Assembly (NCBI GenBank): GCA_003285105.1
Contig: CP030158.1
Location: 2,022,501-2,086,500, forward strand
DNA length: 64,000 bases
Direction of reading: 5' to 3'
Source: Roseithermus sacchariphilus
GTDB taxonomy: Bacteria > Bacteroidota > Rhodothermia > Rhodothermales > MEBIC09517
Below are positions 1 through 64,000 of the stretch, in pieces. Position numbers and translations under genes: made by a program. The notes beneath the pieces are model-generated. The model did not search any database. It was given only the letters and a program-made list of their open reading frames with translations, and was not told the DNA's origin. Within the stretch, counting starts at the first letter, position 1. Each line of letters starts with the position of its first letter.

Positions 1-464
1 AGCGTGGGCGGTCGGAATCTGTGCTGTCTTATCTGGCCGGAGTACAACGCGAAAGTCGGATGAACTATCCTCGCCTGCTGGAGCGGTGGGGGCGGCATTT
101 TTCGCTCCGCGTGCGGGCCTACGAGGCGGTGCGTGGCGCTATCGAAGCCGACTGCATGCAGGCCATCGGTGCCCCGCTCGATCGGATCGACGTGCGGCGC
201 CGCGTGGTCAACGTGACCCCGTCGGACGGGGCGCATCAGGTCATGCTCTGGGCCAACCGGTTGTTGCCTGCTTTCCTGGCTCGGAGGGTACGCCTGGCTG
301 TTCGTCGTTCGGGGTGGCGCTTCGACGTTCTGCCTCCGATCGATGACGAACCGCTTCGCCGGTACGGCCGGGAGGTGGTACAGACGTGGGATCTGGACGT
401 GATGCGTCGCTATGTGCCGGAGGAAGACCTGAAGGTGTTGCTGGCTACGGAGGAGGGGGTATGA
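1..464 (+). CDS. C-terminal part of a sulfotransferase-like/uncharacterised polysaccharide-locus protein (5' end outside window)
   Basis: The reading frame is open from the window edge to the TGA at 462-464, so this is the 3' end of a longer gene; a GTG at 21 is unlikely to be the true start. The visible ~150 residues contain an RLLERWGRHF segment followed by RVRAYEAV and a long C-terminal helix-rich tail. That layout resembles the C-terminal half of sulfotransferase-like proteins in capsule and exopolysaccharide loci, where the 5' P-loop would lie upstream. The stop overlaps the next ATG by 4 bp (ATGA), indicating translational coupling with a sulfotransferase gene. The family assignment is by pattern only, because the diagnostic N-terminal motif is missing. 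Confidence 0.6.
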   Translation, partial: RGRSESVLSYLAGVQRESRMNYPRLLERWGRHFSLRVRAYEAVRGAIEADCMQAIGAPLDRIDVRRRVVNVTPSDGAHQVMLWANRLLPAFLARRVRLAVRRSGWRFDVLPPIDDEPLRRYGREVVQTWDLDVMRRYVPEEDLKVLLATEEGV

Positions 465-1312
465 CAAGAAGCCTGCGTGATCGTGTCCGGGAAGGCGTCG
501 AGCGGATCCACCTTCGGTTTGCCCTGCGCGATGTGGAGCGCCGGAGCCCGATTCTGGTCTACCAGATGGGGAAGGTCGGATCGAGCACGGTGACGCGAAC
601 CCTGGCGTCGCTGGGCCTGTCCGAGCCGGTGTTGCATCTGCACACGCTCAACCCGGAGACCCTGCGCCGGGCCGTCGAACGACAGCGTGCGTCGGTGCAG
701 CCTCGGCTCCACACGCATTTGCTGGTCTCGGAGCGTCTCATCCCGCGGCTGCCGTTTCCGTGCCGGGTGATCACGCTGGTGCGTGACCCCGTCGCACGAG
801 CGATTTCGTTCGTGTTCGAGGATCGCTGGAAGAAAGTCCCCGAGGCGGTACAGGGCGACGGATCGGTAGACGCCGGCCGGGTCCGGCACAAGGTGCTCGA
901 ACTGCTGGAAGGAGAGAACGGTATTGCAGATCCGACACGCTGGTTCGAGAGCGAACTGCACGAGATGCTGGGCATCGACGTGTTCGCGCGGCCGTTCGAC
1001 CACGAACCGGGATACCAGATCCTGGAGCAGGGTGGTGTCTCGGCCCTGGTGTTGCGGCTGGAGGACCTGAACCGGGTGCTGGCGCCGGCCCTGGCGGCGT
1101 TTCTGGACTTGCCCGAGGAACGCATCCAGGTGGCCCGGGCCAATGTGGGTGAGGGCAAGGCCTACGGTGCATCGCTCCGGGAGGTGAAGGCGACGTTGCA
1201 ATTGCCGGAGGCGCTGCTGGATCGTATCTATGCTACGCGCTATGCCCGGCACTTCTATGCCGAAGAGATCGAGGCCTTTCAGGATCGATGGAGGCGCCGT
1301 GACGAGACCTGA
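461..1312 (+). CDS. Sulfotransferase-like capsular polysaccharide synthesis protein
   Basis: This 283-residue protein has a PAPS-binding type P-loop near residues 30-40 (VYQMGKVGSSTV) and a second motif around residues 105-116 (ITLVRDPVARAISF) matching the 3'-phosphate-binding RDP element of sulfotransferases. The family would transfer sulfate from PAPS to a sugar hydroxyl in the cytoplasm. The ATG at 461 is chosen because it overlaps the upstream stop by 4 bp; the open frame continues back to 386 but only as a shadow of the previous gene. The following GT4 gene overlaps its 3' end by 14 bp. The acceptor sugar cannot be told from sequence. Confidence 0.8.
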   Translation: MTRSLRDRVREGVERIHLRFALRDVERRSPILVYQMGKVGSSTVTRTLASLGLSEPVLHLHTLNPETLRRAVERQRASVQPRLHTHLLVSERLIPRLPFPCRVITLVRDPVARAISFVFEDRWKKVPEAVQGDGSVDAGRVRHKVLELLEGENGIADPTRWFESELHEMLGIDVFARPFDHEPGYQILEQGGVSALVLRLEDLNRVLAPALAAFLDLPEERIQVARANVGEGKAYGASLREVKATLQLPEALLDRIYATRYARHFYAEEIEAFQDRWRRRDET

Positions 1313-2492
1313 TTCGGCAGGGCGGGTGCTGCTGGTACAGCACAGCGCGTCGCGGGACGGCTCCACCTTCAGCGGCTTGCTGCTGGCCGACGGGTTGCGG
1401 GACGCCGGCTGGGCGTTGCGCGTGGTCTTTGGACACTCCGGCCCCATGGAGGCTGTCTATGCCGAGCGCGGACACGCAACGTCCGTGGTGCCGCACAAGA
1501 ACTGGTTGCGCCGGGCGCATCCGGCGAGGTTCATGAACGACGTGATCACCGAATACCGGCGGGCGAGCGCCTTCGACCGGTGCATCGCGCAGGTGCGGCC
1601 GGACGTCGTCTACGTCAACAGCGTCGTGAGCCTGGCGGCCGTGGTGGCCGCGCGGCGGGCCGGGGTGCCGGTCGTCTGGCACCTGCGTGAGCTGTTCGCC
1701 GATGTCGGCGGGGAGATGCACGCGCCGGGGTGGGCGAAGCCGCTCGTGCGTCGGCTCATCGCCCGTCTGCCGGATCGGCTCGTGGCGCCTTCCCGGGCCA
1801 TCGCGGAGAACCTGCTGAGTGCAGCGGCGGACCGAGTGACCATCGTGCCCAATGCCGCGGGACGGCGGTTCTTCGAGGAGGAGCGCACGAGGGATGAGGC
1901 GCGCCGGAACCTTCAGTTGCCGGCCGATGGTCCGATACTGGGCGTACCGGGGACATTGCGCCCCGTGAAAGGGCATATGTTCTTTTTCGACGCGGTGGCG
2001 CCCCTCGTCGACCGGTACCCGGCGCTCACGCTGGCGATCACCGGGCACGGCGCGGCGTCGTACGAGCAGGCACTACAGGCCCGGGTGCAGGAGCTGGGAC
2101 TGGCCGGGCGCACCCGGTTTCTCGGAAGCATCGCCGACATGCCGGCCTTCTACCGGGCCTGCGACGTCGTCTGTGTGCCGTCGCGGGCCGAGCCGTTCGG
2201 GCGAACGGTGATCGAGGCAATGGCGGTGGGCACACCGGTCGTCGCCACGGCCGTCGGTGGCATCCGGGAAATCGTGCGTCCTGAGGAGAACGGGCTGCTG
2301 GTGCCGTACGGCGATCATGCCGCGCTGGCCTCAGCCCTCGACCGCCTGCTCGGGGACGCTGATCTGCGCGCGCGTCTGGTGGAGACCGCCCGGTGGGACG
2401 CACGCGAGTGGTTTCACGAACGGGTATATCAGAATCGTCTCATCAATCTTGTCTATCAAACAGGGTCTAGCGCGGATGGCCATCCTGTGTAA
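1299..2492 (+). CDS. Glycosyltransferase family 4 (GT-B) protein
   Basis: This is a 397-residue GT-B fold transferase. The N-terminal acceptor domain begins VLLVQHSASRDGSTFSG. The C-terminal nucleotide-sugar domain shows LGVPGTLRPVKGHMFFFDAV and the GT4 EX7E region CVPSRAEPFGRTVIEAMAVG. I place the start at GTG 1299, which overlaps the previous stop by 14 bp; the frame extends back to 1230, but those residues are antisense-like and unrelated to GT4. It probably adds one sugar to the lipid-linked repeat unit at the cytoplasmic membrane face. Donor and linkage are unknown. Confidence 0.88.
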   Translation: MTRPDSAGRVLLVQHSASRDGSTFSGLLLADGLRDAGWALRVVFGHSGPMEAVYAERGHATSVVPHKNWLRRAHPARFMNDVITEYRRASAFDRCIAQVRPDVVYVNSVVSLAAVVAARRAGVPVVWHLRELFADVGGEMHAPGWAKPLVRRLIARLPDRLVAPSRAIAENLLSAAADRVTIVPNAAGRRFFEEERTRDEARRNLQLPADGPILGVPGTLRPVKGHMFFFDAVAPLVDRYPALTLAITGHGAASYEQALQARVQELGLAGRTRFLGSIADMPAFYRACDVVCVPSRAEPFGRTVIEAMAVGTPVVATAVGGIREIVRPEENGLLVPYGDHAALASALDRLLGDADLRARLVETARWDAREWFHERVYQNRLINLVYQTGSSADGHPV

Positions 2493-3264
2493 AGAGTTGA
2501 GTCTCCTGTATGTGCAGGTCCCGGCTACCGGGTGTAGCGTCGTAGGACAGGTGCTTAAAAGGCAGTTCGGTGGCGAGGACGTTGGCCGGAAGCACGATGA
2601 CGTGCCACGTATGGTGGCAAGCGGGGTACTGTCTTCGTCTGACGTGGAGCGGCTGCTGGTCGTTGCCAACGTGCGGAACCCGTTCGACCGGCTCGTGACA
2701 TACTATCAGCGTTTAAACGGTGCCTGGATCGACGATTATTTTGCATTTCGTCGTCGAGACCTCGAACGACGGAGACAGCGTGAGGGGTTGAGTGAGGCGG
2801 AGGTCGAACGGGCGCGTCAGCAGATCTTGAGGGAGGAAGAGCGGAAGCGACGTCGCGTGCGTATCATACAGCGCATGGGATTCAACACCTGGGTGGCGGG
2901 TTCTGCGATACGGTGGCGTCTTCGGGATCGCACGTCTGACACGACGCGCCCGCATCCCTATCTGCACCACCTCTTTCCGATGTTGGATCACGTGCAGGTG
3001 GTTCTCAGACAGGAGCAGCTCGAAACGGATTTTAACGCCTTGCTGAACCGTCTGGGTGTTGAGGTGCCGGTATCGATCCCGAGGAAAAACCTCACGCCGG
3101 GGAAAAAGCCTTACACCGCCTATTACAATCCGCTGACGCGACGCCTCATCGAGCATCTATATCGGGACGATCTCGCGCTGATGGGGTATCGATTCGATGG
3201 TTATGAACCGGTCGAGGGGCCGTTGTATCTGACTTCTACGGCATCGAGAGCCGCTCGCTCATGA
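2476..3264 (+). CDS. Sulfotransferase family 2-type protein
   Basis: A 262-residue protein with an N-terminal phosphosulfate-binding segment (LLYVQVPATGCSVVGQVLK) and, about 60 residues later, VVANVRNPFDRLVTYYQRL, the RNPxxRxxSxY-like 3'-phosphate motif typical of the sulfotransfer_2 family (carbohydrate sulfotransferases). The basic central stretch rich in R and E is a likely amphipathic helix. The ATG at 2476 lies inside the 3' end of the GT4 gene (17 bp overlap), and its stop overlaps the next gene by 4 bp. It likely sulfates the exopolysaccharide repeat. A serine/threonine follows the P-loop glycine in most members; here it is CS, so activity is plausible but unproven. Confidence 0.8.
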   Translation: MAILCKELSLLYVQVPATGCSVVGQVLKRQFGGEDVGRKHDDVPRMVASGVLSSSDVERLLVVANVRNPFDRLVTYYQRLNGAWIDDYFAFRRRDLERRRQREGLSEAEVERARQQILREEERKRRRVRIIQRMGFNTWVAGSAIRWRLRDRTSDTTRPHPYLHHLFPMLDHVQVVLRQEQLETDFNALLNRLGVEVPVSIPRKNLTPGKKPYTAYYNPLTRRLIEHLYRDDLALMGYRFDGYEPVEGPLYLTSTASRAARS

Positions 3265-4220
3265 CCGTCTCCATCATCCTCGTCGCCTATCACGCCGACC
3301 GGTGGTTGCCGGGCTGCCTGGCGTCGCTGGCGGGGGCGTCAGAGCGGCGGATGCATCTGGTGCTGGTGGACAACAGCGGCAATACCAACCTGCACGCGCA
3401 GGATCTGTCGCCGTTCGAGGCCGAGGTTCTGACGACCCCGCGTCCGCTGGGCTTTGCCGAGGCCAACAACTTCGCCCTCGTTGAAGCCGGGCATCTGGAA
3501 GAGGTGGTGCTGTTTCTGAACCAGGACACCATCAGTCCACCGGGATGGATCGACCGCTGCCTGGAGGCGCTGGCGGCCGATCCCTCGCTGGGGGCTGTCT
3601 CGCCGGTGATCCGCACGTACGACGACGACGGCTGGGATCCGAGCTTCACGGCCTGCCTGAGCGACGCGCAACGCGGTCGGCTGGACGAGGAGCCGGACGC
3701 GGCCGTGTGGGAGGTGGACGTGGCCCCGGCGCCGGCGCTGCTGGTACGGACGGACGTGCTGCGCGAGGTCGGGCCGTTCGATCCCATCTACGGCAGCTAT
3801 TACGAGGATTACGACCTGTGCCGGCGCATCCGGCGGGCCGGTTACCGGATTGCCTTCGTGCCGTCGGCCCGCGTGCGGCATTTCTCCGGCTCTACGACCG
3901 ACACCCCGGAGAAGGAGCGCCGCCGGATGCGGCTCCTGCTCCGCAACCGGCTCATCTACCGGCTCCGTGAGGATCGGCGACCGCGCTGGCTGGAGCTGGC
4001 CCGGTTCTTTGGCGTCGAGGTTCCACACCGCCTGGTCCGCGGGATGTTGCGCACGCCCTCGTCGCAGCCCCCCGGGGTGGTCCTGCAGGCCGCGGGGGAT
4101 GTTCTGGGAATTGGAAGTCGTATGATGAGCCCGTCCCGAGACCTATGTAACTGGATGCGGTATCTCGAAGAACTGGGTTGGGTGAACGTGTATCATCAGG
4201 AGCCATACCAGCGCCCGTGA
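3261..4220 (+). CDS. Glycosyltransferase family 2 (rhamnosyltransferase-like)
   Basis: 319 residues with a GT-A fold signature: MTVSIILVAYHADRWLPGCL at the N-terminus, the nucleotide-binding VLVDNSG, the DxD-equivalent FLNQDT near residue 85, and the acceptor-side YEDYDLCRRIRRAGYR motif around residue 175. This motif set is typical of WcaA/RfbF-like GT2 enzymes, often rhamnosyltransferases. An ATGA overlap with the upstream sulfotransferase fixes the start. The next gene starts within its stop codon. Confidence 0.88.
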   Translation: MTVSIILVAYHADRWLPGCLASLAGASERRMHLVLVDNSGNTNLHAQDLSPFEAEVLTTPRPLGFAEANNFALVEAGHLEEVVLFLNQDTISPPGWIDRCLEALAADPSLGAVSPVIRTYDDDGWDPSFTACLSDAQRGRLDEEPDAAVWEVDVAPAPALLVRTDVLREVGPFDPIYGSYYEDYDLCRRIRRAGYRIAFVPSARVRHFSGSTTDTPEKERRRMRLLLRNRLIYRLREDRRPRWLELARFFGVEVPHRLVRGMLRTPSSQPPGVVLQAAGDVLGIGSRMMSPSRDLCNWMRYLEELGWVNVYHQEPYQRP

Positions 4221-5395
4221 CCATCCTCCACATCAACGAGCACCTGGCGCGGAAGGGCGGGGTAGAGACGTATCTGTTCGCCCTCATGCCCATGCTGGAG
4301 GCGCGGGGGCACTCCTGCCGGGTGCTCTACGGCGACGGCGACCCGGCCCTGTGGCCGGCGTCGGTGCGGGTGCCGGCCATCCGGCAGGCGGGGGCGGCCC
4401 GGCAGGCGCAGGCGGAGGTGGCGGACGTGCTGCGCCGCGAGCGACCGGACCTCATCCACGTGCACAACGTGCAGAACGAGGGGGTGCTGGCGGCCTGCTT
4501 CGACTACGGCCCCACGGTGCTGACCACGCACGACTACCGCTGGGTCTGCCCGGCGAACACGTTTTTCTACAAGCGCACGCGCGAGACGTGCTTCCGCACG
4601 TGCGGGCCGGGCTGCTTCACGACGACGCTCCGCAAGCATTGCCTGACGCCCCGCCCGCACTATGCGCTGGCATTCTACCGGCGGGCGAAATGGGCCATCC
4701 GGCACGGCGGGCGTCTGGCCCGGGTCATCGCGCCGAGCCACGGGGCGAAGGAGCGCTACGTGCAGGCCGGGTTTCCGCCGGAGCGGATCACGGTGCTGCC
4801 GTACTTCTGCCCGGTGCCGCCGTCCGACGCGCCCCGGCCCGTGCCGGCCCGGCCGACGATCACCTTCCTGGGCCGCATCGCGCCGAACAAGGGGCAGGAG
4901 TACTTCGTCGAGGCGCTGGGGCTGCTGCCGCCGGAGGTGCGCGGCGTGATGGTGGGCAACCTGGGCGAGGGCGGGGAGGAGGCCATGCGGAACCTGGCCG
5001 CGCGGCACGGGTGTGCGGACCGGCTGGAGCTGCGGGGATGGGCCTCGCGCGAGGAGGTGGAGCGGTTGCTCGATGAGACGTCCGTCTTCGTCTTCCCCTC
5101 GCTCTGGCCCGAGACGCTCGGCATCGTGGGGCTGGAGGCGCTGGCCCGCGGCGTGCCGGTGGTGGCCTCCGCCCTCGGCGGTACCGCCGAGTGGTGCCTC
5201 GACGGCGAGACGGGCTACCGCGTGCCGCCTAAAGACGCGGGAGCCATTGCCGATGCCGTACGTACGTTGCTGCACGACGACGGCCGTCTCCACCGGTTCG
5301 GGGAGCGTGGCATTGAGTTGATCCGTCGTCGTTTCCTTCCCACACAGCACATCGAAGCCCTGGCCCGTGTCTACGAAGGCGTCCTCCCTGCATGA
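4217..5395 (+). CDS. Glycosyltransferase family 4 (GT-B) protein
   Basis: 392 residues. It begins TILHINEHLARKGGVETYLF, the glycine-rich acceptor-domain start of GT4 enzymes. The C-terminal half has TFLGRIAPNKGQEYFVEAL and the catalytic-side VFPSLWPETLGIVGLEALARG. I prefer GTG 4217, which overlaps the upstream TGA (GTGA); a TTG at 4178 would add 13 residues. A Cys-rich patch (ETCFRTCGPGC) near residue 125 is unusual for cytoplasmic transferases and may bind metal. Such a patch occurs in some GT4 proteins of polysaccharide loci. Confidence 0.86.
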   Translation: MTILHINEHLARKGGVETYLFALMPMLEARGHSCRVLYGDGDPALWPASVRVPAIRQAGAARQAQAEVADVLRRERPDLIHVHNVQNEGVLAACFDYGPTVLTTHDYRWVCPANTFFYKRTRETCFRTCGPGCFTTTLRKHCLTPRPHYALAFYRRAKWAIRHGGRLARVIAPSHGAKERYVQAGFPPERITVLPYFCPVPPSDAPRPVPARPTITFLGRIAPNKGQEYFVEALGLLPPEVRGVMVGNLGEGGEEAMRNLAARHGCADRLELRGWASREEVERLLDETSVFVFPSLWPETLGIVGLEALARGVPVVASALGGTAEWCLDGETGYRVPPKDAGAIADAVRTLLHDDGRLHRFGERGIELIRRRFLPTQHIEALARVYEGVLPA

Positions 5396-6620
5396 ACCGG
5401 CACCGGTCGAGGGTCCGTCCTCGGTCGGGAGCGGCGCCCTCAAGGTGTGCACGTACGTGTTCTTCCCCGCCGGCGGTATCGGCCGCTATACGCACGAGTG
5501 GCTGCGGACCCTGGGCCGGCACGACGGGGTGGAGGCGACGCTGCTCTGCGCGCCGGACTTTCAGTGGCAACAGGCCGCGGAGTATGTGGCCTGGCCCGGC
5601 CTGCGGGCGCTGTCGCACCCGGTGCCGCTGCGGCGGCGTCTGCGCTTTCTGCGGGGCCAGTTCGCCAACCCGCTCCGTGCCATCGAGCAGGCCGAGCGCG
5701 TCGATGCGGATATTCTCCACTTCGCCAGCGTTAACCATCTGACCTTCCCCCTCTGGGCGCCGGCGCTGAAGCGGCTCCGTGCGCGCGTGACCATCGCCGT
5801 CCACGACGTGCGGCGGCAGAAGGCCATCGTCCATCGAGTCTGGGAAGACCGGCAGTTGCAGGCCGTCTACCGGGCGGCGGATGCCCTGTTCGTGCATTCC
5901 GCGTATCAGGCGCACGAACTGCGCGACTTCGCCGGCGTGGACCCCGCCCGGATCCACGTGGTCCCGCACGGCCCGTATCCCTACAGCCGCCCCACGGCCG
6001 ACCGGGCGACCCTCCGCCGGCGGTACAGTCTGCCGACCGACGGGCAGGTCGCGCTGTTCTTCGGGCAGGTGCGGGATGAGAAGAACCTGGACGGCTTCAT
6101 CCGGGCGCTGGGGCGGCTCGACGCGCCGCTGTACGGCCTGGTGGCCGGGCATGCCCACGACCGCCACCGGGGCATGGCCGCCTACGAGGCCCTGGCCGCC
6201 GATGTCGGGGTTGACGATCGGCTCGTGTTTCTGGATCGCTTCATCCCGGACGAGGAGGTGGGGGATCTGTTTTCCCTGGCCGACTGGGTGGCGCTGCCGT
6301 ATCGGACGGCGTTCACGTCGCAGAGCGGCGTGCTGAACGTGGCGGCGCACTACGACCGCCCGGTGCTGGTCAGCGATGCGCCCGTGTTGCGGGAGACGGT
6401 GGAGGTGTGCGACATCGGGGTGGCCGCGGAGGGAGATACGCCGGAGGCGCTGGTGCATGGGATCGAACGGATCATGGAGCGCGTGAACGGCGGACACACA
6501 TTTGCCTTCGAGGCGTACCGGCAGCAGTTCAGCTGGGAAGAAAATGCCCGCCGCACGCTGGCCGTCTACCGGGCGCTGCTGGAGGCTCCGTCCCTCGCGG
6601 TGCGTTCCGCAACGGGATGA
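5367..6620 (+). CDS. Glycosyltransferase family 4 (GT-B) protein
   Basis: 417 residues from GTG 5367. The conserved part starts around residue 27 (KVCTYVFFPAGGIGRYTHEW), so an internal GTG at 5445 is also possible. The donor domain contains ALFFGQVRDEKNLDGFIRAL and LVFLDRFIPDEEVGDLFSLA, followed by a GVLNVAAHYDRPVLVSD segment in place of the usual EAMAxGxPV. The start overlaps the previous gene by 29 bp, as elsewhere in this compact operon. It is a likely cytoplasmic sugar transferase; donor unknown. Confidence 0.84.
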   Translation: MSTKASSLHEPAPVEGPSSVGSGALKVCTYVFFPAGGIGRYTHEWLRTLGRHDGVEATLLCAPDFQWQQAAEYVAWPGLRALSHPVPLRRRLRFLRGQFANPLRAIEQAERVDADILHFASVNHLTFPLWAPALKRLRARVTIAVHDVRRQKAIVHRVWEDRQLQAVYRAADALFVHSAYQAHELRDFAGVDPARIHVVPHGPYPYSRPTADRATLRRRYSLPTDGQVALFFGQVRDEKNLDGFIRALGRLDAPLYGLVAGHAHDRHRGMAAYEALAADVGVDDRLVFLDRFIPDEEVGDLFSLADWVALPYRTAFTSQSGVLNVAAHYDRPVLVSDAPVLRETVEVCDIGVAAEGDTPEALVHGIERIMERVNGGHTFAFEAYRQQFSWEENARRTLAVYRALLEAPSLAVRSATG

Positions 6621-6830
6621 GGGCGGCCCGGTAGCCGGCGGTCGGGATCGGCCGAGACGCACAGGATGCACGAGATATGCGCACGAAACCAACGGGTGGG
6701 GCTGTGGGAAGGATGATAGAGGGCCGGCATCTGGACCGTTTCTTGCTGGACGTCATCCTCTCCTTGCGGTGGGATTCCGCCGCTGCGACCGTCACGGACC
6801 TCCGGGGCCGGACGGGTTTGTTCGGTCGTC

Positions 6831-8039
6831 ATGCCTTCGTTCCCTCTTCCCATGCATAGCGCGCCAGAGCCGATGACTCAGACGGTTGCACAGGACACCC
6901 CGGAGCGGGCCGGCATGCCGCCGGACGCCCTGGAGGCAGCGGTGAGGGCCACAGGCCGGCCTGAAGGCGGACCGCGGCGCATCGCCATCCTGTATTCCCG
7001 TCTGTCCGGTTACACCGCGGCCTGCCTGAGGGCCCTCAAACAACGGTATGGCGTGCAGTTGCTCGTCGTGCGGGTGCCGCCGGCCCGTGAGGCCCCCTTC
7101 GCCACGCGTCACTTCGACTGGATCGACGCGCTGCACGACCGGAACCGGTACTCGACGGAGGCGCTCTGGGAGCTGGTGGCCGGCTTCGCACCGGACGTTG
7201 TCTTCATGTCGGGCTGGCTGGACTCGGGGTATCTGCGCGTGGCACGGCGCCTTCGCCGGCAGGGCGTGCGGGTCATTGCCGGGTCGGACACGCAGTGGAC
7301 CGGCTCGCTGCGGCAGCAGGTCGGACGCCTGATTGCGCCGTGGCACCTGCACTCGGCCATCGACGTGCTGTGGGTGGCCGGCGAGCGACAGCGGCAACTG
7401 GCCTACCGGCTCGGCTTTCGCGGCCCGCGGTGCTGGTCCGGCTACTATGCGTGCGACTGGGACCGGTTTGCGGCCGTCCACCGGCAGGCAGGCCCGAACC
7501 GGCCCCGGGCCTTTCTCTACGTGGGCCGCTACGTGCCGGTCAAGGGGCTCGACGTGCTCGTGGAGGCCTACCGGCGATACCGGGAGCAGGTGGATGATCC
7601 CTGGCCCTTGATCTGTGTGGGGGCCGGGGAGCAGGAGGTCTTGCTCCGGGGGGTGGAGGGGATCGAGAACCGCGGCTTCGTACAGCCCGACGATCTGCCC
7701 GGCCAGATGGCCGAGGCCGCAGCGTTCATCCTGCCCAGCCGCCGCGAGCCGTGGGGCGTGGTGGTGCAGGAAGCCGCCGCCGCCGGATTGCCGCTGATCT
7801 GCTCGGACGTGTGCGGGGCGGCCGTGCATCTGCTGCAGGATGGCTTCAACGGGTATCTGTTCGAGTCCGGCGATGCCGCTCACCTGGCGGATTGCATGGT
7901 GCGCCTGGCCGAAGCATCACCGGCGGTCCGGGAAGCCATGAGCGCGCGAAGCCATCAGTTGTCCGCGCAATACACTCCGCAGCGCTGGGCCGATACGCTG
8001 GTCCACGGCGTGCGGGCCTGGAGCCGGCAGCCCGCATGA
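6831..8039 (+). CDS. Glycosyltransferase family 4-type protein
   Basis: 402 residues. After a ~45-residue polar leader, the acceptor domain starts RRIAILYSRLSGYTAACLRAL. The donor domain has RAFLYVGRYVPVKGLDVLVEAY and FILPSRREPWGVVVQEAAAAG, the EPxGxxxxEA form of the GT4 EX7E motif. The ATG at 6831 follows a 210-bp gap, the longest break in this part of the operon, so an internal promoter may lie there, although no clear consensus was seen. It overlaps the next gene by ATGA. Confidence 0.84.
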   Translation: MPSFPLPMHSAPEPMTQTVAQDTPERAGMPPDALEAAVRATGRPEGGPRRIAILYSRLSGYTAACLRALKQRYGVQLLVVRVPPAREAPFATRHFDWIDALHDRNRYSTEALWELVAGFAPDVVFMSGWLDSGYLRVARRLRRQGVRVIAGSDTQWTGSLRQQVGRLIAPWHLHSAIDVLWVAGERQRQLAYRLGFRGPRCWSGYYACDWDRFAAVHRQAGPNRPRAFLYVGRYVPVKGLDVLVEAYRRYREQVDDPWPLICVGAGEQEVLLRGVEGIENRGFVQPDDLPGQMAEAAAFILPSRREPWGVVVQEAAAAGLPLICSDVCGAAVHLLQDGFNGYLFESGDAAHLADCMVRLAEASPAVREAMSARSHQLSAQYTPQRWADTLVHGVRAWSRQPA

Positions 8040-9463
8040 ACGTGCCCTACGGACCCCCAGCGGCCTATCCACCGGCGGCGCCGATGACCTCGGATCCGTT
8101 CGAGCCGGTCGTCCAGCCCCGGGTGCTGGTGCGCCTGCTGTTCTACGCGTGGGGGCTCGTGGCAGCGGCGGCCGTCATCCCGTTTCTGGGAGAAGCGATC
8201 CTGGTAGGGGCGGCCATCTACGCGCTGACGGGGCCGCGCCAGGCCGGGGAGGCGCTCCTGCTGCTGGCGCTGGCCATCATCATCCACAAAGGGCTCGTCC
8301 CGGTCGACATTTCCTTGCTGCGATGGGTCGTGCTGGCGGCTGCGGCCGGGCGGGTGGTCTGGGACGGGGTGATCAATGGCATGCCGGCTCCCCCGGTCTT
8401 CTGGTTGTTGACGGTGCTGGTGATCAGCATGCTCCTGGGGGCCTTTCTGGTGAGCTGGCTCCCCACGGTCTCTCTGTTCAAGGCCATCTCGTTCTACCTG
8501 GGAGCGGGCACCGCCATTGTGGCGTTCTACCGGACGCGACACGAGGCGGTGTACTGGCAATCGCTCCTGCTCACCCTGGCCGTCTTCGTCCTGGTCGGGA
8601 GCCTGCCGATGCTGGCCCTGCCGCAGTACGGCTTTTCCCGCAACGGCGTGAGCTTTCAAGGCCTGCTGACGCATCCGCAGACCTTCGGGCCGCTGGGGGC
8701 GGTGCTCACCGCCTACGTCACGAGCCTGGTGGTGTTCGAGCGACAGCGGGGAGGGTGGCTCGTGGGCGCGATGCTGGCCGGGTGGGTCGGCGTGTACCTG
8801 TCGCAGTCGCGTACGGGGATGCTGGCGCTGGTGCTGGGGGGCGCTGTGGCGGTGGGCCTCGGCCTGTTCAAGCCGGCCACGTGGGGTCTGCAGATCCGCC
8901 GGGCGCTGAGCGGACCCGCGCTGGCGCTGGGGCTGCTGGCCTTCGGGGCGCTGGCCGTCGTCTACGGCCCGGACCTGTCGGAGGGAGTGGTGGCCTTTCT
9001 GCTCAAAGACGAGGGAGCCGAAGACGTGGCCGGCGCCCTGCAGGAATCGCGCAGTGGCCTGATCGAACGGTCGATGGATAACTTCTATGACTCCCCCCTG
9101 CTGGGGATCGGGCTGGGCGTGCCGTCCGATCCGGCCGGGGCGCGCATCGAGTTCGGCCCGCTGGGGCTGCCCATTGGAGCCACCGTAGAGAAAGGGTTTA
9201 CGCCGTCGGCCGTCCTGGAGGAGACAGGGGTACTGGGTGCCGCGTTGCTGGTGCTGGTGCTGGCGGGGCTGCTGCTGCCCGTGTGGCGGTACGGTCCGCT
9301 CGGGCTCTTCTGGATGGGGATGACGGTCGTGCTCATCAACCTCGGGGAGGCCATCATCTTCGCCATCGGCGGCAACGGCTTGTTCGTGTGGATCATGTGG
9401 AGCCTTGCCTACAGCATCTCGCTCGAAAGGCGTTCATCGCAACAGACATGGGGAGGACCGTAA
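8036..9463 (+). CDS. O-antigen ligase/polymerase-family membrane protein (Wzy/WaaL-type)
   Basis: 475 residues with about ten hydrophobic segments, for example VRLLFYAWGLVAAAAVIPFL and the later LVGAMLAGWVGVYL. A WVGVYLSQSRTGMLALVLGG segment matches the conserved SxSRTG region of the Wzy_C/O-antigen ligase family, and a large extracytoplasmic loop follows. The family polymerises or ligates undecaprenyl-linked polysaccharide on the periplasmic side. The ATG at 8036 overlaps the previous stop by 4 bp; the frame is open further upstream (to 7751), but only as a shadow. In this operon it is the best candidate for the repeat-unit polymerase. Confidence 0.83.
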   Translation: MNVPYGPPAAYPPAAPMTSDPFEPVVQPRVLVRLLFYAWGLVAAAAVIPFLGEAILVGAAIYALTGPRQAGEALLLLALAIIIHKGLVPVDISLLRWVVLAAAAGRVVWDGVINGMPAPPVFWLLTVLVISMLLGAFLVSWLPTVSLFKAISFYLGAGTAIVAFYRTRHEAVYWQSLLLTLAVFVLVGSLPMLALPQYGFSRNGVSFQGLLTHPQTFGPLGAVLTAYVTSLVVFERQRGGWLVGAMLAGWVGVYLSQSRTGMLALVLGGAVAVGLGLFKPATWGLQIRRALSGPALALGLLAFGALAVVYGPDLSEGVVAFLLKDEGAEDVAGALQESRSGLIERSMDNFYDSPLLGIGLGVPSDPAGARIEFGPLGLPIGATVEKGFTPSAVLEETGVLGAALLVLVLAGLLLPVWRYGPLGLFWMGMTVVLINLGEAIIFAIGGNGLFVWIMWSLAYSISLERRSSQQTWGGP

Positions 9464-9467
9464 GGAG

Positions 9468-10661
9468 ATGCACGTGCTGATCAACGCGGCCTCGGCGAAC
9501 ATGGGCGGGGCGCTGACCTACCTGATCAACGTGGTGCGGCAGTTGCCGGCCCGCGCGCCGGACGACTACGTTACGGTCGTGCTGCCGGCCGCCTCGCGCC
9601 CGAAGGTGGAGGCATTCGGCCCGTTCCCCAACGTGACGCTGGTCGATTACCCGTATGCCGACACCGGCGGGCCGGCACGGAATTACTTCGATCAGGTGGA
9701 GATCCCACGGATGGTGCGCCGCCGGCAGGCGGACGTGCTGTTCTCCTCCACCGGCTTCGGGACGTTCCGGAGCCCGTGCCCGCAGGTGCTCCTCGTGCGT
9801 AATCGGGTCTATTTCAGCAAGGACTTTCACCGGAAATACCGCGAACTGGGCCGGAGCCTGCGGCGGAACACGATCCGGCGCTGGCTGAGTCTGGCCTCGA
9901 TCCGCGCGGCTGACGTGACGCTCTTTCCCACGCGGGCGATGCAGGAGATGGTAGGGGAATGGATCGACCTGCGCGGCCGGCGGACGGAGGTGATCCACTA
10001 CGGGTTCGACCACGAGGCCTTCGCGGCGCGGCGGGCCGAAGACGCACGGTTCGAGCGTATCGACCGCTGGCGGGCCGACGGCTATGCCATCCTGCTCAAC
10101 GTGTCGACGTACGCGGTGCACAAGAGCTTCGAGGTGCTGGTGGAGGCATTGCCGCATCTGAAGGCGGCCGGGCACCGGGTGAAGCTGGTGACGACGACCT
10201 CGCGGGAGAAGACGGCGGATAAGGCGGAGTACGACGCGCTGGTGCGGCGGGCCGACGACCTGGGGGTGCGGGAGGACTGGCTGGAATTGGGCTATGTGCC
10301 GTACGAAGCGCTCGGCAGCCTCTACGCACGGGCGGACGTGTACGTGTTTCCGTCGTTCACGGAGTCGTTCGGGCATTCGCTCGTGGAGGCGATGGCGTCC
10401 GGTCTGCCGGTGGTGGCGTCGGACATGCCGGTGAACGTGGAGGTGTGCGAGGGGGCGGGGGTGTACTTCCCGGTGTTTGACGCCGCGGGCTGTGCTGCCC
10501 GGGTCGGGGAGGTGCTGACGGCGCCGGAGCGGCGGGAGCGGATGCAGGAGGCGGCGCGGGCCCGGGCGCAAGCGTTCTCGTGGCAGCAGTATGTGGACAC
10601 GTTGATGACGTGCTTTCGTGAACTGGTGGCGTCCGAACGAGACGAAATACCAGTAGGATGA
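9468..10661 (+). CDS. Glycosyltransferase family 4, first copy of a tandem pair
   Basis: 397 residues. Starts MHVLINAASANMGGALTYL, a Gly-rich GT4 acceptor loop; the donor domain has AILLNVSTYAVHKSFEVLVE and VFPSFTESFGHSLVEAMASG with an intact EX7E-type motif. An AGGAG sits immediately before the ATG at 9468; the open frame extends to 9405. By eye the protein differs from the next gene at only about sixteen positions before the C-terminal tail, so the two arose by recent tandem duplication. It ends in ATGA overlap with its copy. Confidence 0.9.
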   Translation: MHVLINAASANMGGALTYLINVVRQLPARAPDDYVTVVLPAASRPKVEAFGPFPNVTLVDYPYADTGGPARNYFDQVEIPRMVRRRQADVLFSSTGFGTFRSPCPQVLLVRNRVYFSKDFHRKYRELGRSLRRNTIRRWLSLASIRAADVTLFPTRAMQEMVGEWIDLRGRRTEVIHYGFDHEAFAARRAEDARFERIDRWRADGYAILLNVSTYAVHKSFEVLVEALPHLKAAGHRVKLVTTTSREKTADKAEYDALVRRADDLGVREDWLELGYVPYEALGSLYARADVYVFPSFTESFGHSLVEAMASGLPVVASDMPVNVEVCEGAGVYFPVFDAAGCAARVGEVLTAPERRERMQEAARARAQAFSWQQYVDTLMTCFRELVASERDEIPVG

Positions 10662-11854
10662 GGATGCTGATCAACGCGGCCTCGGCGAACATGGGCGGGG
10701 CGCTGACCTACCTGATCAACGTGGTGCGGCAGTTGCCGGCCCGCGTGCCGGACGACCACGTTACGGTCGTGTTGCCGGCTGCCTCGCGCCCGAAGGTGGA
10801 GGCATTCGGCCCGTTCCCCAACGTGACGCTGGTCGATTACCCGTATGCCGACACCGGCGGGCCGGCACGGAATTACTTCGATCAGGTGGAGATCCCACGG
10901 ATGGTGCGCCGCCGGCAGGCGGACGTGCTGTTCTCCTCCACCGGCTTCGGGACGTTCCGGAGCCCGTGCCCGCAGGTGCTCCTCGTGCGCAATCCGGTCT
11001 ATTTCAGCAAGGACTTTCACCGGAAATACCGAGAACTGGGCCGGAGCCTGCGGCGGAACACGATCCGTCGCTGGCTGAGCCTGGCCTCGATCCGCGCGGC
11101 CGACGTGACGCTCTTTCCCACGAAGGCGATGCAGGAGATGGTGGAGGAATGGATCGACCTGCGCGGCCGACGGACGGAGGTGATCCACTACGGGTTCGAC
11201 CACGAGGCCTTCGCGGCGCGGCGGGCCGAAGACGCACGGTTCGAGCGTATCGACCGCTGGCGGGCCGACGGCTATGCCATCCTGCTCAACGTGTCGACGT
11301 ACGCGGTGCACAAGAGCTTCGAGGTGCTGGTGGAGGCCCTGCCGCATCTGAAGGCGGCCGGGCACCGGGTGAAGCTGGTGACGACGACCTCGCGGGAGAA
11401 GACGGCGGACAAGGCGGAGTACGACGCGCTGGTGCGGCGGGCCGACGACCTGGGGGTGCGGGAGGACTGGTGCGAGCCGGGCTATGTGCCGTACGAAGCG
11501 CTCCGCAGCCTCTACGCGCGGGCGGACGTGTACGTGTTTCCGTCGTTCACGGAGTCGTTCGGGCATTCGCTCGTGGAGGCGATGGCGTCCGGTCTGCCGG
11601 TGGTCGCGTCGGACATGCCGGTGAACGTGGAGGTGTGCGAGGCGGCGGGGGTGTACTTCCCGGTGTTCGATGCCGCCGCCTGTGCCGCCCGGGTCGGGGA
11701 GGTGCTGACGGCGCCGGCACGGCGGGAGCGGATGCAGGCGGCGGCGCGGGCCCGGGCGCAGGCGTTTTCGTGGCAGCAGTACGTGGATGCGTTGATGGCG
11801 TGCTTTCGTGAACTGGTGGTGCCCGAACGGCAACCGCAGGAGGTGGCGGCATGA
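10658..11854 (+). CDS. Glycosyltransferase family 4, second copy of a tandem pair
   Basis: 398 residues, nearly identical to the preceding gene; differences include NRV to NPV, MVGE to MVEE and DWLELGY to DWCEPGY. Several changes replace E, T or G by A near the C-terminus, and the last ~12 residues are unrelated. Both copies keep the donor-site SFTESFGHSLVEAM segment, so neither is visibly broken. Two alternative ATGs exist (10658 and 10664); 10658 gives the ATGA overlap. Either dosage or a slightly changed acceptor specificity may keep both copies. Confidence 0.9.
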   Translation: MRMLINAASANMGGALTYLINVVRQLPARVPDDHVTVVLPAASRPKVEAFGPFPNVTLVDYPYADTGGPARNYFDQVEIPRMVRRRQADVLFSSTGFGTFRSPCPQVLLVRNPVYFSKDFHRKYRELGRSLRRNTIRRWLSLASIRAADVTLFPTKAMQEMVEEWIDLRGRRTEVIHYGFDHEAFAARRAEDARFERIDRWRADGYAILLNVSTYAVHKSFEVLVEALPHLKAAGHRVKLVTTTSREKTADKAEYDALVRRADDLGVREDWCEPGYVPYEALRSLYARADVYVFPSFTESFGHSLVEAMASGLPVVASDMPVNVEVCEAAGVYFPVFDAAACAARVGEVLTAPARRERMQAAARARAQAFSWQQYVDALMACFRELVVPERQPQEVAA

Positions 11855-12762
11855 ACACGACCGAGCCGATGACACAAACGATGCAGACTGCGCGGCGCGG
11901 AACCGTGCCGGTGTCCGTGCTGATCGCCGTCCGCAACGAGGCGCAGAACCTGCCGCGCTGCCTGGCCGCCCTCGACGGCTGGGCGGACGAGGTGGTGGTG
12001 GTCGACTCGCAGAGCACCGACGGGACGGTCGAGATCGCCGAGGCGCACGGCGCCACCGTCCTGCAGTTCCACTACAAGGGCGGCTGGCCGAAGAAGCGGC
12101 AATGGGCGCTGGACACGTTCGACTTCCGCAACGACTGGATCCTGCTGCTCGATGCCGACGAGATCCTGCTCGACCCCATCAAGGCCGAGATCGCCGAGGC
12201 CATCCGCCGCGACGATCACGACGGCTACTGGCTCCGTTTTCAGCTCCACTTCCTCGGCCGGCAGCTTCGCCACGGTGGGTTCGATCTCTGGAAGCTGTTC
12301 CTCTTTCGGAAGGGAAAGGGGCGCTATGAGCGCCGCATCGACGGCGAGCAGACGCCCAGCATGGCCGACATCGAGGTGCACGAGCACGTGGTGGTTGACG
12401 GCCGGGTGGGAAAGCTCAAAAACCCGATCCGACACGAAAACTGGAACTCGCTTTACCGGTACATCGAGAAGCACAACGAGTACTCCGAGTGGGAGGCACG
12501 GGTGTACTTCGAGGGGCACAAGGGTGAGGTGCCGCCCCGTTTCTTCGGCACCCAGGCCGAGCGCCGCCGCTGGCTCAAGGCCCGCCTGGTGCGCCTCCCC
12601 GGCTTCCCCATACTGACCTTCCTCTACCACTACGTCCTCCGCCTGGGCTTCCTCGACGGCCGCCCCGGCCTGATCTACTGCACCCTCAAAGGCGTCCAGC
12701 GCTTCCACGCCAAGGCGAAGTGGTATGAGCTGGAGATGAAGCATGAGGCGCGTGATCTCTGA
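11851..12762 (+). CDS. Glycosyltransferase family 2 (WaaE/KdtX-like)
   Basis: 303 residues. The GT-A core shows VSVLIAVRNEAQNLPRCLAA, VVVDSQSTDGT and the metal-binding LLLDADE near residue 107, then GGFDLWKLFLFRKGKGRYE. This order is typical of the WaaE/KdtX-like beta-glucosyltransferase group. The C-terminal tail (LTFLYHYVLRLGFLDGRPGL) is the membrane-associating segment found in this group. ATGA overlap with the upstream GT4 gene; a 26-bp gap separates the next gene. Confidence 0.87.
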   Translation: MNTTEPMTQTMQTARRGTVPVSVLIAVRNEAQNLPRCLAALDGWADEVVVVDSQSTDGTVEIAEAHGATVLQFHYKGGWPKKRQWALDTFDFRNDWILLLDADEILLDPIKAEIAEAIRRDDHDGYWLRFQLHFLGRQLRHGGFDLWKLFLFRKGKGRYERRIDGEQTPSMADIEVHEHVVVDGRVGKLKNPIRHENWNSLYRYIEKHNEYSEWEARVYFEGHKGEVPPRFFGTQAERRRWLKARLVRLPGFPILTFLYHYVLRLGFLDGRPGLIYCTLKGVQRFHAKAKWYELEMKHEARDL

Positions 12763-12788
12763 CAGCCAGACTCTACCTGAAAGATCCC

Positions 12789-13442
12789 ATGAATCTTCGA
12801 GCTTACCCGAGACTGCGAAACGTCGTCCTCAAAGGGACTACCGTGTACTGGCGACTGCGAGAGCGCTATTTCCAGAACTACCTGTTCATTCATATCCCCA
12901 AAACCGGCGGGCGGAGCATCGAGACGGCTCTGGGGTGTCTTTATGAGCACAAAACGGCTTTGCAGAAGCGAAACGAAGTGGGATTCGATGTCTGGAATGC
13001 AAAGTTTACGTTTGCCTTCGTGCGCAATCCCTGGGATAAAGCCGTATCCCACTATGCCTATTTGAAAAAGACGGGTCAGGATTTCCTCGAAGAGGACCAT
13101 ATTGACTTTCGTTCGTGGGTGCGACTAGTTTTTGTCGATCGGAACTCCCGATACATATCCAGGCCCCTGCATTTTGCGCCTCAGACGGAATGGATTCTGG
13201 ATCTGGATGGGAAACAACTGGTTGACTATGTGGGTCGTTTCGAACGGTTCGAGGCAGACTTCGCCGAGGTGTGCCGGCGTATCGGTGTTAACCGGCAACT
13301 TCCCCATCAGAACAGCTCGCACCGGCGCAAAGACTACCGGACGTATTACGATGACGAGACGGCTCAGATCATAGCTGATGCATATGCCTCGGACCTGAGC
13401 TATTTTGGTTACTCCTTCGATGCAAATGGCGTTTTGGCATGA
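12789..13442 (+). CDS. Sulfotransferase family 2 protein
   Basis: 217 residues with a textbook 5'-phosphosulfate-binding loop, FIHIPKTGGRSIETAL (about residues 35-50), and the 3'-phosphate motif FAFVRNPWDKAVSHYAYL (about residues 76-93). A final YYDDETAQIIADAYASDLSYFGY segment is the usual C-terminus of bacterial carbohydrate sulfotransferases (sulfotransfer_2). It probably transfers sulfate from PAPS to the polysaccharide repeat. It overlaps the following GT2 gene by ATGA. Confidence 0.9.
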   Translation: MNLRAYPRLRNVVLKGTTVYWRLRERYFQNYLFIHIPKTGGRSIETALGCLYEHKTALQKRNEVGFDVWNAKFTFAFVRNPWDKAVSHYAYLKKTGQDFLEEDHIDFRSWVRLVFVDRNSRYISRPLHFAPQTEWILDLDGKQLVDYVGRFERFEADFAEVCRRIGVNRQLPHQNSSHRRKDYRTYYDDETAQIIADAYASDLSYFGYSFDANGVLA

Positions 13443-14428
13443 AACGACCGGGCCCTGGAAACTGGAGAACCTGGCAGTATGAAGATTACCTTCGCTACTT
13501 TCTGAGTATTGAAGGTGTCAGGCAGCGCATGAAGGGGCGAGGGTTCCCCCTCGATACATTGACAGACGATGAACTGTGGCAATTCTGCGCACCTATCCGG
13601 TCGCGGATCGAAGAAAAATACGGTCAGAGTGAATCCCCGCGCGTTTCGATTGCGCTGGTTGCGTACAACGAAGAGCGTGAACTCATTCCGACACTTCTCT
13701 CCTACACGCTGCTCGATTGTCCGCCGGGACTGGCAGAGCTTATCGTGGTAGATAACAACTCCACCGATCGCACGCGAGATGTTATTCAGGCCTGTGGGGC
13801 CCGATATGTGCTGTGTAAAGAGCAAGGGACACCCTTTGCTCGGGCAGCCGGGCTGGCGGCCTCACATCCTGATGCCGAATATATCTGGATGTCGGACGGA
13901 GATGTTCGCGTGGTGCCGCCCATCAAAAGAGAAGAGGATCTGCTGAGGCCTGGAACGGTGTTTCAAACGGCCTATCACTTTTTAGAAGCCCATCCGCGTA
14001 CGGTGGGGGTGTCTACCGGAACGGTGTTCGATGCAACGCACTGGTCTCATGCTTTGTTGAGAATAATAGCGCGTGCTATCGGAAAGACGTCAAAGTACAG
14101 TTGCTGGTCTGGTACCAATCAGTTTATTCGCAAGTCAGCACTACTTGCGAGTGGAGGAATTGATACGACTGTGCTTTTTGGCGAGGATCATCACAGGCAT
14201 TATCAGTTGGCGAGGTGGGCGAAGGCAAATGGCTTACACTTGAATTCAGCGAATATGAATAAAGAAAAGTTAGGTGACCCTGTGTATCACAGTGGTCGCC
14301 GCCATGCCACGTTAAAGCATGTGATATTGCATTTGTGGGATACGCTCCGAAGAGGGAGGTATTATGATAAAGATGAGCATGGATGGCCTTTACATAAGCA
14401 AAATATTACCTGGAGAGAAGTTCGATAG
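13439..14428 (+). CDS. Glycosyltransferase family 2 protein
   Basis: 329 residues. An ~65-residue N-terminal extension precedes the GT-A core VSIALVAYNEERELIPTLL, then LIVVDNNSTDRTRD and YIWMSDGDVRVV, the DxD site. The C-terminal SCWSGTNQFIRKSALLASGG is an acceptor-side GT2 element. From roughly position 14000 the base composition becomes markedly AT-rich, unlike the GC-rich upstream genes, so the 3' end lies at the edge of an AT-rich segment that continues into the next gene. Confidence 0.87.
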   Translation: MKRPGPGNWRTWQYEDYLRYFLSIEGVRQRMKGRGFPLDTLTDDELWQFCAPIRSRIEEKYGQSESPRVSIALVAYNEERELIPTLLSYTLLDCPPGLAELIVVDNNSTDRTRDVIQACGARYVLCKEQGTPFARAAGLAASHPDAEYIWMSDGDVRVVPPIKREEDLLRPGTVFQTAYHFLEAHPRTVGVSTGTVFDATHWSHALLRIIARAIGKTSKYSCWSGTNQFIRKSALLASGGIDTTVLFGEDHHRHYQLARWAKANGLHLNSANMNKEKLGDPVYHSGRRHATLKHVILHLWDTLRRGRYYDKDEHGWPLHKQNITWREVR

Positions 14429-14436
14429 ATTAGATA

Positions 14437-15262
14437 ATGTTTGGGGAAAATATGATTGCGAAAAATAAAGTGATTTTCAGTTCTGGTATAATGGAACTTG
14501 TTTTTAGAATAGGAAAATTTTGTCCTATCAAAAAAAGAAATTTTCAAGTGTGCTGTGTTGGTGCACCACGTAGTGGCACGAAAAGTCTGGCTGCTATTTT
14601 TGCAAGGATGTGCAGAGCAGCGCACGAACCTCTTGCTCGGCCTACTTTGAAGTTGGTAACTGACTTCGAAGAGGGTAGATATGATCGAAAGACTATAGAA
14701 AAAATCCTTATAGGAAGGGATAGATTTCTGTCTTTAGAGATGGAGTCTTCTCATTACTTATACCCTCTCGCTCCTGTGTTGCTTGATCTATTTGAAAAAT
14801 CCAAATTCATTTTGATTACAAGAAATCCTGTGAAATGGTTGAGGTCAATGATAAACAAGAGTGTTTCTACAAAAAGAGATGATTGGTGGAGTGAGTGGTA
14901 TCATAGAAAATTTCATAGTGATGCATTCCATATAAAAAATGGTATTGATGGATTGCGCCCCTATTTAGAATATTGGGTTAGTCATAATCAGTTTGTTTTG
15001 GAAAATATACCTAGAAATAAATTACTTGTGTTGGACTTAGAGAGTGTCCGTAAGGGCAATTTAGCTGTCGTGTGGGATTTTGTTTGGATTAAAAAAAATT
15101 TCTTTAGAAAAAGCAGATATTCATGAAAATAGGCGAAAATACGTATTAGATATTCTTGATTTTTATCCCGAAAATGAAGTGAGAAGATTGGTTGATGAGG
15201 TGTGTGGCGAAATGATGTTGAGACTGAGTAGAGAAATCAGCATGCTTCATGAAAAGAGATAG
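14437..15262 (+). pseudogene. Sulfotransferase-like gene with a +1 frameshift, in an AT-rich segment
   Basis: The first frame (14437-15126) encodes QVCCVGAPRSGTKSLAAIFA, a PAPS-binding loop, and FILITRNPVKWLRSMINKS, the 3'-phosphate motif. Near 15079-15090 the frame breaks: it reads WDFVWIKKNFF and stops at 15126, while the overlapping frame continues GLKKISLEKADIHENRRKY to a TAG at 15262. Removing one T from the GTTTGG run at 15082-15087 would restore WDFVGLKKISLEK. This is a real frameshift or a sequencing error. Codon use is strongly A/T-rich compared with all neighbours, suggesting a foreign origin. An alternative start is the ATG at 14452. Confidence 0.75.
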
Positions 15263-15264
15263 GC

Positions 15265-15471
15265 ATGCTACAGATCCTCCAAAACATAAAATCCGGCGAG
15301 ACGCGGCTGGAGACGGTGCCGCCGCCGGACTGGGCCGGCGGGGTGCGGGTGCGCACGGCCGCTTCGCTCATCAGCGTCGGGACGGAGAAGATGCTCATCG
15401 ACCTGGCGCAGAAAAGACTGGTCGGCAAGGCCTATGCGCGACCGGACCTCGTGCGGCAGGTAAAGGGCTAA
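15265..15471 (+). pseudogene. Truncated N-terminus of a bi-domain oxidoreductase
   Basis: The 68 codons begin MLQILQNIKSGETRLETVPP and continue through RTAASLISVGTEKMLIDLAQ. They align with the first 67 residues of the complete 727-residue oxidoreductase at 46383-48566, then end abruptly in KG-stop where the full protein continues LQKVQKE. No zinc-alcohol dehydrogenase core or Rossmann domain remains. It starts 3 bp after the preceding gene, as in an intact operon, so it is a remnant of a paralogous gene whose 3' part was deleted or replaced. Function of the fragment is unlikely. Confidence 0.85.
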
Positions 15472-15801
15472 ACGGATTCTGGCCAGGAGGCCGTAATTTG
15501 ACCGGCCTTCATGTGGAGTTACAAAATGATCCTCCCGCATTTCGTATCGTACGTCCTCGCCGGAGAAAAAGGTGCCGAGCGCGTCTGTAAGGTAGCCCGG
15601 TACAGGTCGGGATTCAGGCGCTGATTGTGTCGAAATGGAGGCTTGCTCTGACCTCCGGGGTATCGTGTACACGGCGGGGGAAGGAGAGAGCCGGTCGCCT
15701 CTCTATCTGGCCGGTATAGTCCTTGTTTCCGGGGCAGAGGCCGGCCGTTACGGTGGCAACGGGTCGTATGAAGGCCGTCGGGTCGATCGGAGTCTATCAT
15801 C
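15472..15801 (+). other. Intergenic region with no convincing gene
   Basis: 330 bp between the truncated oxidoreductase and the large secreted protein. GC returns to the local high level. A short GC-rich inverted repeat (AGGCCG, 9-nt spacer, CGGCCT) lies near 15487-15507 and could act as a weak terminator. Open frames here are short and have no recognisable content. The promoter of the downstream secreted protein probably lies in the right half, but no clear consensus was seen. Confidence 0.5.
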
Positions 15802-18800
15802 ATGACAATGCGGAACGTGAACATGCAGCAGGTGGTCGTGAAGGCGATACTTGGAGCAGTGGTGTGGATAGTGGTGGCGGTGCTGCCCGGTGGGGTCGTT
15901 GCACAAACCCGTTTACTGGATGCGGATCGGGATGCCGTTTATGCGGCCTACAGTCTCCGCAGGCTCAGCAGCACCTATGACGGGCCGACCCTGCGGGTGA
16001 GACGGTCCCGTGACAATGCGGAGCAGGACATTGGCTTCGGTTCCGCCGGATTCATCGACACGGTGGCCCTCACGGCCTTCGTGGGAGCAGGCGACGGCTA
16101 TGTGGTCGTCTGGTATGACCAGGGGCCGAACGGTTATCATGTGCGTCAGAGCAATCCGGATGCGCAGCCGATCCTCGTGCAGAACGGCGCCGTCCTGCGT
16201 GCAGAGACGGGCGATCCAGCCCTGCGGTTTGAGGATGCAGCCACCAACCCGGCCGGCGTCAACCGGTACCTGTCCGTCGTTGACGTGACGCGTCCCCTGT
16301 CCAGCACCGATTACATGCTCGCCGCGCTCGTGGAGCAGGTCGGTTACAACGGCGAGCCGACCATCGTTTCCGTCTCCCCTCGTGGGAGGGCACACGAGGG
16401 TATTGCCTATCGTGCCGTGCATTCCTACATCAACGGAAATGATGCCAAGGCAAGAATAGGAGGAACTTCATTCAACAGTGAGGCCTTTCTGCCCGTTATC
16501 CTCCGTAACCGGGGAGATAGAGCCGAGTTCTGGCAGGGGAATACGCTTCTGTGGACCGGGGCGGAGGCTGAGGAGGAAGAGCTTGCGTCTTCGCGAAACA
16601 ATCTTGACGACATCGAAATCGGAGGGGATAATTTCACCGGACATATCAGCGAGGTGGTGATCTATGGCGCCTACGAGGCAATTCACCCGCTGGATTATTA
16701 CCGGGACATGGCAGCGGCCTTCATTGCGGGAGTGCCCCTGTGGAACGAAGACGCCATCCTGCCGCAGACCTATCCCTACCAGGTCGTCCTGTACGACTGG
16801 TTGGAGTCGCTCACGGTGGGGGATGTGACGCTGGAGATGGGGCAGACGTTCACGTTTGATCCGTCCCTTCTGACCGACGACGAACTGGCGGACCTGCATC
16901 ATTATGCCGAGGTCATTTCCACCAGCCGGGTGGTGCGTGGCGAGCCGGAGTGGTATGTGCTCGATGCCGGCAATGGGAAAGGGATCGAGGCGACGGGAGA
17001 GGTGCGCGTGTGGCACGAGCCCGGAAGCGGGTATGGAGGCAACCCGCCCCGGTCATGGGCCAATGAGCCGGCCCAACTGTACCAGCTGGATATTCCCCTG
17101 CCCGGAGGAGGACAGGGAAACCCTTATTACAAGGATCCCGCGATGGGGCGCCGCGCCATGGTGGTGGCCATCGTAGATATGATGATGTATCACCAGGATC
17201 TGCTTGCCGGGGGGACGGCCACCTGGGGCGACATGTACGGCAAGGCCTTTCTGGGATGGGCCGAGGCGTATCGCTGGGCCGGTGAGGTGCTGCCCGCGGA
17301 TGTTCAGGAGGCCTTCGAGGAAGGCATGACGTACTTCCTGGATTTTGCCGTGACCTCCGATGATGCGTCTCCACGGGCCGTCAACACGAACATGGATATG
17401 TTCTTCATCCACGGCTGTGCGGAGTTTTACATGGCGACCCGCCATCCGGAGCGTCAGGCGAAAGCCCTCGCAGCGGTCAAAGACTGGCTATTCGGGTATC
17501 CCGATGGCGAACTGGAGGTCAAGCACAAAGTTTTTGCACTCGACGGTACGTTGCCTCGGGGGGGAGTGTTCAGCCCCTCCGGGTTCATCATGGAAGGCGA
17601 CCAGCCGGATATTTTTTACGGCGGCGAGTCGCTGTACCACCTCGCCGGCGCCGTGGCGGCCGTCATGGATCGCGAGACAGGGGCTGTTCCGCCGGAATGG
17701 GACTTCATGAAGGAAGTCGTACGGCGCTTCCAGGAGTGGCGACTGTATCAGTACTGGTACGAACCCGGTGTTGCAGCACCGGGTATGGGAGGCATACGTG
17801 CAGCCCGCTGGTATCATGGGGGAGCCGGATTTACGGGGCGTACCGGGGCCGGGGTGCCTTCCGGGCAGGCGAGCGGGGACAAGTACAAGGTCATTGGAGA
17901 TCTCTATCCGGAGTTGATCTACGACGGGTTGTATTCGAGGGAACATCGGCCGGCGCTCAAGTCCCGTTCGCAGATGGTCTCCGACATTTCGAAAGATCTG
18001 GCGAGCCGGACGAGCGAGATGGCCGCGGTATACGAGGGGATGCCGAACACCTGGAAGGGGTGGTCGCCCTGGACGAAGGAGACGGGCTATCTGCCGGCTC
18101 GGGGGTGGTACTCGCGGTTCAAAGCGCTGGAAAACGATCCCTCGACGTATCCGCCGTCGGGGCGGCCCGGCTATTACTACAGCAAGCCGTTCGGTGGTCC
18201 TCCCGTGGGGTACGAGTACTGGGCCTACAAAAACACCGACGGGCAGCGTGAATGGGGCTTTTTCATGGAAGCGCAGGCCCGACAGGGGGGCTACGGCGGA
18301 TGGTATGGCGGGAAGATCGAAACGTTCTGGACGGAAACGACCGGCGTCGTCCTCATCAACCGGCACGGGAAAGGTGGCTGCGATGGCGACAAAGAGGATG
18401 CCGGATGCTGGGACAACATCGATTATAAAGCAGGTCATCACGTCTGGGGGCGTGACGAGCAGGGGCATGCTTTCAGTACACTCCGCTTACGTGGGCAGGG
18501 GCTTTCGCGGACCTCTACGTTCGATCTCGACGCCGCCAATCCATCCGTCGAAGTGGTCAACGTGTTCAACGATCCGTACCACGCCGACAATTCTACCTCG
18601 TCCAGGACGGGCGAAGAGACCGGCTATGAACTGGAAGGGGCGGTCCGCATTGCCAACAAGGTCGAGGCGCTGACCAACGGGGCCCGCGTAACGCACACGG
18701 TGACGTCGGACGGCACGGACGAGGTCACCGAACTCTGGGCCTCGATCCCGGTGCATCTGCGCATGTATGGCGAGACCCCGGGCGACAAGCCTCAGGCTGA

Positions 18801-19647
18801 TCTGGATGACACCACCATCGAGTACTGGGACGGGGCGTCCTGGCAGCCGATGCCGGAGGACCGGGACGGCGACGGCGTGCCCGAGTTGGTGACGACGACG
18901 AAGCTGCGGCTGGGCCGTGACTTCAAGCTCGGCGACGGGCCGCAGTACGTGTACGTCGGCTTCCCGGACGGCCCGCAGCGCACGCGACTCTCGACGCAGA
19001 TCTACATGGACCCGTACCAGACGAAGACCCGCGTCCGCACCGTCCACTTCGACCTGCATGGCAATCCCGGCACGGCCATGCCGATGCCGACGAACAAGGT
19101 GCTGCGCTACGACATCGTGACGCAGGATCCGGCGGTGGAGTCGGGTAAGAACACGCCGGTGACCCAGGCCGTGGCGCTGCAGCAGGGCTGGAACCTGGTC
19201 GGCGGCTACGTGCAGCCGGCCGGGTCGTCGATCGATCAGCTCTTCAGCAGCGTTCTGGCGTCCATTGCCATCGTGAAGGACGAGCAGGGCCGGATCTTCA
19301 GCCCGGAGTATGACATCAACACGATCGGGAGCTGGCAGCCCGGGGAAGCCTACCAGGTCTACGCGCGCGAGGCCGTGACGCTGTCGGTGACGGGGGTGCC
19401 GCTGGTGCCTTCGGAGACGCCGGTGGCGCTCAAGGCCGGCTGGAACCTCGTGCCGTTCATCGGGGCGGCGGCGATGCCCGTCAGCGAGGCGCTGCACGGC
19501 ATCCGGGACGCGGTCGTCATCCTCAAGGACAACGACGGCAACGTCTACTACCCCGAAGCCGGGCTCGATCAGGTCAAACGCCTCCGGCCCGGCCGGGGCT
19601 ACAAGCTCTACGTGGACCGAGACGTTACGCTCTATTATCCGGATTGA
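15802..19647 (+). CDS. Large secreted carbohydrate-active protein with tandem C-terminal GWNLV modules
   Basis: 1281 residues. A signal peptide ends near residue 35 (VAVLPGGVVAQ). Residues ~40-310 (AAYSLRRLSSTYDGPTLRVR, VVWYDQGPNGYHV) resemble the arabinofuranosidase-B/LamG-like beta-sandwich of secreted glycan-binding proteins. Residues ~440-800 are rich in W, Y and H and look helical (MMMYHQDLLAGGTATWGDMY, NTNMDMFFIHGCAEFY), reminiscent of alpha/alpha-toroid polysaccharide lyases, but no family motif is certain. Two ~75-residue repeats near 1123-1203 and 1207-1281 share GWNLV, a central VI(V/L)KD and a GxGYxLY-like end. No T9SS sorting domain is seen. It probably acts on or binds an extracellular polysaccharide. 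Confidence 0.75.
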   Translation: MTMRNVNMQQVVVKAILGAVVWIVVAVLPGGVVAQTRLLDADRDAVYAAYSLRRLSSTYDGPTLRVRRSRDNAEQDIGFGSAGFIDTVALTAFVGAGDGYVVVWYDQGPNGYHVRQSNPDAQPILVQNGAVLRAETGDPALRFEDAATNPAGVNRYLSVVDVTRPLSSTDYMLAALVEQVGYNGEPTIVSVSPRGRAHEGIAYRAVHSYINGNDAKARIGGTSFNSEAFLPVILRNRGDRAEFWQGNTLLWTGAEAEEEELASSRNNLDDIEIGGDNFTGHISEVVIYGAYEAIHPLDYYRDMAAAFIAGVPLWNEDAILPQTYPYQVVLYDWLESLTVGDVTLEMGQTFTFDPSLLTDDELADLHHYAEVISTSRVVRGEPEWYVLDAGNGKGIEATGEVRVWHEPGSGYGGNPPRSWANEPAQLYQLDIPLPGGGQGNPYYKDPAMGRRAMVVAIVDMMMYHQDLLAGGTATWGDMYGKAFLGWAEAYRWAGEVLPADVQEAFEEGMTYFLDFAVTSDDASPRAVNTNMDMFFIHGCAEFYMATRHPERQAKALAAVKDWLFGYPDGELEVKHKVFALDGTLPRGGVFSPSGFIMEGDQPDIFYGGESLYHLAGAVAAVMDRETGAVPPEWDFMKEVVRRFQEWRLYQYWYEPGVAAPGMGGIRAARWYHGGAGFTGRTGAGVPSGQASGDKYKVIGDLYPELIYDGLYSREHRPALKSRSQMVSDISKDLASRTSEMAAVYEGMPNTWKGWSPWTKETGYLPARGWYSRFKALENDPSTYPPSGRPGYYYSKPFGGPPVGYEYWAYKNTDGQREWGFFMEAQARQGGYGGWYGGKIETFWTETTGVVLINRHGKGGCDGDKEDAGCWDNIDYKAGHHVWGRDEQGHAFSTLRLRGQGLSRTSTFDLDAANPSVEVVNVFNDPYHADNSTSSRTGEETGYELEGAVRIANKVEALTNGARVTHTVTSDGTDEVTELWASIPVHLRMYGETPGDKPQADLDDTTIEYWDGASWQPMPEDRDGDGVPELVTTTKLRLGRDFKLGDGPQYVYVGFPDGPQRTRLSTQIYMDPYQTKTRVRTVHFDLHGNPGTAMPMPTNKVLRYDIVTQDPAVESGKNTPVTQAVALQQGWNLVGGYVQPAGSSIDQLFSSVLASIAIVKDEQGRIFSPEYDINTIGSWQPGEAYQVYAREAVTLSVTGVPLVPSETPVALKAGWNLVPFIGAAAMPVSEALHGIRDAVVILKDNDGNVYYPEAGLDQVKRLRPGRGYKLYVDRDVTLYYPD

Positions 19648-19945
19648 CGATGGCGAGCGCACGGCGTGATCGGCCAGCGCGTGAGGGGTGCAGGTCGGAA
19701 TGGAGCGGGCGGCTCATCGACCTGCACCCCACGCCGTGTTTCCGTGGATGGAGCAAGGGAGGGGTGGCCGTTATGGCGCATCCGCATACGCACCTCTCGC
19801 CAGAGGTCATGCGCCAGAGGCGCAAGCCGGACGTGCACTAAACGACGTTCAGACGTACCCTTTCTAGCCCGCGCTGCCTTCGACACCTCGTTACTTTTCG
19901 ACCAATCCATACTGGACTGGTTAGAAGTACGAGGCGTCGATCCGT
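19648..19945 (+). other. Intergenic leader region
   Basis: 298 bp between the secreted protein and a GT4 gene. It contains a strong inverted repeat at 19685-19730 and a weaker one just before the next start (arms 19901-19909 and 19913-19921, ACCAATCCA/TGGACTGGT, one mismatch, 3-nt loop). No protein-coding content is convincing. Confidence 0.5.
19685..19730. terminator. Perfect 13-bp inverted repeat, possible terminator or operator
   Basis: GGGGTGCAGGTCG at 19685-19697 is exactly complementary to CGACCTGCACCCC at 19718-19730, with a 20-nt loop. It lies 38 bp after the stop of the 1281-residue protein. There is no T-run after the stem, so it may be a Rho-independent-like stop, an mRNA 3' stabiliser or a dyad operator. 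Confidence 0.5.
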
Positions 19946-21241
19946 ATGCGCATCCTGTTCGTCAGCAACTACTTCCCCCCGGAAGTCAATGCCCCGGCCA
20001 CCCGTACCTTCGAACACGCCCGTGAATGGGTGCGCCTCGGGCACGAAGTGGAGGTGCTGACCAGCAACCCCAACTTCCCCGAAGGGAAGATCTACGACGG
20101 CTACACCAACGGCTTCGCCACGGAAACCGTCGAAGGCATCAAGGTGACCCGCGTGCCGATGTACGTGACGGCCAACAAGGGCACCGTCAAGCGCACGCTG
20201 AGCTACCTCTCCTACATGGCGTCGGTCCGCCTCTACCTCCGGCGCCTTCAGCAGCAGCCGGACATCGTCGTGGCCACCTCGCCGCAGTTCTTCGCGGCCG
20301 TCGCCGGGCACCTCATCGCCCGGAAGCTGCGGGTGCCGTTCGTCATGGAAGTGCGCGACCTGTGGCCCGAGTCGGTGGTGGCCGTGGGGGCCAGCAGCGA
20401 CAATGCCGTCATCCGGGCCTGTGAGCGGCTGGAGACCTACCTGTACGATCAGGCCGATCACATCGTGGTCGTGACGCGGGCCTTCAAGCGGCACATCGAA
20501 AACCGGGGCATCCCCTCCGCGAAGATCAGCGTCCTGCCCAACGGCGCCGACCTGGCCGCCTGGGACCGGCCGCTCGACGAGGCGAAGCTGGCGGCTCTGC
20601 GCGCGCAGCACGGCCTGCAGGGTAAGTTCGTCGCCGGCTACATCGGTACGATCGGGATGGCCCACCGGGCCGACATCCTGTGGGAAGCCGCCCGCCGCTG
20701 TGACGACCCGGACATCGTCTTCATGGTCGTGGGCACGGGGGCCGAGCGCGAGAAGCTGGAGGCCCTGCAGGCCGCCAATCCCCTGCCCAACTTCCGGTTG
20801 CTCGACAAGGTGCCGAAGGAGGAAGTCCCCTATCTGCTGGCGTTGACCGATGCCAGCGTCGTGCACCTGCGCGATCTGCCGCTCTTCCGCACCGTCATCC
20901 CCTCGAAGATCTTCGAGGCCATGGCAACGCGGACGCCGATCATCCTCGGGGTAGAGGGCGAATCGAAGGAGATCGTCCAGGAGGCCGATGCCGGCCTGAC
21001 GATCCCACCGGAGAACGTCGAGGCCCTCCTGGGGGCGGTGACCTGCCTGAAGAACGATCCGGACCTCTACGAGCAACTGGGCACCAGCGGCCGGCGCTAC
21101 GTGGAGACGCACTACAACCGCACGCATCTGGCGCAGGCCTACGCCGAGGTGCTGGCCGGCGTGCTGGGGGTGGAGGCCCGCCCGGCAGAAGCCGTTCGCC
21201 ACACGGCAGCCGACGAGCAACTCCTGGCCACGGCGGCGTAG
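19946..21241 (+). CDS. Glycosyltransferase family 4, WbuB/WcaI-like
   Basis: 431 residues. The N-terminus MRILFVSNYFPPEVNAPATR followed by EVEVLTSNPNFPEGKIYDGY is characteristic of the WbuB/WcaI-like GT4 branch that often uses UDP-FucNAc or related amino sugars. The donor domain has AGYIGTIGMAHRADILWEAA and the catalytic-side segment VIPSKIFEAMATRTPIILGV. It follows a leader with inverted repeats, so it may be transcribed from its own promoter. wecB lies 252 bp downstream. Confidence 0.88.
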   Translation: MRILFVSNYFPPEVNAPATRTFEHAREWVRLGHEVEVLTSNPNFPEGKIYDGYTNGFATETVEGIKVTRVPMYVTANKGTVKRTLSYLSYMASVRLYLRRLQQQPDIVVATSPQFFAAVAGHLIARKLRVPFVMEVRDLWPESVVAVGASSDNAVIRACERLETYLYDQADHIVVVTRAFKRHIENRGIPSAKISVLPNGADLAAWDRPLDEAKLAALRAQHGLQGKFVAGYIGTIGMAHRADILWEAARRCDDPDIVFMVVGTGAEREKLEALQAANPLPNFRLLDKVPKEEVPYLLALTDASVVHLRDLPLFRTVIPSKIFEAMATRTPIILGVEGESKEIVQEADAGLTIPPENVEALLGAVTCLKNDPDLYEQLGTSGRRYVETHYNRTHLAQAYAEVLAGVLGVEARPAEAVRHTAADEQLLATAA

Positions 21242-21493
21242 GCTCGTCCCGGCCTTACGCGGCGTTTTCTCCGCCGCAGGTCCCGGCGGTTCGTCCGGGT
21301 GTGTACTTTAGGGAGACGGGTTTTTTGCCGATGTAGGATGCGGGGGATAGGTACGTCCAATGCGTCTTCCGTACTGCACAGGGGTGCGGCTTGTGATGAG
21401 CCGGGGCCCGGATCCCCTTCGATTCCTGCCGTGCGGCCGATCCATGCCGCCGGCACGGTGCCCTTCATTCTTGCAATCAGGCAGCTCTGATCT

Positions 21494-22594
21494 ATGAAAG
21501 TCATCAGTGTGGTAGGGGCGCGGCCCAACTTCATGAAGGTGGCGCCGCTCCACCGGGTCCTTCAGCGCAGCGACGTCTTCGAGCCTCTCATCGTGCACAC
21601 CGGCCAGCACTACGACGAGCGGATGAGCGATATCTTCTTTCGCCAGCTCGAGATGCCGGAGCCGGACATCTACCTGGGCGTGGGCAGCGGCACGCATGCA
21701 CAGCAGACGGCCCGGGTGATGATCGCCTTCGAAGAGGTCGTGCAGCAGGAGCGGCCGGATCTGGTGATCGTGGTCGGGGATGTCAACTCCACCGTGGCGT
21801 GCAGCCTCGTGGCGGCCAAATGCCACGTGCCGGTGGCGCACGTCGAGGCGGGGCTGCGCAGCTTCGACCGGACGATGCCGGAGGAGATCAACCGCATCGT
21901 CACCGACAGCCTTTCGGATCTGCTGTTCGTGACCGAGCAGAGCGGCCTCGATAACCTGAAGCGGGAAGGCGTGCCGGACGAAAAGGTACACTTCGTGGGC
22001 AACGTCATGATCGACGCGCTGGTGCAGTTTCGTGAGAAAGCCGCCCGGACGACGATCATGGACGACCTGGGGCTCGCTCCGCGCGGGTACGTGCTCATGA
22101 CGATGCACCGCCCGGCCAACGTCGACAACGCCGCCGGGCTCAGCGCCGTGCTCGAGACCATCGAGCGGATCAGCCCGGAGTGGCCGGTCGTGTTCCCGAT
22201 CCACCCGCGCACGCGGGCCCGCTTCGAGCAGTTCGATCTGGCCGAGCGGCTGGCCGCGGTAGAGCACCTGACGCTGACCCCGCCGCTGGGGTATCTGGAG
22301 TTTCTACGTCTGATGGAACAGGCTGCGGTGGTGGTCACCGACTCCGGCGGGATTCAGGAGGAGACGACGTACTTGCAGGTGCCCTGCCTGACCCTGCGCG
22401 ACAGCACCGAGCGGCCGGTGACGGTCGAGCTGGGGACGAACGAGTTGCTGCCGCTCGACCCGGTGCGCATTCATGAGCGTGTCCGGGCGGCCCGGGCCGC
22501 CCGCCGGAACGGCGCACAGGTGCCCCCGCTGTGGGACGGCCACGCGGCGGAACGCATCGTCGAGGTCCTGGCGCGTCAGGTCGTCTCCGTGTGA
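21494..22594 (+). CDS. wecB: UDP-N-acetylglucosamine 2-epimerase (non-hydrolysing)
   Basis: 366 residues, normal length for the family. It interconverts UDP-GlcNAc and UDP-ManNAc in the cytoplasm. Family motifs are all present: ISVVGARPNFMKVAPL at the start, HTGQHYDERM, VVGDVNSTVACSLVA, HVEAGLRSFDRTMPEEINR and TDSGGIQEETTYLQVPCLTL with the catalytic Glu/His environment. With the UDP-GlcNAc/ManNAc-type dehydrogenase at 44791 it could supply UDP-ManNAc and UDP-ManNAcA or a derived uronate. It begins with a clean ATG after a 252-bp gap that holds only a weak hairpin near 21259-21277. Confidence 0.95.
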   Translation: MKVISVVGARPNFMKVAPLHRVLQRSDVFEPLIVHTGQHYDERMSDIFFRQLEMPEPDIYLGVGSGTHAQQTARVMIAFEEVVQQERPDLVIVVGDVNSTVACSLVAAKCHVPVAHVEAGLRSFDRTMPEEINRIVTDSLSDLLFVTEQSGLDNLKREGVPDEKVHFVGNVMIDALVQFREKAARTTIMDDLGLAPRGYVLMTMHRPANVDNAAGLSAVLETIERISPEWPVVFPIHPRTRARFEQFDLAERLAAVEHLTLTPPLGYLEFLRLMEQAAVVVTDSGGIQEETTYLQVPCLTLRDSTERPVTVELGTNELLPLDPVRIHERVRAARAARRNGAQVPPLWDGHAAERIVEVLARQVVSV

Positions 22595-22656
22595 GGCGCG
22601 AACGGAATGCAGGCCGCAGGGAACAGATCGTACCGCGAAGGTCGGACAGGGAGCCG

Positions 22657-24078
22657 ATGAGCATGGCCGCTTCTGCCATCGAACGGGACCGGTATACCCG
22701 GCGGGAGCTGGCTCTTCTGGCTGGATTGACCGTGCTGGCGCTGGTAAGCCGGGTGTGGGGTATCTGGCTGGGAGGCATTGTGGGAGACGAGTACTACACG
22801 GTGGCTCATGCTGCCGAGCGGGTTCGTGGCATACAACCGGCTTACTATGTCCTGGTGGTTGGGAGCACGCAACTGCTGGGCGATGCACCCTGGGTAGCCC
22901 GGCTGCCTGCCGCGTTGCTGGGTACCCTGGCCGTGCCGATCTTCTACTGGGGATTCCGAGAGATCCTGGGCCGCTATGCGGCAGGGATCGGGAGTCTGCT
23001 GGTGGTACTGAGCGAATGGCACCTCTATCACTCCCAGATGGCCCGGTTCTACAGCGGGGTGTTCCTCTTTGCTCTGCTATCCTATGTTTGTTTCTACCGG
23101 GCCCTTCAGCGAGACAGCTATGGGTGGCTGGGGGCGGCGTTAGTGGCGAACGGGCTGGTGGTGCTGTTCCATGCAACAGCCGTGCTGGTCCCGGTGGCCT
23201 GTTTTGTGTTTGCCTTGATGCTCCTGTGGTGGAAACCGGCTCATGAAGGGTTGTTTTCCTTACGTGTGGCCCGGACCTATGCGCTGATAGGAGGAGCGGT
23301 GGGTTTGGCGCTCTCGCCCTTCTTCTGGCATATTGCCCGGCTCTGGGAGGGAAAACGTGGTTCGGCCCTGGATCTGTCTGAACCCCTGGAGATGGGGATG
23401 CAGTTGGTGCTGAACAGTGGATTGCTGGTGGTGGTAGCAGCTGGCCTGGGCGTGTGGCACCTGCTGGCCCGGGATCGCGAGCGCGGCCTGTTTTTTATGG
23501 TTGGCGTGCTGGTGCCCGTGCTGAGCCTGGTCCTGATGGCCGTGCCCCTGTCTCCGGTGAGAGCCAAGTATGTGATCGGTGTGTTCCCGCTCCTGATTGC
23601 GCTGGCAGCCTGTCTGGCTTCGGCCGCCCGGGAGGCTGCCGGTCGAAGCGAGTGGCACGCCGTGGCGCATGCGGTCTCTATATTGCTCATCGTGAGTATG
23701 CTTCCCGGGTTTGTTTCGCATTATACCGGCAAGTACAGCCTGGACGTTCTGGATGCCGTGAAGGCCATAGAGGAGCGCTGGCAACCGGGGGATCGCATCG
23801 TTGTGTTTTCCCACTCGCTCGGCTACCATCTGGAAGGGCGCTTTCCGGAAGACGCGCTGGTGGTGCGGGGAGGGAAAGGGGTCTGGCGCAGCACGCTGAC
23901 ACCGTATCAGGCCGGTGCACCACGCGCCTGGGTGCTGGTGGATACGTACCGTAATCAGCGCTATGACACAGGCGTTTTTGCCTGGCTTCTCGATCACGCC
24001 GCGCTGGCATGGCGACGGTACGAGTGGCGCCTCGATTACCAACAGATGGGGTTTGAATTGTACAGAGTAGGTAGGTAA
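22657..24078 (+). CDS. Glycosyltransferase family 39-type (GT-C) integral membrane protein
   Basis: 473 residues with roughly ten transmembrane segments. The first periplasmic loop carries WGIWLGGIVGDEYYTVAHA, the acidic DE motif of the ArnT/PMT-like GT-C superfamily, followed by ARLPAALLGTLAVPIFYW. Such enzymes transfer a sugar from a polyprenyl-phosphate donor on the periplasmic side. ATG 22657 is chosen over the longer open frame from 22531 because the upstream residues overlap wecB and lack membrane character. In this locus it may add a side-branch sugar. Confidence 0.82.
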   Translation: MSMAASAIERDRYTRRELALLAGLTVLALVSRVWGIWLGGIVGDEYYTVAHAAERVRGIQPAYYVLVVGSTQLLGDAPWVARLPAALLGTLAVPIFYWGFREILGRYAAGIGSLLVVLSEWHLYHSQMARFYSGVFLFALLSYVCFYRALQRDSYGWLGAALVANGLVVLFHATAVLVPVACFVFALMLLWWKPAHEGLFSLRVARTYALIGGAVGLALSPFFWHIARLWEGKRGSALDLSEPLEMGMQLVLNSGLLVVVAAGLGVWHLLARDRERGLFFMVGVLVPVLSLVLMAVPLSPVRAKYVIGVFPLLIALAACLASAAREAAGRSEWHAVAHAVSILLIVSMLPGFVSHYTGKYSLDVLDAVKAIEERWQPGDRIVVFSHSLGYHLEGRFPEDALVVRGGKGVWRSTLTPYQAGAPRAWVLVDTYRNQRYDTGVFAWLLDHAALAWRRYEWRLDYQQMGFELYRVGR

Positions 24079-24086
24079 GGGCAAGA

Positions 24087-25370
24087 GTGACCTCACACAG
24101 AATCATGGTGTATGACCCTGAAGCGGTAGTCGATGAACATTTCGACGTCGCGATCATTGGTGGCGGCATTTACGGGGTTATGCTGTTATTGGAGGCGACA
24201 CGCATCGGGTTTCGGGCCGTGTTGATGGAGCGTGGCACATTTGGTGAGGCGACTAGCTCGAACCATTTCCGCATAATCCACGGGGGTTTCCGATATCTAC
24301 AGTCGGCAGACCTTCCTCGGTACTGGGAATCGGTGCGCGAGCGGCGGTGGTTCTTACGGACATTTCCGGATCTGGTAACGCCGCATAGGTACGTGATGCC
24401 TTTGTACGGTGAAGGATTGCGGCGTGTCTCTGTGATGCGGGCTGCGCTCAGGCTCAACGATCTTCTGAGTGTGCGGCGTAACAGGGGCGTCCCTCTTGAG
24501 CGGCATCTGGGTAATGGGTCTATCATGGCGCCCGAGGCTGTGTGCCAGTCTTTTCCCGTCGTTCCCGGAAATGGGCTACAAGGGGCTGCCGTGTGGTACG
24601 ATGCGCTCATGCTTCACGCCAACCGTGTACTCAAAGAGACCCTTCGCTGGGCCTGCGCTTATGGGGCGTGCGCACTCAACTACATGGAAGCCACCGGGGT
24701 AGTGGAGAGACGGGGTGTGATTCGAGGGGTCCGGGCGCGGAATCGGCAGACAGGGCGCGACCATATTGTTCACGCTCGCACGGTGGTCAATGCGGCTGGC
24801 CCCTGGTCAAGGGATTTTGCTCGCCGGGTTCACCGGGACTGGCCCGAACTGTTTCGCCCGTCGGTGGCCTGGAACGTGCAGTTCGATCTACCGCCTCTAG
24901 GAGAAGGTACACTGGCCGTCAAGCCGCCCGGATCGGGTCGCCGTACCTATTTTCTTACGGCCTGGGACGGAAAACTTGTCGCTGGTACCGGGCATGCTCC
25001 CTGTGATGACGTAGAGACTCCCGAGCCGAAGCCAGCCAAGGCGGAATTGCAGGCATTCCTTGATGATCTCAACGAGGCGCTCCCGGACCTTGGGCTGACG
25101 ACCAGCGCCATCGAGCAGATTTACGCGGGGTATCTCCCGGCCGAGCGTATTGAGCCGCTGGTTCTGGCTGATCGCCCGGTGATCATCGATCATGGTCGCC
25201 GGGGTGGCCCGGCTGGTTTCGTAAGTGTCTCCGGCGTTAAGTATACCACGGCCCGGGCGGTAGCTGAACGCACGATGCGCTACATGATGAAGCGTTATCT
25301 GGGGGGGGACGGTTCGGCTCAGCGGCATGAGATGCCTCGCCCGTGCACGAATGACGTACTGGCTCAATGA
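24087..25370 (+). CDS. GlpD-like FAD-dependent oxidoreductase (DAO family)
   Basis: 427 residues. FDVAIIGGGIYGVMLLLEAT is the Rossmann FAD loop and SSNHFRIIHGGFRYLQSADL matches the GlpD HGGxRYL motif. The conserved C-terminal KYTTARAVAERT is also typical. The family oxidises glycerol-3-phosphate or a related hydroxy substrate, passing electrons to quinone. It is shorter than full GlpD because the C-terminal domain is absent. GTG 24087 is preferred over ATG 24105 because AAGGGC lies just upstream. Its presence inside a polysaccharide locus, 8 bp after the GT39 gene, suggests a sugar- or glycerol-linked substrate. Confidence 0.8.
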   Translation: MTSHRIMVYDPEAVVDEHFDVAIIGGGIYGVMLLLEATRIGFRAVLMERGTFGEATSSNHFRIIHGGFRYLQSADLPRYWESVRERRWFLRTFPDLVTPHRYVMPLYGEGLRRVSVMRAALRLNDLLSVRRNRGVPLERHLGNGSIMAPEAVCQSFPVVPGNGLQGAAVWYDALMLHANRVLKETLRWACAYGACALNYMEATGVVERRGVIRGVRARNRQTGRDHIVHARTVVNAAGPWSRDFARRVHRDWPELFRPSVAWNVQFDLPPLGEGTLAVKPPGSGRRTYFLTAWDGKLVAGTGHAPCDDVETPEPKPAKAELQAFLDDLNEALPDLGLTTSAIEQIYAGYLPAERIEPLVLADRPVIIDHGRRGGPAGFVSVSGVKYTTARAVAERTMRYMMKRYLGGDGSAQRHEMPRPCTNDVLAQ

Positions 25371-25657
25371 CGCTGATGACGACAGGCCTGCCTCTTGACA
25401 CGGATCTTCGTAGAGCAAGGTTGCCGCACGCTGATATCCAGGTGTACCCTCCACCGGATGGCGTGACCATTTCGCTACCCTGGAACAGCATTTTTTAATG
25501 CTAGCGCCAATCATTGGATGAAGCTAACGCCAGACACTTTATCCATACAGTCTGGCAAGAATCGATCTACAAGGAACGCACCGCCGTCTGTCCGTCGTCC
25601 GGGGCAGATTGCCCGCAAACAGATGGCGGGGCCCAATGTTATTGGAGATCCGGACGC

Positions 25658-26893
25658 ATGAACATTCTTGTACTGGCACCTCATCCATTTTATCAGGACC
25701 GCGGGACACCGATTGATGTGTTGCTACTACTGCGCGTCCTCGTCGAGCGTCCCGGTACGAAAGTCGACGTTGTGGTTTATCACGAGGGGCAGGACGTCGA
25801 CCTTCCTAACCTGCGGCTCTATCGCACGCCAGCATTACCGGGTCTACAGAACATTCGGCCCGGCTTCTCGCTCAAGAAGCTAGTATGCGACTTCCTAATG
25901 CTGCTTACGGCTTGGCGTCTGGTGCGGCGCGAACACTATGACCTCATCCATGCCGGTGAGGAGGCCGTCTTCATGGCTCGACTTTTCAAGCGCCTCTATG
26001 GCATCCCCTATGCTTATGACCTCGACTCCTCCATCGCGCAACAACTCGTCGAGAAAAAGCCGGGCCTGAAGAGACTGGCTCCTTTTTTCAACAGGCTCGA
26101 GCGGCGTGCCGTGCAGGACAGCCTCATCTGCTTTCCGGTATGCCACGCCTTGGCTGATCTGTGTCGGGCACACGGGGCCCCACGTGTACAGACCCTGCAT
26201 GATATCTCACAACTCGGCGACCCCGATGCGGGCGACCCGGGGCGTCTGCGTGCCGAGATGGACTTGCCTTCAGGCACTGTGTTTCTCTATAGTGGCAACT
26301 TGGAGGCATATCAGGGCATTGATCTTCTACTAGCCGCCTTCGAACGAGCGCTGGTGCACGAGCCCAATCTGGTGCTGATCGTCATTGGCGGAACGCCGGA
26401 GGACGTCGCTCGCTACCGAGCCCGCGCTGAGGCTTCCGGCATCAGTGATCGTGCGTTGTTTGTGGGACCGCGCCCGTTCAAGCACCTGGTGGACTACCTT
26501 GCGGGGGCCGACGTGCTGGTATGTCCGCGTATCCGAGGTATCAATACCCCCATGAAGGTGTTTCCTTACCTGCATTCGGGCAAGCCCGTGCTGGTAACTG
26601 ACCTGCCCACGCACAGCCAGCTCCTTTCTTCCCGAGAGGCCTACCTGGCCCCGGCCGATCCTGAAGGATTTGCTGAAGGCATGCTGGCGCTGGCGCGTGA
26701 CCCGGCCTTGCGTGCACGCCTCGGGGCCGCCGGACGGGCTTTCGTTGAAAAGAACCATACGTTCGAAGCACACGCCCGGCGCGTTAACGAGGCTTACGAC
26801 TGGATCGAAGCTCAGCTGGCAAAAAAATCTTCAAAGCCGCTGGCTGACTTTGCGTCGTCTGATTCTAAATCAACCGTTTCTGCTCGTGGCTGA
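25658..26893 (+). CDS. Glycosyltransferase family 4 protein
   Basis: 411 residues from ATG 25658, which has GGAG ten bases upstream; the open frame runs back to 25514 without GT4-like content. The N-terminus MNILVLAPHPFYQDRGTPID and the donor-domain VFLYSGNLEAYQGIDLLLAA and VFPYLHSGKPVLVTDLPTHS place it in GT4, in the subgroup where the EX7E motif is altered. The 287-bp gap before it contains a small AGCATT-TTTT-AATGCT hairpin near 25486. It overlaps the following SDR gene by 8 bp. Confidence 0.84.
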   Translation: MNILVLAPHPFYQDRGTPIDVLLLLRVLVERPGTKVDVVVYHEGQDVDLPNLRLYRTPALPGLQNIRPGFSLKKLVCDFLMLLTAWRLVRREHYDLIHAGEEAVFMARLFKRLYGIPYAYDLDSSIAQQLVEKKPGLKRLAPFFNRLERRAVQDSLICFPVCHALADLCRAHGAPRVQTLHDISQLGDPDAGDPGRLRAEMDLPSGTVFLYSGNLEAYQGIDLLLAAFERALVHEPNLVLIVIGGTPEDVARYRARAEASGISDRALFVGPRPFKHLVDYLAGADVLVCPRIRGINTPMKVFPYLHSGKPVLVTDLPTHSQLLSSREAYLAPADPEGFAEGMLALARDPALRARLGAAGRAFVEKNHTFEAHARRVNEAYDWIEAQLAKKSSKPLADFASSDSKSTVSARG

Positions 26894-27914
26894 AGTCACT
26901 GATCCCTTCGATGCTTCGCCCCTGCAAGGTGCCAGGGTGCTGGTTACCGGTGCTACCGGCTTCACTGGACGAACCGTAGTGGCTCAACTCCTGGAGGCTG
27001 GTGCTCACGTGCGCGCCATCGCCCGTGATCCGTCACGTATTCCGCCTGATCAGCTCGAGACCGTCGACTGGGTGCTAGGCAATGTGTACGACGAGCAAGT
27101 AGTGACCCAGGCCATGCAAGGCACGCATTATGTGTTCCACGTGGCTGCCTGCTTCCGTGATGCCGGTGCCGAAGATGAGGAATATCGCCGTGTGCATGTG
27201 CTGAGCACGCAGTTGCTGGCCCGGGCGGCGCTGGCGCAGCCCGGCTTCAGGCGCTTCGTGCACGTATCGACCGGGGGGGTACATGGCCATATCGAGAATC
27301 CGCCGGCCAACGAGGACGCGCCCTACGCTCCGGATGACGTCTATCAGCGCACCAAGCTTGAAGGCGAGTTGTGGGTGCGAGAGTTTGCAGAGAGAGAGGG
27401 ATTGCCGTTAGCTGTTGTGCGCCCTGCGCCCATCATGGGGCCTGGTGATCGTCGCCTGCTCAAGCTCTTCAAGTTTGCCCGCCTGGGCTTCTTTCCCCTG
27501 CTCGACGGGCACAACACCTTGTATCACCTGATCCACGTCGAAGATCTGGCCGCGTGCATACTGCTATGCGCGCATCATCCGGCCGCCGAGGGCGAGGTCT
27601 TCCTCTGTGGCAACACCGAGCCGACCGACGTGGTAACCATCCTAACCCAGATCGGCAATTTGCTCGGCAAGCGTGTGCGATTCGTTTCACTACCCTCGGC
27701 ACCGCTTTTTTTGCTGGCCGACGGCGTGGAGTGGCTTTCCAAGCGCCTGGGTATCGAACCTATCCTGTACCGCCGCCGCCTGGCCTTCTTTACCAAGGAC
27801 CGTGCCTTCGATACGAGGAAAGTTCGCGAGCACCTGGGTTTTTCTCCGCGTTTTACGAATGAAACGGGTATTGCCGATACGGTGCGGGGATATCTGAAGG
27901 CCGGCTGGTTATGA
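26886..27914 (+). CDS. NAD(P)-dependent epimerase/dehydratase (extended SDR)
   Basis: 342 residues from GTG 26886, overlapping the upstream stop by 8 bp; the frame extends back to 26670 only inside the GT4 gene. It has the dinucleotide loop VLVTGATGFTGRTVVAQLL, a VHVSTGGVHG strand carrying the catalytic Ser/Thr, and the catalytic pair in DDVYQRTKLEGE (YxxxK). The C-terminal half is typical of dihydroflavonol-4-reductase-like extended SDRs. It probably modifies a nucleotide-sugar or lipid-linked intermediate; the substrate is not evident. Confidence 0.86.
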   Translation: MAEVTDPFDASPLQGARVLVTGATGFTGRTVVAQLLEAGAHVRAIARDPSRIPPDQLETVDWVLGNVYDEQVVTQAMQGTHYVFHVAACFRDAGAEDEEYRRVHVLSTQLLARAALAQPGFRRFVHVSTGGVHGHIENPPANEDAPYAPDDVYQRTKLEGELWVREFAEREGLPLAVVRPAPIMGPGDRRLLKLFKFARLGFFPLLDGHNTLYHLIHVEDLAACILLCAHHPAAEGEVFLCGNTEPTDVVTILTQIGNLLGKRVRFVSLPSAPLFLLADGVEWLSKRLGIEPILYRRRLAFFTKDRAFDTRKVREHLGFSPRFTNETGIADTVRGYLKAGWL

Positions 27915-27926
27915 ATAATCTAGCTA

Positions 27927-28922
27927 ACCCGATGTGCGGGTTTTAATCCGTAATGAGCTTGGCGAATTGCAGCGGAGACAGCCCCTGCTGCTGACACAGA
28001 AGCACAGCCAGCGTATGACTAAAGCGCTTCCTGAGCCATCGATTACACAGGTGCCAGCGGCGGAGCGCCCAAACGCGCTTGGTCTGGAACCGCTCCACGA
28101 ACTGCCCGATCACCGTCTCGATGCGCCGCCGCTTCTGCGTCAGATTCCTCGACCAGTGCGGCGAAGCCCCCTGCTTCTTCGGCGTCATCAGCCGTGTGCC
28201 GGCCTCGGCCAGCTCCGCAAACAGGCGCGGGCTCCAGTAGTTGCGATCCGCCAGACCAAAGCCCTGCGCCTCGCTGGTCAGCGACGGGGCCACCGAGAGG
28301 TCACGCACGTTGGCCGGCGCCCGTTCGCTCTCTACGACGACGCCCGGCCAGATCACCTGCAGATGGCTGCGCAGGCCATAGAAGGTCTGTTTGGCCATCT
28401 CGTCGTAGCCATAGGTGGCCTTCTCGGCCAGAACCCGGCAGCGATAGGCTCGGGCGAGTCGACAAACGGGCATTGGAAAGCTGTCGATGATCCACAAGGT
28501 CGGATCACAGGCTATGCGGCGCAGCAGCCGCTGATACAAGCGCTGTTTGACCGCCCAGAGGTTGGCGGCCTCTCTGGTGAAGGTTGTGCGATGCACCTGC
28601 AGGAGTTTCGGAAAGAAGGCTCCATGATGGCGACGGAAGTAGTGGCAGATGCCGCTGTCGGTGTCGTAGCCGAGAAACTCGCCGATGATCTCGCAGGCCA
28701 GGACGACGCTGTCGGCCAGTTTGGGCGCGGGGCCCCGTCTGCGCAGGGTGAGGCCGTCGTCTTTCATCTCGGCAAGCATGTCATCGATGAGGCAGAAAAC
28801 CGTTATTATGTAGTCGGTGAGGGACATGGCTGGCTGCGGGCTGGTGCTCTGTCTTGCGTACAACAACACAGAGGCCGGTCGGCACCAGTCTGTTTCTCAC
28901 CCTTAAAACCTGCACATCGGGT
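27927..28922. mobile_element. IS982-like insertion sequence, 996 bp
   Basis: The left end ACCCGATGTGCGGGTTTTAA (27927-27946) and the reverse complement of 28903-28922 match over 20 bp with one mismatch, giving terminal inverted repeats. One minus-strand DDE transposase fills the interior. Both ends sit close to flanking genes: 12 bp after the SDR stop and exactly before the ATG of the flippase-like gene. No convincing target-site duplication was seen in the flanks. Confidence 0.85.
27943..28827 (-). CDS. IS982-family-like DDE transposase
   Basis: 294 residues from ATG 28827; the open frame could start at 28869 but those 14 residues lie at the element end. The catalytic triad is visible as LWIIDSFPMPV (Asp), GLADRNYWSPR (Asp) and RRIETVIGQFVERF (Glu). 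The N-terminal half (LADSVVLACEIIGEFLGYDT) fits the helical region of IS982-type transposases. The gene fills almost all of the element and appears intact, so the element may still be active. Confidence 0.85.
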   Translation of the reverse strand: MSLTDYIITVFCLIDDMLAEMKDDGLTLRRRGPAPKLADSVVLACEIIGEFLGYDTDSGICHYFRRHHGAFFPKLLQVHRTTFTREAANLWAVKQRLYQRLLRRIACDPTLWIIDSFPMPVCRLARAYRCRVLAEKATYGYDEMAKQTFYGLRSHLQVIWPGVVVESERAPANVRDLSVAPSLTSEAQGFGLADRNYWSPRLFAELAEAGTRLMTPKKQGASPHWSRNLTQKRRRIETVIGQFVERFQTKRVWALRRWHLCNRWLRKRFSHTLAVLLCQQQGLSPLQFAKLITD

Positions 28923-29978
28923 ATGCTAGCCCGTCGAAAGAAAAGCATTCTCTTTGGTGTCAAGCTGGCTATCGGCCTGCTGCTATTGGCTTTTTTGGTC
29001 GTCAACGATGGCAACGCAAAGAAGCTGGTAGAGGTCTTTGCGGGTGTCCGGCTGATCTATCTGGTCCCCTTTCTGGCCTGGTCAGGGCTAATTATCGGCA
29101 TCAGTTGTTTGAAGTGGCGGCTGTTCATTCAGCATGAGCGTTCGTTGCCCTTCTCTCGCCTTTTCTTGATGTACCTCATAGGGATGTTTTTTAACAACTT
29201 TTTGCCAAGTAGTTTTGGGGGTGACGCCGTTAGGTCCTACCTCCTGGGGCAACAGGTTGGGTCGGGGAGCCAGGCCCTGGCCTCGGTGTTTCTGGAACGA
29301 TTGACGGGATTCCTGGCGATGGTGAGCCTGGCTTTGCTGGCATTCCTCCTGACCCCTGCGCTCCAGGAGGATGTGTTGGTCCAATGGACGGTGCTGGGTA
29401 TTGCGGGGCTAACCGGGGGGATTGTGCTGGCCCTGTGGCGACCCGGATGGATCCAGCAAGGGCTTATGAGAATATCTGCGGGCTCCAGGGTAGCCCGCTG
29501 GGGAGCCAAGTTGGAGCGTTTTCACGCTTGCATCCAGAGTTTCCGTCATCAACCTCGCGTGTTGATGATGGCCATGGCATATTCATATGGCTTCTATGTG
29601 CTCGGGGTGGTCAATGTCTATCTGGCAGGACAGCTACTGGGCATCAGGTGCGATTTGGGCCAACTCTTCGTGGTGGTGCCGATTGTTATGCTTATCGCCG
29701 CCCTGCCGCTGACCCCCAACGGGCTCGGTGTGTGGGAGTGGGCCTTCAGTGTTTATCTGACGGCTGCCGGTACCTTTCCGGAACAGGGGCTCGCTATTGC
29801 CCTGGTGATCCGGGGTAAAGCCTTGCTCATATCGCTCTTGGGAGGAGCGCTCTTCTTGCTCGATGGTAGTATGCTTCGGTTACGGGAGCAGCCGGTGAAA
29901 ACACCGACTTCCTTCGAAGAAACTGCCTGGCAGGGCACCGTTGACCAGGGGCTGCCCGCTTCACAAGACGAACACTGA
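28923..29978 (+). CDS. Flippase-like/UPF0104 membrane protein (lysylphosphatidylglycerol synthase TM region family)
   Basis: 351 residues from ATG 28923, directly after the IS right end; the open frame into the IS (from 28854) is not original. About eight hydrophobic helices are visible, including LAIGLLLLAFLVV and SYGFYVLGVVNVYLAG. Motifs GMFFNNFLPSSFGGDAVRSY and VFLERLTGFLAMVSLALLAF are the conserved features of the AglD/UPF0104 (PF03706) family, which includes proposed lipid-linked sugar flippases. No Shine-Dalgarno sequence remains upstream because the IS replaced it, so expression may depend on readthrough from the element. Confidence 0.85.
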   Translation: MLARRKKSILFGVKLAIGLLLLAFLVVNDGNAKKLVEVFAGVRLIYLVPFLAWSGLIIGISCLKWRLFIQHERSLPFSRLFLMYLIGMFFNNFLPSSFGGDAVRSYLLGQQVGSGSQALASVFLERLTGFLAMVSLALLAFLLTPALQEDVLVQWTVLGIAGLTGGIVLALWRPGWIQQGLMRISAGSRVARWGAKLERFHACIQSFRHQPRVLMMAMAYSYGFYVLGVVNVYLAGQLLGIRCDLGQLFVVVPIVMLIAALPLTPNGLGVWEWAFSVYLTAAGTFPEQGLAIALVIRGKALLISLLGGALFLLDGSMLRLREQPVKTPTSFEETAWQGTVDQGLPASQDEH

Positions 29979-30018
29979 TCCGACAAGAGAAGCTGACGGT
30001 CACGCTACAACCTAATTC

Positions 30019-31050
30019 ATGGACATGTATCCTCCCGTTTTCATTTTAGGCTCACCCCGCTCCGGTACCTCCCTGCTCAGTCGCATCATTAACAGCCATT
30101 CGGAGATAGGCGTCCCGTTCGAGTCGTTGCTCTACTCGTCGTTGTATGGATGGCATCATTACTACGGTGATCTGTCGGAACGCTCCAACCGGATACGGCT
30201 CGTTGATGATATGCTGAGCCTCTCCCAAATAAGGGCATGGACGCCCCGCCCCGACCGGACAAGAGTTTTGGAATTGTACAAACGTTTCGATTTCCATGGT
30301 GCCGTTGAAGCGCTCATTCAAGCTTGGCTGGAAACCCAGGGAAAAAAGCGCTGGGGGGAGAAATCACCATGGCATGCGTATTACTGGCGTGTCCTCCTCG
30401 AGGGCTTCCCCGAAGCACGTTTCATCCATATCGTGCGGGATGGGCGCGATGCAGCTATGTCCTGGAAGGCTGCGCGGTTTGGGCCTCGGCACTATTATGC
30501 GTTGGCCCACCGTTGGGTCGACTACCTGCAGACAGTCGATGCCCTGAGGGCTGAACGAGGAGATAGATTGTTAGAGGTGCAGTACGAAGCCCTGCTCGAA
30601 CAGCCGGAGGCTACCGTTCGCACCATCTGTACGTTTCTGGGCGTGTCTTTCGAGCCCAATATGCTCTCGTTTTATGAACAGTCGACCCCCTATCCCACCG
30701 ATGCCCGCAACGATTTCAATCTGACCCGTCCCCTTATGCGCCAGAATAAACAGAAATGGAAGACCGGTATGACGGCGCGGCAATTACGTATCTTTGAAGC
30801 AATCGCCGGAGGCATGCTGGAGCGCTTTGGGTATGAGCGAGGAGATCCAGACGCCCGACTGACCCGTTATGAGCGACTCCAGATGCAATACCTTGAGCAT
30901 CCGGTATCGCGTTTCTATGGGATGCTGCGTAACAAGCAGGGATACGCTGAAGCCATCCGGTTATGGGGTGTTCGAGGGCGACTCTGGTTGACTGGAAAGC
31001 GAAGTGCAAAGTCGCTTCAGGTGCCGCATCACCCGGGGGTGGTTTCATAA
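30019..31050 (+). CDS. Sulfotransferase (PAPS-dependent, sulfotransfer_3-like)
   Basis: 343 residues. FILGSPRSGTSLLSRIINSH near residue 9 is a canonical 5'-phosphosulfate-binding loop, WGEKSPWHAYYWR is the family KSP segment, and FIHIVRDGRDAAMSWKAARF carries the RDxRxxxxS 3'-phosphate site. A later RLLEVQYEALLEQPEATVRT helix matches the conserved C-terminal part. It should transfer sulfate from PAPS to an acceptor, here probably the polysaccharide or its lipid carrier. It lies 40 bp after the flippase-like gene. Confidence 0.92.
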   Translation: MDMYPPVFILGSPRSGTSLLSRIINSHSEIGVPFESLLYSSLYGWHHYYGDLSERSNRIRLVDDMLSLSQIRAWTPRPDRTRVLELYKRFDFHGAVEALIQAWLETQGKKRWGEKSPWHAYYWRVLLEGFPEARFIHIVRDGRDAAMSWKAARFGPRHYYALAHRWVDYLQTVDALRAERGDRLLEVQYEALLEQPEATVRTICTFLGVSFEPNMLSFYEQSTPYPTDARNDFNLTRPLMRQNKQKWKTGMTARQLRIFEAIAGGMLERFGYERGDPDARLTRYERLQMQYLEHPVSRFYGMLRNKQGYAEAIRLWGVRGRLWLTGKRSAKSLQVPHHPGVVS

Positions 31051-31099
31051 TAACTTCGCTTGTCGATAGAGTTAAAGCTTATTCTCAGCACTGCCAGCC

Positions 31100-31909
31100 A
31101 TGACAGCGTCCTTAGCCAGTAGGCGATCTCGCGAAACAGCCGTGCACAAAGACGATGTGCTGGGGCATCTTGCCGGTGAACGCAGCGCCTTGCGGAAGTA
31201 TCAGGACTTTTTTGTAGGGGCCCGGGGATGGGGGAAGTTGTGCCGCTACGAACTGGCCCACGTCCTGGCTTCCCCAATGCCCGGGGCCGCTGGCTACGTG
31301 TTGCGCAAACTCCTGTTGTTGCCGCTCTTGAGACAGGTGGGAACTGGGGTACAACTAGGGCGCGGGGTAGCCATGCGTCATCCGGGAAAGATAGCGATCG
31401 GTGATCGTACGGCTATCGACGATGGATGTCTGCTCGATGCACGTGGGGTGGCCCCTGGCAAGTTTTCCATCGGTTCGGATGTGTTGATATCCCAGGGATC
31501 AGTCCTCACAGCGAAAACGTCCCAGGGATTCATCGAGATAGGGGACCACGTTACGATTGGGAAGAAGTGTATTGTGGGCTCCAATGGCGGGATACGAATC
31601 GGTTCTTGGGTTGGGATAGGGGCTGGTAGCTATCTCGGTGGAGGACGGTATCGAACCGAGGACCCTGATACGCCCATCCTGAAGCAGGAACTGTATTCGC
31701 AGGGCCCCGTCGTCATCGAAGACGATTGCTGGATCGGGGCGGGGGCCATCATCCTGGACGGGGTCACCATCGGTCGCGGCTCGATCATCGGTGCCGGGGC
31801 CATCATTCGTCAGGATATTTCGCCGTTTACGGTCGTCACGCCTCACCAGCGTCTGGTCATGTTGCCTCGCGTGATGGATACGGAGGACAGCGATACCCCT
31901 GAGGCGTAA
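31100..31909 (+). CDS. Hexapeptide-repeat (left-handed beta-helix) acyltransferase
   Basis: 269 residues. A ~75-residue helical N-terminal region precedes an LbetaH domain of [LIV]-G-x4 turns, for example MRHPGKIAIGDRTAIDDGCL, GDHVTIGKKCIVGSNGGI and IIGAGAIIRQDI. The catalytic-type insertion loop around GGGRYRTEDP is present. Such enzymes O- or N-acylate sugars using acetyl-CoA or acyl-ACP. Because an ACP gene starts 44 bp downstream, acyl transfer from ACP is plausible. N-terminal extension function unknown. Confidence 0.85.
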   Translation: MTASLASRRSRETAVHKDDVLGHLAGERSALRKYQDFFVGARGWGKLCRYELAHVLASPMPGAAGYVLRKLLLLPLLRQVGTGVQLGRGVAMRHPGKIAIGDRTAIDDGCLLDARGVAPGKFSIGSDVLISQGSVLTAKTSQGFIEIGDHVTIGKKCIVGSNGGIRIGSWVGIGAGSYLGGGRYRTEDPDTPILKQELYSQGPVVIEDDCWIGAGAIILDGVTIGRGSIIGAGAIIRQDISPFTVVTPHQRLVMLPRVMDTEDSDTPEA

Positions 31910-31953
31910 GGGCCAACCACCTGAATCACTCGCGAACTCATTTCGATCTACCC

Positions 31954-32244
31954 ATGCAGGTTCAATCAGCCGCCGTACTGCAGAGCATCTACCGGGCCAT
32001 CGATACGCTGAACAGGACGCTGCCGCCGGATCGGCGACTGGACAAGACGCCGGAGACGCCGTTGCAGCCTGCCCTGGACTCGATCGACCTGGTCAATCTG
32101 GTCGTGGAGACGGAGATGGCCATCGAGGAAGATTTCGGGCAGACCGTCAATCTCGCGGATGAAAAGGCGGCATCGCAGGGGACGCGGGTGTATGCTACCG
32201 TCGGCTCGTTTGCTGTTTATATCGAGGCGCTCCTGGCCGGATGA
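31954..32244 (+). CDS. Free-standing acyl carrier protein
   Basis: 96 residues, acidic and predicted all-helical. The phosphopantetheine attachment site is Ser43 in PALDSIDLVNLVVETEMAIE, the DSL/DSI-type motif of ACPs. The length suits a carrier protein. It sits between an acyltransferase and an FkbH-type protein, the arrangement of dedicated glyceryl- or acyl-ACP pathways. It is not the fatty-acid ACP by context (no fabH, fabD or fabF nearby). Confidence 0.87.
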   Translation: MQVQSAAVLQSIYRAIDTLNRTLPPDRRLDKTPETPLQPALDSIDLVNLVVETEMAIEEDFGQTVNLADEKAASQGTRVYATVGSFAVYIEALLAG

Positions 32245-32339
32245 GTGCGTCATAGCCCCCGATCGCCGGGGTGTCCCGTTCTCGTGATCACCTGCCCGCA
32301 GTCCGTCTAGCCGGCGGGTTTGCGTTCGAAGCCGATCCG

Positions 32340-34028
32340 ATGCGCTGCGTTACGCTCTCCGATTTTAACATCAGCAACTTCGATGCGCTGCTGGCGCACG
32401 ATGAAACCGCGCCGGCGGTAGAGGTCGTTCGGACCGGTTTCGGCCAGCTGCACCCGTGCTTGCTCGACCCGAATGCTTCTTGCTGGCGTCAGGAGCCGGA
32501 TGCGGCTCTGGTGTGGACGCGCCCGGAAGCCGCCGTGCCGGCCTTCAGGCGGCGGCGTAGCTTCGAGCCGGTCACCACCGAGGAGTTGCTCGAGGGCGTG
32601 GACGCTTTCGTTCGGCAACTGATGCTCCTGGCCGGTCGGGTCGGTACGGTGCTCGTCCCGACCTGGACGCTCCCGCCGGAAGAGCGGGGCCTCGGCCTGC
32701 TGGATCTGCGACCCGATCTGGGCATTGCCGACGGTTTGCTGCGTATGAACCTGCGCCTGGCCGAGTCGCTGGCCGATCAGCCGGGGTTCTACGTGCTGGA
32801 TGCCGGGCGATGGGTCCATGCGGGAGGGCGGATGGCCTGCAATCCGAAGCTCTGGGCGCGTGCCAAGATTCCCTTCTCGAACCAGGTTTTTCAGGCGGCT
32901 GTAGTGGACGTCAAGGCGGCCCTGCGTGCCGTCCGGGGCGAGGCGAAGAAACTGGTCATCGTCGATCTGGACAACACCCTGTGGGGCGGGGTGGTGGGCG
33001 ATGACGGATGGGAAGGACTGCAACTGGGGGGGCACGACCCGGCCGGGGAGGCGTTCGTGACCTTCCAGCACGCCCTCAAGGCGCTGACCAACCGGGGTAT
33101 CCTGCTCGGGATCGTGAGTAAGAATACGGAAACGGTGGCGCTGGAGGCCATCACGAAACATCCGGAGATGGTGCTCAGGCTCGAAGACTTCGCCGGCTGG
33201 CAGATCAACTGGGAGGACAAGGCCCGGAACGTGGCGGCGCTGACCGAAGAACTTAACCTCGGGTTGCAATCGGTGGTGTTCATCGATGACAACCCTTTCG
33301 AGCGAGCCCGCGTTCGGGAAGCTCTGCCGGAGGTGCTGGTACCCGAGTGGCCGGAGGACCCCCTGCTCTATGCACGCACGCTTCAGACGCTGGATGTCTT
33401 CGATACGGCGACGTTGACCGGGGAGGACCGCCGGCGCGCCGAGATGTACCGGGCCGAGCAGCGGCGCCGGACGTTGAAGCAGTCGGTGCAGTCTCTGGAG
33501 GACTGGCTGGCGACGCTCGAGATGGTCGTGCAGGTGGAGCCGTTCAACGAGGCCAACCGCGCGCGGGTCGTGCAACTGCTCAACAAGACCAACCAGATGA
33601 ACCTGCGTACCCGACGCCTGACGGATGCTGAACTGGAGGCGTGGGTTGCGGAAGAAGGACACGTGCTGCGTGCGTTCAGGGTGTCTGATCGTTTCGGGGA
33701 AGCCGGGCTAACGGGGATTCTCTCCCTGGAGCGCCGTGGCGACGACGTGCATCTGGCTGACTTCGTGCTGAGCTGCCGCGTGATGGGGCGTCAGGTCGAA
33801 GAGACCATGGTGGCCGTGGCCGTGCAACTCGCACGGGAGCTGGGGGGGGCGCGTCTGGTGGCGGAGTATCTTCCCACGCCCAAGAACAAGCCCTGTCTCG
33901 AGTTCTGGCGCCGTGCCGGGTGGGTAGCCGAGCCCACCGAGCCCGCCGAGGGAGAACCGGTCCGGTTCACATGGATGTTGAACGAGGGCTACCCCGTACC
34001 GTCTCACATTTCGTTGATCCTGGAATGA
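32340..34028 (+). CDS. FkbH-like HAD-IIIC/GNAT protein (glyceryl-ACP type)
   Basis: 562 residues from ATG 32340; the frame is open from GTG 32271 but homology-like sequence starts MRCVTLSDFNISNFDALL, the usual FkbH start. An N-terminal SGNH-like region is followed by the HAD motif I LVIVDLDNTLWGGVVGDDGW (DxDxT, around residues 205-225), VFIDDNPFERARVREALPEV, then a C-terminal GNAT-like domain (LADFVLSCRVMGRQVEETMV). In FkbH the HAD part dephosphorylates 1,3-bisphosphoglycerate and loads the glyceryl group onto an ACP. The ACP gene lies just upstream, supporting this role here. Confidence 0.88.
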   Translation: MRCVTLSDFNISNFDALLAHDETAPAVEVVRTGFGQLHPCLLDPNASCWRQEPDAALVWTRPEAAVPAFRRRRSFEPVTTEELLEGVDAFVRQLMLLAGRVGTVLVPTWTLPPEERGLGLLDLRPDLGIADGLLRMNLRLAESLADQPGFYVLDAGRWVHAGGRMACNPKLWARAKIPFSNQVFQAAVVDVKAALRAVRGEAKKLVIVDLDNTLWGGVVGDDGWEGLQLGGHDPAGEAFVTFQHALKALTNRGILLGIVSKNTETVALEAITKHPEMVLRLEDFAGWQINWEDKARNVAALTEELNLGLQSVVFIDDNPFERARVREALPEVLVPEWPEDPLLYARTLQTLDVFDTATLTGEDRRRAEMYRAEQRRRTLKQSVQSLEDWLATLEMVVQVEPFNEANRARVVQLLNKTNQMNLRTRRLTDAELEAWVAEEGHVLRAFRVSDRFGEAGLTGILSLERRGDDVHLADFVLSCRVMGRQVEETMVAVAVQLARELGGARLVAEYLPTPKNKPCLEFWRRAGWVAEPTEPAEGEPVRFTWMLNEGYPVPSHISLILE

Positions 34029-34032
34029 CGCT

Positions 34033-35664
34033 ATGGTGAAGGCGATACGTTTCCGGATCGATGAGGGGATGGTGGATGCCTTTGCGGCCCTCACCGGTGA
34101 TCGGAGTTCCTTGCACGTCGATGAAGGGTTTGCCCGGCGGGCTCCCTTCCGGCGGCGTGTGGTGCATGGGATGTTGCCGGTGCTTTACCTGAGCCGGTGG
34201 GTCTCGGGTGCTCCCGTGGCTCTGGCGGTGCGCTTCCTGAAGCCGGTTTTTCCGGGCGATATGCTGGAGTTGAAGGGCAGTGAAGAAAACGCTTCGGTAG
34301 AGGGAGCGAGGGCCTATCGTTTCGACATCACCCGCGTGGAGTCGGGGGAGACGGTGACAACAGGTACGGTACAACTCGTTCCATTTCAGGGGGAGACCTG
34401 GAAAAGCGAGGCGGAATTGGCAGATGCTCACTCTATCGTGCCGGAGAGGCTCCAGGAGCGCGTGGCGTTATTCGAGGAACTGGAGAAGGGCGAGGAAGCC
34501 ACATTCCGGGTGATCGTTTCCCGAGAACACCGGGCAGCGTTACGTGCGTTGCTGGTACGCGGGCTGGCTTACGGGGTGGCCGAATCACCTGAGGATGAGC
34601 CGCTTCCGGCGCCATCCTGGCTCTATGCGGCCGCTACGTCTACCTACGTGGGGATGAGTATGCCCGGGCGGTATGCCACCTATACCGAGCTGATCTCCAC
34701 CTGGGGCACGCCCCGGGTGGACGATGAGGAAGGAGCGCTATTTACCGGGAAGGTGGCTTTTCTATCAGCCTCGACGCGCATGGCGGTAGGGCGCTTCCGG
34801 CTGGAAACCCCCCGTGGAGTCGAGGTAGGGCAGGGAACGGTCAAGGTGCGTGTAGGTGAGCCGCCGCGCGCCATGCCGTCCATGCCGGAGGTACAGGCCC
34901 GGGGCATGGACCTCGGCCTGCAGGGCCGGGTCGTGCTCGTGACGGGTGCCAGTCGGGGCATCGGGGAAACCATCGCTAAACTCTTCGCTGCTCACGGGGC
35001 GCGAGTGGTTGTCAATTATCATCGAGGTAAAGGAGACGCCGAGCGCGTGGTGGATGAGATCGCGGCGGCCGGAGGGCAGGCGATGCCCATCGGAGCGGAT
35101 GTGACCGACGCTGTGGCCGTGCGCCGTCTCATCGAGGAAACGGAGCATGCCTTTGGGCCCGTGGAGGTACTCGTCAATAATGCAGCCGGTGATTATGACG
35201 CTACCGATTTCGGCCATCTCACATGGTCCGACGTCCAGCGTGATCTGGACGTCATCCTCAAGGGAGCGTTCCTCTGCTGCCAGGCCGTGTTGCCGGGCAT
35301 GGTGAGAGCCGGGTTTGGACGCATTGTGAATCTTTCCACTCATGCCGTCGAGGCCCCACCAGTCGGGCACACCGCCTATGTGGTTGCCAAGAGCGCCCTC
35401 GTGGGCCTGACGCGCAGTCTGGCCGTCGAGTATGCCGGTCAGGGCATCACCGTCAATGCCGTCATGCCAGGTATGGTAGAGACCGACCTGACGGCAAACG
35501 TTTCCTCGCTGGCTCGAGAGACATTGCGTCGGGACATACCGCTACAGCGATTGGCTTCTCCGCTGGATGTGGCCCGGGTTGTGCTTTTTCTGGCTTCCGA
35601 TGCCGCTGCGTACATGACCGGACAGCAACTGCCGCTGACGGGGGGGCTGCCGCCGTTTCGGTAA
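34033..35664 (+). CDS. MaoC-hotdog dehydratase fused to a FabG-like ketoreductase
   Basis: 543 residues. Residues 1-~118 are a MaoC domain with the catalytic pair Asp23 and His28 (ALTGDRSSLHVDEGFA) and a VVHGMLP strand. A middle hotdog-like segment (PSWLYAAATSTYVGMSMPGR) is more divergent. From ~residue 295 an SDR domain follows: VLVTGASRGIGETIAKLFAA, VLVNNAAGDYDA and catalytic TAYVVAKSALVGLTRSLAVE. The fusion could carry out reduction and dehydration of an ACP-bound 3-oxoacyl/hydroxyacyl chain in one polypeptide. It starts 4 bp after the FkbH gene and closes the module. Confidence 0.88.
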   Translation: MVKAIRFRIDEGMVDAFAALTGDRSSLHVDEGFARRAPFRRRVVHGMLPVLYLSRWVSGAPVALAVRFLKPVFPGDMLELKGSEENASVEGARAYRFDITRVESGETVTTGTVQLVPFQGETWKSEAELADAHSIVPERLQERVALFEELEKGEEATFRVIVSREHRAALRALLVRGLAYGVAESPEDEPLPAPSWLYAAATSTYVGMSMPGRYATYTELISTWGTPRVDDEEGALFTGKVAFLSASTRMAVGRFRLETPRGVEVGQGTVKVRVGEPPRAMPSMPEVQARGMDLGLQGRVVLVTGASRGIGETIAKLFAAHGARVVVNYHRGKGDAERVVDEIAAAGGQAMPIGADVTDAVAVRRLIEETEHAFGPVEVLVNNAAGDYDATDFGHLTWSDVQRDLDVILKGAFLCCQAVLPGMVRAGFGRIVNLSTHAVEAPPVGHTAYVVAKSALVGLTRSLAVEYAGQGITVNAVMPGMVETDLTANVSSLARETLRRDIPLQRLASPLDVARVVLFLASDAAAYMTGQQLPLTGGLPPFR

Positions 35665-36076
35665 GGGCGAGCCCTGGCTGACCAGCGACTCCGTGCCGTA
35701 TTGGACCGATCGGTAGTAGAGGAAGGGTGACACAGCGTTCTTTCGAAAGGTTTTCAAGGTTTGGGAACCCAGGTTGAGATATACTAGGTGCCTCAATGCT
35801 TTTCTGGCATGTCAATCATGAGGCTACGCTCGTGTCATAGGCTGGCATCCATGAACTCTTGGTGAGTATAGTTTTTTCTGTTCTGGAGGCTGGTTCCTGG
35901 CACAGGATGTGTTATTTGTGCCCCCAAACCTGGACCCAGTTGCTGATGAATGGAGAAGAGGTTCAGGAGGAGTGTGGAGAGATGCCTCCGTGAGAGACCT
36001 TTACATTGCTGTGAAATGTAAAGGTCTGCCAGTAGGCAGATAGAGAGATGAATCAACATCATTGGGGGGGCGACTT
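35665..36076 (+). other. Intergenic region with a pair of hairpins
   Basis: 412 bp between the MaoC-FabG fusion and the DUF5060-type secreted protein. It is less GC-rich than the genes. Its right end contains two adjoining inverted repeats (35995-36040). No gene-like open frame is seen. Confidence 0.55.
35995..36040 (+). promoter_or_regulatory. Two consecutive inverted repeats upstream of a secreted glycoside hydrolase candidate
   Basis: AGACCTTTACATT (35995-36007) pairs perfectly with AATGTAAAGGTCT (36015-36027) around a 7-nt loop. Its last bases overlap a second repeat, TCTGCC (36025-36030) and GGCAGA (36035-36040), with a 4-nt loop. The ATG of the downstream gene is 37 bp later. The lack of a T-run argues against a simple terminator, so an operator or 5' mRNA structure is more likely. 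Confidence 0.5.
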
Positions 36077-38302
36077 ATGCGTGGAGTACGTCAGAATGTA
36101 ATCATCTGGAACATCTTACTGGTTGTATGGAGCAGTTTGGGCCACGTCCTGGCTCAGGGATCTTCTCTTGATCGAGTGGGCACGTTGTGGGCGCCATATC
36201 TGGAATGGGAGGTGACGAACCCGACCTATAGCGGCAACCCGTTCGACCTCGTCGCCACGGTCACCTTCACGCACAGCACCAGCGGGGCCACCCACACGAC
36301 GGAAATGTTCTACGACGGGGGCGACACGTGGAAGTGGCGTTTCACGGGTACGGAGTTGGGCACGTGGACGTTTGAGAGCACAAGTGCAGATCCAGAGTTG
36401 GACGGGCTCTCGGGTACCGTGACGATCAATCCCAACCCGGATCCGGAGGCTTACGGGTTCATAACGGAGTATGAGTCGGCCACGCATACGAAGTGGGCAA
36501 GGTATAAAGGCAACGACGGGGAGATTGAGCCCTTCGTGCCCCAGTGGGTAATGTTTGAACCCCGTATGTATCTCTGGGACGAGGCGTTGATCGATTCCAC
36601 AATAGCACTTTTCATTGGGCCGGATTCTCAGCACGGATTCACGGGGTTTCATGTTCACGCAGTGGGATCTCGGTGGTTTGAAGGTAATGAGGACAACGAG
36701 TGGCAGACACCTGTTACGTCGAATGATGTGAACCCTAACCCTGTTACGTTTGAGCGTCTCGAGATGCTCATCAACAAGGTTCGGGCAGCGGGCGGTGTTG
36801 TACATATCTGGGCCTGGGCAGAGACGGTTAAGGACATTTCGTGGGATAACTTGTTGGGTGGATACGATGGTGAGGTGCATAACCGTCTGCTGCGCTACAT
36901 TGCGGCACGCCTGGGGCCGGTGCCGGGGTGGTCCATGGGCGCCGGGTTTGACACGTACGGGTGGGTTTCTACGGAGGAGGCGACGTACTGGCACGAGTAT
37001 CTTAACATGAAATGGGGGTGGAAGCATTATCTGGGAGTCCGTGGGTCCAAAAACACTTGGACGACAGATTATGATAACTTGGATTACTTGGCGCAGGAAT
37101 GGTTTGAGCCAACATATAATGAATATGTAACCCATGCTACACTTAGGCCGGAAATGCCATCGGCTAATACCGAGCGGTTTAGGATTGAATGTGAAGACGG
37201 GAAATGCGGGGATAGCAATAAACACTACACGGAGGACCAGACGAGGCGAGGGCTCTGGCATTCGACCCTGGCCGGGGGTGTGGCCAATATATGGGGTCGG
37301 CGTATTGACCAGAATGGGGTCAAGAATTCAAAGGCAACACAACGGAGTTATCCTTACCTGAACCCGCATTGGATCAAGACCTATGCTACGTTCTGGCAGG
37401 GGCGGTTCTTGAAAGACATGGAGCCCTGTAACGACCTCACCAGTGGCTATTGCCTGGGAGATGCCAGTCTGGATTCCTATGTGTTCTATGGAGAGAACAT
37501 TGACCAGCTCGAAGTCGATCTCTCCGGTATCGACGGTACGCTAGATGCCGTCTTCGTAGACACCAAGGCCCCTTACAATGAAGTGGCGACGTGCCGCATG
37601 ACGGCCGGTACATATACCTGGCACCTGCCCTACAAGTCGGACTGGGCCGTCGCGCTGGGAAGCTTTGGGCAGGGGGCCTCGGGCGGATCGGGCAGCACGC
37701 AGTGCGATCTGCTACCTGTCGAGTTGACGACCTTCGAGGCGGTCCTGAACGGTAACGATATCGTGCTGTTGTGGACGACGGCCTCGGAGACCAACAATGC
37801 CGGGTTTGACATCCAGCATAAACCGGCTGATCAGGATACCTGGGAGACCATCGGCTTTGTGGAGGGTAAGGGGACTACGACGCAGCCCCAGACCTACTCG
37901 TATCAGATTGAGGATGTCCTGCCCGGACGGTATCAGTATCGTCTGAAACAGGTCGATTTTGACGGTAGCTTTGCCTTCAGCCCGGTCGTGGAGATCATCC
38001 TCGCTGCCGGTCTGGAGGATGCCACCGGGCCGGAGGTGGACCATCACCTCTCTGAAGTATACCCCAACCCGTTCGACAATCAGGCAGCCGTCAGGCTCAT
38101 GGTGAGTCGAGAGCAGCCGGTGCGGGTTACGCTTCATGATGTGCTCGGGCGTGAGGTCCACGTCGTATTCGAAGGCGTTGTGGCTTCCAATACGCCCATG
38201 GTGTTTCCTGTGGAAGGCGCACGCCTTCCCGCCGGCCTGTATGTGTTACGCGTGAAGGGGGAGCGATTCCTTGACTCCCGGATGCTCGTTCGTTCCCACT
38301 GA
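36077..38302 (+). CDS. Secreted DUF5060/DUF4038-like glycoside hydrolase candidate with T9SS sorting domain
   Basis: 741 residues. After a signal peptide (NILLVVWSSLGHVLAQ), the region VTNPTYSGNPFDLVATVTFT to TWTFESTSADPEL matches the N-terminal DUF5060 beta-sandwich of secreted glycosidases. A TIM-barrel-like core follows (GFTGFHVHAVGSRWFEGN, VHIWAWAETVKDISWDNLL). An FN3-like domain begins VELTTFEAVLNGNDIVLLWT. The C-terminus has EVYPNPFDNQAAVRLMVS and LPAGLYVLRVKG, a T9SS type A sorting signal, so it is exported and surface-anchored. It likely cleaves an extracellular polysaccharide, perhaps the one made here. Start is ATG 36077. Confidence 0.82.
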   Translation: MRGVRQNVIIWNILLVVWSSLGHVLAQGSSLDRVGTLWAPYLEWEVTNPTYSGNPFDLVATVTFTHSTSGATHTTEMFYDGGDTWKWRFTGTELGTWTFESTSADPELDGLSGTVTINPNPDPEAYGFITEYESATHTKWARYKGNDGEIEPFVPQWVMFEPRMYLWDEALIDSTIALFIGPDSQHGFTGFHVHAVGSRWFEGNEDNEWQTPVTSNDVNPNPVTFERLEMLINKVRAAGGVVHIWAWAETVKDISWDNLLGGYDGEVHNRLLRYIAARLGPVPGWSMGAGFDTYGWVSTEEATYWHEYLNMKWGWKHYLGVRGSKNTWTTDYDNLDYLAQEWFEPTYNEYVTHATLRPEMPSANTERFRIECEDGKCGDSNKHYTEDQTRRGLWHSTLAGGVANIWGRRIDQNGVKNSKATQRSYPYLNPHWIKTYATFWQGRFLKDMEPCNDLTSGYCLGDASLDSYVFYGENIDQLEVDLSGIDGTLDAVFVDTKAPYNEVATCRMTAGTYTWHLPYKSDWAVALGSFGQGASGGSGSTQCDLLPVELTTFEAVLNGNDIVLLWTTASETNNAGFDIQHKPADQDTWETIGFVEGKGTTTQPQTYSYQIEDVLPGRYQYRLKQVDFDGSFAFSPVVEIILAAGLEDATGPEVDHHLSEVYPNPFDNQAAVRLMVSREQPVRVTLHDVLGREVHVVFEGVVASNTPMVFPVEGARLPAGLYVLRVKGERFLDSRMLVRSH

Positions 38303-38377
38303 CGCGATGAGTCAGCCTGAGTTGGCCGTTGCAGGAGGAAGGTATGACGCCATACCGGCACGTGGTAAGCTGGCCGG

Positions 38378-39994
38378 ATGAAGACCCTGCTCACCTACGC
38401 CCGCACGCTTCCGTACCTGAAGCCCTGGCAGGTTGCCGGGCGGCTGGTGGCGCCGTGGCGGCGGCGATGGACGCGCCTGCCGGCGGTGCCGGAATCGCTG
38501 AAGCCAGTAGGAAGCCCCCGAACGCCGTTTCCCTCACATGACCCCTGGAACACGACGCCGGCCCTTCGCGACGGCACGTTCTGCTTCCTGAACACCCCGG
38601 CGCGCCTGGGCCGGCCGGTCGACTGGGCGGCGGCCGGGCAGTCGCTGCTGTGGCGCTTCAACCTCCACTACTTCCACTACCTGCACCTGCTGCCGCCGGA
38701 TGAGCAGGTGGCGCTGTGTCGCGATTGGATCCGGCACAATCCGCCCGGCCAGGGGGTGGGATGGCACCCTTATCCCACCTCGTTGCGGCTGGTCAACTGG
38801 GTTCGTGCCGGGGTCTCCGCGCCGGATCTGCTGCAGAGCCTCTATCAGCAGGCGGCCTACCTGGCGCGCAACCTGGAGACGTACGTCTACGGCAATCATC
38901 TGCTGGAGAATGCCCGCGCCCTCGTCCTGGCAGGGACGTACCTGGACGGGCAGGGAGAGGCCGGGCGCTGGCTGGAAAAAGGCCTGGCGCTCTATCGCCG
39001 CGAGACGCGCGAGCAGATCCTGCCCGACGGTGGCCACTTCGAGCGGAGCCCGATGTACCACGCGCTCATGCTGGAAGGCTACCTGGATGTGCTCAACGTG
39101 TTGCCGGCGGCGCATCCCGATCGCGGATGGCTGGAGCCGGTCGCCCGGCGCATGGGGGCGGCGTTGCAGGCCTTCATCCACCCCGATGGAGAACTGGCGC
39201 TCTTCAACGATGCCACGCAGGAGATCGCCCCCCGGCCTGCCGTGCTGCTCGACTATCTGGCGGCGCTCCTCGGGGAGGTGCCAGCCCCCGCGGCGGTGCT
39301 CCCGGATACCGGCTACTTCGTGCACCGCGATGCCGCCGTCTACCTGATCGTCGACGGGGGGGCGCCCGGTCCGTCGTACCTCATGGCGCATGCTCATGCG
39401 GACATCTTCAGCTACGAACTGTCGGTGCAGGGCGTGCCGTTCATCGTGGATGCCGGGGTCTATGAGTATCCGGCCGGGACCATGCGCCAGTACACACGCA
39501 GCACCGCCGCCCACAATACGGTGTCGGTCGACGGATACGATCAGATCGAGTGCTGGGGGAGCTTCCGGGTGGCCCGGCGGGCGGCCCCCCGCGACGTCCG
39601 TTTCGAGGCGCACGCTTCGGGGTGCCGGTTCGAAGGCGCCTTCGATGGCTTTACGCCGTTCGTGGGGGAGCCGGTGACGCATCACCGCGTCGTCACCGTG
39701 ATACCGGCCACGCGGCAGATCGCCGTGGCGGATCGTATCACCGGCACCGGGCGGCATCGGGCCGTCAGCCGGATCCGGCTGCACCCGGACGTCGTCGTTT
39801 CGGAGGGGACGGACGGGTTCGTGCTGGAGCGGAACGGGGTGTCCGTGCGCCTGGAGTGGTCGGGTGAGACGGGATGGCGATGGGAGGAGGGCTGGTATTG
39901 CCCTCGCTTCGGGGTCCGGCAGCGGTGCCGTGTCGTCGCGCTGGAGGCCGAGGGGGCGCTGCCGCAGCGGATCGACTATCGCCTGACGTATTGA
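38378..39994 (+). CDS. Heparinase II/III family protein
   Basis: 538 residues. The N-terminal half contains the helical toroid with HPYPTSLRLVNWVRAG and YGNHLLENARALVLAG. The C-terminal half has LMAHAHADIFSYELSVQGVP and STAAHNTVSVDGYDQIECWG, the conserved His/Asp and HNT motifs of the heparinase II/III (PF07940-like) domain. These proteins are polysaccharide lyases and are often encoded in capsule and exopolysaccharide clusters, where they may trim the polymer. No signal peptide is obvious. An SD-like AGGAGG precedes an out-of-frame ATG at 38344, which I do not use. Confidence 0.88.
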   Translation: MKTLLTYARTLPYLKPWQVAGRLVAPWRRRWTRLPAVPESLKPVGSPRTPFPSHDPWNTTPALRDGTFCFLNTPARLGRPVDWAAAGQSLLWRFNLHYFHYLHLLPPDEQVALCRDWIRHNPPGQGVGWHPYPTSLRLVNWVRAGVSAPDLLQSLYQQAAYLARNLETYVYGNHLLENARALVLAGTYLDGQGEAGRWLEKGLALYRRETREQILPDGGHFERSPMYHALMLEGYLDVLNVLPAAHPDRGWLEPVARRMGAALQAFIHPDGELALFNDATQEIAPRPAVLLDYLAALLGEVPAPAAVLPDTGYFVHRDAAVYLIVDGGAPGPSYLMAHAHADIFSYELSVQGVPFIVDAGVYEYPAGTMRQYTRSTAAHNTVSVDGYDQIECWGSFRVARRAAPRDVRFEAHASGCRFEGAFDGFTPFVGEPVTHHRVVTVIPATRQIAVADRITGTGRHRAVSRIRLHPDVVVSEGTDGFVLERNGVSVRLEWSGETGWRWEEGWYCPRFGVRQRCRVVALEAEGALPQRIDYRLTY

Positions 39995-40189
39995 GACGGG
40001 TCGGGCTGGAGGCGTGCGCCCAGGCGGGAGGTGAGCAGGCCGATCCCCGTCGCCAGACCCAGGATGAGGAGGCTGCCGCCGATGCGGGTGAGGCTGAGCA
40101 GCCCTCCGGCCGGGAGCAGCACCGCGTGCAGGAAGAGCGGCATCAGCAGCCAGCCGGCCAGGAGCCGCCGGGTACGGTGACGGGTGCTA

Positions 40190-41402
40190 GTGCTGCGTCA
40201 AGTTATAATCGACGGGTATAGCCGCTTCAACTTCACCCGCGCATCCGCCGTGGTGAACTGCCAGTCTACACCCCGCTGCTTTGCGTTGCGCGCCTCGTAC
40301 CAGGCGGCGATCTCGCCCTCTAACTGCGATGCATTGCCGATGCGGCGACAGAGACCCTGACGAACCAGCACCGAAAGCTCGATCTCGGCCATGTTCAACC
40401 ACGAACCATGCACCGGCGTCGGGACCACCTCCAACTTGCGCACGATGCGCCGGGCGCGCTCGGCGTCGAAGACCTCGTAGAGCGCCGAGACGGTGTGCGC
40501 GGAGAGGTTGTCCTGAACCAGCGTGATCGTCTCGGCGTCTGGATAGAGGTCTTCAACGAGGTGGGCCACCACACGAGCCCACGTCAAACGGTCCTGACGC
40601 TCCGTGACGAGCACCTTCCGGAAGCCGCCCAGCGGCTCGCAGAGCATATAGAGCGTGCGGGTCCCTTCGCGTTTGTACTCGTAATCCACGTGCCGCACCC
40701 CGTCGGCCCTCGTGAAGGGCTGCCGCACCTCGCTGATGAGTTGCTTGCGGGCTTCATCGAGGCACACAACCGGTCGGAGCGGGTCGTAGGGCCGGGCGTA
40801 GACATCGAGCACTTGCTCCATCTGGCAGACGAAGGCGGCATCGGCTTGAGGAATTACCCACGACTTAACGCGCCAGGGCTTGAGTTCGTTTTTTTAAGCA
40901 ACTGCCGCACGCTCTCATGCGAGATCGATTCGACGTAACCGAGTTCGATCATACGGTCAGCCAGAAGTCGAAGCGACCACCGGGCAAAGCCTTCCGGCGG
41001 CTCTGAACAGCGCAGGGCCACCAGATGGGCCTCGACCTGCCCGTCGAAGATCTTCTCTTTAACCGGTTCGCGTTTTTTGCCGTAGAGAGCCACCTCGAAG
41101 CCTTCTTCGATGAAGCGCCGGCGTAAGCGCTCGACGGTTCGGACACTGACGTTGTAGCTTTCGGCGATGCGTTCATCGGTCCAGGCCGGTGCGCCCTGGC
41201 TCTGATCTGCTTTGAGCAGCATGAAGGCTCGTTTGACGGGCGAGGCGCTTTTTGAACGCCGCTCAATGAGGCCATTGAGGTGCTGACGTTCGTTGTCATT
41301 GAGCGTGACGCAGTATTTTTTGGCCATGGCAGGAAGTAGCTTCAGGAGTGAGCGATTGTTGAAGCTACCATCCTACCCGGCAGATGATCCTTGACACGGC
41401 AC
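40190..41402. mobile_element. IS630-family insertion sequence with TA target duplication, 1213 bp
   Basis: The left end GTGCTGCGTCAAG (40190-40202) and the reverse complement of 41390-41402 (GTGCCGTGTCAAG) are imperfect terminal inverted repeats; similarity resumes further inside at CGGGTA. TA dinucleotides flank both sides (40188-40189 and 41403-41404), the expected IS630 target duplication. The element carries one two-frame transposase on the minus strand and interrupts the VanZ-like gene. Confidence 0.93.
40198..41327 (-). CDS. IS630-family transposase, two overlapping frames
   Basis: The upstream frame (41327-40854) encodes the helix-turn-helix region SYNVSVRTVERLRRRFIEEG and ends SHESVRQLLKKTNSS. 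The downstream frame (to 40198) contains the DDE residues: RPVVCLDEARKQ (Asp), TLVQDNLSAHTVSA (Asp) and HGSWLNMAEIELSVL (Glu). The frame change occurs at seven T's at 40889-40895 (A7 on the coding strand). Adding one A would read LKKNELKPWRVKSWVIPQAD, the normal IS630 linker. This may be programmed -1 frameshifting or slippage, or a mutation. Confidence 0.85.
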
Positions 41403-42753
41403 TAGTGCGGACGAACGCGGCCAGCAACAGCCCCAGCGGGAGGAACACCAGAAGGTCATATAACCAGGGGACCAGCCGGATCACGCCGTCCGGCCGGGTC
41501 GCGGTGGTCAGGTCGATGTGGTAGGGGCCGAAGGCATAGGCCGTCCACCACAGCAGGGCCGTCTCGGGGGTGATGCGAAGCCGGTAGGGGCCAGGTGCTT
41601 CGGCAAAGGCCACGCTGAGCGTGCCCCGGTCATAGCGGAGGGCCATCCGCCGGGTCACCCCCCGCTCGAAGACGCCGGGCACGACGAAGACGACGCGATC
41701 GGCACGGGGGCCGTTGGCCGGAGTGCGGAGGAACAGATGGAGGGCCTGCCACTCCTGCCCGATCAGCAGGTTGCGTTCCGTGCGCTCGGAAGGCAGGCTC
41801 AGCAGCGGGGCCGGACCGCGGTGCAGGTCGGCCTCCGGCGTGAACGCCAGCACGAGCGTGAAGGCCGACTGCCGACGGGCGTGCTCGGTCAGCGCGGTGG
41901 GGGCTTCGAGGGTGCGGTAGCCCTGACCCCGGCGCAACCGGATGCCGTCCGCCGCTGGCGCTACGGGGGGGCCGAGGCGATGCAGCGGCGGCAGCCGCCC
42001 GGCCGAGTCGGGGCACAGGCTGTCGCAGCGGAGCGGGTAGTGGGAGAGGGCGGCGTCGGAGCCGGGGGAGGAACCGGAGGAGGAGCCGGGAGAGCCGCTC
42101 GTCAGCAGCCGGGCGATGGCCGCGTCGTCGAGCGCGGCAGCGCCGATGTGCAGGTCGTGCACGAGGCCGTGCCAGGACGGGGCGCGGTCCTGCGCAGCGC
42201 CGAGGACTAGCGGGTAAGACGGGTCCCACGAGGCGAGCCCCCAGGACCACGGCACGCCCCCGAGCACGAGCGTGGCGAGCACCACCCCGCCATAGGTGCC
42301 GAGCAGCCATCGCGCGATCCGGCGCGGAGCGACCCCCGGCGCCAGCAAGGCCCACCCGATCGCGTACAGCACCACCCCGAGGCCGCCGCCGACGCCGTTC
42401 AGCACCACATCCTTCAGGCTTGGCGTGCGTACCGGCGTCAGCAGCTGCAGCAGTTCGATGCCCAGCGAGCCGGCCACGCACAGCGCGGTGAGGCCCCCGG
42501 CCTGCCGCACGGTGAGCGGCGCCGGCCAGGCACGCCACGCCGCCAGCATCAGCCCCAGGGGGACGAACAGCACGACGTTGCCCAGCGGCTCCCAGAAGCC
42601 CGTGTCCCGCCAGGTCAGCATCCACGGCAGGAGCATGCCCAGGGCGCGGATCCGGCCCGGCTGAAAGCTGAACGGGAAGAGGGTGAGTCCCAGCAGCAGC
42701 ACGCCGTACGCGGTCAACAGCGCGGGCAGGAGCCGGGAACGGGGGTGGGGCAT

Positions 42754-43024
42754 GGCAAAACCGACCGGGTCGGGAGGGCGTGGCTCGCTCCTACGAAACA
42801 GCCCGCCCGGAGGTTTGCCGCCGGCCCGGGTACGTGCCGGAGCCGCGGGCGACGGATTTCCTTTCCGCATCCGGCATTACCATTTCCCCCGCATCACGCC
42901 CCGCCGTGCCGGGCGCAGGCTTCCGGACGGGCCGAAAACGCCCCTCTCGCCTCCTGGCCAGGTCTTTGACGACGCCTCCCCTCGTCTCAACAACCAGAAG
43001 CAGATTGAACGGAGCGTGATCGTC
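42754..43024. promoter_or_regulatory. Divergent intergenic region
   Basis: 271 bp separate the 5' ends of the VanZ-like pseudogene (minus) and the T9SS protein (plus), so promoters for both should lie here. The stretch is C-rich, and no clear -33/-7 or -35/-10 pair was identified. Confidence 0.4.
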
Positions 43025-43729
43025 ATGAGGAAGCGTATGCTGGTTGCCACCCTCGCCCTGCTCGCCGGCCTGTTGCCGGTTCAGGCCCGGACGGCCGGTG
43101 CCGTGAGCCTCGCCCATTGCACCGCCGGCGTGGAGCCGCTCCCGACGCGGAGCACCGGGTCCAACGCCACGCTGATCGTCACGGCCGCCACGTCCGCGGC
43201 CTCGGCGGTCTGCGTCGTGGTCTATGGCGAACACGGCCAGGTAGTGGGGTACGGGCAGATCCAGGACGGGCGCGGGGCCGTGGTCATCATCGGGGATGAC
43301 GTGATGACCGAAGCCGTGGAGGGTGCTCGCGAAGGGGAGTCGCTGCGGATCGAAGGCCAGGGCGTGACGGGCGTCACCGACCTGCTGACCGGCGAGCCGG
43401 TGGCCGATCTCCGCTACCGCGCCGATGCGCTGTGGCGGGCCGAGGTGGCGGGGCCGGAGCAGCCGACCGCCTGGGAGCTGGCTCAGAACTACCCCAACCC
43501 CTTCAATCCCACCACGACGATCCGCTACGCCGTGCCGGAGTCGGCCGAGGTGACCCTCACCGTCTACAACGTCCTCGGCGAAGCGGTGGCCACGCTGGCC
43601 GATGGGCCGCACGCCCCCGGCACCTACGAGGTCCGCCTGGACGCCGGCTCGCTGGCGAGCGGGCTGTACATCTACCGCCTGACCGCCGGCCGCCACCAGG
43701 CCACGCGGACGATGACGCTGGTGAAGTAA
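43025..43729 (+). CDS. Small secreted protein with T9SS type A sorting domain
   Basis: 234 residues from ATG 43025; GTG 43016 is an alternative. A signal peptide (LVATLALLAGLLPVQA) is followed by a short domain of about 110 residues with no recognised family, containing two Cys. The C-terminal ~85 residues, WELAQNYPNPFNPTTTIRYA to GLYIYRLTAGRHQATRTMTL, are a complete T9SS sorting domain, so the protein is moved across the outer membrane and usually anchored. Its role is unknown. Confidence 0.86.
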   Translation: MRKRMLVATLALLAGLLPVQARTAGAVSLAHCTAGVEPLPTRSTGSNATLIVTAATSAASAVCVVVYGEHGQVVGYGQIQDGRGAVVIIGDDVMTEAVEGAREGESLRIEGQGVTGVTDLLTGEPVADLRYRADALWRAEVAGPEQPTAWELAQNYPNPFNPTTTIRYAVPESAEVTLTVYNVLGEAVATLADGPHAPGTYEVRLDAGSLASGLYIYRLTAGRHQATRTMTLVK

Positions 43730-43740
43730 GAGGACGCGGT

Positions 43741-43774
43741 CGGGCCGGGGAGGCCGGTGCGGTTCCCTGGCCCG
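43741..43774. terminator. Hairpin between convergent genes, likely terminator
   Basis: CGGGCCGGGGA (43741-43751) pairs with TCCCTGGCCCG (43764-43774), one mismatch, 12-nt loop, between the stops of the T9SS gene (43729) and rfbC (43778). The location suits bidirectional termination. There is no strong T-run. Confidence 0.55.
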
Positions 43775-43777
43775 ATC

Positions 43778-44356
43778 CTACTCGGCGGCGACGAGGCCCG
43801 AGGGGGCGTAGGTGAACAGCTGCGCCTCGGACAACTCGCGGAGGAAGGGAGCCGCCGCGTCTTTGGGTGAGAGCACGGGGTCGAGGTCGGGCCAGGCGAT
43901 GGCGATGTCGGGATCGTCCCAGCGCAGGCTCTGCTCGGCGGTCGGGGCATAGGGCGCGGTACATTTGTACTGCACCAGCGTGTCATTCTCCAGCGCCAGG
44001 AAGCCGTGCGCGAACCCCTCCGGGATGTAGAACTGACGCCGGTTCTCCGCGGTCAACTCCACGGCCGTCCACCGTCCGAACGTGGGCGACCCGACGCGCA
44101 GGTCCACGGCCACGTCGAAGACGGCACCGCTCAGCACGGTGACGAGCTTGCCCTGGGCCTGGGGGTTCTGGAAGTGCAGGCCGCGGAGCACCCCGCGCCG
44201 GGAGCAGGAGAGGTTGTCCTGCACGAACTGCCCGGGCAGGCCGTGTGCGCGGTAGCGCTCGGCGTGCCACTGCTCCAGGAAGAATCCGCGATCGTCGTGA
44301 AACACCCGGGGCTCGATGATGAGCACCCCCTCCAGGTCGGTCTGTCGAATCTGCAT
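43778..44356 (-). CDS. rfbC: dTDP-4-dehydrorhamnose 3,5-epimerase
   Basis: 192 residues from ATG 44356; the open frame continues upstream to 44767 but without family similarity. It epimerises dTDP-4-keto-6-deoxyglucose at C3 and C5 in dTDP-L-rhamnose synthesis. The cupin motifs are clear: FHDDRGFFLEQWHAERYR, NLSCSRRGVLRGLHFQNPQA (catalytic His), FYIPEGFAHGFLALENDT, and the conserved VQYKCTAPYAPTAEQSLRWD. The other rfb genes are not in this window. Rhamnose use agrees with rhamnosyltransferase-like GT2s in the cluster. Confidence 0.95.
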   Translation of the reverse strand: MQIRQTDLEGVLIIEPRVFHDDRGFFLEQWHAERYRAHGLPGQFVQDNLSCSRRGVLRGLHFQNPQAQGKLVTVLSGAVFDVAVDLRVGSPTFGRWTAVELTAENRRQFYIPEGFAHGFLALENDTLVQYKCTAPYAPTAEQSLRWDDPDIAIAWPDLDPVLSPKDAAAPFLRELSEAQLFTYAPSGLVAAE

Positions 44357-44790
44357 CGTGCTGGCGTCTGGCTCGGTCGGCAACGAAATCGGACGGCGAA
44401 GGAATGGGCGGAGGGCCGGCGGCCTCTCATCGCCATCGGCAGCACAGGATAGGTGTGGAGCGGCGGGGGTGCGTAGAAGAAAAGGCACGGCCCGCGGGGA
44501 GACCTGGCGCATATCGCGCTGACGCACACCCCCGCCGCGCGGTTCATCGCCGGGGGTGACGAGGCCAGGGCCGGAGCCTTTTGCGGCGCATCTCGGGTCG
44601 GTTCCGGCTGAAAAAAACCTCAGTCTCGGCAGGAGGTTCGGCGCATTTCGTGCGGAGCGGATCGTTTTATACTTGGGTGCGTCGGAATCGGCCGGCATCC
44701 GATCGGATGATCTGTGGCCTGTTCCGAAGGGCGCAGGTCCGGCCCCGGGCTCTTCCTTTTCCTTCACTCACATCGTAGTTGAGACAGCGC
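44357..44790. other. Divergent intergenic region with a candidate promoter and a long-loop inverted repeat
   Basis: 434 bp between the 5' ends of rfbC (minus) and the nucleotide-sugar dehydrogenase (plus). A 12-bp inverted repeat GCGGCGGGGGTG (44460-44471) / CACCCCCGCCGC (44527-44538) has a 55-nt loop. A promoter-like element lies at 44646-44675. No gene is convincing in between. Confidence 0.5.
44646..44675 (+). promoter_or_regulatory. Bacteroidota-like -33/-7 promoter candidate
   Basis: TATACTTG at 44668-44675 matches the Bacteroidota -7 consensus TAnnTTTG with one mismatch, and TTTC at 44646-44649 approximates the -33 TTTG with 18 nt between them. A start site just downstream would give a leader of about 110 nt before ATG 44791. 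This is a consensus match only. Confidence 0.35.
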
Positions 44791-46200
44791 ATGAACGGGT
44801 TGATGAACGAACCGACGAACGGGATCGCCGCGGCGACGCGTGCGGCCGACGGGTTGCAGGAGAAGCTAACGACGAAACAGGCGCAGATCGGCGTGATCGG
44901 GCTGGGGTACGTCGGGTTGCCGCTGGCCGTCGAGTTTGCCCTGGAGGGCTTTCGTACCACGGGGCTCGACGTCAGCCCGCGGCGCGTCGAGCAGCTCAAC
45001 GCCGGGCGGAACTACATCCAGGACGTGGCCGACGAGGATCTGGCGCGCGTCGTCGAAGGAGGCCTCTTCCACGCCACCACCGATGACGCCGAGCTGGCTG
45101 CCTGCGATGTGATCTACATCTGCGTTCCCACGCCGGTGACCGAGCACAAGGACCCGGACGTCTCCTACATCGAGAGTGCGGCCGAGGCCATTGCCCGGCA
45201 TCTGCGTCGCGGCCAGCTCGTCATCCTCAAGAGCACGACCTATCCCGACACCACCGAGGGCGTGGTGCAGCCCATCCTCGAGGCCGCCGCGGCCCGCGAC
45301 GGGCTCGTGCTGGGCGAGGACTATTTCCTGGCCTTCAGCCCCGAGCGGATCGACCCGGGGAACAAGACCTTCACGACGAAGAACACGCCGGTGGTCGTCG
45401 GCGGGGTGACGGCGGCCTGCACGCGCCTGGCGAGCCTGGCGATGCAGCAGGTCGTGGAGCACGTGCACGAAGTCTCCAGCCCGAAGGTGGCCGAGATGGA
45501 GAAGCTGCTGGAGAACATCTTCCGGAGCGTGAACATCGCCCTGGTCAACGAGCTGGCGCGGCTGTGTGACCGGATGGGCGGCGTCTCGATCTGGGAGGTC
45601 GTCGAGGCGGCTGCGACGAAGCCGTTCGGGTTCATGCCGTTCTATCCGGGGCCGGGCCTCGGCGGGCACTGCATCCCGATCGACCCCTATTACCTGTCGT
45701 GGCTGGCCCGGCGGTATGATTTCGAGACGAGCTTCATCACGCTCTCGGCGCGCGTGAACGAGGAGATGCCGTTCTACGTGGTCGAGGCCGTCACGCGGGC
45801 CATCGCCGAGCAGCCGGTGGGGCTGCGCCAGGCGAAGGTGCTGGTGCTGGGCGTGGCCTTCAAACGCGACGTGGATGACGTGCGGCACAGCCCGGCGCTA
45901 AAGGTGATCGAGCTGTTGAAAGAACGGGGCGTCGGGGAGGTGGTCTACAGCGACCCGCACGTGCCGGAGGTCGAGGTCGACGGCACGGTGATGCGGTCGG
46001 TGGATCTGACGGACGAGGAACTCGCCTCGTGCCACGTGGCGGTGATCGTGACGGATCACCGGGCGTTCGACTACGAGCGGATCGTGCAGGGGGCCCCGGT
46101 GATCGTGGATACGCGCAACGCCCTCAAGGACCTGGCGGCCCGGTACCCGGGGAAAGTGTGCCTGCTCGGCGGCGGCGGTGGCGGTTCGCTGCGTTGCTAG
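44791..46200 (+). CDS. wbpA: UDP-N-acetyl-D-glucosamine 6-dehydrogenase (WbpA-like nucleotide-sugar dehydrogenase)
   Basis: 469 residues from ATG 44791 (TTG 44779 is possible). It oxidises the C6 alcohol of a UDP-HexNAc to a carboxylate using two NAD+. Seen motifs: IGVIGLGYVGLPLAVEFA (NAD loop), VILKSTTYPDTTEGVV, FLAFSPERIDPGNKTF and GPGLGGHCIPIDPYYLSWLA with the catalytic Cys. The overall pattern is that of the WbpA/TviB-like branch rather than UDP-glucose dehydrogenase. UDP-GlcNAc or UDP-ManNAc (from wecB) are possible substrates. It ends in a short glycine run; a terminator follows. Confidence 0.88.
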   Translation: MNGLMNEPTNGIAAATRAADGLQEKLTTKQAQIGVIGLGYVGLPLAVEFALEGFRTTGLDVSPRRVEQLNAGRNYIQDVADEDLARVVEGGLFHATTDDAELAACDVIYICVPTPVTEHKDPDVSYIESAAEAIARHLRRGQLVILKSTTYPDTTEGVVQPILEAAAARDGLVLGEDYFLAFSPERIDPGNKTFTTKNTPVVVGGVTAACTRLASLAMQQVVEHVHEVSSPKVAEMEKLLENIFRSVNIALVNELARLCDRMGGVSIWEVVEAAATKPFGFMPFYPGPGLGGHCIPIDPYYLSWLARRYDFETSFITLSARVNEEMPFYVVEAVTRAIAEQPVGLRQAKVLVLGVAFKRDVDDVRHSPALKVIELLKERGVGEVVYSDPHVPEVEVDGTVMRSVDLTDEELASCHVAVIVTDHRAFDYERIVQGAPVIVDTRNALKDLAARYPGKVCLLGGGGGGSLRC

Positions 46201-46225
46201 CCGAGTCCAGCGGAAAGACCTGAGC

Positions 46226-46268
46226 GCAAAGGGCGGAAGGGAACACGCATCCCGGGTCCGCCCTTTGC
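46226..46268 (+). terminator. Rho-independent-type terminator after the nucleotide-sugar dehydrogenase
   Basis: GCAAAGGGCGGA (46226-46237) pairs perfectly with TCCGCCCTTTGC (46257-46268), 19-nt loop, 25 bp after the stop and followed by a pyrimidine-rich TCTTTCCTGTCT. It separates the dehydrogenase from the oxidoreductase, which therefore probably has its own promoter in 46269-46382. Confidence 0.75.
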
Positions 46269-46382
46269 TCTTTCCTGTCTGCTCGCCGACGGCGGTCGCT
46301 ACGAAAACCCGCGGTGTCCCGTCGCGACGTCTGCGGCAGCCTGCCCTTCGCCCTACCACCCTCGACCTTCAACCCTTCCACC

Positions 46383-48566
46383 ATGCTCCAAGTCCTTCAA
46401 AACGTGAAGTCCGGCGAGACGAAGCTGGAGACGGTCCCTCCGCCGGCCCTGCAAGAGGGGACCGTGCTCGTGCGCACGGCGGCCTCGCTCATCAGCGCCG
46501 GCACGGAAAAGATGCTCATCGACCTGGCCAAGAAGAGCTACCTGGGCAAGGCCCAGGCGCGCCCGGATCTGGTCAAGCAGGTGCTGCAGAAGGTGCAGAA
46601 GGAGGGCCTGCTGAACACGTTTCGCAACGTGATGGCCAAGATGGAGAAGCCGATGCCGCTGGGATACAGCGCCGCCGGCATCGTCGAGCGCGTCGGGCCG
46701 GGGGTGTCCGGTGTGCAGGTGGGCGATCGGGTGGCCATGGCGGGGGCCGGCTATGCCAACCACGCGGAGGTGAACGTCGTCCCCCGGAACCTCGTAGCCG
46801 CCATCCCCGACGGCGTGGCCTTCGAGGAGGCCGCTTATGCGACGGTGGCCAGCATCGCCCTGCAGGGGGTGCGGCTGGCCCGGCCGGAGCTGGGCGACTA
46901 CGCGGTGGTGCTCGGTCTGGGGCTCATCGGCCTCATCACGGTGCAGCTGCTCAAGGCCAACGGCTGCCGCGTCATCGGGATCGACCTGGATGCGGCCAAG
47001 GTGGAGCGAGCCCGGGCGCTGGGTGCCGACCTCGCCATCGACTCGTCGACAGAGGATGCGGCACGGGCCGTCGAGCAGTTCACCCGCGGCCGTGGGGCCG
47101 ACCATACGCTCATCACGGCGGCCACCAGGAGCAACGGCCCCATCGAGCTGGCCGGCGAGATCACCCGCCGCAAAGGGCAGGTCGTGGCCGTGGGGGCCGT
47201 CGGCATGAACGTGCCGCGCGACGTCTACTACCACAAGGAGCTGACGCTTCAGATCTCCATGTCCTACGGGCCGGGGCGGTACGATCCGTCGTATGAAGAA
47301 GGCGGCATCGACTATCCCTACGACTACGTCCGCTGGACCGAGCAGCGCAACATGGAGGCCGTGCTGGCGCTCATGGCCGGGGGCCGGCTGGACGTGGCGG
47401 CACTCACCACACATCGCTTCCCCATCGAGGAGGCGCTGGCGGCCTACGCCCTCATCGAAGGCGGCAGCGAGCCCTACGTCGGCATCGTGCTGACCTACGA
47501 CGTCGAGAAGCCGCAGCCTCCCGTCGTGCGCGTGCAGCCGGCCGGGGCGCATACCCCGTCGGACACGCTCGGGGTCGGGTTCGTCGGCGCGGGCAACTAT
47601 GCGGCGCTCCACCTCCTGCCCCATCTGCAGAAGAACCGGGCCGTGACGCTCCAGGGGCTGGTCACGGCCACCGGCCTGAACGCACAGCAAAAAGCCGAGA
47701 AGTTTGGCTTTGCCTACTGCACGACGGATCTGCAGGCGGTGCTGGACGATGAGGCGGTGCAGAGTGTGTTCATCGCGACGCGTCACAGCACCCATGCTGC
47801 GTTCACCGAGCGCGCCCTGGCTGCCGGCAAACACGTCTTCGTCGAAAAGCCCATGGTCGTCGACGAGGCCCAGCTGGAGGCCGTCGTGGCGGCCTACGAG
47901 ACGGCCAACGCGAAGCGCCCCACCGCTCTGATGGTGGGCCTCAACCGCCGCTTCGCGCCCATGGTCGAGCGCCTCCGGGACGCCTTCGGGGCGGGGCCGA
48001 AGCAGATGGTTTACCGGGTCAACAGCGGCGCCATTCCCACCTCCACGTGGCTGTATGAAGCGGCCGAGGGTGGCGGGATGCTCGTCGGAGAGATGTGTCA
48101 CTTCCTGGATCTGATGCAATACATCAGCGGAGAGCGGCCCGTCCGGGTCTACGCGCAGAGCCTGGCACTCGGACGCGACGACCTGGCCGATCACGACAAC
48201 GTGACGATCACCGTCACCTTCGACGGAGGCTCGACCGGGACGCTGGCCTACAGCACCGTGGGCGACAAGGCCGCGCCCAAGGAGCGCCTGGAGGTCTTCG
48301 GCGGGGGCACCGTCGCCATGCTCGATGACTTCCGGGCGCTGGAGATCATCCGCAACGGCACCCGGTCCCGAACCCGGTCCGCCAACCAGGACAAAGGGCA
48401 GGCCGCGCAACTGGCGGCGACGGTCACGGCGTTCCGGACGACGGGGCAGGCGCCCATCCCCTTCGCCGAGCTGGTGGCGGGTATGCAGATGGTCTTCGCC
48501 GCCCGCCGCTCGTTGCAGACGGGCGAGGTCGTGGCCGTCGAGCCGATCCGGACGGTGGTGTCCTGA
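46383..48566 (+). CDS. Bi-domain oxidoreductase: zinc-type alcohol dehydrogenase fused to Gfo/Idh/MocA domain
   Basis: 727 residues from ATG 46383. Residues 1-~375 are a medium-chain dehydrogenase-like domain with VVLGLGLIGLITVQLLKANG as the cofactor loop. From ~residue 395 a Gfo/Idh/MocA domain begins LGVGFVGAGNYAALHLLPHL and has the signature HVFVEKPMVV. This fusion is commonly found in polysaccharide clusters beside heparinase-like proteins and UDP-GlcNAc dehydrogenases, and is thought to act in nucleotide-sugar or lipid-linked sugar modification; the reaction is not established. A truncated paralogue lies at 15265-15471. Confidence 0.9.
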   Translation: MLQVLQNVKSGETKLETVPPPALQEGTVLVRTAASLISAGTEKMLIDLAKKSYLGKAQARPDLVKQVLQKVQKEGLLNTFRNVMAKMEKPMPLGYSAAGIVERVGPGVSGVQVGDRVAMAGAGYANHAEVNVVPRNLVAAIPDGVAFEEAAYATVASIALQGVRLARPELGDYAVVLGLGLIGLITVQLLKANGCRVIGIDLDAAKVERARALGADLAIDSSTEDAARAVEQFTRGRGADHTLITAATRSNGPIELAGEITRRKGQVVAVGAVGMNVPRDVYYHKELTLQISMSYGPGRYDPSYEEGGIDYPYDYVRWTEQRNMEAVLALMAGGRLDVAALTTHRFPIEEALAAYALIEGGSEPYVGIVLTYDVEKPQPPVVRVQPAGAHTPSDTLGVGFVGAGNYAALHLLPHLQKNRAVTLQGLVTATGLNAQQKAEKFGFAYCTTDLQAVLDDEAVQSVFIATRHSTHAAFTERALAAGKHVFVEKPMVVDEAQLEAVVAAYETANAKRPTALMVGLNRRFAPMVERLRDAFGAGPKQMVYRVNSGAIPTSTWLYEAAEGGGMLVGEMCHFLDLMQYISGERPVRVYAQSLALGRDDLADHDNVTITVTFDGGSTGTLAYSTVGDKAAPKERLEVFGGGTVAMLDDFRALEIIRNGTRSRTRSANQDKGQAAQLAATVTAFRTTGQAPIPFAELVAGMQMVFAARRSLQTGEVVAVEPIRTVVS

Positions 48567-48926
48567 ACGATCCCGAACGATCAGCGCCGGGAGCAGGAAG
48601 GGCGGCCCGGGGGGTGGTTACCTCCCGGGCCGCTTGCGTCCAGGACGGTGTGAGACGGCTGTGGCAGGGCGTTTTGGTGATGATTTCCGTGATCCGGGGG
48701 AAGACCGCCGGCATGAGTGAGAGCGCCATCGGTAACCCCTGAATCAGGCGCCATGCAGAATGCGCCTCAGGCGCATCCTGTAGTGCGCAGAGGTACATGG
48801 GTGTGCGAGGCAGATTTGGGTGTAAGAGTCGGCGAAGGTAGCCAGTGATGCGACAGGCAAGCGGCTACCTTGGGAACGTAGCATCCAGGCCCCTGAAGTA
48901 ACACCGGACGCCCTGCGACTGACTTG
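48567..48926 (+). other. Intergenic region with terminator and small hairpin
   Basis: 360 bp between the oxidoreductase and the initiating sugar-1-phosphate transferase. It holds the terminator at 48602-48633 and a compact ATGCGCC-TCA-GGCGCAT hairpin at 48760-48776. The promoter of the next gene should lie after these. No gene is supported. Confidence 0.5.
48602..48633 (+). terminator. GC-rich terminator hairpin after the oxidoreductase
   Basis: GCGGCCCGGGGGG (48602-48614) pairs with CCTCCCGGGCCGC (48621-48633), one mismatch and a 6-nt loop, 35 bp after the stop codon. Only TTGCGTC follows, so it is a strong hairpin with a weak T-tract. Confidence 0.7.
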
Positions 48927-50159
48927 ATGGATACAGTAATTGGTTTTGCCTCGCTTTTCGTTGCTTTCGTTGCGGCGCTCGTGTTGATCCCCCGGATCAT
49001 CCGCATGGCAATGGATCGCGGCTGGGTCGATCGGCCGGATGGGGACCGCAAGCTGCACGATCAGCCTACCCCGGCGCTGGGGGGCCTGGCCATTGCCGCG
49101 GGAGCCGTGATCGGCTTTGTCGTGCTCTATGCCGGATGGGCCCTCTTCGGCCACCCGGCGTCCGGTCCGGCCGTGCTTCACCCCACCTTCTGGGTCGGTA
49201 TGCTGGTCGTCGTCGGCGTCGGGGTGTACGACGATCTGTACGATGTCAGCCCGAAAGCCAAGTTTCTCGTGCAACTCGCGGCGGCCTACCTGCTCCTGCA
49301 CGGGGGCTACCGGCTCGATCTGTCCACGCTGCCGCTCTTCGAGGCGCTGGATCCCTACCAGCGGGCCCTCTACGAAATTCCCCTCACGCTGCTGTGGGTC
49401 GTCGGAGTGATCAACGCCGTCAACCTGATCGACGGTCTGGACGGCCTGGCAGGCGGCCTGGCGGTGATCGGGCTGATGACGCTGGGAGCCATCTTCGGGC
49501 TCAACGGGCACTGGGACGTCACCCTGCTCATCCTGCCGCTCATCGGAGCCATCCTGGGCTTTCTCTGGCACAACTTCAACCCGGCCTCCATCTTCATGGG
49601 AGACACCGGCAGCCTTCTGCTCGGCTACGTCCTGGCCGCCTACTCTCTTCAGGCCGAGGTCGCCGTCGAGCCGGCGCTGACGTTGCTGGTGCCCGCCGTC
49701 GTGCTGGGCGTGCCGCTCATGGACACGACTCTGTCCATCCTGCGGCGCCTCGCCAGCGGCCGGTCGGTCTTTGCGCCGGACCATGACCACCTGCACCATC
49801 GCCTGCGTGCCCGGTTCTCGGTCCGCACGGCGGTGTACATCCTCTACGTGGCGGCAGGGCTGCTGGGGCTGACGGCCGCCGTCATGTCGCAACTGCCCCT
49901 CGGCGCCGGCCTGCTGCTGTTCGGCAGTGTGGTGGTCATGGGCGCTTCGGGGCTCTGGAGCCTGGGCTACCGGCTGTGGGGCGTCAAGGATGCCCTCACG
50001 CCCGACGTCGTCGAGGAGACGTTTACAGTCGATCTCGAGCATACCGGGGCGCGGAACGCCCCGTCCTCTCCCCGCCCCCTGCGGCCCTCGACCATGTCGT
50101 TCGACCGTGCGCCCATCGTGCGGGAGATCGAGCCGGTGCCCCACGACCTGGCCGCCTGA
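48927..50159 (+). CDS. wecA: WecA/MraY-family undecaprenyl-phosphate sugar-1-phosphate transferase
   Basis: 410 residues, polytopic. It transfers a HexNAc-1-phosphate from UDP-sugar to undecaprenyl phosphate, starting repeat-unit synthesis on the inner face of the membrane. Motifs: KLHDQPTPALGGLAIAAG, VYDDLYDVSPKAKFLVQLAA (metal-binding Asp pair), NAVNLIDGLDGLAGGLAVIG, FMGDTGSLLLGYVLAA and the C-terminal HDHLHHRLRAR loop of the WecA/TagO branch. The last ~60 residues form a soluble tail beyond the usual family end. ATG 48927; TTG 48924 is alternative. A strong terminator follows. Confidence 0.92.
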   Translation: MDTVIGFASLFVAFVAALVLIPRIIRMAMDRGWVDRPDGDRKLHDQPTPALGGLAIAAGAVIGFVVLYAGWALFGHPASGPAVLHPTFWVGMLVVVGVGVYDDLYDVSPKAKFLVQLAAAYLLLHGGYRLDLSTLPLFEALDPYQRALYEIPLTLLWVVGVINAVNLIDGLDGLAGGLAVIGLMTLGAIFGLNGHWDVTLLILPLIGAILGFLWHNFNPASIFMGDTGSLLLGYVLAAYSLQAEVAVEPALTLLVPAVVLGVPLMDTTLSILRRLASGRSVFAPDHDHLHHRLRARFSVRTAVYILYVAAGLLGLTAAVMSQLPLGAGLLLFGSVVVMGASGLWSLGYRLWGVKDALTPDVVEETFTVDLEHTGARNAPSSPRPLRPSTMSFDRAPIVREIEPVPHDLAA

Positions 50160-50199
50160 ACGGGGCCGGTGCCGGAACAGGGTCCACTCCCATCAACAG

Positions 50200-50232
50200 A
50201 AAAAGGGACGCCAGGAAACGGCGTCCCTTTTT
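50200..50232. terminator. Bidirectional Rho-independent terminator
   Basis: AAAAAGGGACGCC (50200-50212) is perfectly complementary to GGCGTCCCTTTTT (50220-50232) with a 7-nt loop. T-runs on the right and A-runs on the left make it functional for both strands, ending wecA on + and the sodC transcript on -. Confidence 0.88.
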
Positions 50233-50385
50233 CGTTTTCGCTTTCGTGGGCGCAGGCGCCAGGCCCCGTGGAGGGCAGACGTGACGTTCGCCTCTCCGGA
50301 AAACGCCTCGCGCCGTTTCGGGGACGGGCCGAAGGCTCCCGTGCGGGCGGTTCCCGGAAGCCCTGCATGCCGCGCTTCGAGGAGA

Positions 50386-50958
50386 CTACATGGCTTCTTG
50401 CAACTCGATGACCCCGCAGGCCACACGCGGGCCGGCCGCGCCGGAGGGCTGCGAGTGGAGGTCGTCCTGCCCACCGTGGACGATGACGGCCTTGCCCAGG
50501 ATCATGTCGAGATCCAGGACCGGATCGGTCCGGTCATAGACCGCGACGCCTTCCTGATTGGCCTCGATGTTACCCAGGTCGCCCATGTGCCGTGCGGACG
50601 CCGTGGTGTCCGGAGCGCCGTGAGGGGTGTTCTGCGGGTTGTAATGTCCGCCGGCCGAGGTGGCATCGGGGGCGCTGCAGTCGCCCGTCTCATGGATGTG
50701 GAAGCCGTGCGGGCCGGGCGTGAGGTTCTCCACGCGGGCCTCGACCCGCACGCCGCCATCGACCTCCGTGAACGTGACCTGGCCAGTCGTTTCATGGCCC
50801 TCCGTGGGAGCGAGCGAGGCGACGGCGGTACGCGGGGCAGGCGCGGTCGACGCTGCCGGCTCGGTGGCCGATTGCCCGGCATCCTGCCCGCCGCACCCGG
50901 CCAGCAGCAGGCCCGTGGTCAGCAGGGCCGTCGATAGGACGGAAGATACGGTTCGCAT
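50386..50958 (-). CDS. sodC: Copper/zinc superoxide dismutase, lipoprotein
   Basis: 190 residues from ATG 50958. It dismutes superoxide in the periplasm. A lipoprotein signal with lipobox LLLAGCGG is followed by a Thr/Pro/Ala-rich linker. Metal ligands are visible: GPHGFHIHETGDC (Cu His pair, disulfide Cys), SAGGHYNPQN, the Zn-loop HMGDLGNIEANQEG, and VIVHGGQDDLHS with the remaining Cu ligand and RVACGVIEL (second Cys). All key residues are present. It is the leftmost gene of this minus-strand block. Confidence 0.96.
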   Translation of the reverse strand: MRTVSSVLSTALLTTGLLLAGCGGQDAGQSATEPAASTAPAPRTAVASLAPTEGHETTGQVTFTEVDGGVRVEARVENLTPGPHGFHIHETGDCSAPDATSAGGHYNPQNTPHGAPDTTASARHMGDLGNIEANQEGVAVYDRTDPVLDLDMILGKAVIVHGGQDDLHSQPSGAAGPRVACGVIELQEAM

Positions 50959-51075
50959 AAGGCATCTCGATGGTTGGGTGATGGGGGGTGATGTGCGTAG
51001 CCTCACGACGGGTCCGGCCTCATGATCCATCGTTACAGCATCGTTGCAACCGGATCACGGTCCGGTGGAAGCCGC

Positions 51076-52647
51076 TCATTCTTCCGGTGAGCGCGGGATC
51101 TGGAGGAGCCAGATCTGGTTCGTGGTCTGCCGCTGCACGGTGTCCCGCGCTGCCAGCGCCTGGGCTTCGGTGGCGAATTGTCCGATGACGACCCGGTAGG
51201 CCGTCGTGCCCGGTCCGGCGGTGTCGGCCCAGACGCCGACGCGGAAGCCGGCCCGGCGATACTGCTGCGCCAGCCGTTCGGCGCCGAACTGGCTGAAGCT
51301 CGTCGCCACCACCCAGGTGTAGCCGCCCCGGCTCCAGATCACGCCTTCGGTGCTCATCAGCATGGCCTCCGGAGAGGCATCCGCCGGCCCGGTGGGTGCC
51401 GGGGGGGGCTCGGTCGAAGGGGGTGTGCGGGGCGTGCGGCGAGGGCGGGAGGCGGACGGTTCCGGCTCCGCGGCGGCGTCGGCCACGGGCGGCGGCACGA
51501 CCCGCACGTGCAGCGTGTCTTCGTCCATCCCGCCGATGTTGCGGGAGCGGACGGTAATCACATAGGTGCCGGGGGTCTGGTAGCGGTGGGAGATGTTGTT
51601 GCCTGGCGAGATGGTGCCGTCTCCCATATCCCATTCGTGTTCGACCGGCCAGCGCAGACCGGACCGCACGCGTACGTGGAAGTGATGGAGTTGCCCGGCC
51701 TGGAGGGTGCGTGGGCCGTAGATGGCCACGATCTCGGGCGGAGCGGGGCGCTCGCGGGTCGTACCCGGCTCCTCCGGCGAGGCCGAGGGCGCGGGTAGCA
51801 CGAGCAGGGCGCGCGCCTGCGTGTCCGTGCCGCTCGGGTTGGCGGCGGTGACGACGATCCGGTGGCGCCCCGGTGTGTGGAAGACGTAATCGACCGGGTT
51901 GCCGCGGACGGTGGCGGTGTCGTTCAGCGTCCAGGTGTAGTCATAGCGCTTCGTGTCCGGCTGGCCGCCGATGTGGGCTTCCATCCAGACGCGCTCGCCG
52001 GTGAAGACGGTGTCGGGGACGAACACGGCGTCGAGGCGGGGCGGGGGGTAGCGCCGGGCCAGCCGCAGGCGTAGCCCGATCCGCAGGGCCGCCGGTCCGT
52101 GCACCCGGGTGTCGACCGGGGCGGCGGTGCCCACCTGGCCCGTCTTGAGTCGCAGGCCGGTCGTCACCGCCGCACGGCGGTGCGCGTCCAGGTGCCAGTC
52201 GGCGCCGAGCTGGATCAGGGCGCCGGCGGTGGACGTCCCGGCCCGGCGTGTGTAGTGGGCGCCCCATTCGACGTAGGGCGAGGCGATGCGGCCGGGCCGG
52301 GACGTCCGCATCCAGAACGCCACCTCCTGCTGTGCAGCCTCGATGCCGGTGGCGCTGCGGAAGTGCGTGCGCCCATAGCTCAGGCCGAGGCCCCAGACCG
52401 GGTGCATCTGGTAGGACAGATCCGCGGCAAGGTCCAGGCCGGCCGGCTGGCCGCCGGTGCGGTCGATCTCCGCGGCATGCGTGAACAGCGCCGGTCCCGT
52501 CTGGACGCCGAGATGCAGACCGGGCATGATCCCGCGGCGGGTCTGCGCTCCTGCCGGAGCGGCCAGGCCGGCCAGCACCAGCAGGAGGCCGGCCCGCATT
52601 ACCACCGGCCATCGAAGACGTACCATCGTGGAGGTCATGCCTGCCAT
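51076..52647 (-). CDS. Outer-membrane barrel-like protein with PKD domains and C-terminal SPOR domain
   Basis: 523 residues at most; in-frame ATGs at 52647, 52638 and 52626 are all possible. A signal peptide (LLLVLAGLAAPAGAQ) leads into ~160 residues of alternating hydrophobic strands (LGVQTGPALFTHAAEID, LGLSYGRTHFRS), barrel-like. Two PKD-type domains follow: RYDYTWTLNDTATVRG and EHEWDMGDGTISPGNNISHR. After a Pro/Ser-rich linker the last ~80 residues, YTWVVATSFSQFGAERLAQQ to VVIGQFATEAQALAARDTVQ, form a SPOR peptidoglycan-binding domain. It is adjacent to the secretion/pilus operon and may anchor it, which is inference. Confidence 0.75.
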   Translation of the reverse strand: MAGMTSTMVRLRWPVVMRAGLLLVLAGLAAPAGAQTRRGIMPGLHLGVQTGPALFTHAAEIDRTGGQPAGLDLAADLSYQMHPVWGLGLSYGRTHFRSATGIEAAQQEVAFWMRTSRPGRIASPYVEWGAHYTRRAGTSTAGALIQLGADWHLDAHRRAAVTTGLRLKTGQVGTAAPVDTRVHGPAALRIGLRLRLARRYPPPRLDAVFVPDTVFTGERVWMEAHIGGQPDTKRYDYTWTLNDTATVRGNPVDYVFHTPGRHRIVVTAANPSGTDTQARALLVLPAPSASPEEPGTTRERPAPPEIVAIYGPRTLQAGQLHHFHVRVRSGLRWPVEHEWDMGDGTISPGNNISHRYQTPGTYVITVRSRNIGGMDEDTLHVRVVPPPVADAAAEPEPSASRPRRTPRTPPSTEPPPAPTGPADASPEAMLMSTEGVIWSRGGYTWVVATSFSQFGAERLAQQYRRAGFRVGVWADTAGPGTTAYRVVIGQFATEAQALAARDTVQRQTTNQIWLLQIPRSPEE

Positions 52648-52798
52648 CGCCGTCCGCGTTGGGAACGCAGGAGTGCCTGAAAAACGAGCGAGGAGGATCG
52701 AAGAGAAAGCGGTCCGCTCGATGCAGAATCCGTCCGCAGCGGCGGGCGAGCCGAGGCGTAAACGCCCCCGCCCCCCCGAAAGGATCCGGGGCCGGCAC

Positions 52799-54304
52799 TC
52801 ACCGGGAAGGCGGATCCAGCCGGGCCGTGGCGTGGCCGTCGGGGCGATGCAGGACCACGGCGTCCGGCGTGCGGCTCAGCGCCGGTCCGTTCCGTGTCAG
52901 CACCAGTTCCAGCGTGCCGTTCTCCCCGCTCACGGTGATCGTGACCGACTCGACCTCGGGGGTGACGTCGGCGTTGCCGTCGTCCGGGGCCGCAGACGCC
53001 GTCCGGAAGGCGAAGGTCGTCACCCCCGGGCCGCGCACCACGTCGTCGTAGGTCAGGCCATTCAGGAAGGCCGTATCGTCGAGCGTGATGTCGGTGCTGC
53101 CGACGGCCTGCACCTGCGTGCCCTCGACGCGGACGCGGATCGTGGTGCCACCGACGAGCGGGTTGCCGTTCTGATCGTCCACGACGAGCTGGTAGGTCTG
53201 GTCGAGGCGGGCGCGGTCCGGCGTGACGCTGATCCGGGGCAGGCCGGAGAAGACCACGGCGGTTCGGCTCGTCACGGGTTGCCGGTTGGCGTCGGCGGTG
53301 GTGGCGGTGACCACGGCGATGCCGTCCTCGGGCAGCGGGTTGGCCGAGAGCAGCGTCACCGCGCCGCGACCCTGCGCGTCGGTCAGCACCGAGCCTTCGA
53401 TGACGCCGTGCGAGGTGGTGAAGTAGACGGCCGTGCCGGGCCGGACCGGATTGCCGTAGCGGTCCCCTACGATCACGCTCACCGGGTTCGTCAGCCCGAA
53501 GGTCCGCAGGCCGGGGAAGTTGACGCGGCCAGGGCCGACGCTGAAGTGCGCCTGGTCCGGCAGCCCGCCGTGGATCGTGATCGCCACCGGCTGCGAGCGC
53601 AGCGTCCGGCCCTCCACCGTGGCTTCGGCGACGACCTGCACCACCCCGGCGCGGGTGCCGCTGGAGAGGGTGACGGCGGCGCGACCGTTGTTGTCGGTGC
53701 GCACCGATTCGGGATGCAGGAACGCGCCCTCGCCCGGGCTGGCGCCGAAGCGGAAGCGCACGGTGACGGCGTTGTCCACCGTCACCGGCCGGCCCAGGGA
53801 GTCGGCCACCTGGAAGGTCAGTTCGGCGACCTCCTGCGCGCCGCTTTCTCGCACGCCGATGGTTTGCGCACTCTGCCCGGCCAGCAGGATGGAGGCCGCC
53901 CGGCCGGACTCGGTGCCGGAGGTCGTGCCGCCGAGCGGCGTCAGGCGAAAGACCGGCACGTCGATCGTGCGCTCGGCCACGGCCAGGACGGTGCTCGTGC
54001 CCGTCGCGAAGCCTTCCTTCGTCACGCTCAGCGTCAGCGTCATCGTGCTGTCGATCTCGACCTCCGCCGTGAAGCGACCCTGGGCATTGGTCTCGAAGAG
54101 CAGGTCGTAGGGCAGCACGCGCACGAAAGCGCCGGCGATGGGGTTGTTCGTCTCGGCGCTGAGCACCTGCCCGTTGAGGGTCACCACGCCGCCCGTATCC
54201 TCGAGCGACCCGCACCCGGGCCAGAGCAGCAGGGTCAGCGCGGCCAGCGCCGCCAGGCCGGCGGCCCGGAGGGCGTCAGGGAAAGGACGGGCAGAATGTG
54301 GCAT
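52799..54304 (-). CDS. Lipoprotein with tandem Ig-like (Big-type) repeats
   Basis: 501 residues from ATG 54304; the open frame extends to 54415. A lipobox LLLWPGCGS follows the signal peptide. The mature protein starts with a carboxypeptidase-regulatory-like segment (GQVLSAETNNPIAGAFVRVL) and then several bacterial Ig-like repeats: VADSLGRPVTVDNAVTVRF, VGDRYGNPVRPGTAVYFTT and VDDQNGNPLVGGTTIRVRV. The repeats begin with D-x-x-GNPV-type turns, as in Big_1 domains. It lies immediately after the secretin gene and may be a surface adhesin or cargo of that system. Confidence 0.8.
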   Translation of the reverse strand: MPHSARPFPDALRAAGLAALAALTLLLWPGCGSLEDTGGVVTLNGQVLSAETNNPIAGAFVRVLPYDLLFETNAQGRFTAEVEIDSTMTLTLSVTKEGFATGTSTVLAVAERTIDVPVFRLTPLGGTTSGTESGRAASILLAGQSAQTIGVRESGAQEVAELTFQVADSLGRPVTVDNAVTVRFRFGASPGEGAFLHPESVRTDNNGRAAVTLSSGTRAGVVQVVAEATVEGRTLRSQPVAITIHGGLPDQAHFSVGPGRVNFPGLRTFGLTNPVSVIVGDRYGNPVRPGTAVYFTTSHGVIEGSVLTDAQGRGAVTLLSANPLPEDGIAVVTATTADANRQPVTSRTAVVFSGLPRISVTPDRARLDQTYQLVVDDQNGNPLVGGTTIRVRVEGTQVQAVGSTDITLDDTAFLNGLTYDDVVRGPGVTTFAFRTASAAPDDGNADVTPEVESVTITVSGENGTLELVLTRNGPALSRTPDAVVLHRPDGHATARLDPPSR

Positions 54305-54448
54305 GGGATCGAGAACAGGGGTGCCGGCTCGAGAGACGAGAGAACCGGCGCCGGTGCGGTCAGAAAGGGTGCGGCGAGAGGTAGGTGGATGTGTTGGCCC
54401 CATCCGCGACATCACGAACCGCCGACGGGCCCGGAGCGCTCCACGGGG

Positions 54449-55840
54449 TCACTGGTTGCCTTCCGGCGGGGGAAGGGCACGGTAGAGGTCGCGCGTGCGG
54501 TTGACGTCCAGCCGCTGGATCGTGTCGAAGATCTGGCGGCGGTACTGATTGAGCATCTCCGTCGGCAGCGGGCGGCTGGCGCGCTCGGGCAGCGGATCCA
54601 GCAGCCGGGCCTGGAGCACGATCATCAGCTCACGCTCGGAGACGGTCTTCTGCTCGTAGCCGAAGATGTAGCGCAGCCCGAAGAACCACGGCGGGAGGTC
54701 CTTCAACAGCGGAATGCCGCGGCGCGACGTCGATTCCTCGGTCGAGTACAGCCCGCCGATGATCGTCATCTCCCGGTCCAGCAGCAGCACCTGCGTCTCG
54801 GCCGTGCTGCGGTCGATGGCGATCCCCGAGGCGAACGGCCGGCCGCTGCTGCGCTCGACCTGGACGTCCAGGTGGATGAAGTCCAGCGTCGGGCCGCCGA
54901 GCGTGTCGACCGGGGCGTCCTCGATCAGCGTCGGGGTGACGTTGATGATGATGCCGGTCGAGATGAACTGGTTGATGGTGTTGCCGGCGAAGTCCCGCGT
55001 GGTGATCGGGATGTCCGAGCCGATCTGGATGCGGCCCTCCTGCCCGCTCTGCACGGTGACGGTCGGGTTGGCCAGCGTCTCGCCGATGCCGGTCGTCTCC
55101 AGCATCCGCAGGAAGTCCGTGAGCGAGGAGACTTCGATCAGGTTCGGGGCGACGAGCCACTCCTCGAACTGGTCGAAGACGCGTTCGGTGCGGATGAAGA
55201 AGCGGGGCCGCCCGGTGGTGTTGCCCGTGCCGGTGCCGCCGGTGCCGCCGCCGGTGCCGGTCGTGCTTTCCGATCCGAACCAGACGCTCCAGTTGATGCC
55301 CAGCTCCCGGGCCCGGGTGTCGTTGATCTCGAAGATGACGGCGCTGATCTGGACCTCGCGCGAACGGGCCGTGGCCAGCTCCTCGGTGCGCGGGGCCGTC
55401 TGTGCCGTGCGCGACAGGTACAGCGGGTCCGGCGCCTCCGGGGCGTCCTCCACGATGTAGAACCGGTCGGTCTCCCGGTAGGTCAGGTTGTTGACTTCCA
55501 GCACGTACTCGAAGGCGTCGAAGAACTGCATGCTGGAGATGGTGACGCCGATGGGGAAGGAGCGGCTTTCCGGGTCGATGATCTGTTTCCCGCCGAGCAC
55601 CTCCGCCACGATCGGGTTGAGCAGCCGGATGAATTCGTCGAAGCGGGTCGAGGGCAGGAAGGTGACCAGCTGATCTTCGGGCACGACGGTGCGCAGGACG
55701 CGCTGCGGGGGTTGCACCTGCGCGAGGGCGGAGGGCGCGATGGCAGCCGTGCCGAGCAGCCCCAGAAGCAGGAGGAGGCCGGCGCGGCCGGACCGGCGGC
55801 GCGTACGTCGGGCACAGGGAAGGGCCGGAGAGCGAGGCAT
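54449..55840 (-). CDS. Secretin-family protein (PilQ/GspD-like)
   Basis: 463 residues with signal peptide (GTAAIAPSALAQ). An N-domain-like region (FDAFEYVLEVNNLTYRETD) precedes the secretin core: LANPTVTVQSGQEGRIQIGS, then the C-terminal LPPWFFGLRYIFGYEQKTV preceded by GIPLLKDL, the family signature for the outer-membrane pore. A Gly/Thr-rich loop (STTGTGGGTGGTGTGNTTG) is inserted mid-protein. It should form the outer-membrane channel for the pilus or secretion apparatus encoded upstream. It is shorter than typical PilQ, with fewer N-domains. Confidence 0.88.
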   Translation of the reverse strand: MPRSPALPCARRTRRRSGRAGLLLLLGLLGTAAIAPSALAQVQPPQRVLRTVVPEDQLVTFLPSTRFDEFIRLLNPIVAEVLGGKQIIDPESRSFPIGVTISSMQFFDAFEYVLEVNNLTYRETDRFYIVEDAPEAPDPLYLSRTAQTAPRTEELATARSREVQISAVIFEINDTRARELGINWSVWFGSESTTGTGGGTGGTGTGNTTGRPRFFIRTERVFDQFEEWLVAPNLIEVSSLTDFLRMLETTGIGETLANPTVTVQSGQEGRIQIGSDIPITTRDFAGNTINQFISTGIIINVTPTLIEDAPVDTLGGPTLDFIHLDVQVERSSGRPFASGIAIDRSTAETQVLLLDREMTIIGGLYSTEESTSRRGIPLLKDLPPWFFGLRYIFGYEQKTVSERELMIVLQARLLDPLPERASRPLPTEMLNQYRRQIFDTIQRLDVNRTRDLYRALPPPEGNQ

Positions 55841-55977
55841 TACGTCGAAGGGGTTGGCGGAGGAGAGGGGCAGCGCCCGCGGGAGCAGGCGCCGTCACGA
55901 TAGGAAACGCGTCCGGGCTTCGCAAGCGCCCGGTGGAGGCCGGTGGTACGAGCCGGGCCGGCCCGGCCGGCGGGCTC

Positions 55978-56937
55978 CTAACGCCGGTTGGAGCCGTTGT
56001 TGTCGATGGGCTGCACGCGCACGTCGGCGCCGCGGGACTGGATCGTCCGGTCGATGCGAAGCTCCACCATCTCCGTCGCCTGGCCCCGGTTCAGGCGAGC
56101 CCGGACGACGATGTTGATCGGGTCGACGTCGACGATGGTGCCCAGGTACACCTCATCGCCCTCGGTCAGTTCGTGCACGCCACTGGCGTCTTCCAGGACG
56201 GCGCGTTTGCCCAGGATGGACAGCAGCGTGGCCTTGCTGAGGTCGACCAGCCCCTTGTCGTTCGGGGGCAGTTCGGTACGGACGAGGGGGTAGAACGAGT
56301 TGTGGACCGGGGCGGAGGCCGGCAGCAGCGTGCGGGGGACGGGCAGCAGGTCCTCCTCGGGGGCGCTCAGCCCCTCGCTACCGCCGAAGTAGGCACGCAG
56401 GTCGAACGTGAAGTCGACCATGCTCAGCCGCCGTTCGAGGCCGGTGGTCGGGTTTTCGTCCATGATGTCGACGTGCCGCAGGCTCAGGTTGCGGACGTGG
56501 TAGAGCTCGCGGGTGTTTTCCAGGTTCCAGACGAGGCGGTAGAGGCTGGTGAAGTACGCCGTGCCCCGGACGGTGAAGGTGTAGTAGCTGTAGCTCGGGG
56601 TCCGCGTGACGCCCTTCAGGTCGAAGTCGATCTGCTCGAAGCCCCGGGCGGTGAGGCCCTCCAGGTACTCGATGACGTCCGGCGTCTCGATCACCGCCGG
56701 GACGACCTTGTAGCGGGCGCGCCACTTGCGGATGGTTTCGTCGGCGATCTGTTCGGTCTGCGCCTCGGCTTGCAGCAACTCCTCGGCCTCGGCGAACTGC
56801 AACTCGGCCAGGCGGCGCGTCTCCTGCAGGGCCTGCAATTCCTGCGTCTGCCGGACGTCGGTCAGGTAGTAACCGGCTCCCGAGACGAGCAGGATGATGG
56901 TGAGGAGCAGAAGGGTGTTGATGACGGTGTTGCTCAT
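55978..56937 (-). CDS. PilO/PilP-like inner-membrane assembly protein
   Basis: 319 residues. One N-terminal transmembrane helix (VINTLLLLTIILLVSGAGYY) is followed by a coiled-coil segment (ELQALQETRRLAELQFAEAE), then a ferredoxin-like segment (RGFEQIDFDLKGVTRTPSY), which is the PilO layout. The C-terminal ~130 residues, with LVDLSKATLLSILGKRAVLE and DEVYLGTIVDVDPINIVVRA, resemble a PilP-like beta domain that contacts the secretin. Its place between pilM-pilN and the secretin matches the pilMNOPQ order. The merging of O- and P-like parts is inferred from layout only. Confidence 0.75.
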   Translation of the reverse strand: MSNTVINTLLLLTIILLVSGAGYYLTDVRQTQELQALQETRRLAELQFAEAEELLQAEAQTEQIADETIRKWRARYKVVPAVIETPDVIEYLEGLTARGFEQIDFDLKGVTRTPSYSYYTFTVRGTAYFTSLYRLVWNLENTRELYHVRNLSLRHVDIMDENPTTGLERRLSMVDFTFDLRAYFGGSEGLSAPEEDLLPVPRTLLPASAPVHNSFYPLVRTELPPNDKGLVDLSKATLLSILGKRAVLEDASGVHELTEGDEVYLGTIVDVDPINIVVRARLNRGQATEMVELRIDRTIQSRGADVRVQPIDNNGSNRR

Positions 56938-57726
56938 GGCGGATGGCCGGGGAGGGCGAGCGAAGCGGCGGGAGGGAGGCAGGCCGGCGGGGATCGGGCC
57001 GGCTCAGTCCGAGGACGGCCCCGGCAGGGCATCGGAGCCTTCCACCTGTTCGCGCAGGTAGCGTGCGACGTCGGGGATGTCGGCCGGGACGGGCACGGTG
57101 AGTTCGAAGGAGTAGACCTGCGTATTTCCGATGTCGGCGGAGAAGACGCGGTCGATCGTGGCGTTCATGCGCCGGGCGAAGGCCGCGATCCGGGTGCGAT
57201 CCATGGCCGAGCCTTCGACGCGGACCGAGCCGTCGGGCCGGGACGTCCAGGCTCGCAGCCAGAGGCCGCCGACCTCGCCGGTGGCGCGGGAGGTCTGTTC
57301 CAGGAAGCGGCTCCAGCGGTCGCTGCCGTAGAGGAGCGAGTCCAGCACGACGAGGCTCTGGGCCCGGCGCTGGTTGGCCTGCCGGATGCTGTCGAGCCGG
57401 GCGCGGATGGCCTCGGGGGGTTCGGCCGGGGCGGGCACCGGGTTCAGCATCAGCTCGGTGCGCTGTTGCAGGATCTCGGCGCGCTGGGCCAGGTAGCGGT
57501 TGACGAAGTAGAGGGAGACGGCAAAGAGCACCCCGAGCAGCAGGAACGGCGTCCAGCCCAGGCGGGGCGTGGTCTGTTTGACGCGCAGCTTGCGTGGCAG
57601 CAGGGGCGGGGGCGGCAGCGTCGTCGTCTGCTGTCGCGCCGTGATCAGCCGCAGCCCCGTGCCGAGGGCCAGGAGCGTGTTGGGGGCGAGCAGGTCGTCC
57701 AGCCGGGCGGTTTCGGTGGCCTGGTA

Positions 57727-58721
57727 ATGCGAATTAAGAGTTGACTCCATGGTGTCCCGGGCGTTTAGAAGGAGATGACCCCTCACCTCCAACCAAACGC
57801 CCGAGAACCCCATGGACTGGCAATATACGCTCATTCATCTGTTCCTCCACGTCTGTGAGCAGTATCAGCGCCGCCTCTGCGTCGTTGCCCAGCGCCTGAG
57901 CAACAACCACTCGCCGGCCTTCTCCGATGAAGAAGTCCTCACCGTCTACCTCTTCGGGCTCATGCGACAACGACGCACGCTGACCGACATTTACGCCTAC
58001 GCCCGCGACCACCTGATGGCCTTCTTCCCCAAACTGCCCTCCTACGTGGCCTTCGTGCAGCGCCTCAACCGGCTGGCCGATGCCTTTCCCCTGCTGGTCG
58101 AGGCGGCGCTGGAGGCATGTCCGCACGAGTCCTCCGCGGAGCGCTCTGCGGAACCAACCGATTACATCATCGACTCTTTCCCGGTGGTGATGGCCCAGCA
58201 GAAGCGCTCGGCCTGGGCCAGGGTCGCTCCCCACATCGCAGGCAAGGGCTTCTGCGCCTCGAAGAACCTGTATTTCTACGGCGTGAAGGTACATGTCGTC
58301 GCACGGCGGCGTCCCGGCACGATGCCGCTGCCGCTCTACATCGGACTGGCTCCCGGCCCGGCCAATGACCTGACCGTGGCCCGCCAGATCCTACCGCGCC
58401 TGCACGAGGGGCGTCTCTTTGCCGATAAGATCTACGCCGACCGTGCGTTGAGCCAGCGGCTGGCAGCCGAGCAGAACCTGCACCTGTGCACGCCGGTGAA
58501 GAAGCGCAAGGGGCAGACCGATGTGCTGCTGACCGAGAAGGTGTACTCGCGGCGGGTCAGTCAGCGCCGGCAGCCGATCGAGTCGCTGTTCAATTGGATC
58601 GAGCAGAAGACGGGCATCGAGGTGGCCTCGAAGGTGCGTTCGTTCGAGGGCCTCTTGGTGCACGTCTTCGGGCGGCTAGCCGCGGCGATGTGGATCCTCG
58701 CGTTCTACCCTTAATTCGCAT
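57727..58721. mobile_element. Insertion sequence of 995 bp, IS982-like, in the pilM-pilN gene
   Basis: ATGCGAATTAAG (57727-57738) and CTTAATTCGCAT (58710-58721) are perfect terminal inverted repeats. TGGTA flanks both sides (57722-57726 and 58722-58726) as a 5-bp target duplication. A single plus-strand transposase gene fills it. An internal inverted repeat CGGGCGTTT (57758-57766) / AAACGCCCG (57795-57803) encloses GGAG just before the transposase ATG and may mask translation initiation when transcription enters from outside. Confidence 0.92.
57812..58714 (+). CDS. DDE transposase, IS982-like
   Basis: 300 residues. The N-terminus carries FSDEEVLTVYLFGLMRQRRT. The catalytic Asp/Asp/Glu set is visible in DYIIDSFPVVMAQQKR, LFADKIYADRALSQRLA and RQPIESLFNWIEQKTGIEV, and the C-terminal VRSFEGLLVHVFGRLAAAMW closes the fold. 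The spacing fits IS982-type transposases; the family name is less certain than the DDE assignment. The gene is intact and opposite in strand to the gene it interrupts. Confidence 0.87.
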   Translation: MDWQYTLIHLFLHVCEQYQRRLCVVAQRLSNNHSPAFSDEEVLTVYLFGLMRQRRTLTDIYAYARDHLMAFFPKLPSYVAFVQRLNRLADAFPLLVEAALEACPHESSAERSAEPTDYIIDSFPVVMAQQKRSAWARVAPHIAGKGFCASKNLYFYGVKVHVVARRRPGTMPLPLYIGLAPGPANDLTVARQILPRLHEGRLFADKIYADRALSQRLAAEQNLHLCTPVKKRKGQTDVLLTEKVYSRRVSQRRQPIESLFNWIEQKTGIEVASKVRSFEGLLVHVFGRLAAAMWILAFYP

Positions 58722-59865
58722 TGGTAGCCACTCAGCAGGTGCTGGAGCGGGTAGACGGCGGCCTCGGGGTAGAAGGCCCGGAAATGCGCCAGCAGCTCGT
58801 CCGCCCGGCCCTCTCCGGCCACGTAGAGCTGCTCCAGTTCGCCGATCTTGTGCTCGTCCTGCTGGAGCATGACACGGCTGCAGATGGTGTCCGGCGCCTC
58901 GAAGGAGGTGATGGCGCGCATGCGCTCCAGGTGGTGCAGCGTACGGCCCTCGAAGAACAGGATCAGCGTGTCGCGGCTGCTCACGCGTACCACGGCCGAG
59001 CGGGTCCGGGCGTCGGCGGGCACGCGGTCGTGGATCAGCGCTGCGTAGAGGGACACCTCCGTTTCCAGCAGCCGGGCATCGGGCAGGGCCTGTTTCCCCC
59101 GGGCACGCAGGGCCTCCAGCGTGGTGGTGACGGTGTCCCGCGGGTGGGGTACGACCGCCAGGAGCCGGCTGCCGGTCCGGGCCGGGGTCAGGGGCAGGAA
59201 GCCGACGCGCTTCTCGTCTACCTGGCCGGGCAGCGCCGTGGTGAGGTGCGTGATCAGGGCGCGGCGCTGCTTGCCGCTGAGGTCCGCCGGGTCGATCGGG
59301 CCGCCGGGAGCCCGGACGTTCCGGGCCGCGCCGAAGGCGGTCGTCAGGTCGATCGGTTCGTAGGTGGCATCGGGCCGGGTGATGCAGAAGGCGATCTGCG
59401 GATCGTCGTAGCCCAGCGCGGCGCAGGCTTCCAGGATCTCGAGCAGTTGCGGGGTGAAGGGCGGCGTGGGGCCGGTGCCCGCCGGGGCGTCGTCCTTACG
59501 GCTGCTCAGCCCGAACTCCGAGGAGAGGAAGGTGCTGCCGGTGCCCGTGCCGTTGCCGCCGTCGCCCACGTGCAGCGTGAAGTCGTGTTCGAGGCTGCCG
59601 CTGAGGCCGGGCAGCGCCCCGGTGAGGGCGCCCTTCCGCGTGAGCGATCCCGCACGCCCCCGCGTCCGCACGAAGTGCTCCAGCGCGTCCACCGTCGGGG
59701 CGCTGCCGGCCGGGCCGGACGGAGCCGGTCCCACGCGCAGCAGCACCGCCTCGACGGCCTCGGGCGTGACGCAGACGCCCAGCACGGCCGGGGGGTGGGG
59801 GGCTTTCTTCTTCAGCATGGTGTCGTTGGACTGAGCCGGCACGGGGCCGGCGTCGTTGGGGCACG

Positions 59866-61122
59866 TCAGGCCAGCAGCCGTAGCAGCCGGCGTTTGTTGT
59901 TGGCATGGCTGAGGGCCACGTCCGGCGTGATGTCACCCTGCCGGACGAGCCGGGCCAGGTCCTGTTCCATGGTGATCATCCCGTCGTCCCAGCCCTGCCA
60001 GATCATCTGGTAGATCTCCCGCGTGTTGCCGTTGCGGATGGCGGCCTGGGCCGGCGGGGTCATCCAGAGGACTTCCTTGGCCAGCACCCGCCCGCCGTTG
60101 ATGGCCGGCACGAGCTTCTGCGAGATCACGCAGCGCAGCACCTCGGCCAGCCGGAAGCGGATGCGCTCCTGCTCAAACGGCGGATACTCCGCAACGATCC
60201 GGTTGATCGTCTCGGTGGCGCTGCCGGTGTGGAGCGTCGAGAACACCTTGTGCCCGGTGTCGGCCGTTTCCATGGCCGTCGTGATGGAGTCGGCGTCGCG
60301 CATCTCTCCCACGACCACGATGTCCGGGTCCTGCCGCAGGCCCTGGATCATGCCGGTGATGTAGCTCTCGACGTCGGTGCCCACCTCGCGGTGCCGGATG
60401 ATGCACTTGCGAGAGGTATGAATATACTCGATCGGCTGGGCAATGATCAGCACGTGCGCCTCGATGTCGCGGTTGTTGGCGTCGACGATGGCGTCGAGCG
60501 TGGTGCTCTTGCCCGAGCCGGTGACGCCGGTGACGAGCGTCAGCCCGTCTCGCACGTACCGAAACAGCAGCCCGCGCTCGATCGTCGGGTGGAAGCCGAG
60601 CGACTGGAGTGAGCGCGGCTCCCAGGCCAGCATCCGCATCGAGAGGGCGAGGTGCCTGAGGTCGTAGTAGACGGTCGTGCGGAAGCGCCGGTCGGGGCCG
60701 CCGGTGGGGCTGGGCAGGCTGTAGCCGAAGTCGATGGCGCGGCGCCGGAAGAAGTAGTCCTGCTGCATCGGGGAGAGCAGGCTCAGCAGCAGCAGGTCGG
60801 TTTCGTCCGTGGTGAACCGGCCGGCCCGCTCGTGGGGCCGCTTGAAGCCGTCGATCCGGTACCAGACCTGCCCGTTGCTGGCCGGGCCGCCCAGGTCCAT
60901 GTCGGACGCGCCCAGCACGATCATCTGCCGCACGATCGCTCGGAACAGATCGTGGACGGCTTCGCGGTCGGCGCGAGGCAGCGTGTTGACCCGTTCGGCC
61001 AGGAAGCGCAGACGGTCCTCCCCCTCGTACTCCGGCGGCAGCTCCGGCAGCAGCGTGTAATACGAGGCCGGCAGGGCCGGCGTCCCGGGTGGCAGGCGGT
61101 CGATGAGGGTGGAGGCAGGCAT
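59866..61122 (-). CDS. pilT: PilT-like secretion/pilus ATPase
   Basis: 418 residues. A ~90-residue N-terminal region with no clear family precedes the ATPase core: LTLVTGVTGSGKSTTLDAIV (Walker A, about residues 195-210), the Asp box DIVVVGEMRDADSITTAMET (Walker B type) and the His box GHKVFSTLHTGSATETINR. The presence of these with QKLVPAINGGRVLAKEVL and the AIRNGNT segment (a PilT signature related to AIRNLIRE) makes retraction ATPase PilT/PilU the best fit. It lies between the minor-pilin-like genes and pilM-pilN. Confidence 0.88.
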   Translation of the reverse strand: MPASTLIDRLPPGTPALPASYYTLLPELPPEYEGEDRLRFLAERVNTLPRADREAVHDLFRAIVRQMIVLGASDMDLGGPASNGQVWYRIDGFKRPHERAGRFTTDETDLLLLSLLSPMQQDYFFRRRAIDFGYSLPSPTGGPDRRFRTTVYYDLRHLALSMRMLAWEPRSLQSLGFHPTIERGLLFRYVRDGLTLVTGVTGSGKSTTLDAIVDANNRDIEAHVLIIAQPIEYIHTSRKCIIRHREVGTDVESYITGMIQGLRQDPDIVVVGEMRDADSITTAMETADTGHKVFSTLHTGSATETINRIVAEYPPFEQERIRFRLAEVLRCVISQKLVPAINGGRVLAKEVLWMTPPAQAAIRNGNTREIYQMIWQGWDDGMITMEQDLARLVRQGDITPDVALSHANNKRRLLRLLA

Positions 61123-61155
61123 GGGCGCGAGCAGGATGAACGCAGGCCGGTGACT

Positions 61156-62529
61156 TCAGGACCCGGTGCCGTGCAGCCACTCGGCGTAGGCCGCCGTGCG
61201 CACGCCCCGCGTCACGGTGCGGCGCAGCCCCCGCGGCAGGTTGTACCGTTCGGCCGGGGCGAAATAAAGGCGCAGCGAGGAGGTGTTCTCGAAGCTCCCG
61301 TTGGTGGCCATCGCCCCGATGACGATGACGCCGCTCTCCGTGTTCACCGAGGTGCCGCCGTACAACTGCGCCGCGACGAGGGCGCCGGACTCCACGGTGA
61401 TGGCGCCGTTGGCATAGATGCCGAGGTGGGTTTCGCCGTCGTCGTCGAGGTTGGCGCGGATCCAGTCCGGGTCGGCCCCGGGGTCGGGCGGGACGGGGTC
61501 GCTGGTGGTGACGAGCCGGCTGTTGCTCTTGATGGTGACGTCGCCGGTGACGATGAAGTGCAGGTATCCGTCCACACGCACCGTGCCGTCGATCGTGAGG
61601 TTGCCGTCGACGAAATAGGTGACGGGATGCTCACGGGTGCCACAGTCCACACAGCCGGCCACGAGGCTGACGGCGTCGAGCATGGGGGAGGAGATGGTCC
61701 TGTCTCCGGCGTCGGTGTAGAGCGGGTACGGTGGGTAGCTGGATGGGTAGCTGGGGGGGCCGAACTGGCCGCAGGGGAGCCCGCCGCACACGGCGTCGCC
61801 CTGGTCGCGATAGTGGTCCGGGTCGAAGGCCAGGACGGACACCGGGTCGATCTGGCGCAGCGGGTCCTCGCCGGTGTCCACCACGGGCGCGAACGTGTCT
61901 CCGAAGCTGCCGCTGGTGCCGAAGCCGTAGGTGCCATAGCCTTCGACGGAGGAGCCGGGATTCAGACCGATCGCCTTCAGTTCCTGGCCGGCGTGCACGT
62001 CGGCATTGGCGGTGCCGGCGACGGACGTGATCTGGACGTCGCCGGAGAGGGTGACGTCGGTGCCGGCGTAGATGGCTCGCCTGAGGGCGGGAGGCAGCAG
62101 CGGCGTCGTCTCGCGGGCGTAGCAGGCGTGGATGGTGTGGGTCACCTCCCCGCCGGCGGCCGGGGCATAGCCGGTCACCGTCAGGCGAATGCGGGAAGTG
62201 TCTGCAGTGGTAGACTGCGCGCAGATCGCCGGGTCGGTCCAGGCGGTGTCGGACACCGTGTTGGCCACGACCTGGAATTCGACGTCCGGGCCGGCGGCGT
62301 TCGGGTAGGAGGTCCGTGGCCGGCCGGGGTAGGTGGACAGGTTCTCGCGCTCGACCAGGTCGCGCAGGGCGAGCTGGAGGCCTGTCCGGGCATTGGCGCG
62401 GGCCCGGGTCTGCTGCTGGTACGCGGCGACGCCGGCATCGACCTGGCCGCTGCCGCGGTACATCGAGAGCAGCAGCAGGCCACCCATGGCGATGGCGCCG
62501 ATGGCGTACAGGAGGCTCGAATATCCCAT
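61156..62529 (-). CDS. Membrane-anchored pilin-like/PilX-type protein
   Basis: 457 residues. An N-terminal hydrophobic helix (LLYAIGAIAMGGLLLLSMYR) is followed by an amphipathic helix (RARANARTGLQLALRDLVER), the layout of minor pilins, and a large beta-rich domain with repeating polar strands (TYFVDGNLTIDGTVRVDGYL, THLGIYANGAITVESGALVA). No GFTLIE-type prepilin cleavage motif is visible before the helix. The Cys pairs near CVDCG suggest an exported, disulfide-bonded domain. It is the largest of three similar consecutive genes; function is inferred from context. Confidence 0.72.
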   Translation of the reverse strand: MGYSSLLYAIGAIAMGGLLLLSMYRGSGQVDAGVAAYQQQTRARANARTGLQLALRDLVERENLSTYPGRPRTSYPNAAGPDVEFQVVANTVSDTAWTDPAICAQSTTADTSRIRLTVTGYAPAAGGEVTHTIHACYARETTPLLPPALRRAIYAGTDVTLSGDVQITSVAGTANADVHAGQELKAIGLNPGSSVEGYGTYGFGTSGSFGDTFAPVVDTGEDPLRQIDPVSVLAFDPDHYRDQGDAVCGGLPCGQFGPPSYPSSYPPYPLYTDAGDRTISSPMLDAVSLVAGCVDCGTREHPVTYFVDGNLTIDGTVRVDGYLHFIVTGDVTIKSNSRLVTTSDPVPPDPGADPDWIRANLDDDGETHLGIYANGAITVESGALVAAQLYGGTSVNTESGVIVIGAMATNGSFENTSSLRLYFAPAERYNLPRGLRRTVTRGVRTAAYAEWLHGTGS

Positions 62530-62541
62530 GGGCGTGCAGGG

Positions 62542-63183
62542 TCAGTCCGTGCGGTTGAGGTTGGGCGGGGCCAGGGTGGCCTGCCAGCGGGCCGCCTCGA
62601 TCAGGCGGCTGGGGCCGAGCGGGGAGACGGCCTCGGCCTCCACGCGGATGCGGCGGGTCTGGTCCGCCCCGGCCAGGTTCGTGATGGGGTTGTCCTGGGC
62701 GTTGCGCAGTTCGATGTGGAAGTGGGTGAGGGTGCCGGGGCCGAAGCCGGCCGGCGCCCAGTTCGGGCAGGTCGACCCGTCCGGCGGCCGGGGGCCCAGG
62801 CGCCGCTCGACCCGGTAGGTGGGCCGGTACTGCAACACGTTGCCCACATACACGGCTACCGGGTCGTCGGGCTCCCAGTAGTAGCAGGTGAGCCGGGCCT
62901 GGCCCGTCGTGTCCGGCACGCTCCAGAAGGCCAGGTGGTAGGGCGGGGCCGCCGACGTGTCGAGGGCGAAGTTGGTGATCGCCAGACCCTCGGGTTGTCG
63001 TGCCCCGATGTTGTTGAGGTCCTGCTCCAGCATCTGCGCGAGCGTGGCCACGCCCTGCCGGGCGGCGGCGTGCTGGGTCACCCCGATGGAGGCCTCCTGC
63101 CCGCGCAGCATCACCGAAAAGATGATCAGCAGCAACGAGGCCCCCATCAGAAACGCCGAGATCAGGTCCAGCATGTATTGCAT
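62542..63183 (-). CDS. Membrane-anchored pilin-like/PilW-type protein
   Basis: 213 residues. It begins MQYMLDLISAFLMGASLLLI and continues with an amphipathic helix ending QMLEQDLNNIGARQPEG, then a beta-rich domain with two Cys (RLTCYYWEPDD, GSTCPNWAPAG). The layout resembles PilW/GspJ-type minor pilins, but there is no visible Gly-Phe-Thr-Leu-x-Glu cleavage site. It lies 12 bp downstream of the 3' end of the previous minus-strand gene, so it is cotranscribed. Confidence 0.72.
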   Translation of the reverse strand: MQYMLDLISAFLMGASLLLIIFSVMLRGQEASIGVTQHAAARQGVATLAQMLEQDLNNIGARQPEGLAITNFALDTSAAPPYHLAFWSVPDTTGQARLTCYYWEPDDPVAVYVGNVLQYRPTYRVERRLGPRPPDGSTCPNWAPAGFGPGTLTHFHIELRNAQDNPITNLAGADQTRRIRVEAEAVSPLGPSRLIEAARWQATLAPPNLNRTD

Positions 63184-63195
63184 GGCAGCGCGTCC

Positions 63196-63753
63196 TCAGT
63201 CGTCGGAGGGCGTGGCGTACGGGTAGACGAACACCTGGCTCAGCGGCACGACGGCCTCGTTGTCCGGCGTGCCGAAGTACAGGCCGGGCCGGGTCGCCCG
63301 CACGGTGACGAGCTTCGCATAGGTCGGCGAGGCAACCGGCGTCGTGGGGTCGGCCGGGTACACATAGTCGACGTCGATCTCCACCCGGAACGTCATCCCG
63401 GCCCAGGGCAGGTCGAACGTCTGCCCGTCGTAGTCTTCCAGCGCCTGGCAGGTGTCCTGGTAGGCCCGGCGGATTTCGTCGTAAGAGAGCGTGCATCCGC
63501 TCGTGCCGAAGTCCGCCGGCGGGGTCAGGTCCGCCGGGCTACGGACGGGCAGGGGGTCGCTGTCCGTCGGGGTCGCGTTCGCGTCGAACGGCCGGGTGCT
63601 CAGGTAGGCCATCACGTCGTCCGCGGCGCTGACCAGGTGCGTGGCGATCTCGCCCACCATCAGCCGTTGCTCGGTGGTGGCCGTCGAGCGGTACAGGTTC
63701 ATGGCGAAGGCCATGACCATCACCAGCGAAGCCAGGGACAGCAGGGTTTGCAT
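63196..63753 (-). CDS. Membrane-anchored pilin-like/PilV-type protein
   Basis: 185 residues. N-terminal MQTLLSLASLVMVMAFAMNL is a single hydrophobic helix, followed by a helix (LMVGEIATHLVSAADDVMAY) and a beta-rich domain. Two Cys lie in GTSGCTLSYDEIRR and RAYQDTCQALEDYD. Like the next two genes it lacks a class III prepilin cleavage motif. Small spacing (12 bp) to the following gene indicates one operon. Confidence 0.7.
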   Translation of the reverse strand: MQTLLSLASLVMVMAFAMNLYRSTATTEQRLMVGEIATHLVSAADDVMAYLSTRPFDANATPTDSDPLPVRSPADLTPPADFGTSGCTLSYDEIRRAYQDTCQALEDYDGQTFDLPWAGMTFRVEIDVDYVYPADPTTPVASPTYAKLVTVRATRPGLYFGTPDNEAVVPLSQVFVYPYATPSDD

Positions 63754-63806
63754 GGCGAACGGGCGGAAAGGCGGTCAGGGAACGAGGTGGGGCGGCCGGG
63801 CGGCGG

Positions 63807-64000
63807 TCATTCCGAGACCGTCACGCGGAGCACCTCGTCGACGGTCGTCTCGCCGAGCTTGACGACTTCCCGGGCAGAGGCCAGCAGGGTCAGCATCCCC
63901 TCGCGCACGGCCTGCTCCCGGATGGCGTCCTCGTTGATGCGGCCGTCGGCGTCCAGGATAATATGCCGGATGGCACGGGAGAAGTACAAGGCTTCGCTGA
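63807..64000 (-). CDS. C-terminus of a GspE/PilB-type assembly ATPase (5' end outside window)
   Basis: The frame is open through the window edge on the minus strand. The ~64 visible residues end AIREQAVREGMLTLLASAR followed by EVVKLGETTVDEVLRVT, the family C-terminal signature (Ax2EGMxTLxxxGxxKVxxGxTTxEEVLRV) of GspE/PilB traffic ATPases. It is therefore the end of the assembly ATPase gene of this operon, upstream of the pilin-like genes. A TTG at 63989 is not the true start. Confidence 0.82.
   Translation of the reverse strand, partial: SEALYFSRAIRHIILDADGRINEDAIREQAVREGMLTLLASAREVVKLGETTVDEVLRVTVSE

Follow-up and report, generated by a model that had tools for sequence, protein, structure and literature searches.

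A tandem pair of GT4 glycosyltransferase genes in Roseithermus sacchariphilus, probably duplicated in place within a polysaccharide cluster

Two adjacent and nearly identical genes of Roseithermus sacchariphilus, each encoding a predicted glycosyltransferase of family GT4, are probably the product of an in-situ duplication of one gene, which gave rise to two maintained, near-equivalent transferases. The pair lies in a window of 64,000 nucleotides, the whole stretch of DNA that was analysed. In the explanation that we prefer, an operon for a surface polysaccharide (probably a sulfated one) had a single GT4 gene, and this gene would have been duplicated in place, from start to stop, after the allele of the window's lineage had split from that of its nearest relative. 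Both copies have been retained through purifying selection; they would be expressed from one operon by coupled translation via ATGA overlaps, and their reactions would most likely be identical or nearly so. The simplest interpretation is that the second copy provides redundancy or a raised dosage. The pair is an ordinary evolutionary event; it bears on how polysaccharide clusters acquire transferases and leaves the general view unchanged. It represents a small and clean example, in which a gene-length tandem duplication and a single-copy outgroup together allow both the scar and the polarity of the changes to be read.

The gene pair and its surroundings

The features of the window that concern the pair are the following.

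9468..10661, + strand: copy A, GT4 glycosyltransferase, 397 aa
10658..11854, + strand: copy B, GT4 glycosyltransferase, 398 aa
10639..10664, + strand: putative duplication junction, with residues 392-397 of copy A (its derived tail), the ATGA overlap and the derived first codons of copy B
7751..9463, + strand: upstream neighbour, membrane protein resembling Wzy_C/O-antigen ligase (weak match of 31.3 bits, cut-off 31.7; true start uncertain)
11851..12762, + strand: downstream neighbour, GT2 glycosyltransferase, its start overlapping the stop of copy B
386..15126, + strand: polysaccharide cluster holding the pair, with GT4, GT2 and sulfotransferase genes; syntenic in the related genome G010

The copies stand head to tail in the same orientation, and one ATGA is common to the stop of copy A and the start of copy B; the stop of copy B and the start of the next gene (11851) likewise overlap by ATGA. 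An in-frame GTG at 9474, 3' of an AAGGAG (9462-9467), may be an alternative start of copy A. BLASTN self-comparison gave a single repeat in the pair region (9475-10639 against 10665-11829, 96.2% identity over 1165 nt, spacing 1190), in agreement with the two adjacent, near-identical GT4 genes described in the initial annotation, and the best match in the genome beyond the pair drops to 64.5 bits.

About sixteen substitutions had been estimated by eye before the last dozen residues, and the count is exactly 16, at residues 2, 3, 30, 34, 113, 156, 163, 272, 274, 283, 329, 341, 354, 361, 378 and 381. The last dozen residues had been called unrelated, which is true of the clear break from residue 392 onwards and not of V387, E390, R391 and V396, which are identical in both copies. 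The view that only the C-terminal tails have diverged goes too far, given that differences are scattered along the whole gene and that the first codons are also unlike (MHV in A, MRM in B).

The neighbouring genes suggest that the cluster makes a sulfated surface polysaccharide. All 12 of the other cluster genes compared have a counterpart in G010, so the extra GT4 gene is not substituting for a lost transferase.

Three further stretches were noticed at or beyond the 3' edge of the cluster. A 0.2 kb fragment (15264-15461) shares 77% identity with the 5' portion (46382-46582) of a gene at 46314-48566 that encodes a dehydrogenase/GFO_IDH_MocA fusion; G010 carries a similar fragment at the same cluster edge, and a trace of recombination there is possible. 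A 1 kb stretch (27922-28929), possibly a mobile element, is 94% identical to a distant site of G010 (C1:4081801-4082808), the other matches of this query outside the cluster edge being at 66-78%. The gene at 15802-19647, 3' of the cluster, encodes a 1281-aa protein with a weak, partial Pfam match to ArabFuran-catal (25.5 bits, cut-off 25) and no match in NCBIfam.

Single-copy relatives and the duplication scar

With copy B as the query and the own genome counted, matches were obtained in 2 of 60 relatives (E 1e-40), in 3 of 114 genomes of the order (E 1e-45), and in at least 2 of 394 genomes of the phylum (E 1e-60, from the best 4 candidates of each listed genome). Plasmids searched at E 1e-40 gave no match. 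A scan of genome contigs returned no relative with copy B alone and three loci (L015, L016 and L017) with an alignment as query. L015 (uncultured Bacteroidetes MAG CAJXLV010000010.1) has match values equal to those of genome G090; L016 (42%), whose gene begins at base 107 of the available stretch, was used in the structure alignment, and L017, a partial 35% match only, was left out. Among the papers listed by a literature search, mostly plant work, none was recognisably on this pair.

The initial annotation had proposed looking for the same pair in related genomes; G010 and G090 were each found to hold a single copy. G010 carries the whole polysaccharide cluster with its gene order unchanged, and has one GT4 gene rather than two, between the same neighbours, although its upstream wzy-like gene is only 60% identical. 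Its GT4 protein is 88-89% identical to the copies (87.6% and 88.0% for the two at the nucleotide level), with a head like that of A and a tail like that of B. The GT4 protein of G090 and L015 is more distant (54% aa) and lacks the C-terminal tail; it is encoded by one copy, and the order wzy-like, GT4, GT2 is that of the window (in L015: GT2, GT, GT, GT, wzy-like, GT4, GT2).

Over codons 1-388, copies A and B agree with each other against G010 at 114 sites, whereas A agrees with G010 at 19 and B with G010 at 24 (all three differ at 4), which makes the copies sisters. They are thus adjacent, co-oriented, and sisters to the exclusion of the positionally equivalent single-copy orthologue, as an in-situ tandem duplication entails. 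Given single copies in G010 and in G090/L015 with a shared gene order, the duplication is restricted to the window's lineage among the genomes searched, and the tandem duplication first proposed is borne out by these relatives.

The ends of the genes point in opposite directions. At the tail, G010 (KPQEVVA) agrees with copy B (QPQEVAA) and not with copy A (DEIPVG); at the head, G010 (MHV) agrees with copy A and not with copy B, the polarity of residue 2 being less sure because the head of G090 is MRI. Copy A would therefore combine the ancestral 5' start with a derived 3' tail, and copy B a derived 5' start with the ancestral 3' tail. From these comparisons, the unlike tails are best read as the scar of the duplication, with both novel ends meeting at the junction, as a tandem duplication of gene length would leave them. 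The short ribosome-binding motif AGGAG is present at both outer ends (9463-9467 and 11838-11842) and might have served as microhomology. In the model of copy B the tail is predicted to be disordered from residue 389 on (mean pLDDT 39 for the block 391-398), so that the tail difference is probably of little consequence.

Selection on the copies and alternative explanations

Four methods applied to codons 1-388 placed dN between A and B at 0.018-0.024 and dS at 0.093-0.21. When the aligned codons were analysed by NG86, the copies were separated from each other by a dS of 0.096, about one quarter of their dS to the G010 orthologue (0.40 for A, 0.36 for B); the duplication, which had been termed recent, is so in this relative sense only. 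Lineage changes number 25 in A and 20 in B, with 4 unresolved (codons 1-391), every polarised change resting on G010 as sole outgroup, as there is only one close relative among the genomes compared.

Over codons 4-388 there are 43 nucleotide differences, about 26 of them synonymous. The 17.2 non-synonymous and 25.8 synonymous differences between A and B fall below a neutral non-synonymous share of about 0.70-0.74 (p = 2e-6 to 4e-5), and the same holds along each lineage, with 11 N and 13 S for A (p = 0.010) and 7 N and 9 S for B (p = 0.022), in tests built on 24 and 16 changes, respectively. The N/S between the copies is equal to that between A and G010 (Fisher p = 0.72). This deficit, with an N/S as between genomes, indicates that both copies have been kept as working enzymes, and by these counts both are under purifying selection, with no detectable relaxation or acceleration.

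Gene conversion between the copies was also considered. Among the variable sites in codons 4-388, the differences between A and B are clustered by the sum of squared run lengths (p = 0.0105) and not by the longest run (0.13), with 0.0037 and 0.09 for codons 1-388; split by codon position, the two p values were 0.37 and 0.57 at position three and 0.24 and 0.82 at positions one and two, which does not support conversion.

A possible, though rather unlikely, alternative is that two alleles diverged in separate strains and were joined by import and unequal recombination into a merodiploid, so that most differences would be older than the duplication. The cluster is a mosaic in comparison with G010 (C1:1010000-1040000), with dS from 0.08 to 1.2 and fourfold differences from 0.055 to 0.56, which leaves room for the import of one copy. 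The fourfold difference is 0.055 for the gene Sulf 386 (95.5% aa) and 0.094 for GT 4178, against 0.48-0.56 for GT 5367, GT 6831 and the wzy-like gene, in a central block (5367-9463) of about 60% aa identity; rpoB, with 84.2% aa over 1091 residues, stands at 0.38, and the two genomes belong to different families. These values suggest that pieces of the cluster have been exchanged between lineages, and the edge of the similar block coincides with the start of copy A (9468). Transformation-driven tandem duplication through unequal crossing-over is described for the pneumococcus (PMC3784515). Against an import, however, the two copies lie at the same distance from G010, and their derived changes form no mosaic of A-like and B-like stretches (runs p = 0.86). 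A single in-situ event also takes fewer steps.

It is improbable that the copies have different roles, for example that one of them attaches another, similar sugar in the building of the repeat unit, as an early neo- or subfunctionalisation. Such a division would fit the persistence of both copies under selection, and some changes do fall in the donor half (L274P in B, C272L in A), the C-terminal half being the donor-binding half in GT-B enzymes. In B the polarised residue changes lean towards the N-terminal half, in A towards the C-terminal one; the nucleotides, however, show no such partition (core Fisher p 0.50-0.75), and the residue changes per domain are few. Nor is the clustering in acceptor and C-terminal surfaces seen by the initial annotation supported: the 14 core residue differences (residues 4-386) are divided 5 to 9 between the N- and C-terminal halves, and show no domain clustering (binomial p = 0.59). 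Its remark that the donor motif is spared was correct, E299-x7-E307 being unchanged. A neofunctionalised pair would be marked by faster or unequal amino-acid change in one of its members; none was found (25 against 20 changes, N/S unchanged), and there is no evidence for the early neofunctionalisation that the initial annotation had suggested.

We give very little credence to a combined version, a captured merodiploid of two diverged cluster alleles in which one linkage was split into two, with the acceptor side altered in B and the donor side in A. An assembly artefact is hardly conceivable, since false copies would be identical or bear frame-breaking errors, whereas these differ at 49 of 1173 sites (codons 1-391), mostly silent in the core, with both frames open, in a genome assembled as one 4.81 Mb contig (99.98% complete).

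Comparison with characterised GT4 enzymes

Copies A and B both exceed the Pfam curated cut-offs for PF00534, PF13692 and PF13439. Residues E299 and E307 of the E-x7-E donor motif are identical in A, B, G010 and G090. The predicted structure of copy B (pLDDT 83.4, pTM 0.84) matches the folds of solved MshA, BshA and PimA, with 3c4q_A found by Foldseek at TMq 0.73 and E 1.8e-17. With the family domains, the motif and the GT-B fold in agreement, both copies are intact predicted retaining GT-B glycosyltransferases of family GT4. No equivalog of NCBIfam attains its cut-off (the best scores 82.9 bits where 259.85 is required), so that this comparison assigns neither a donor nor an acceptor. In this lack of an equivalog-level match the copies differ from the characterised GT4 enzymes; with MshA (3c4q), BshA (5d01) and PimA (2gej) they have in common the GT4 domains, the GT-B fold and the E-x7-E motif.
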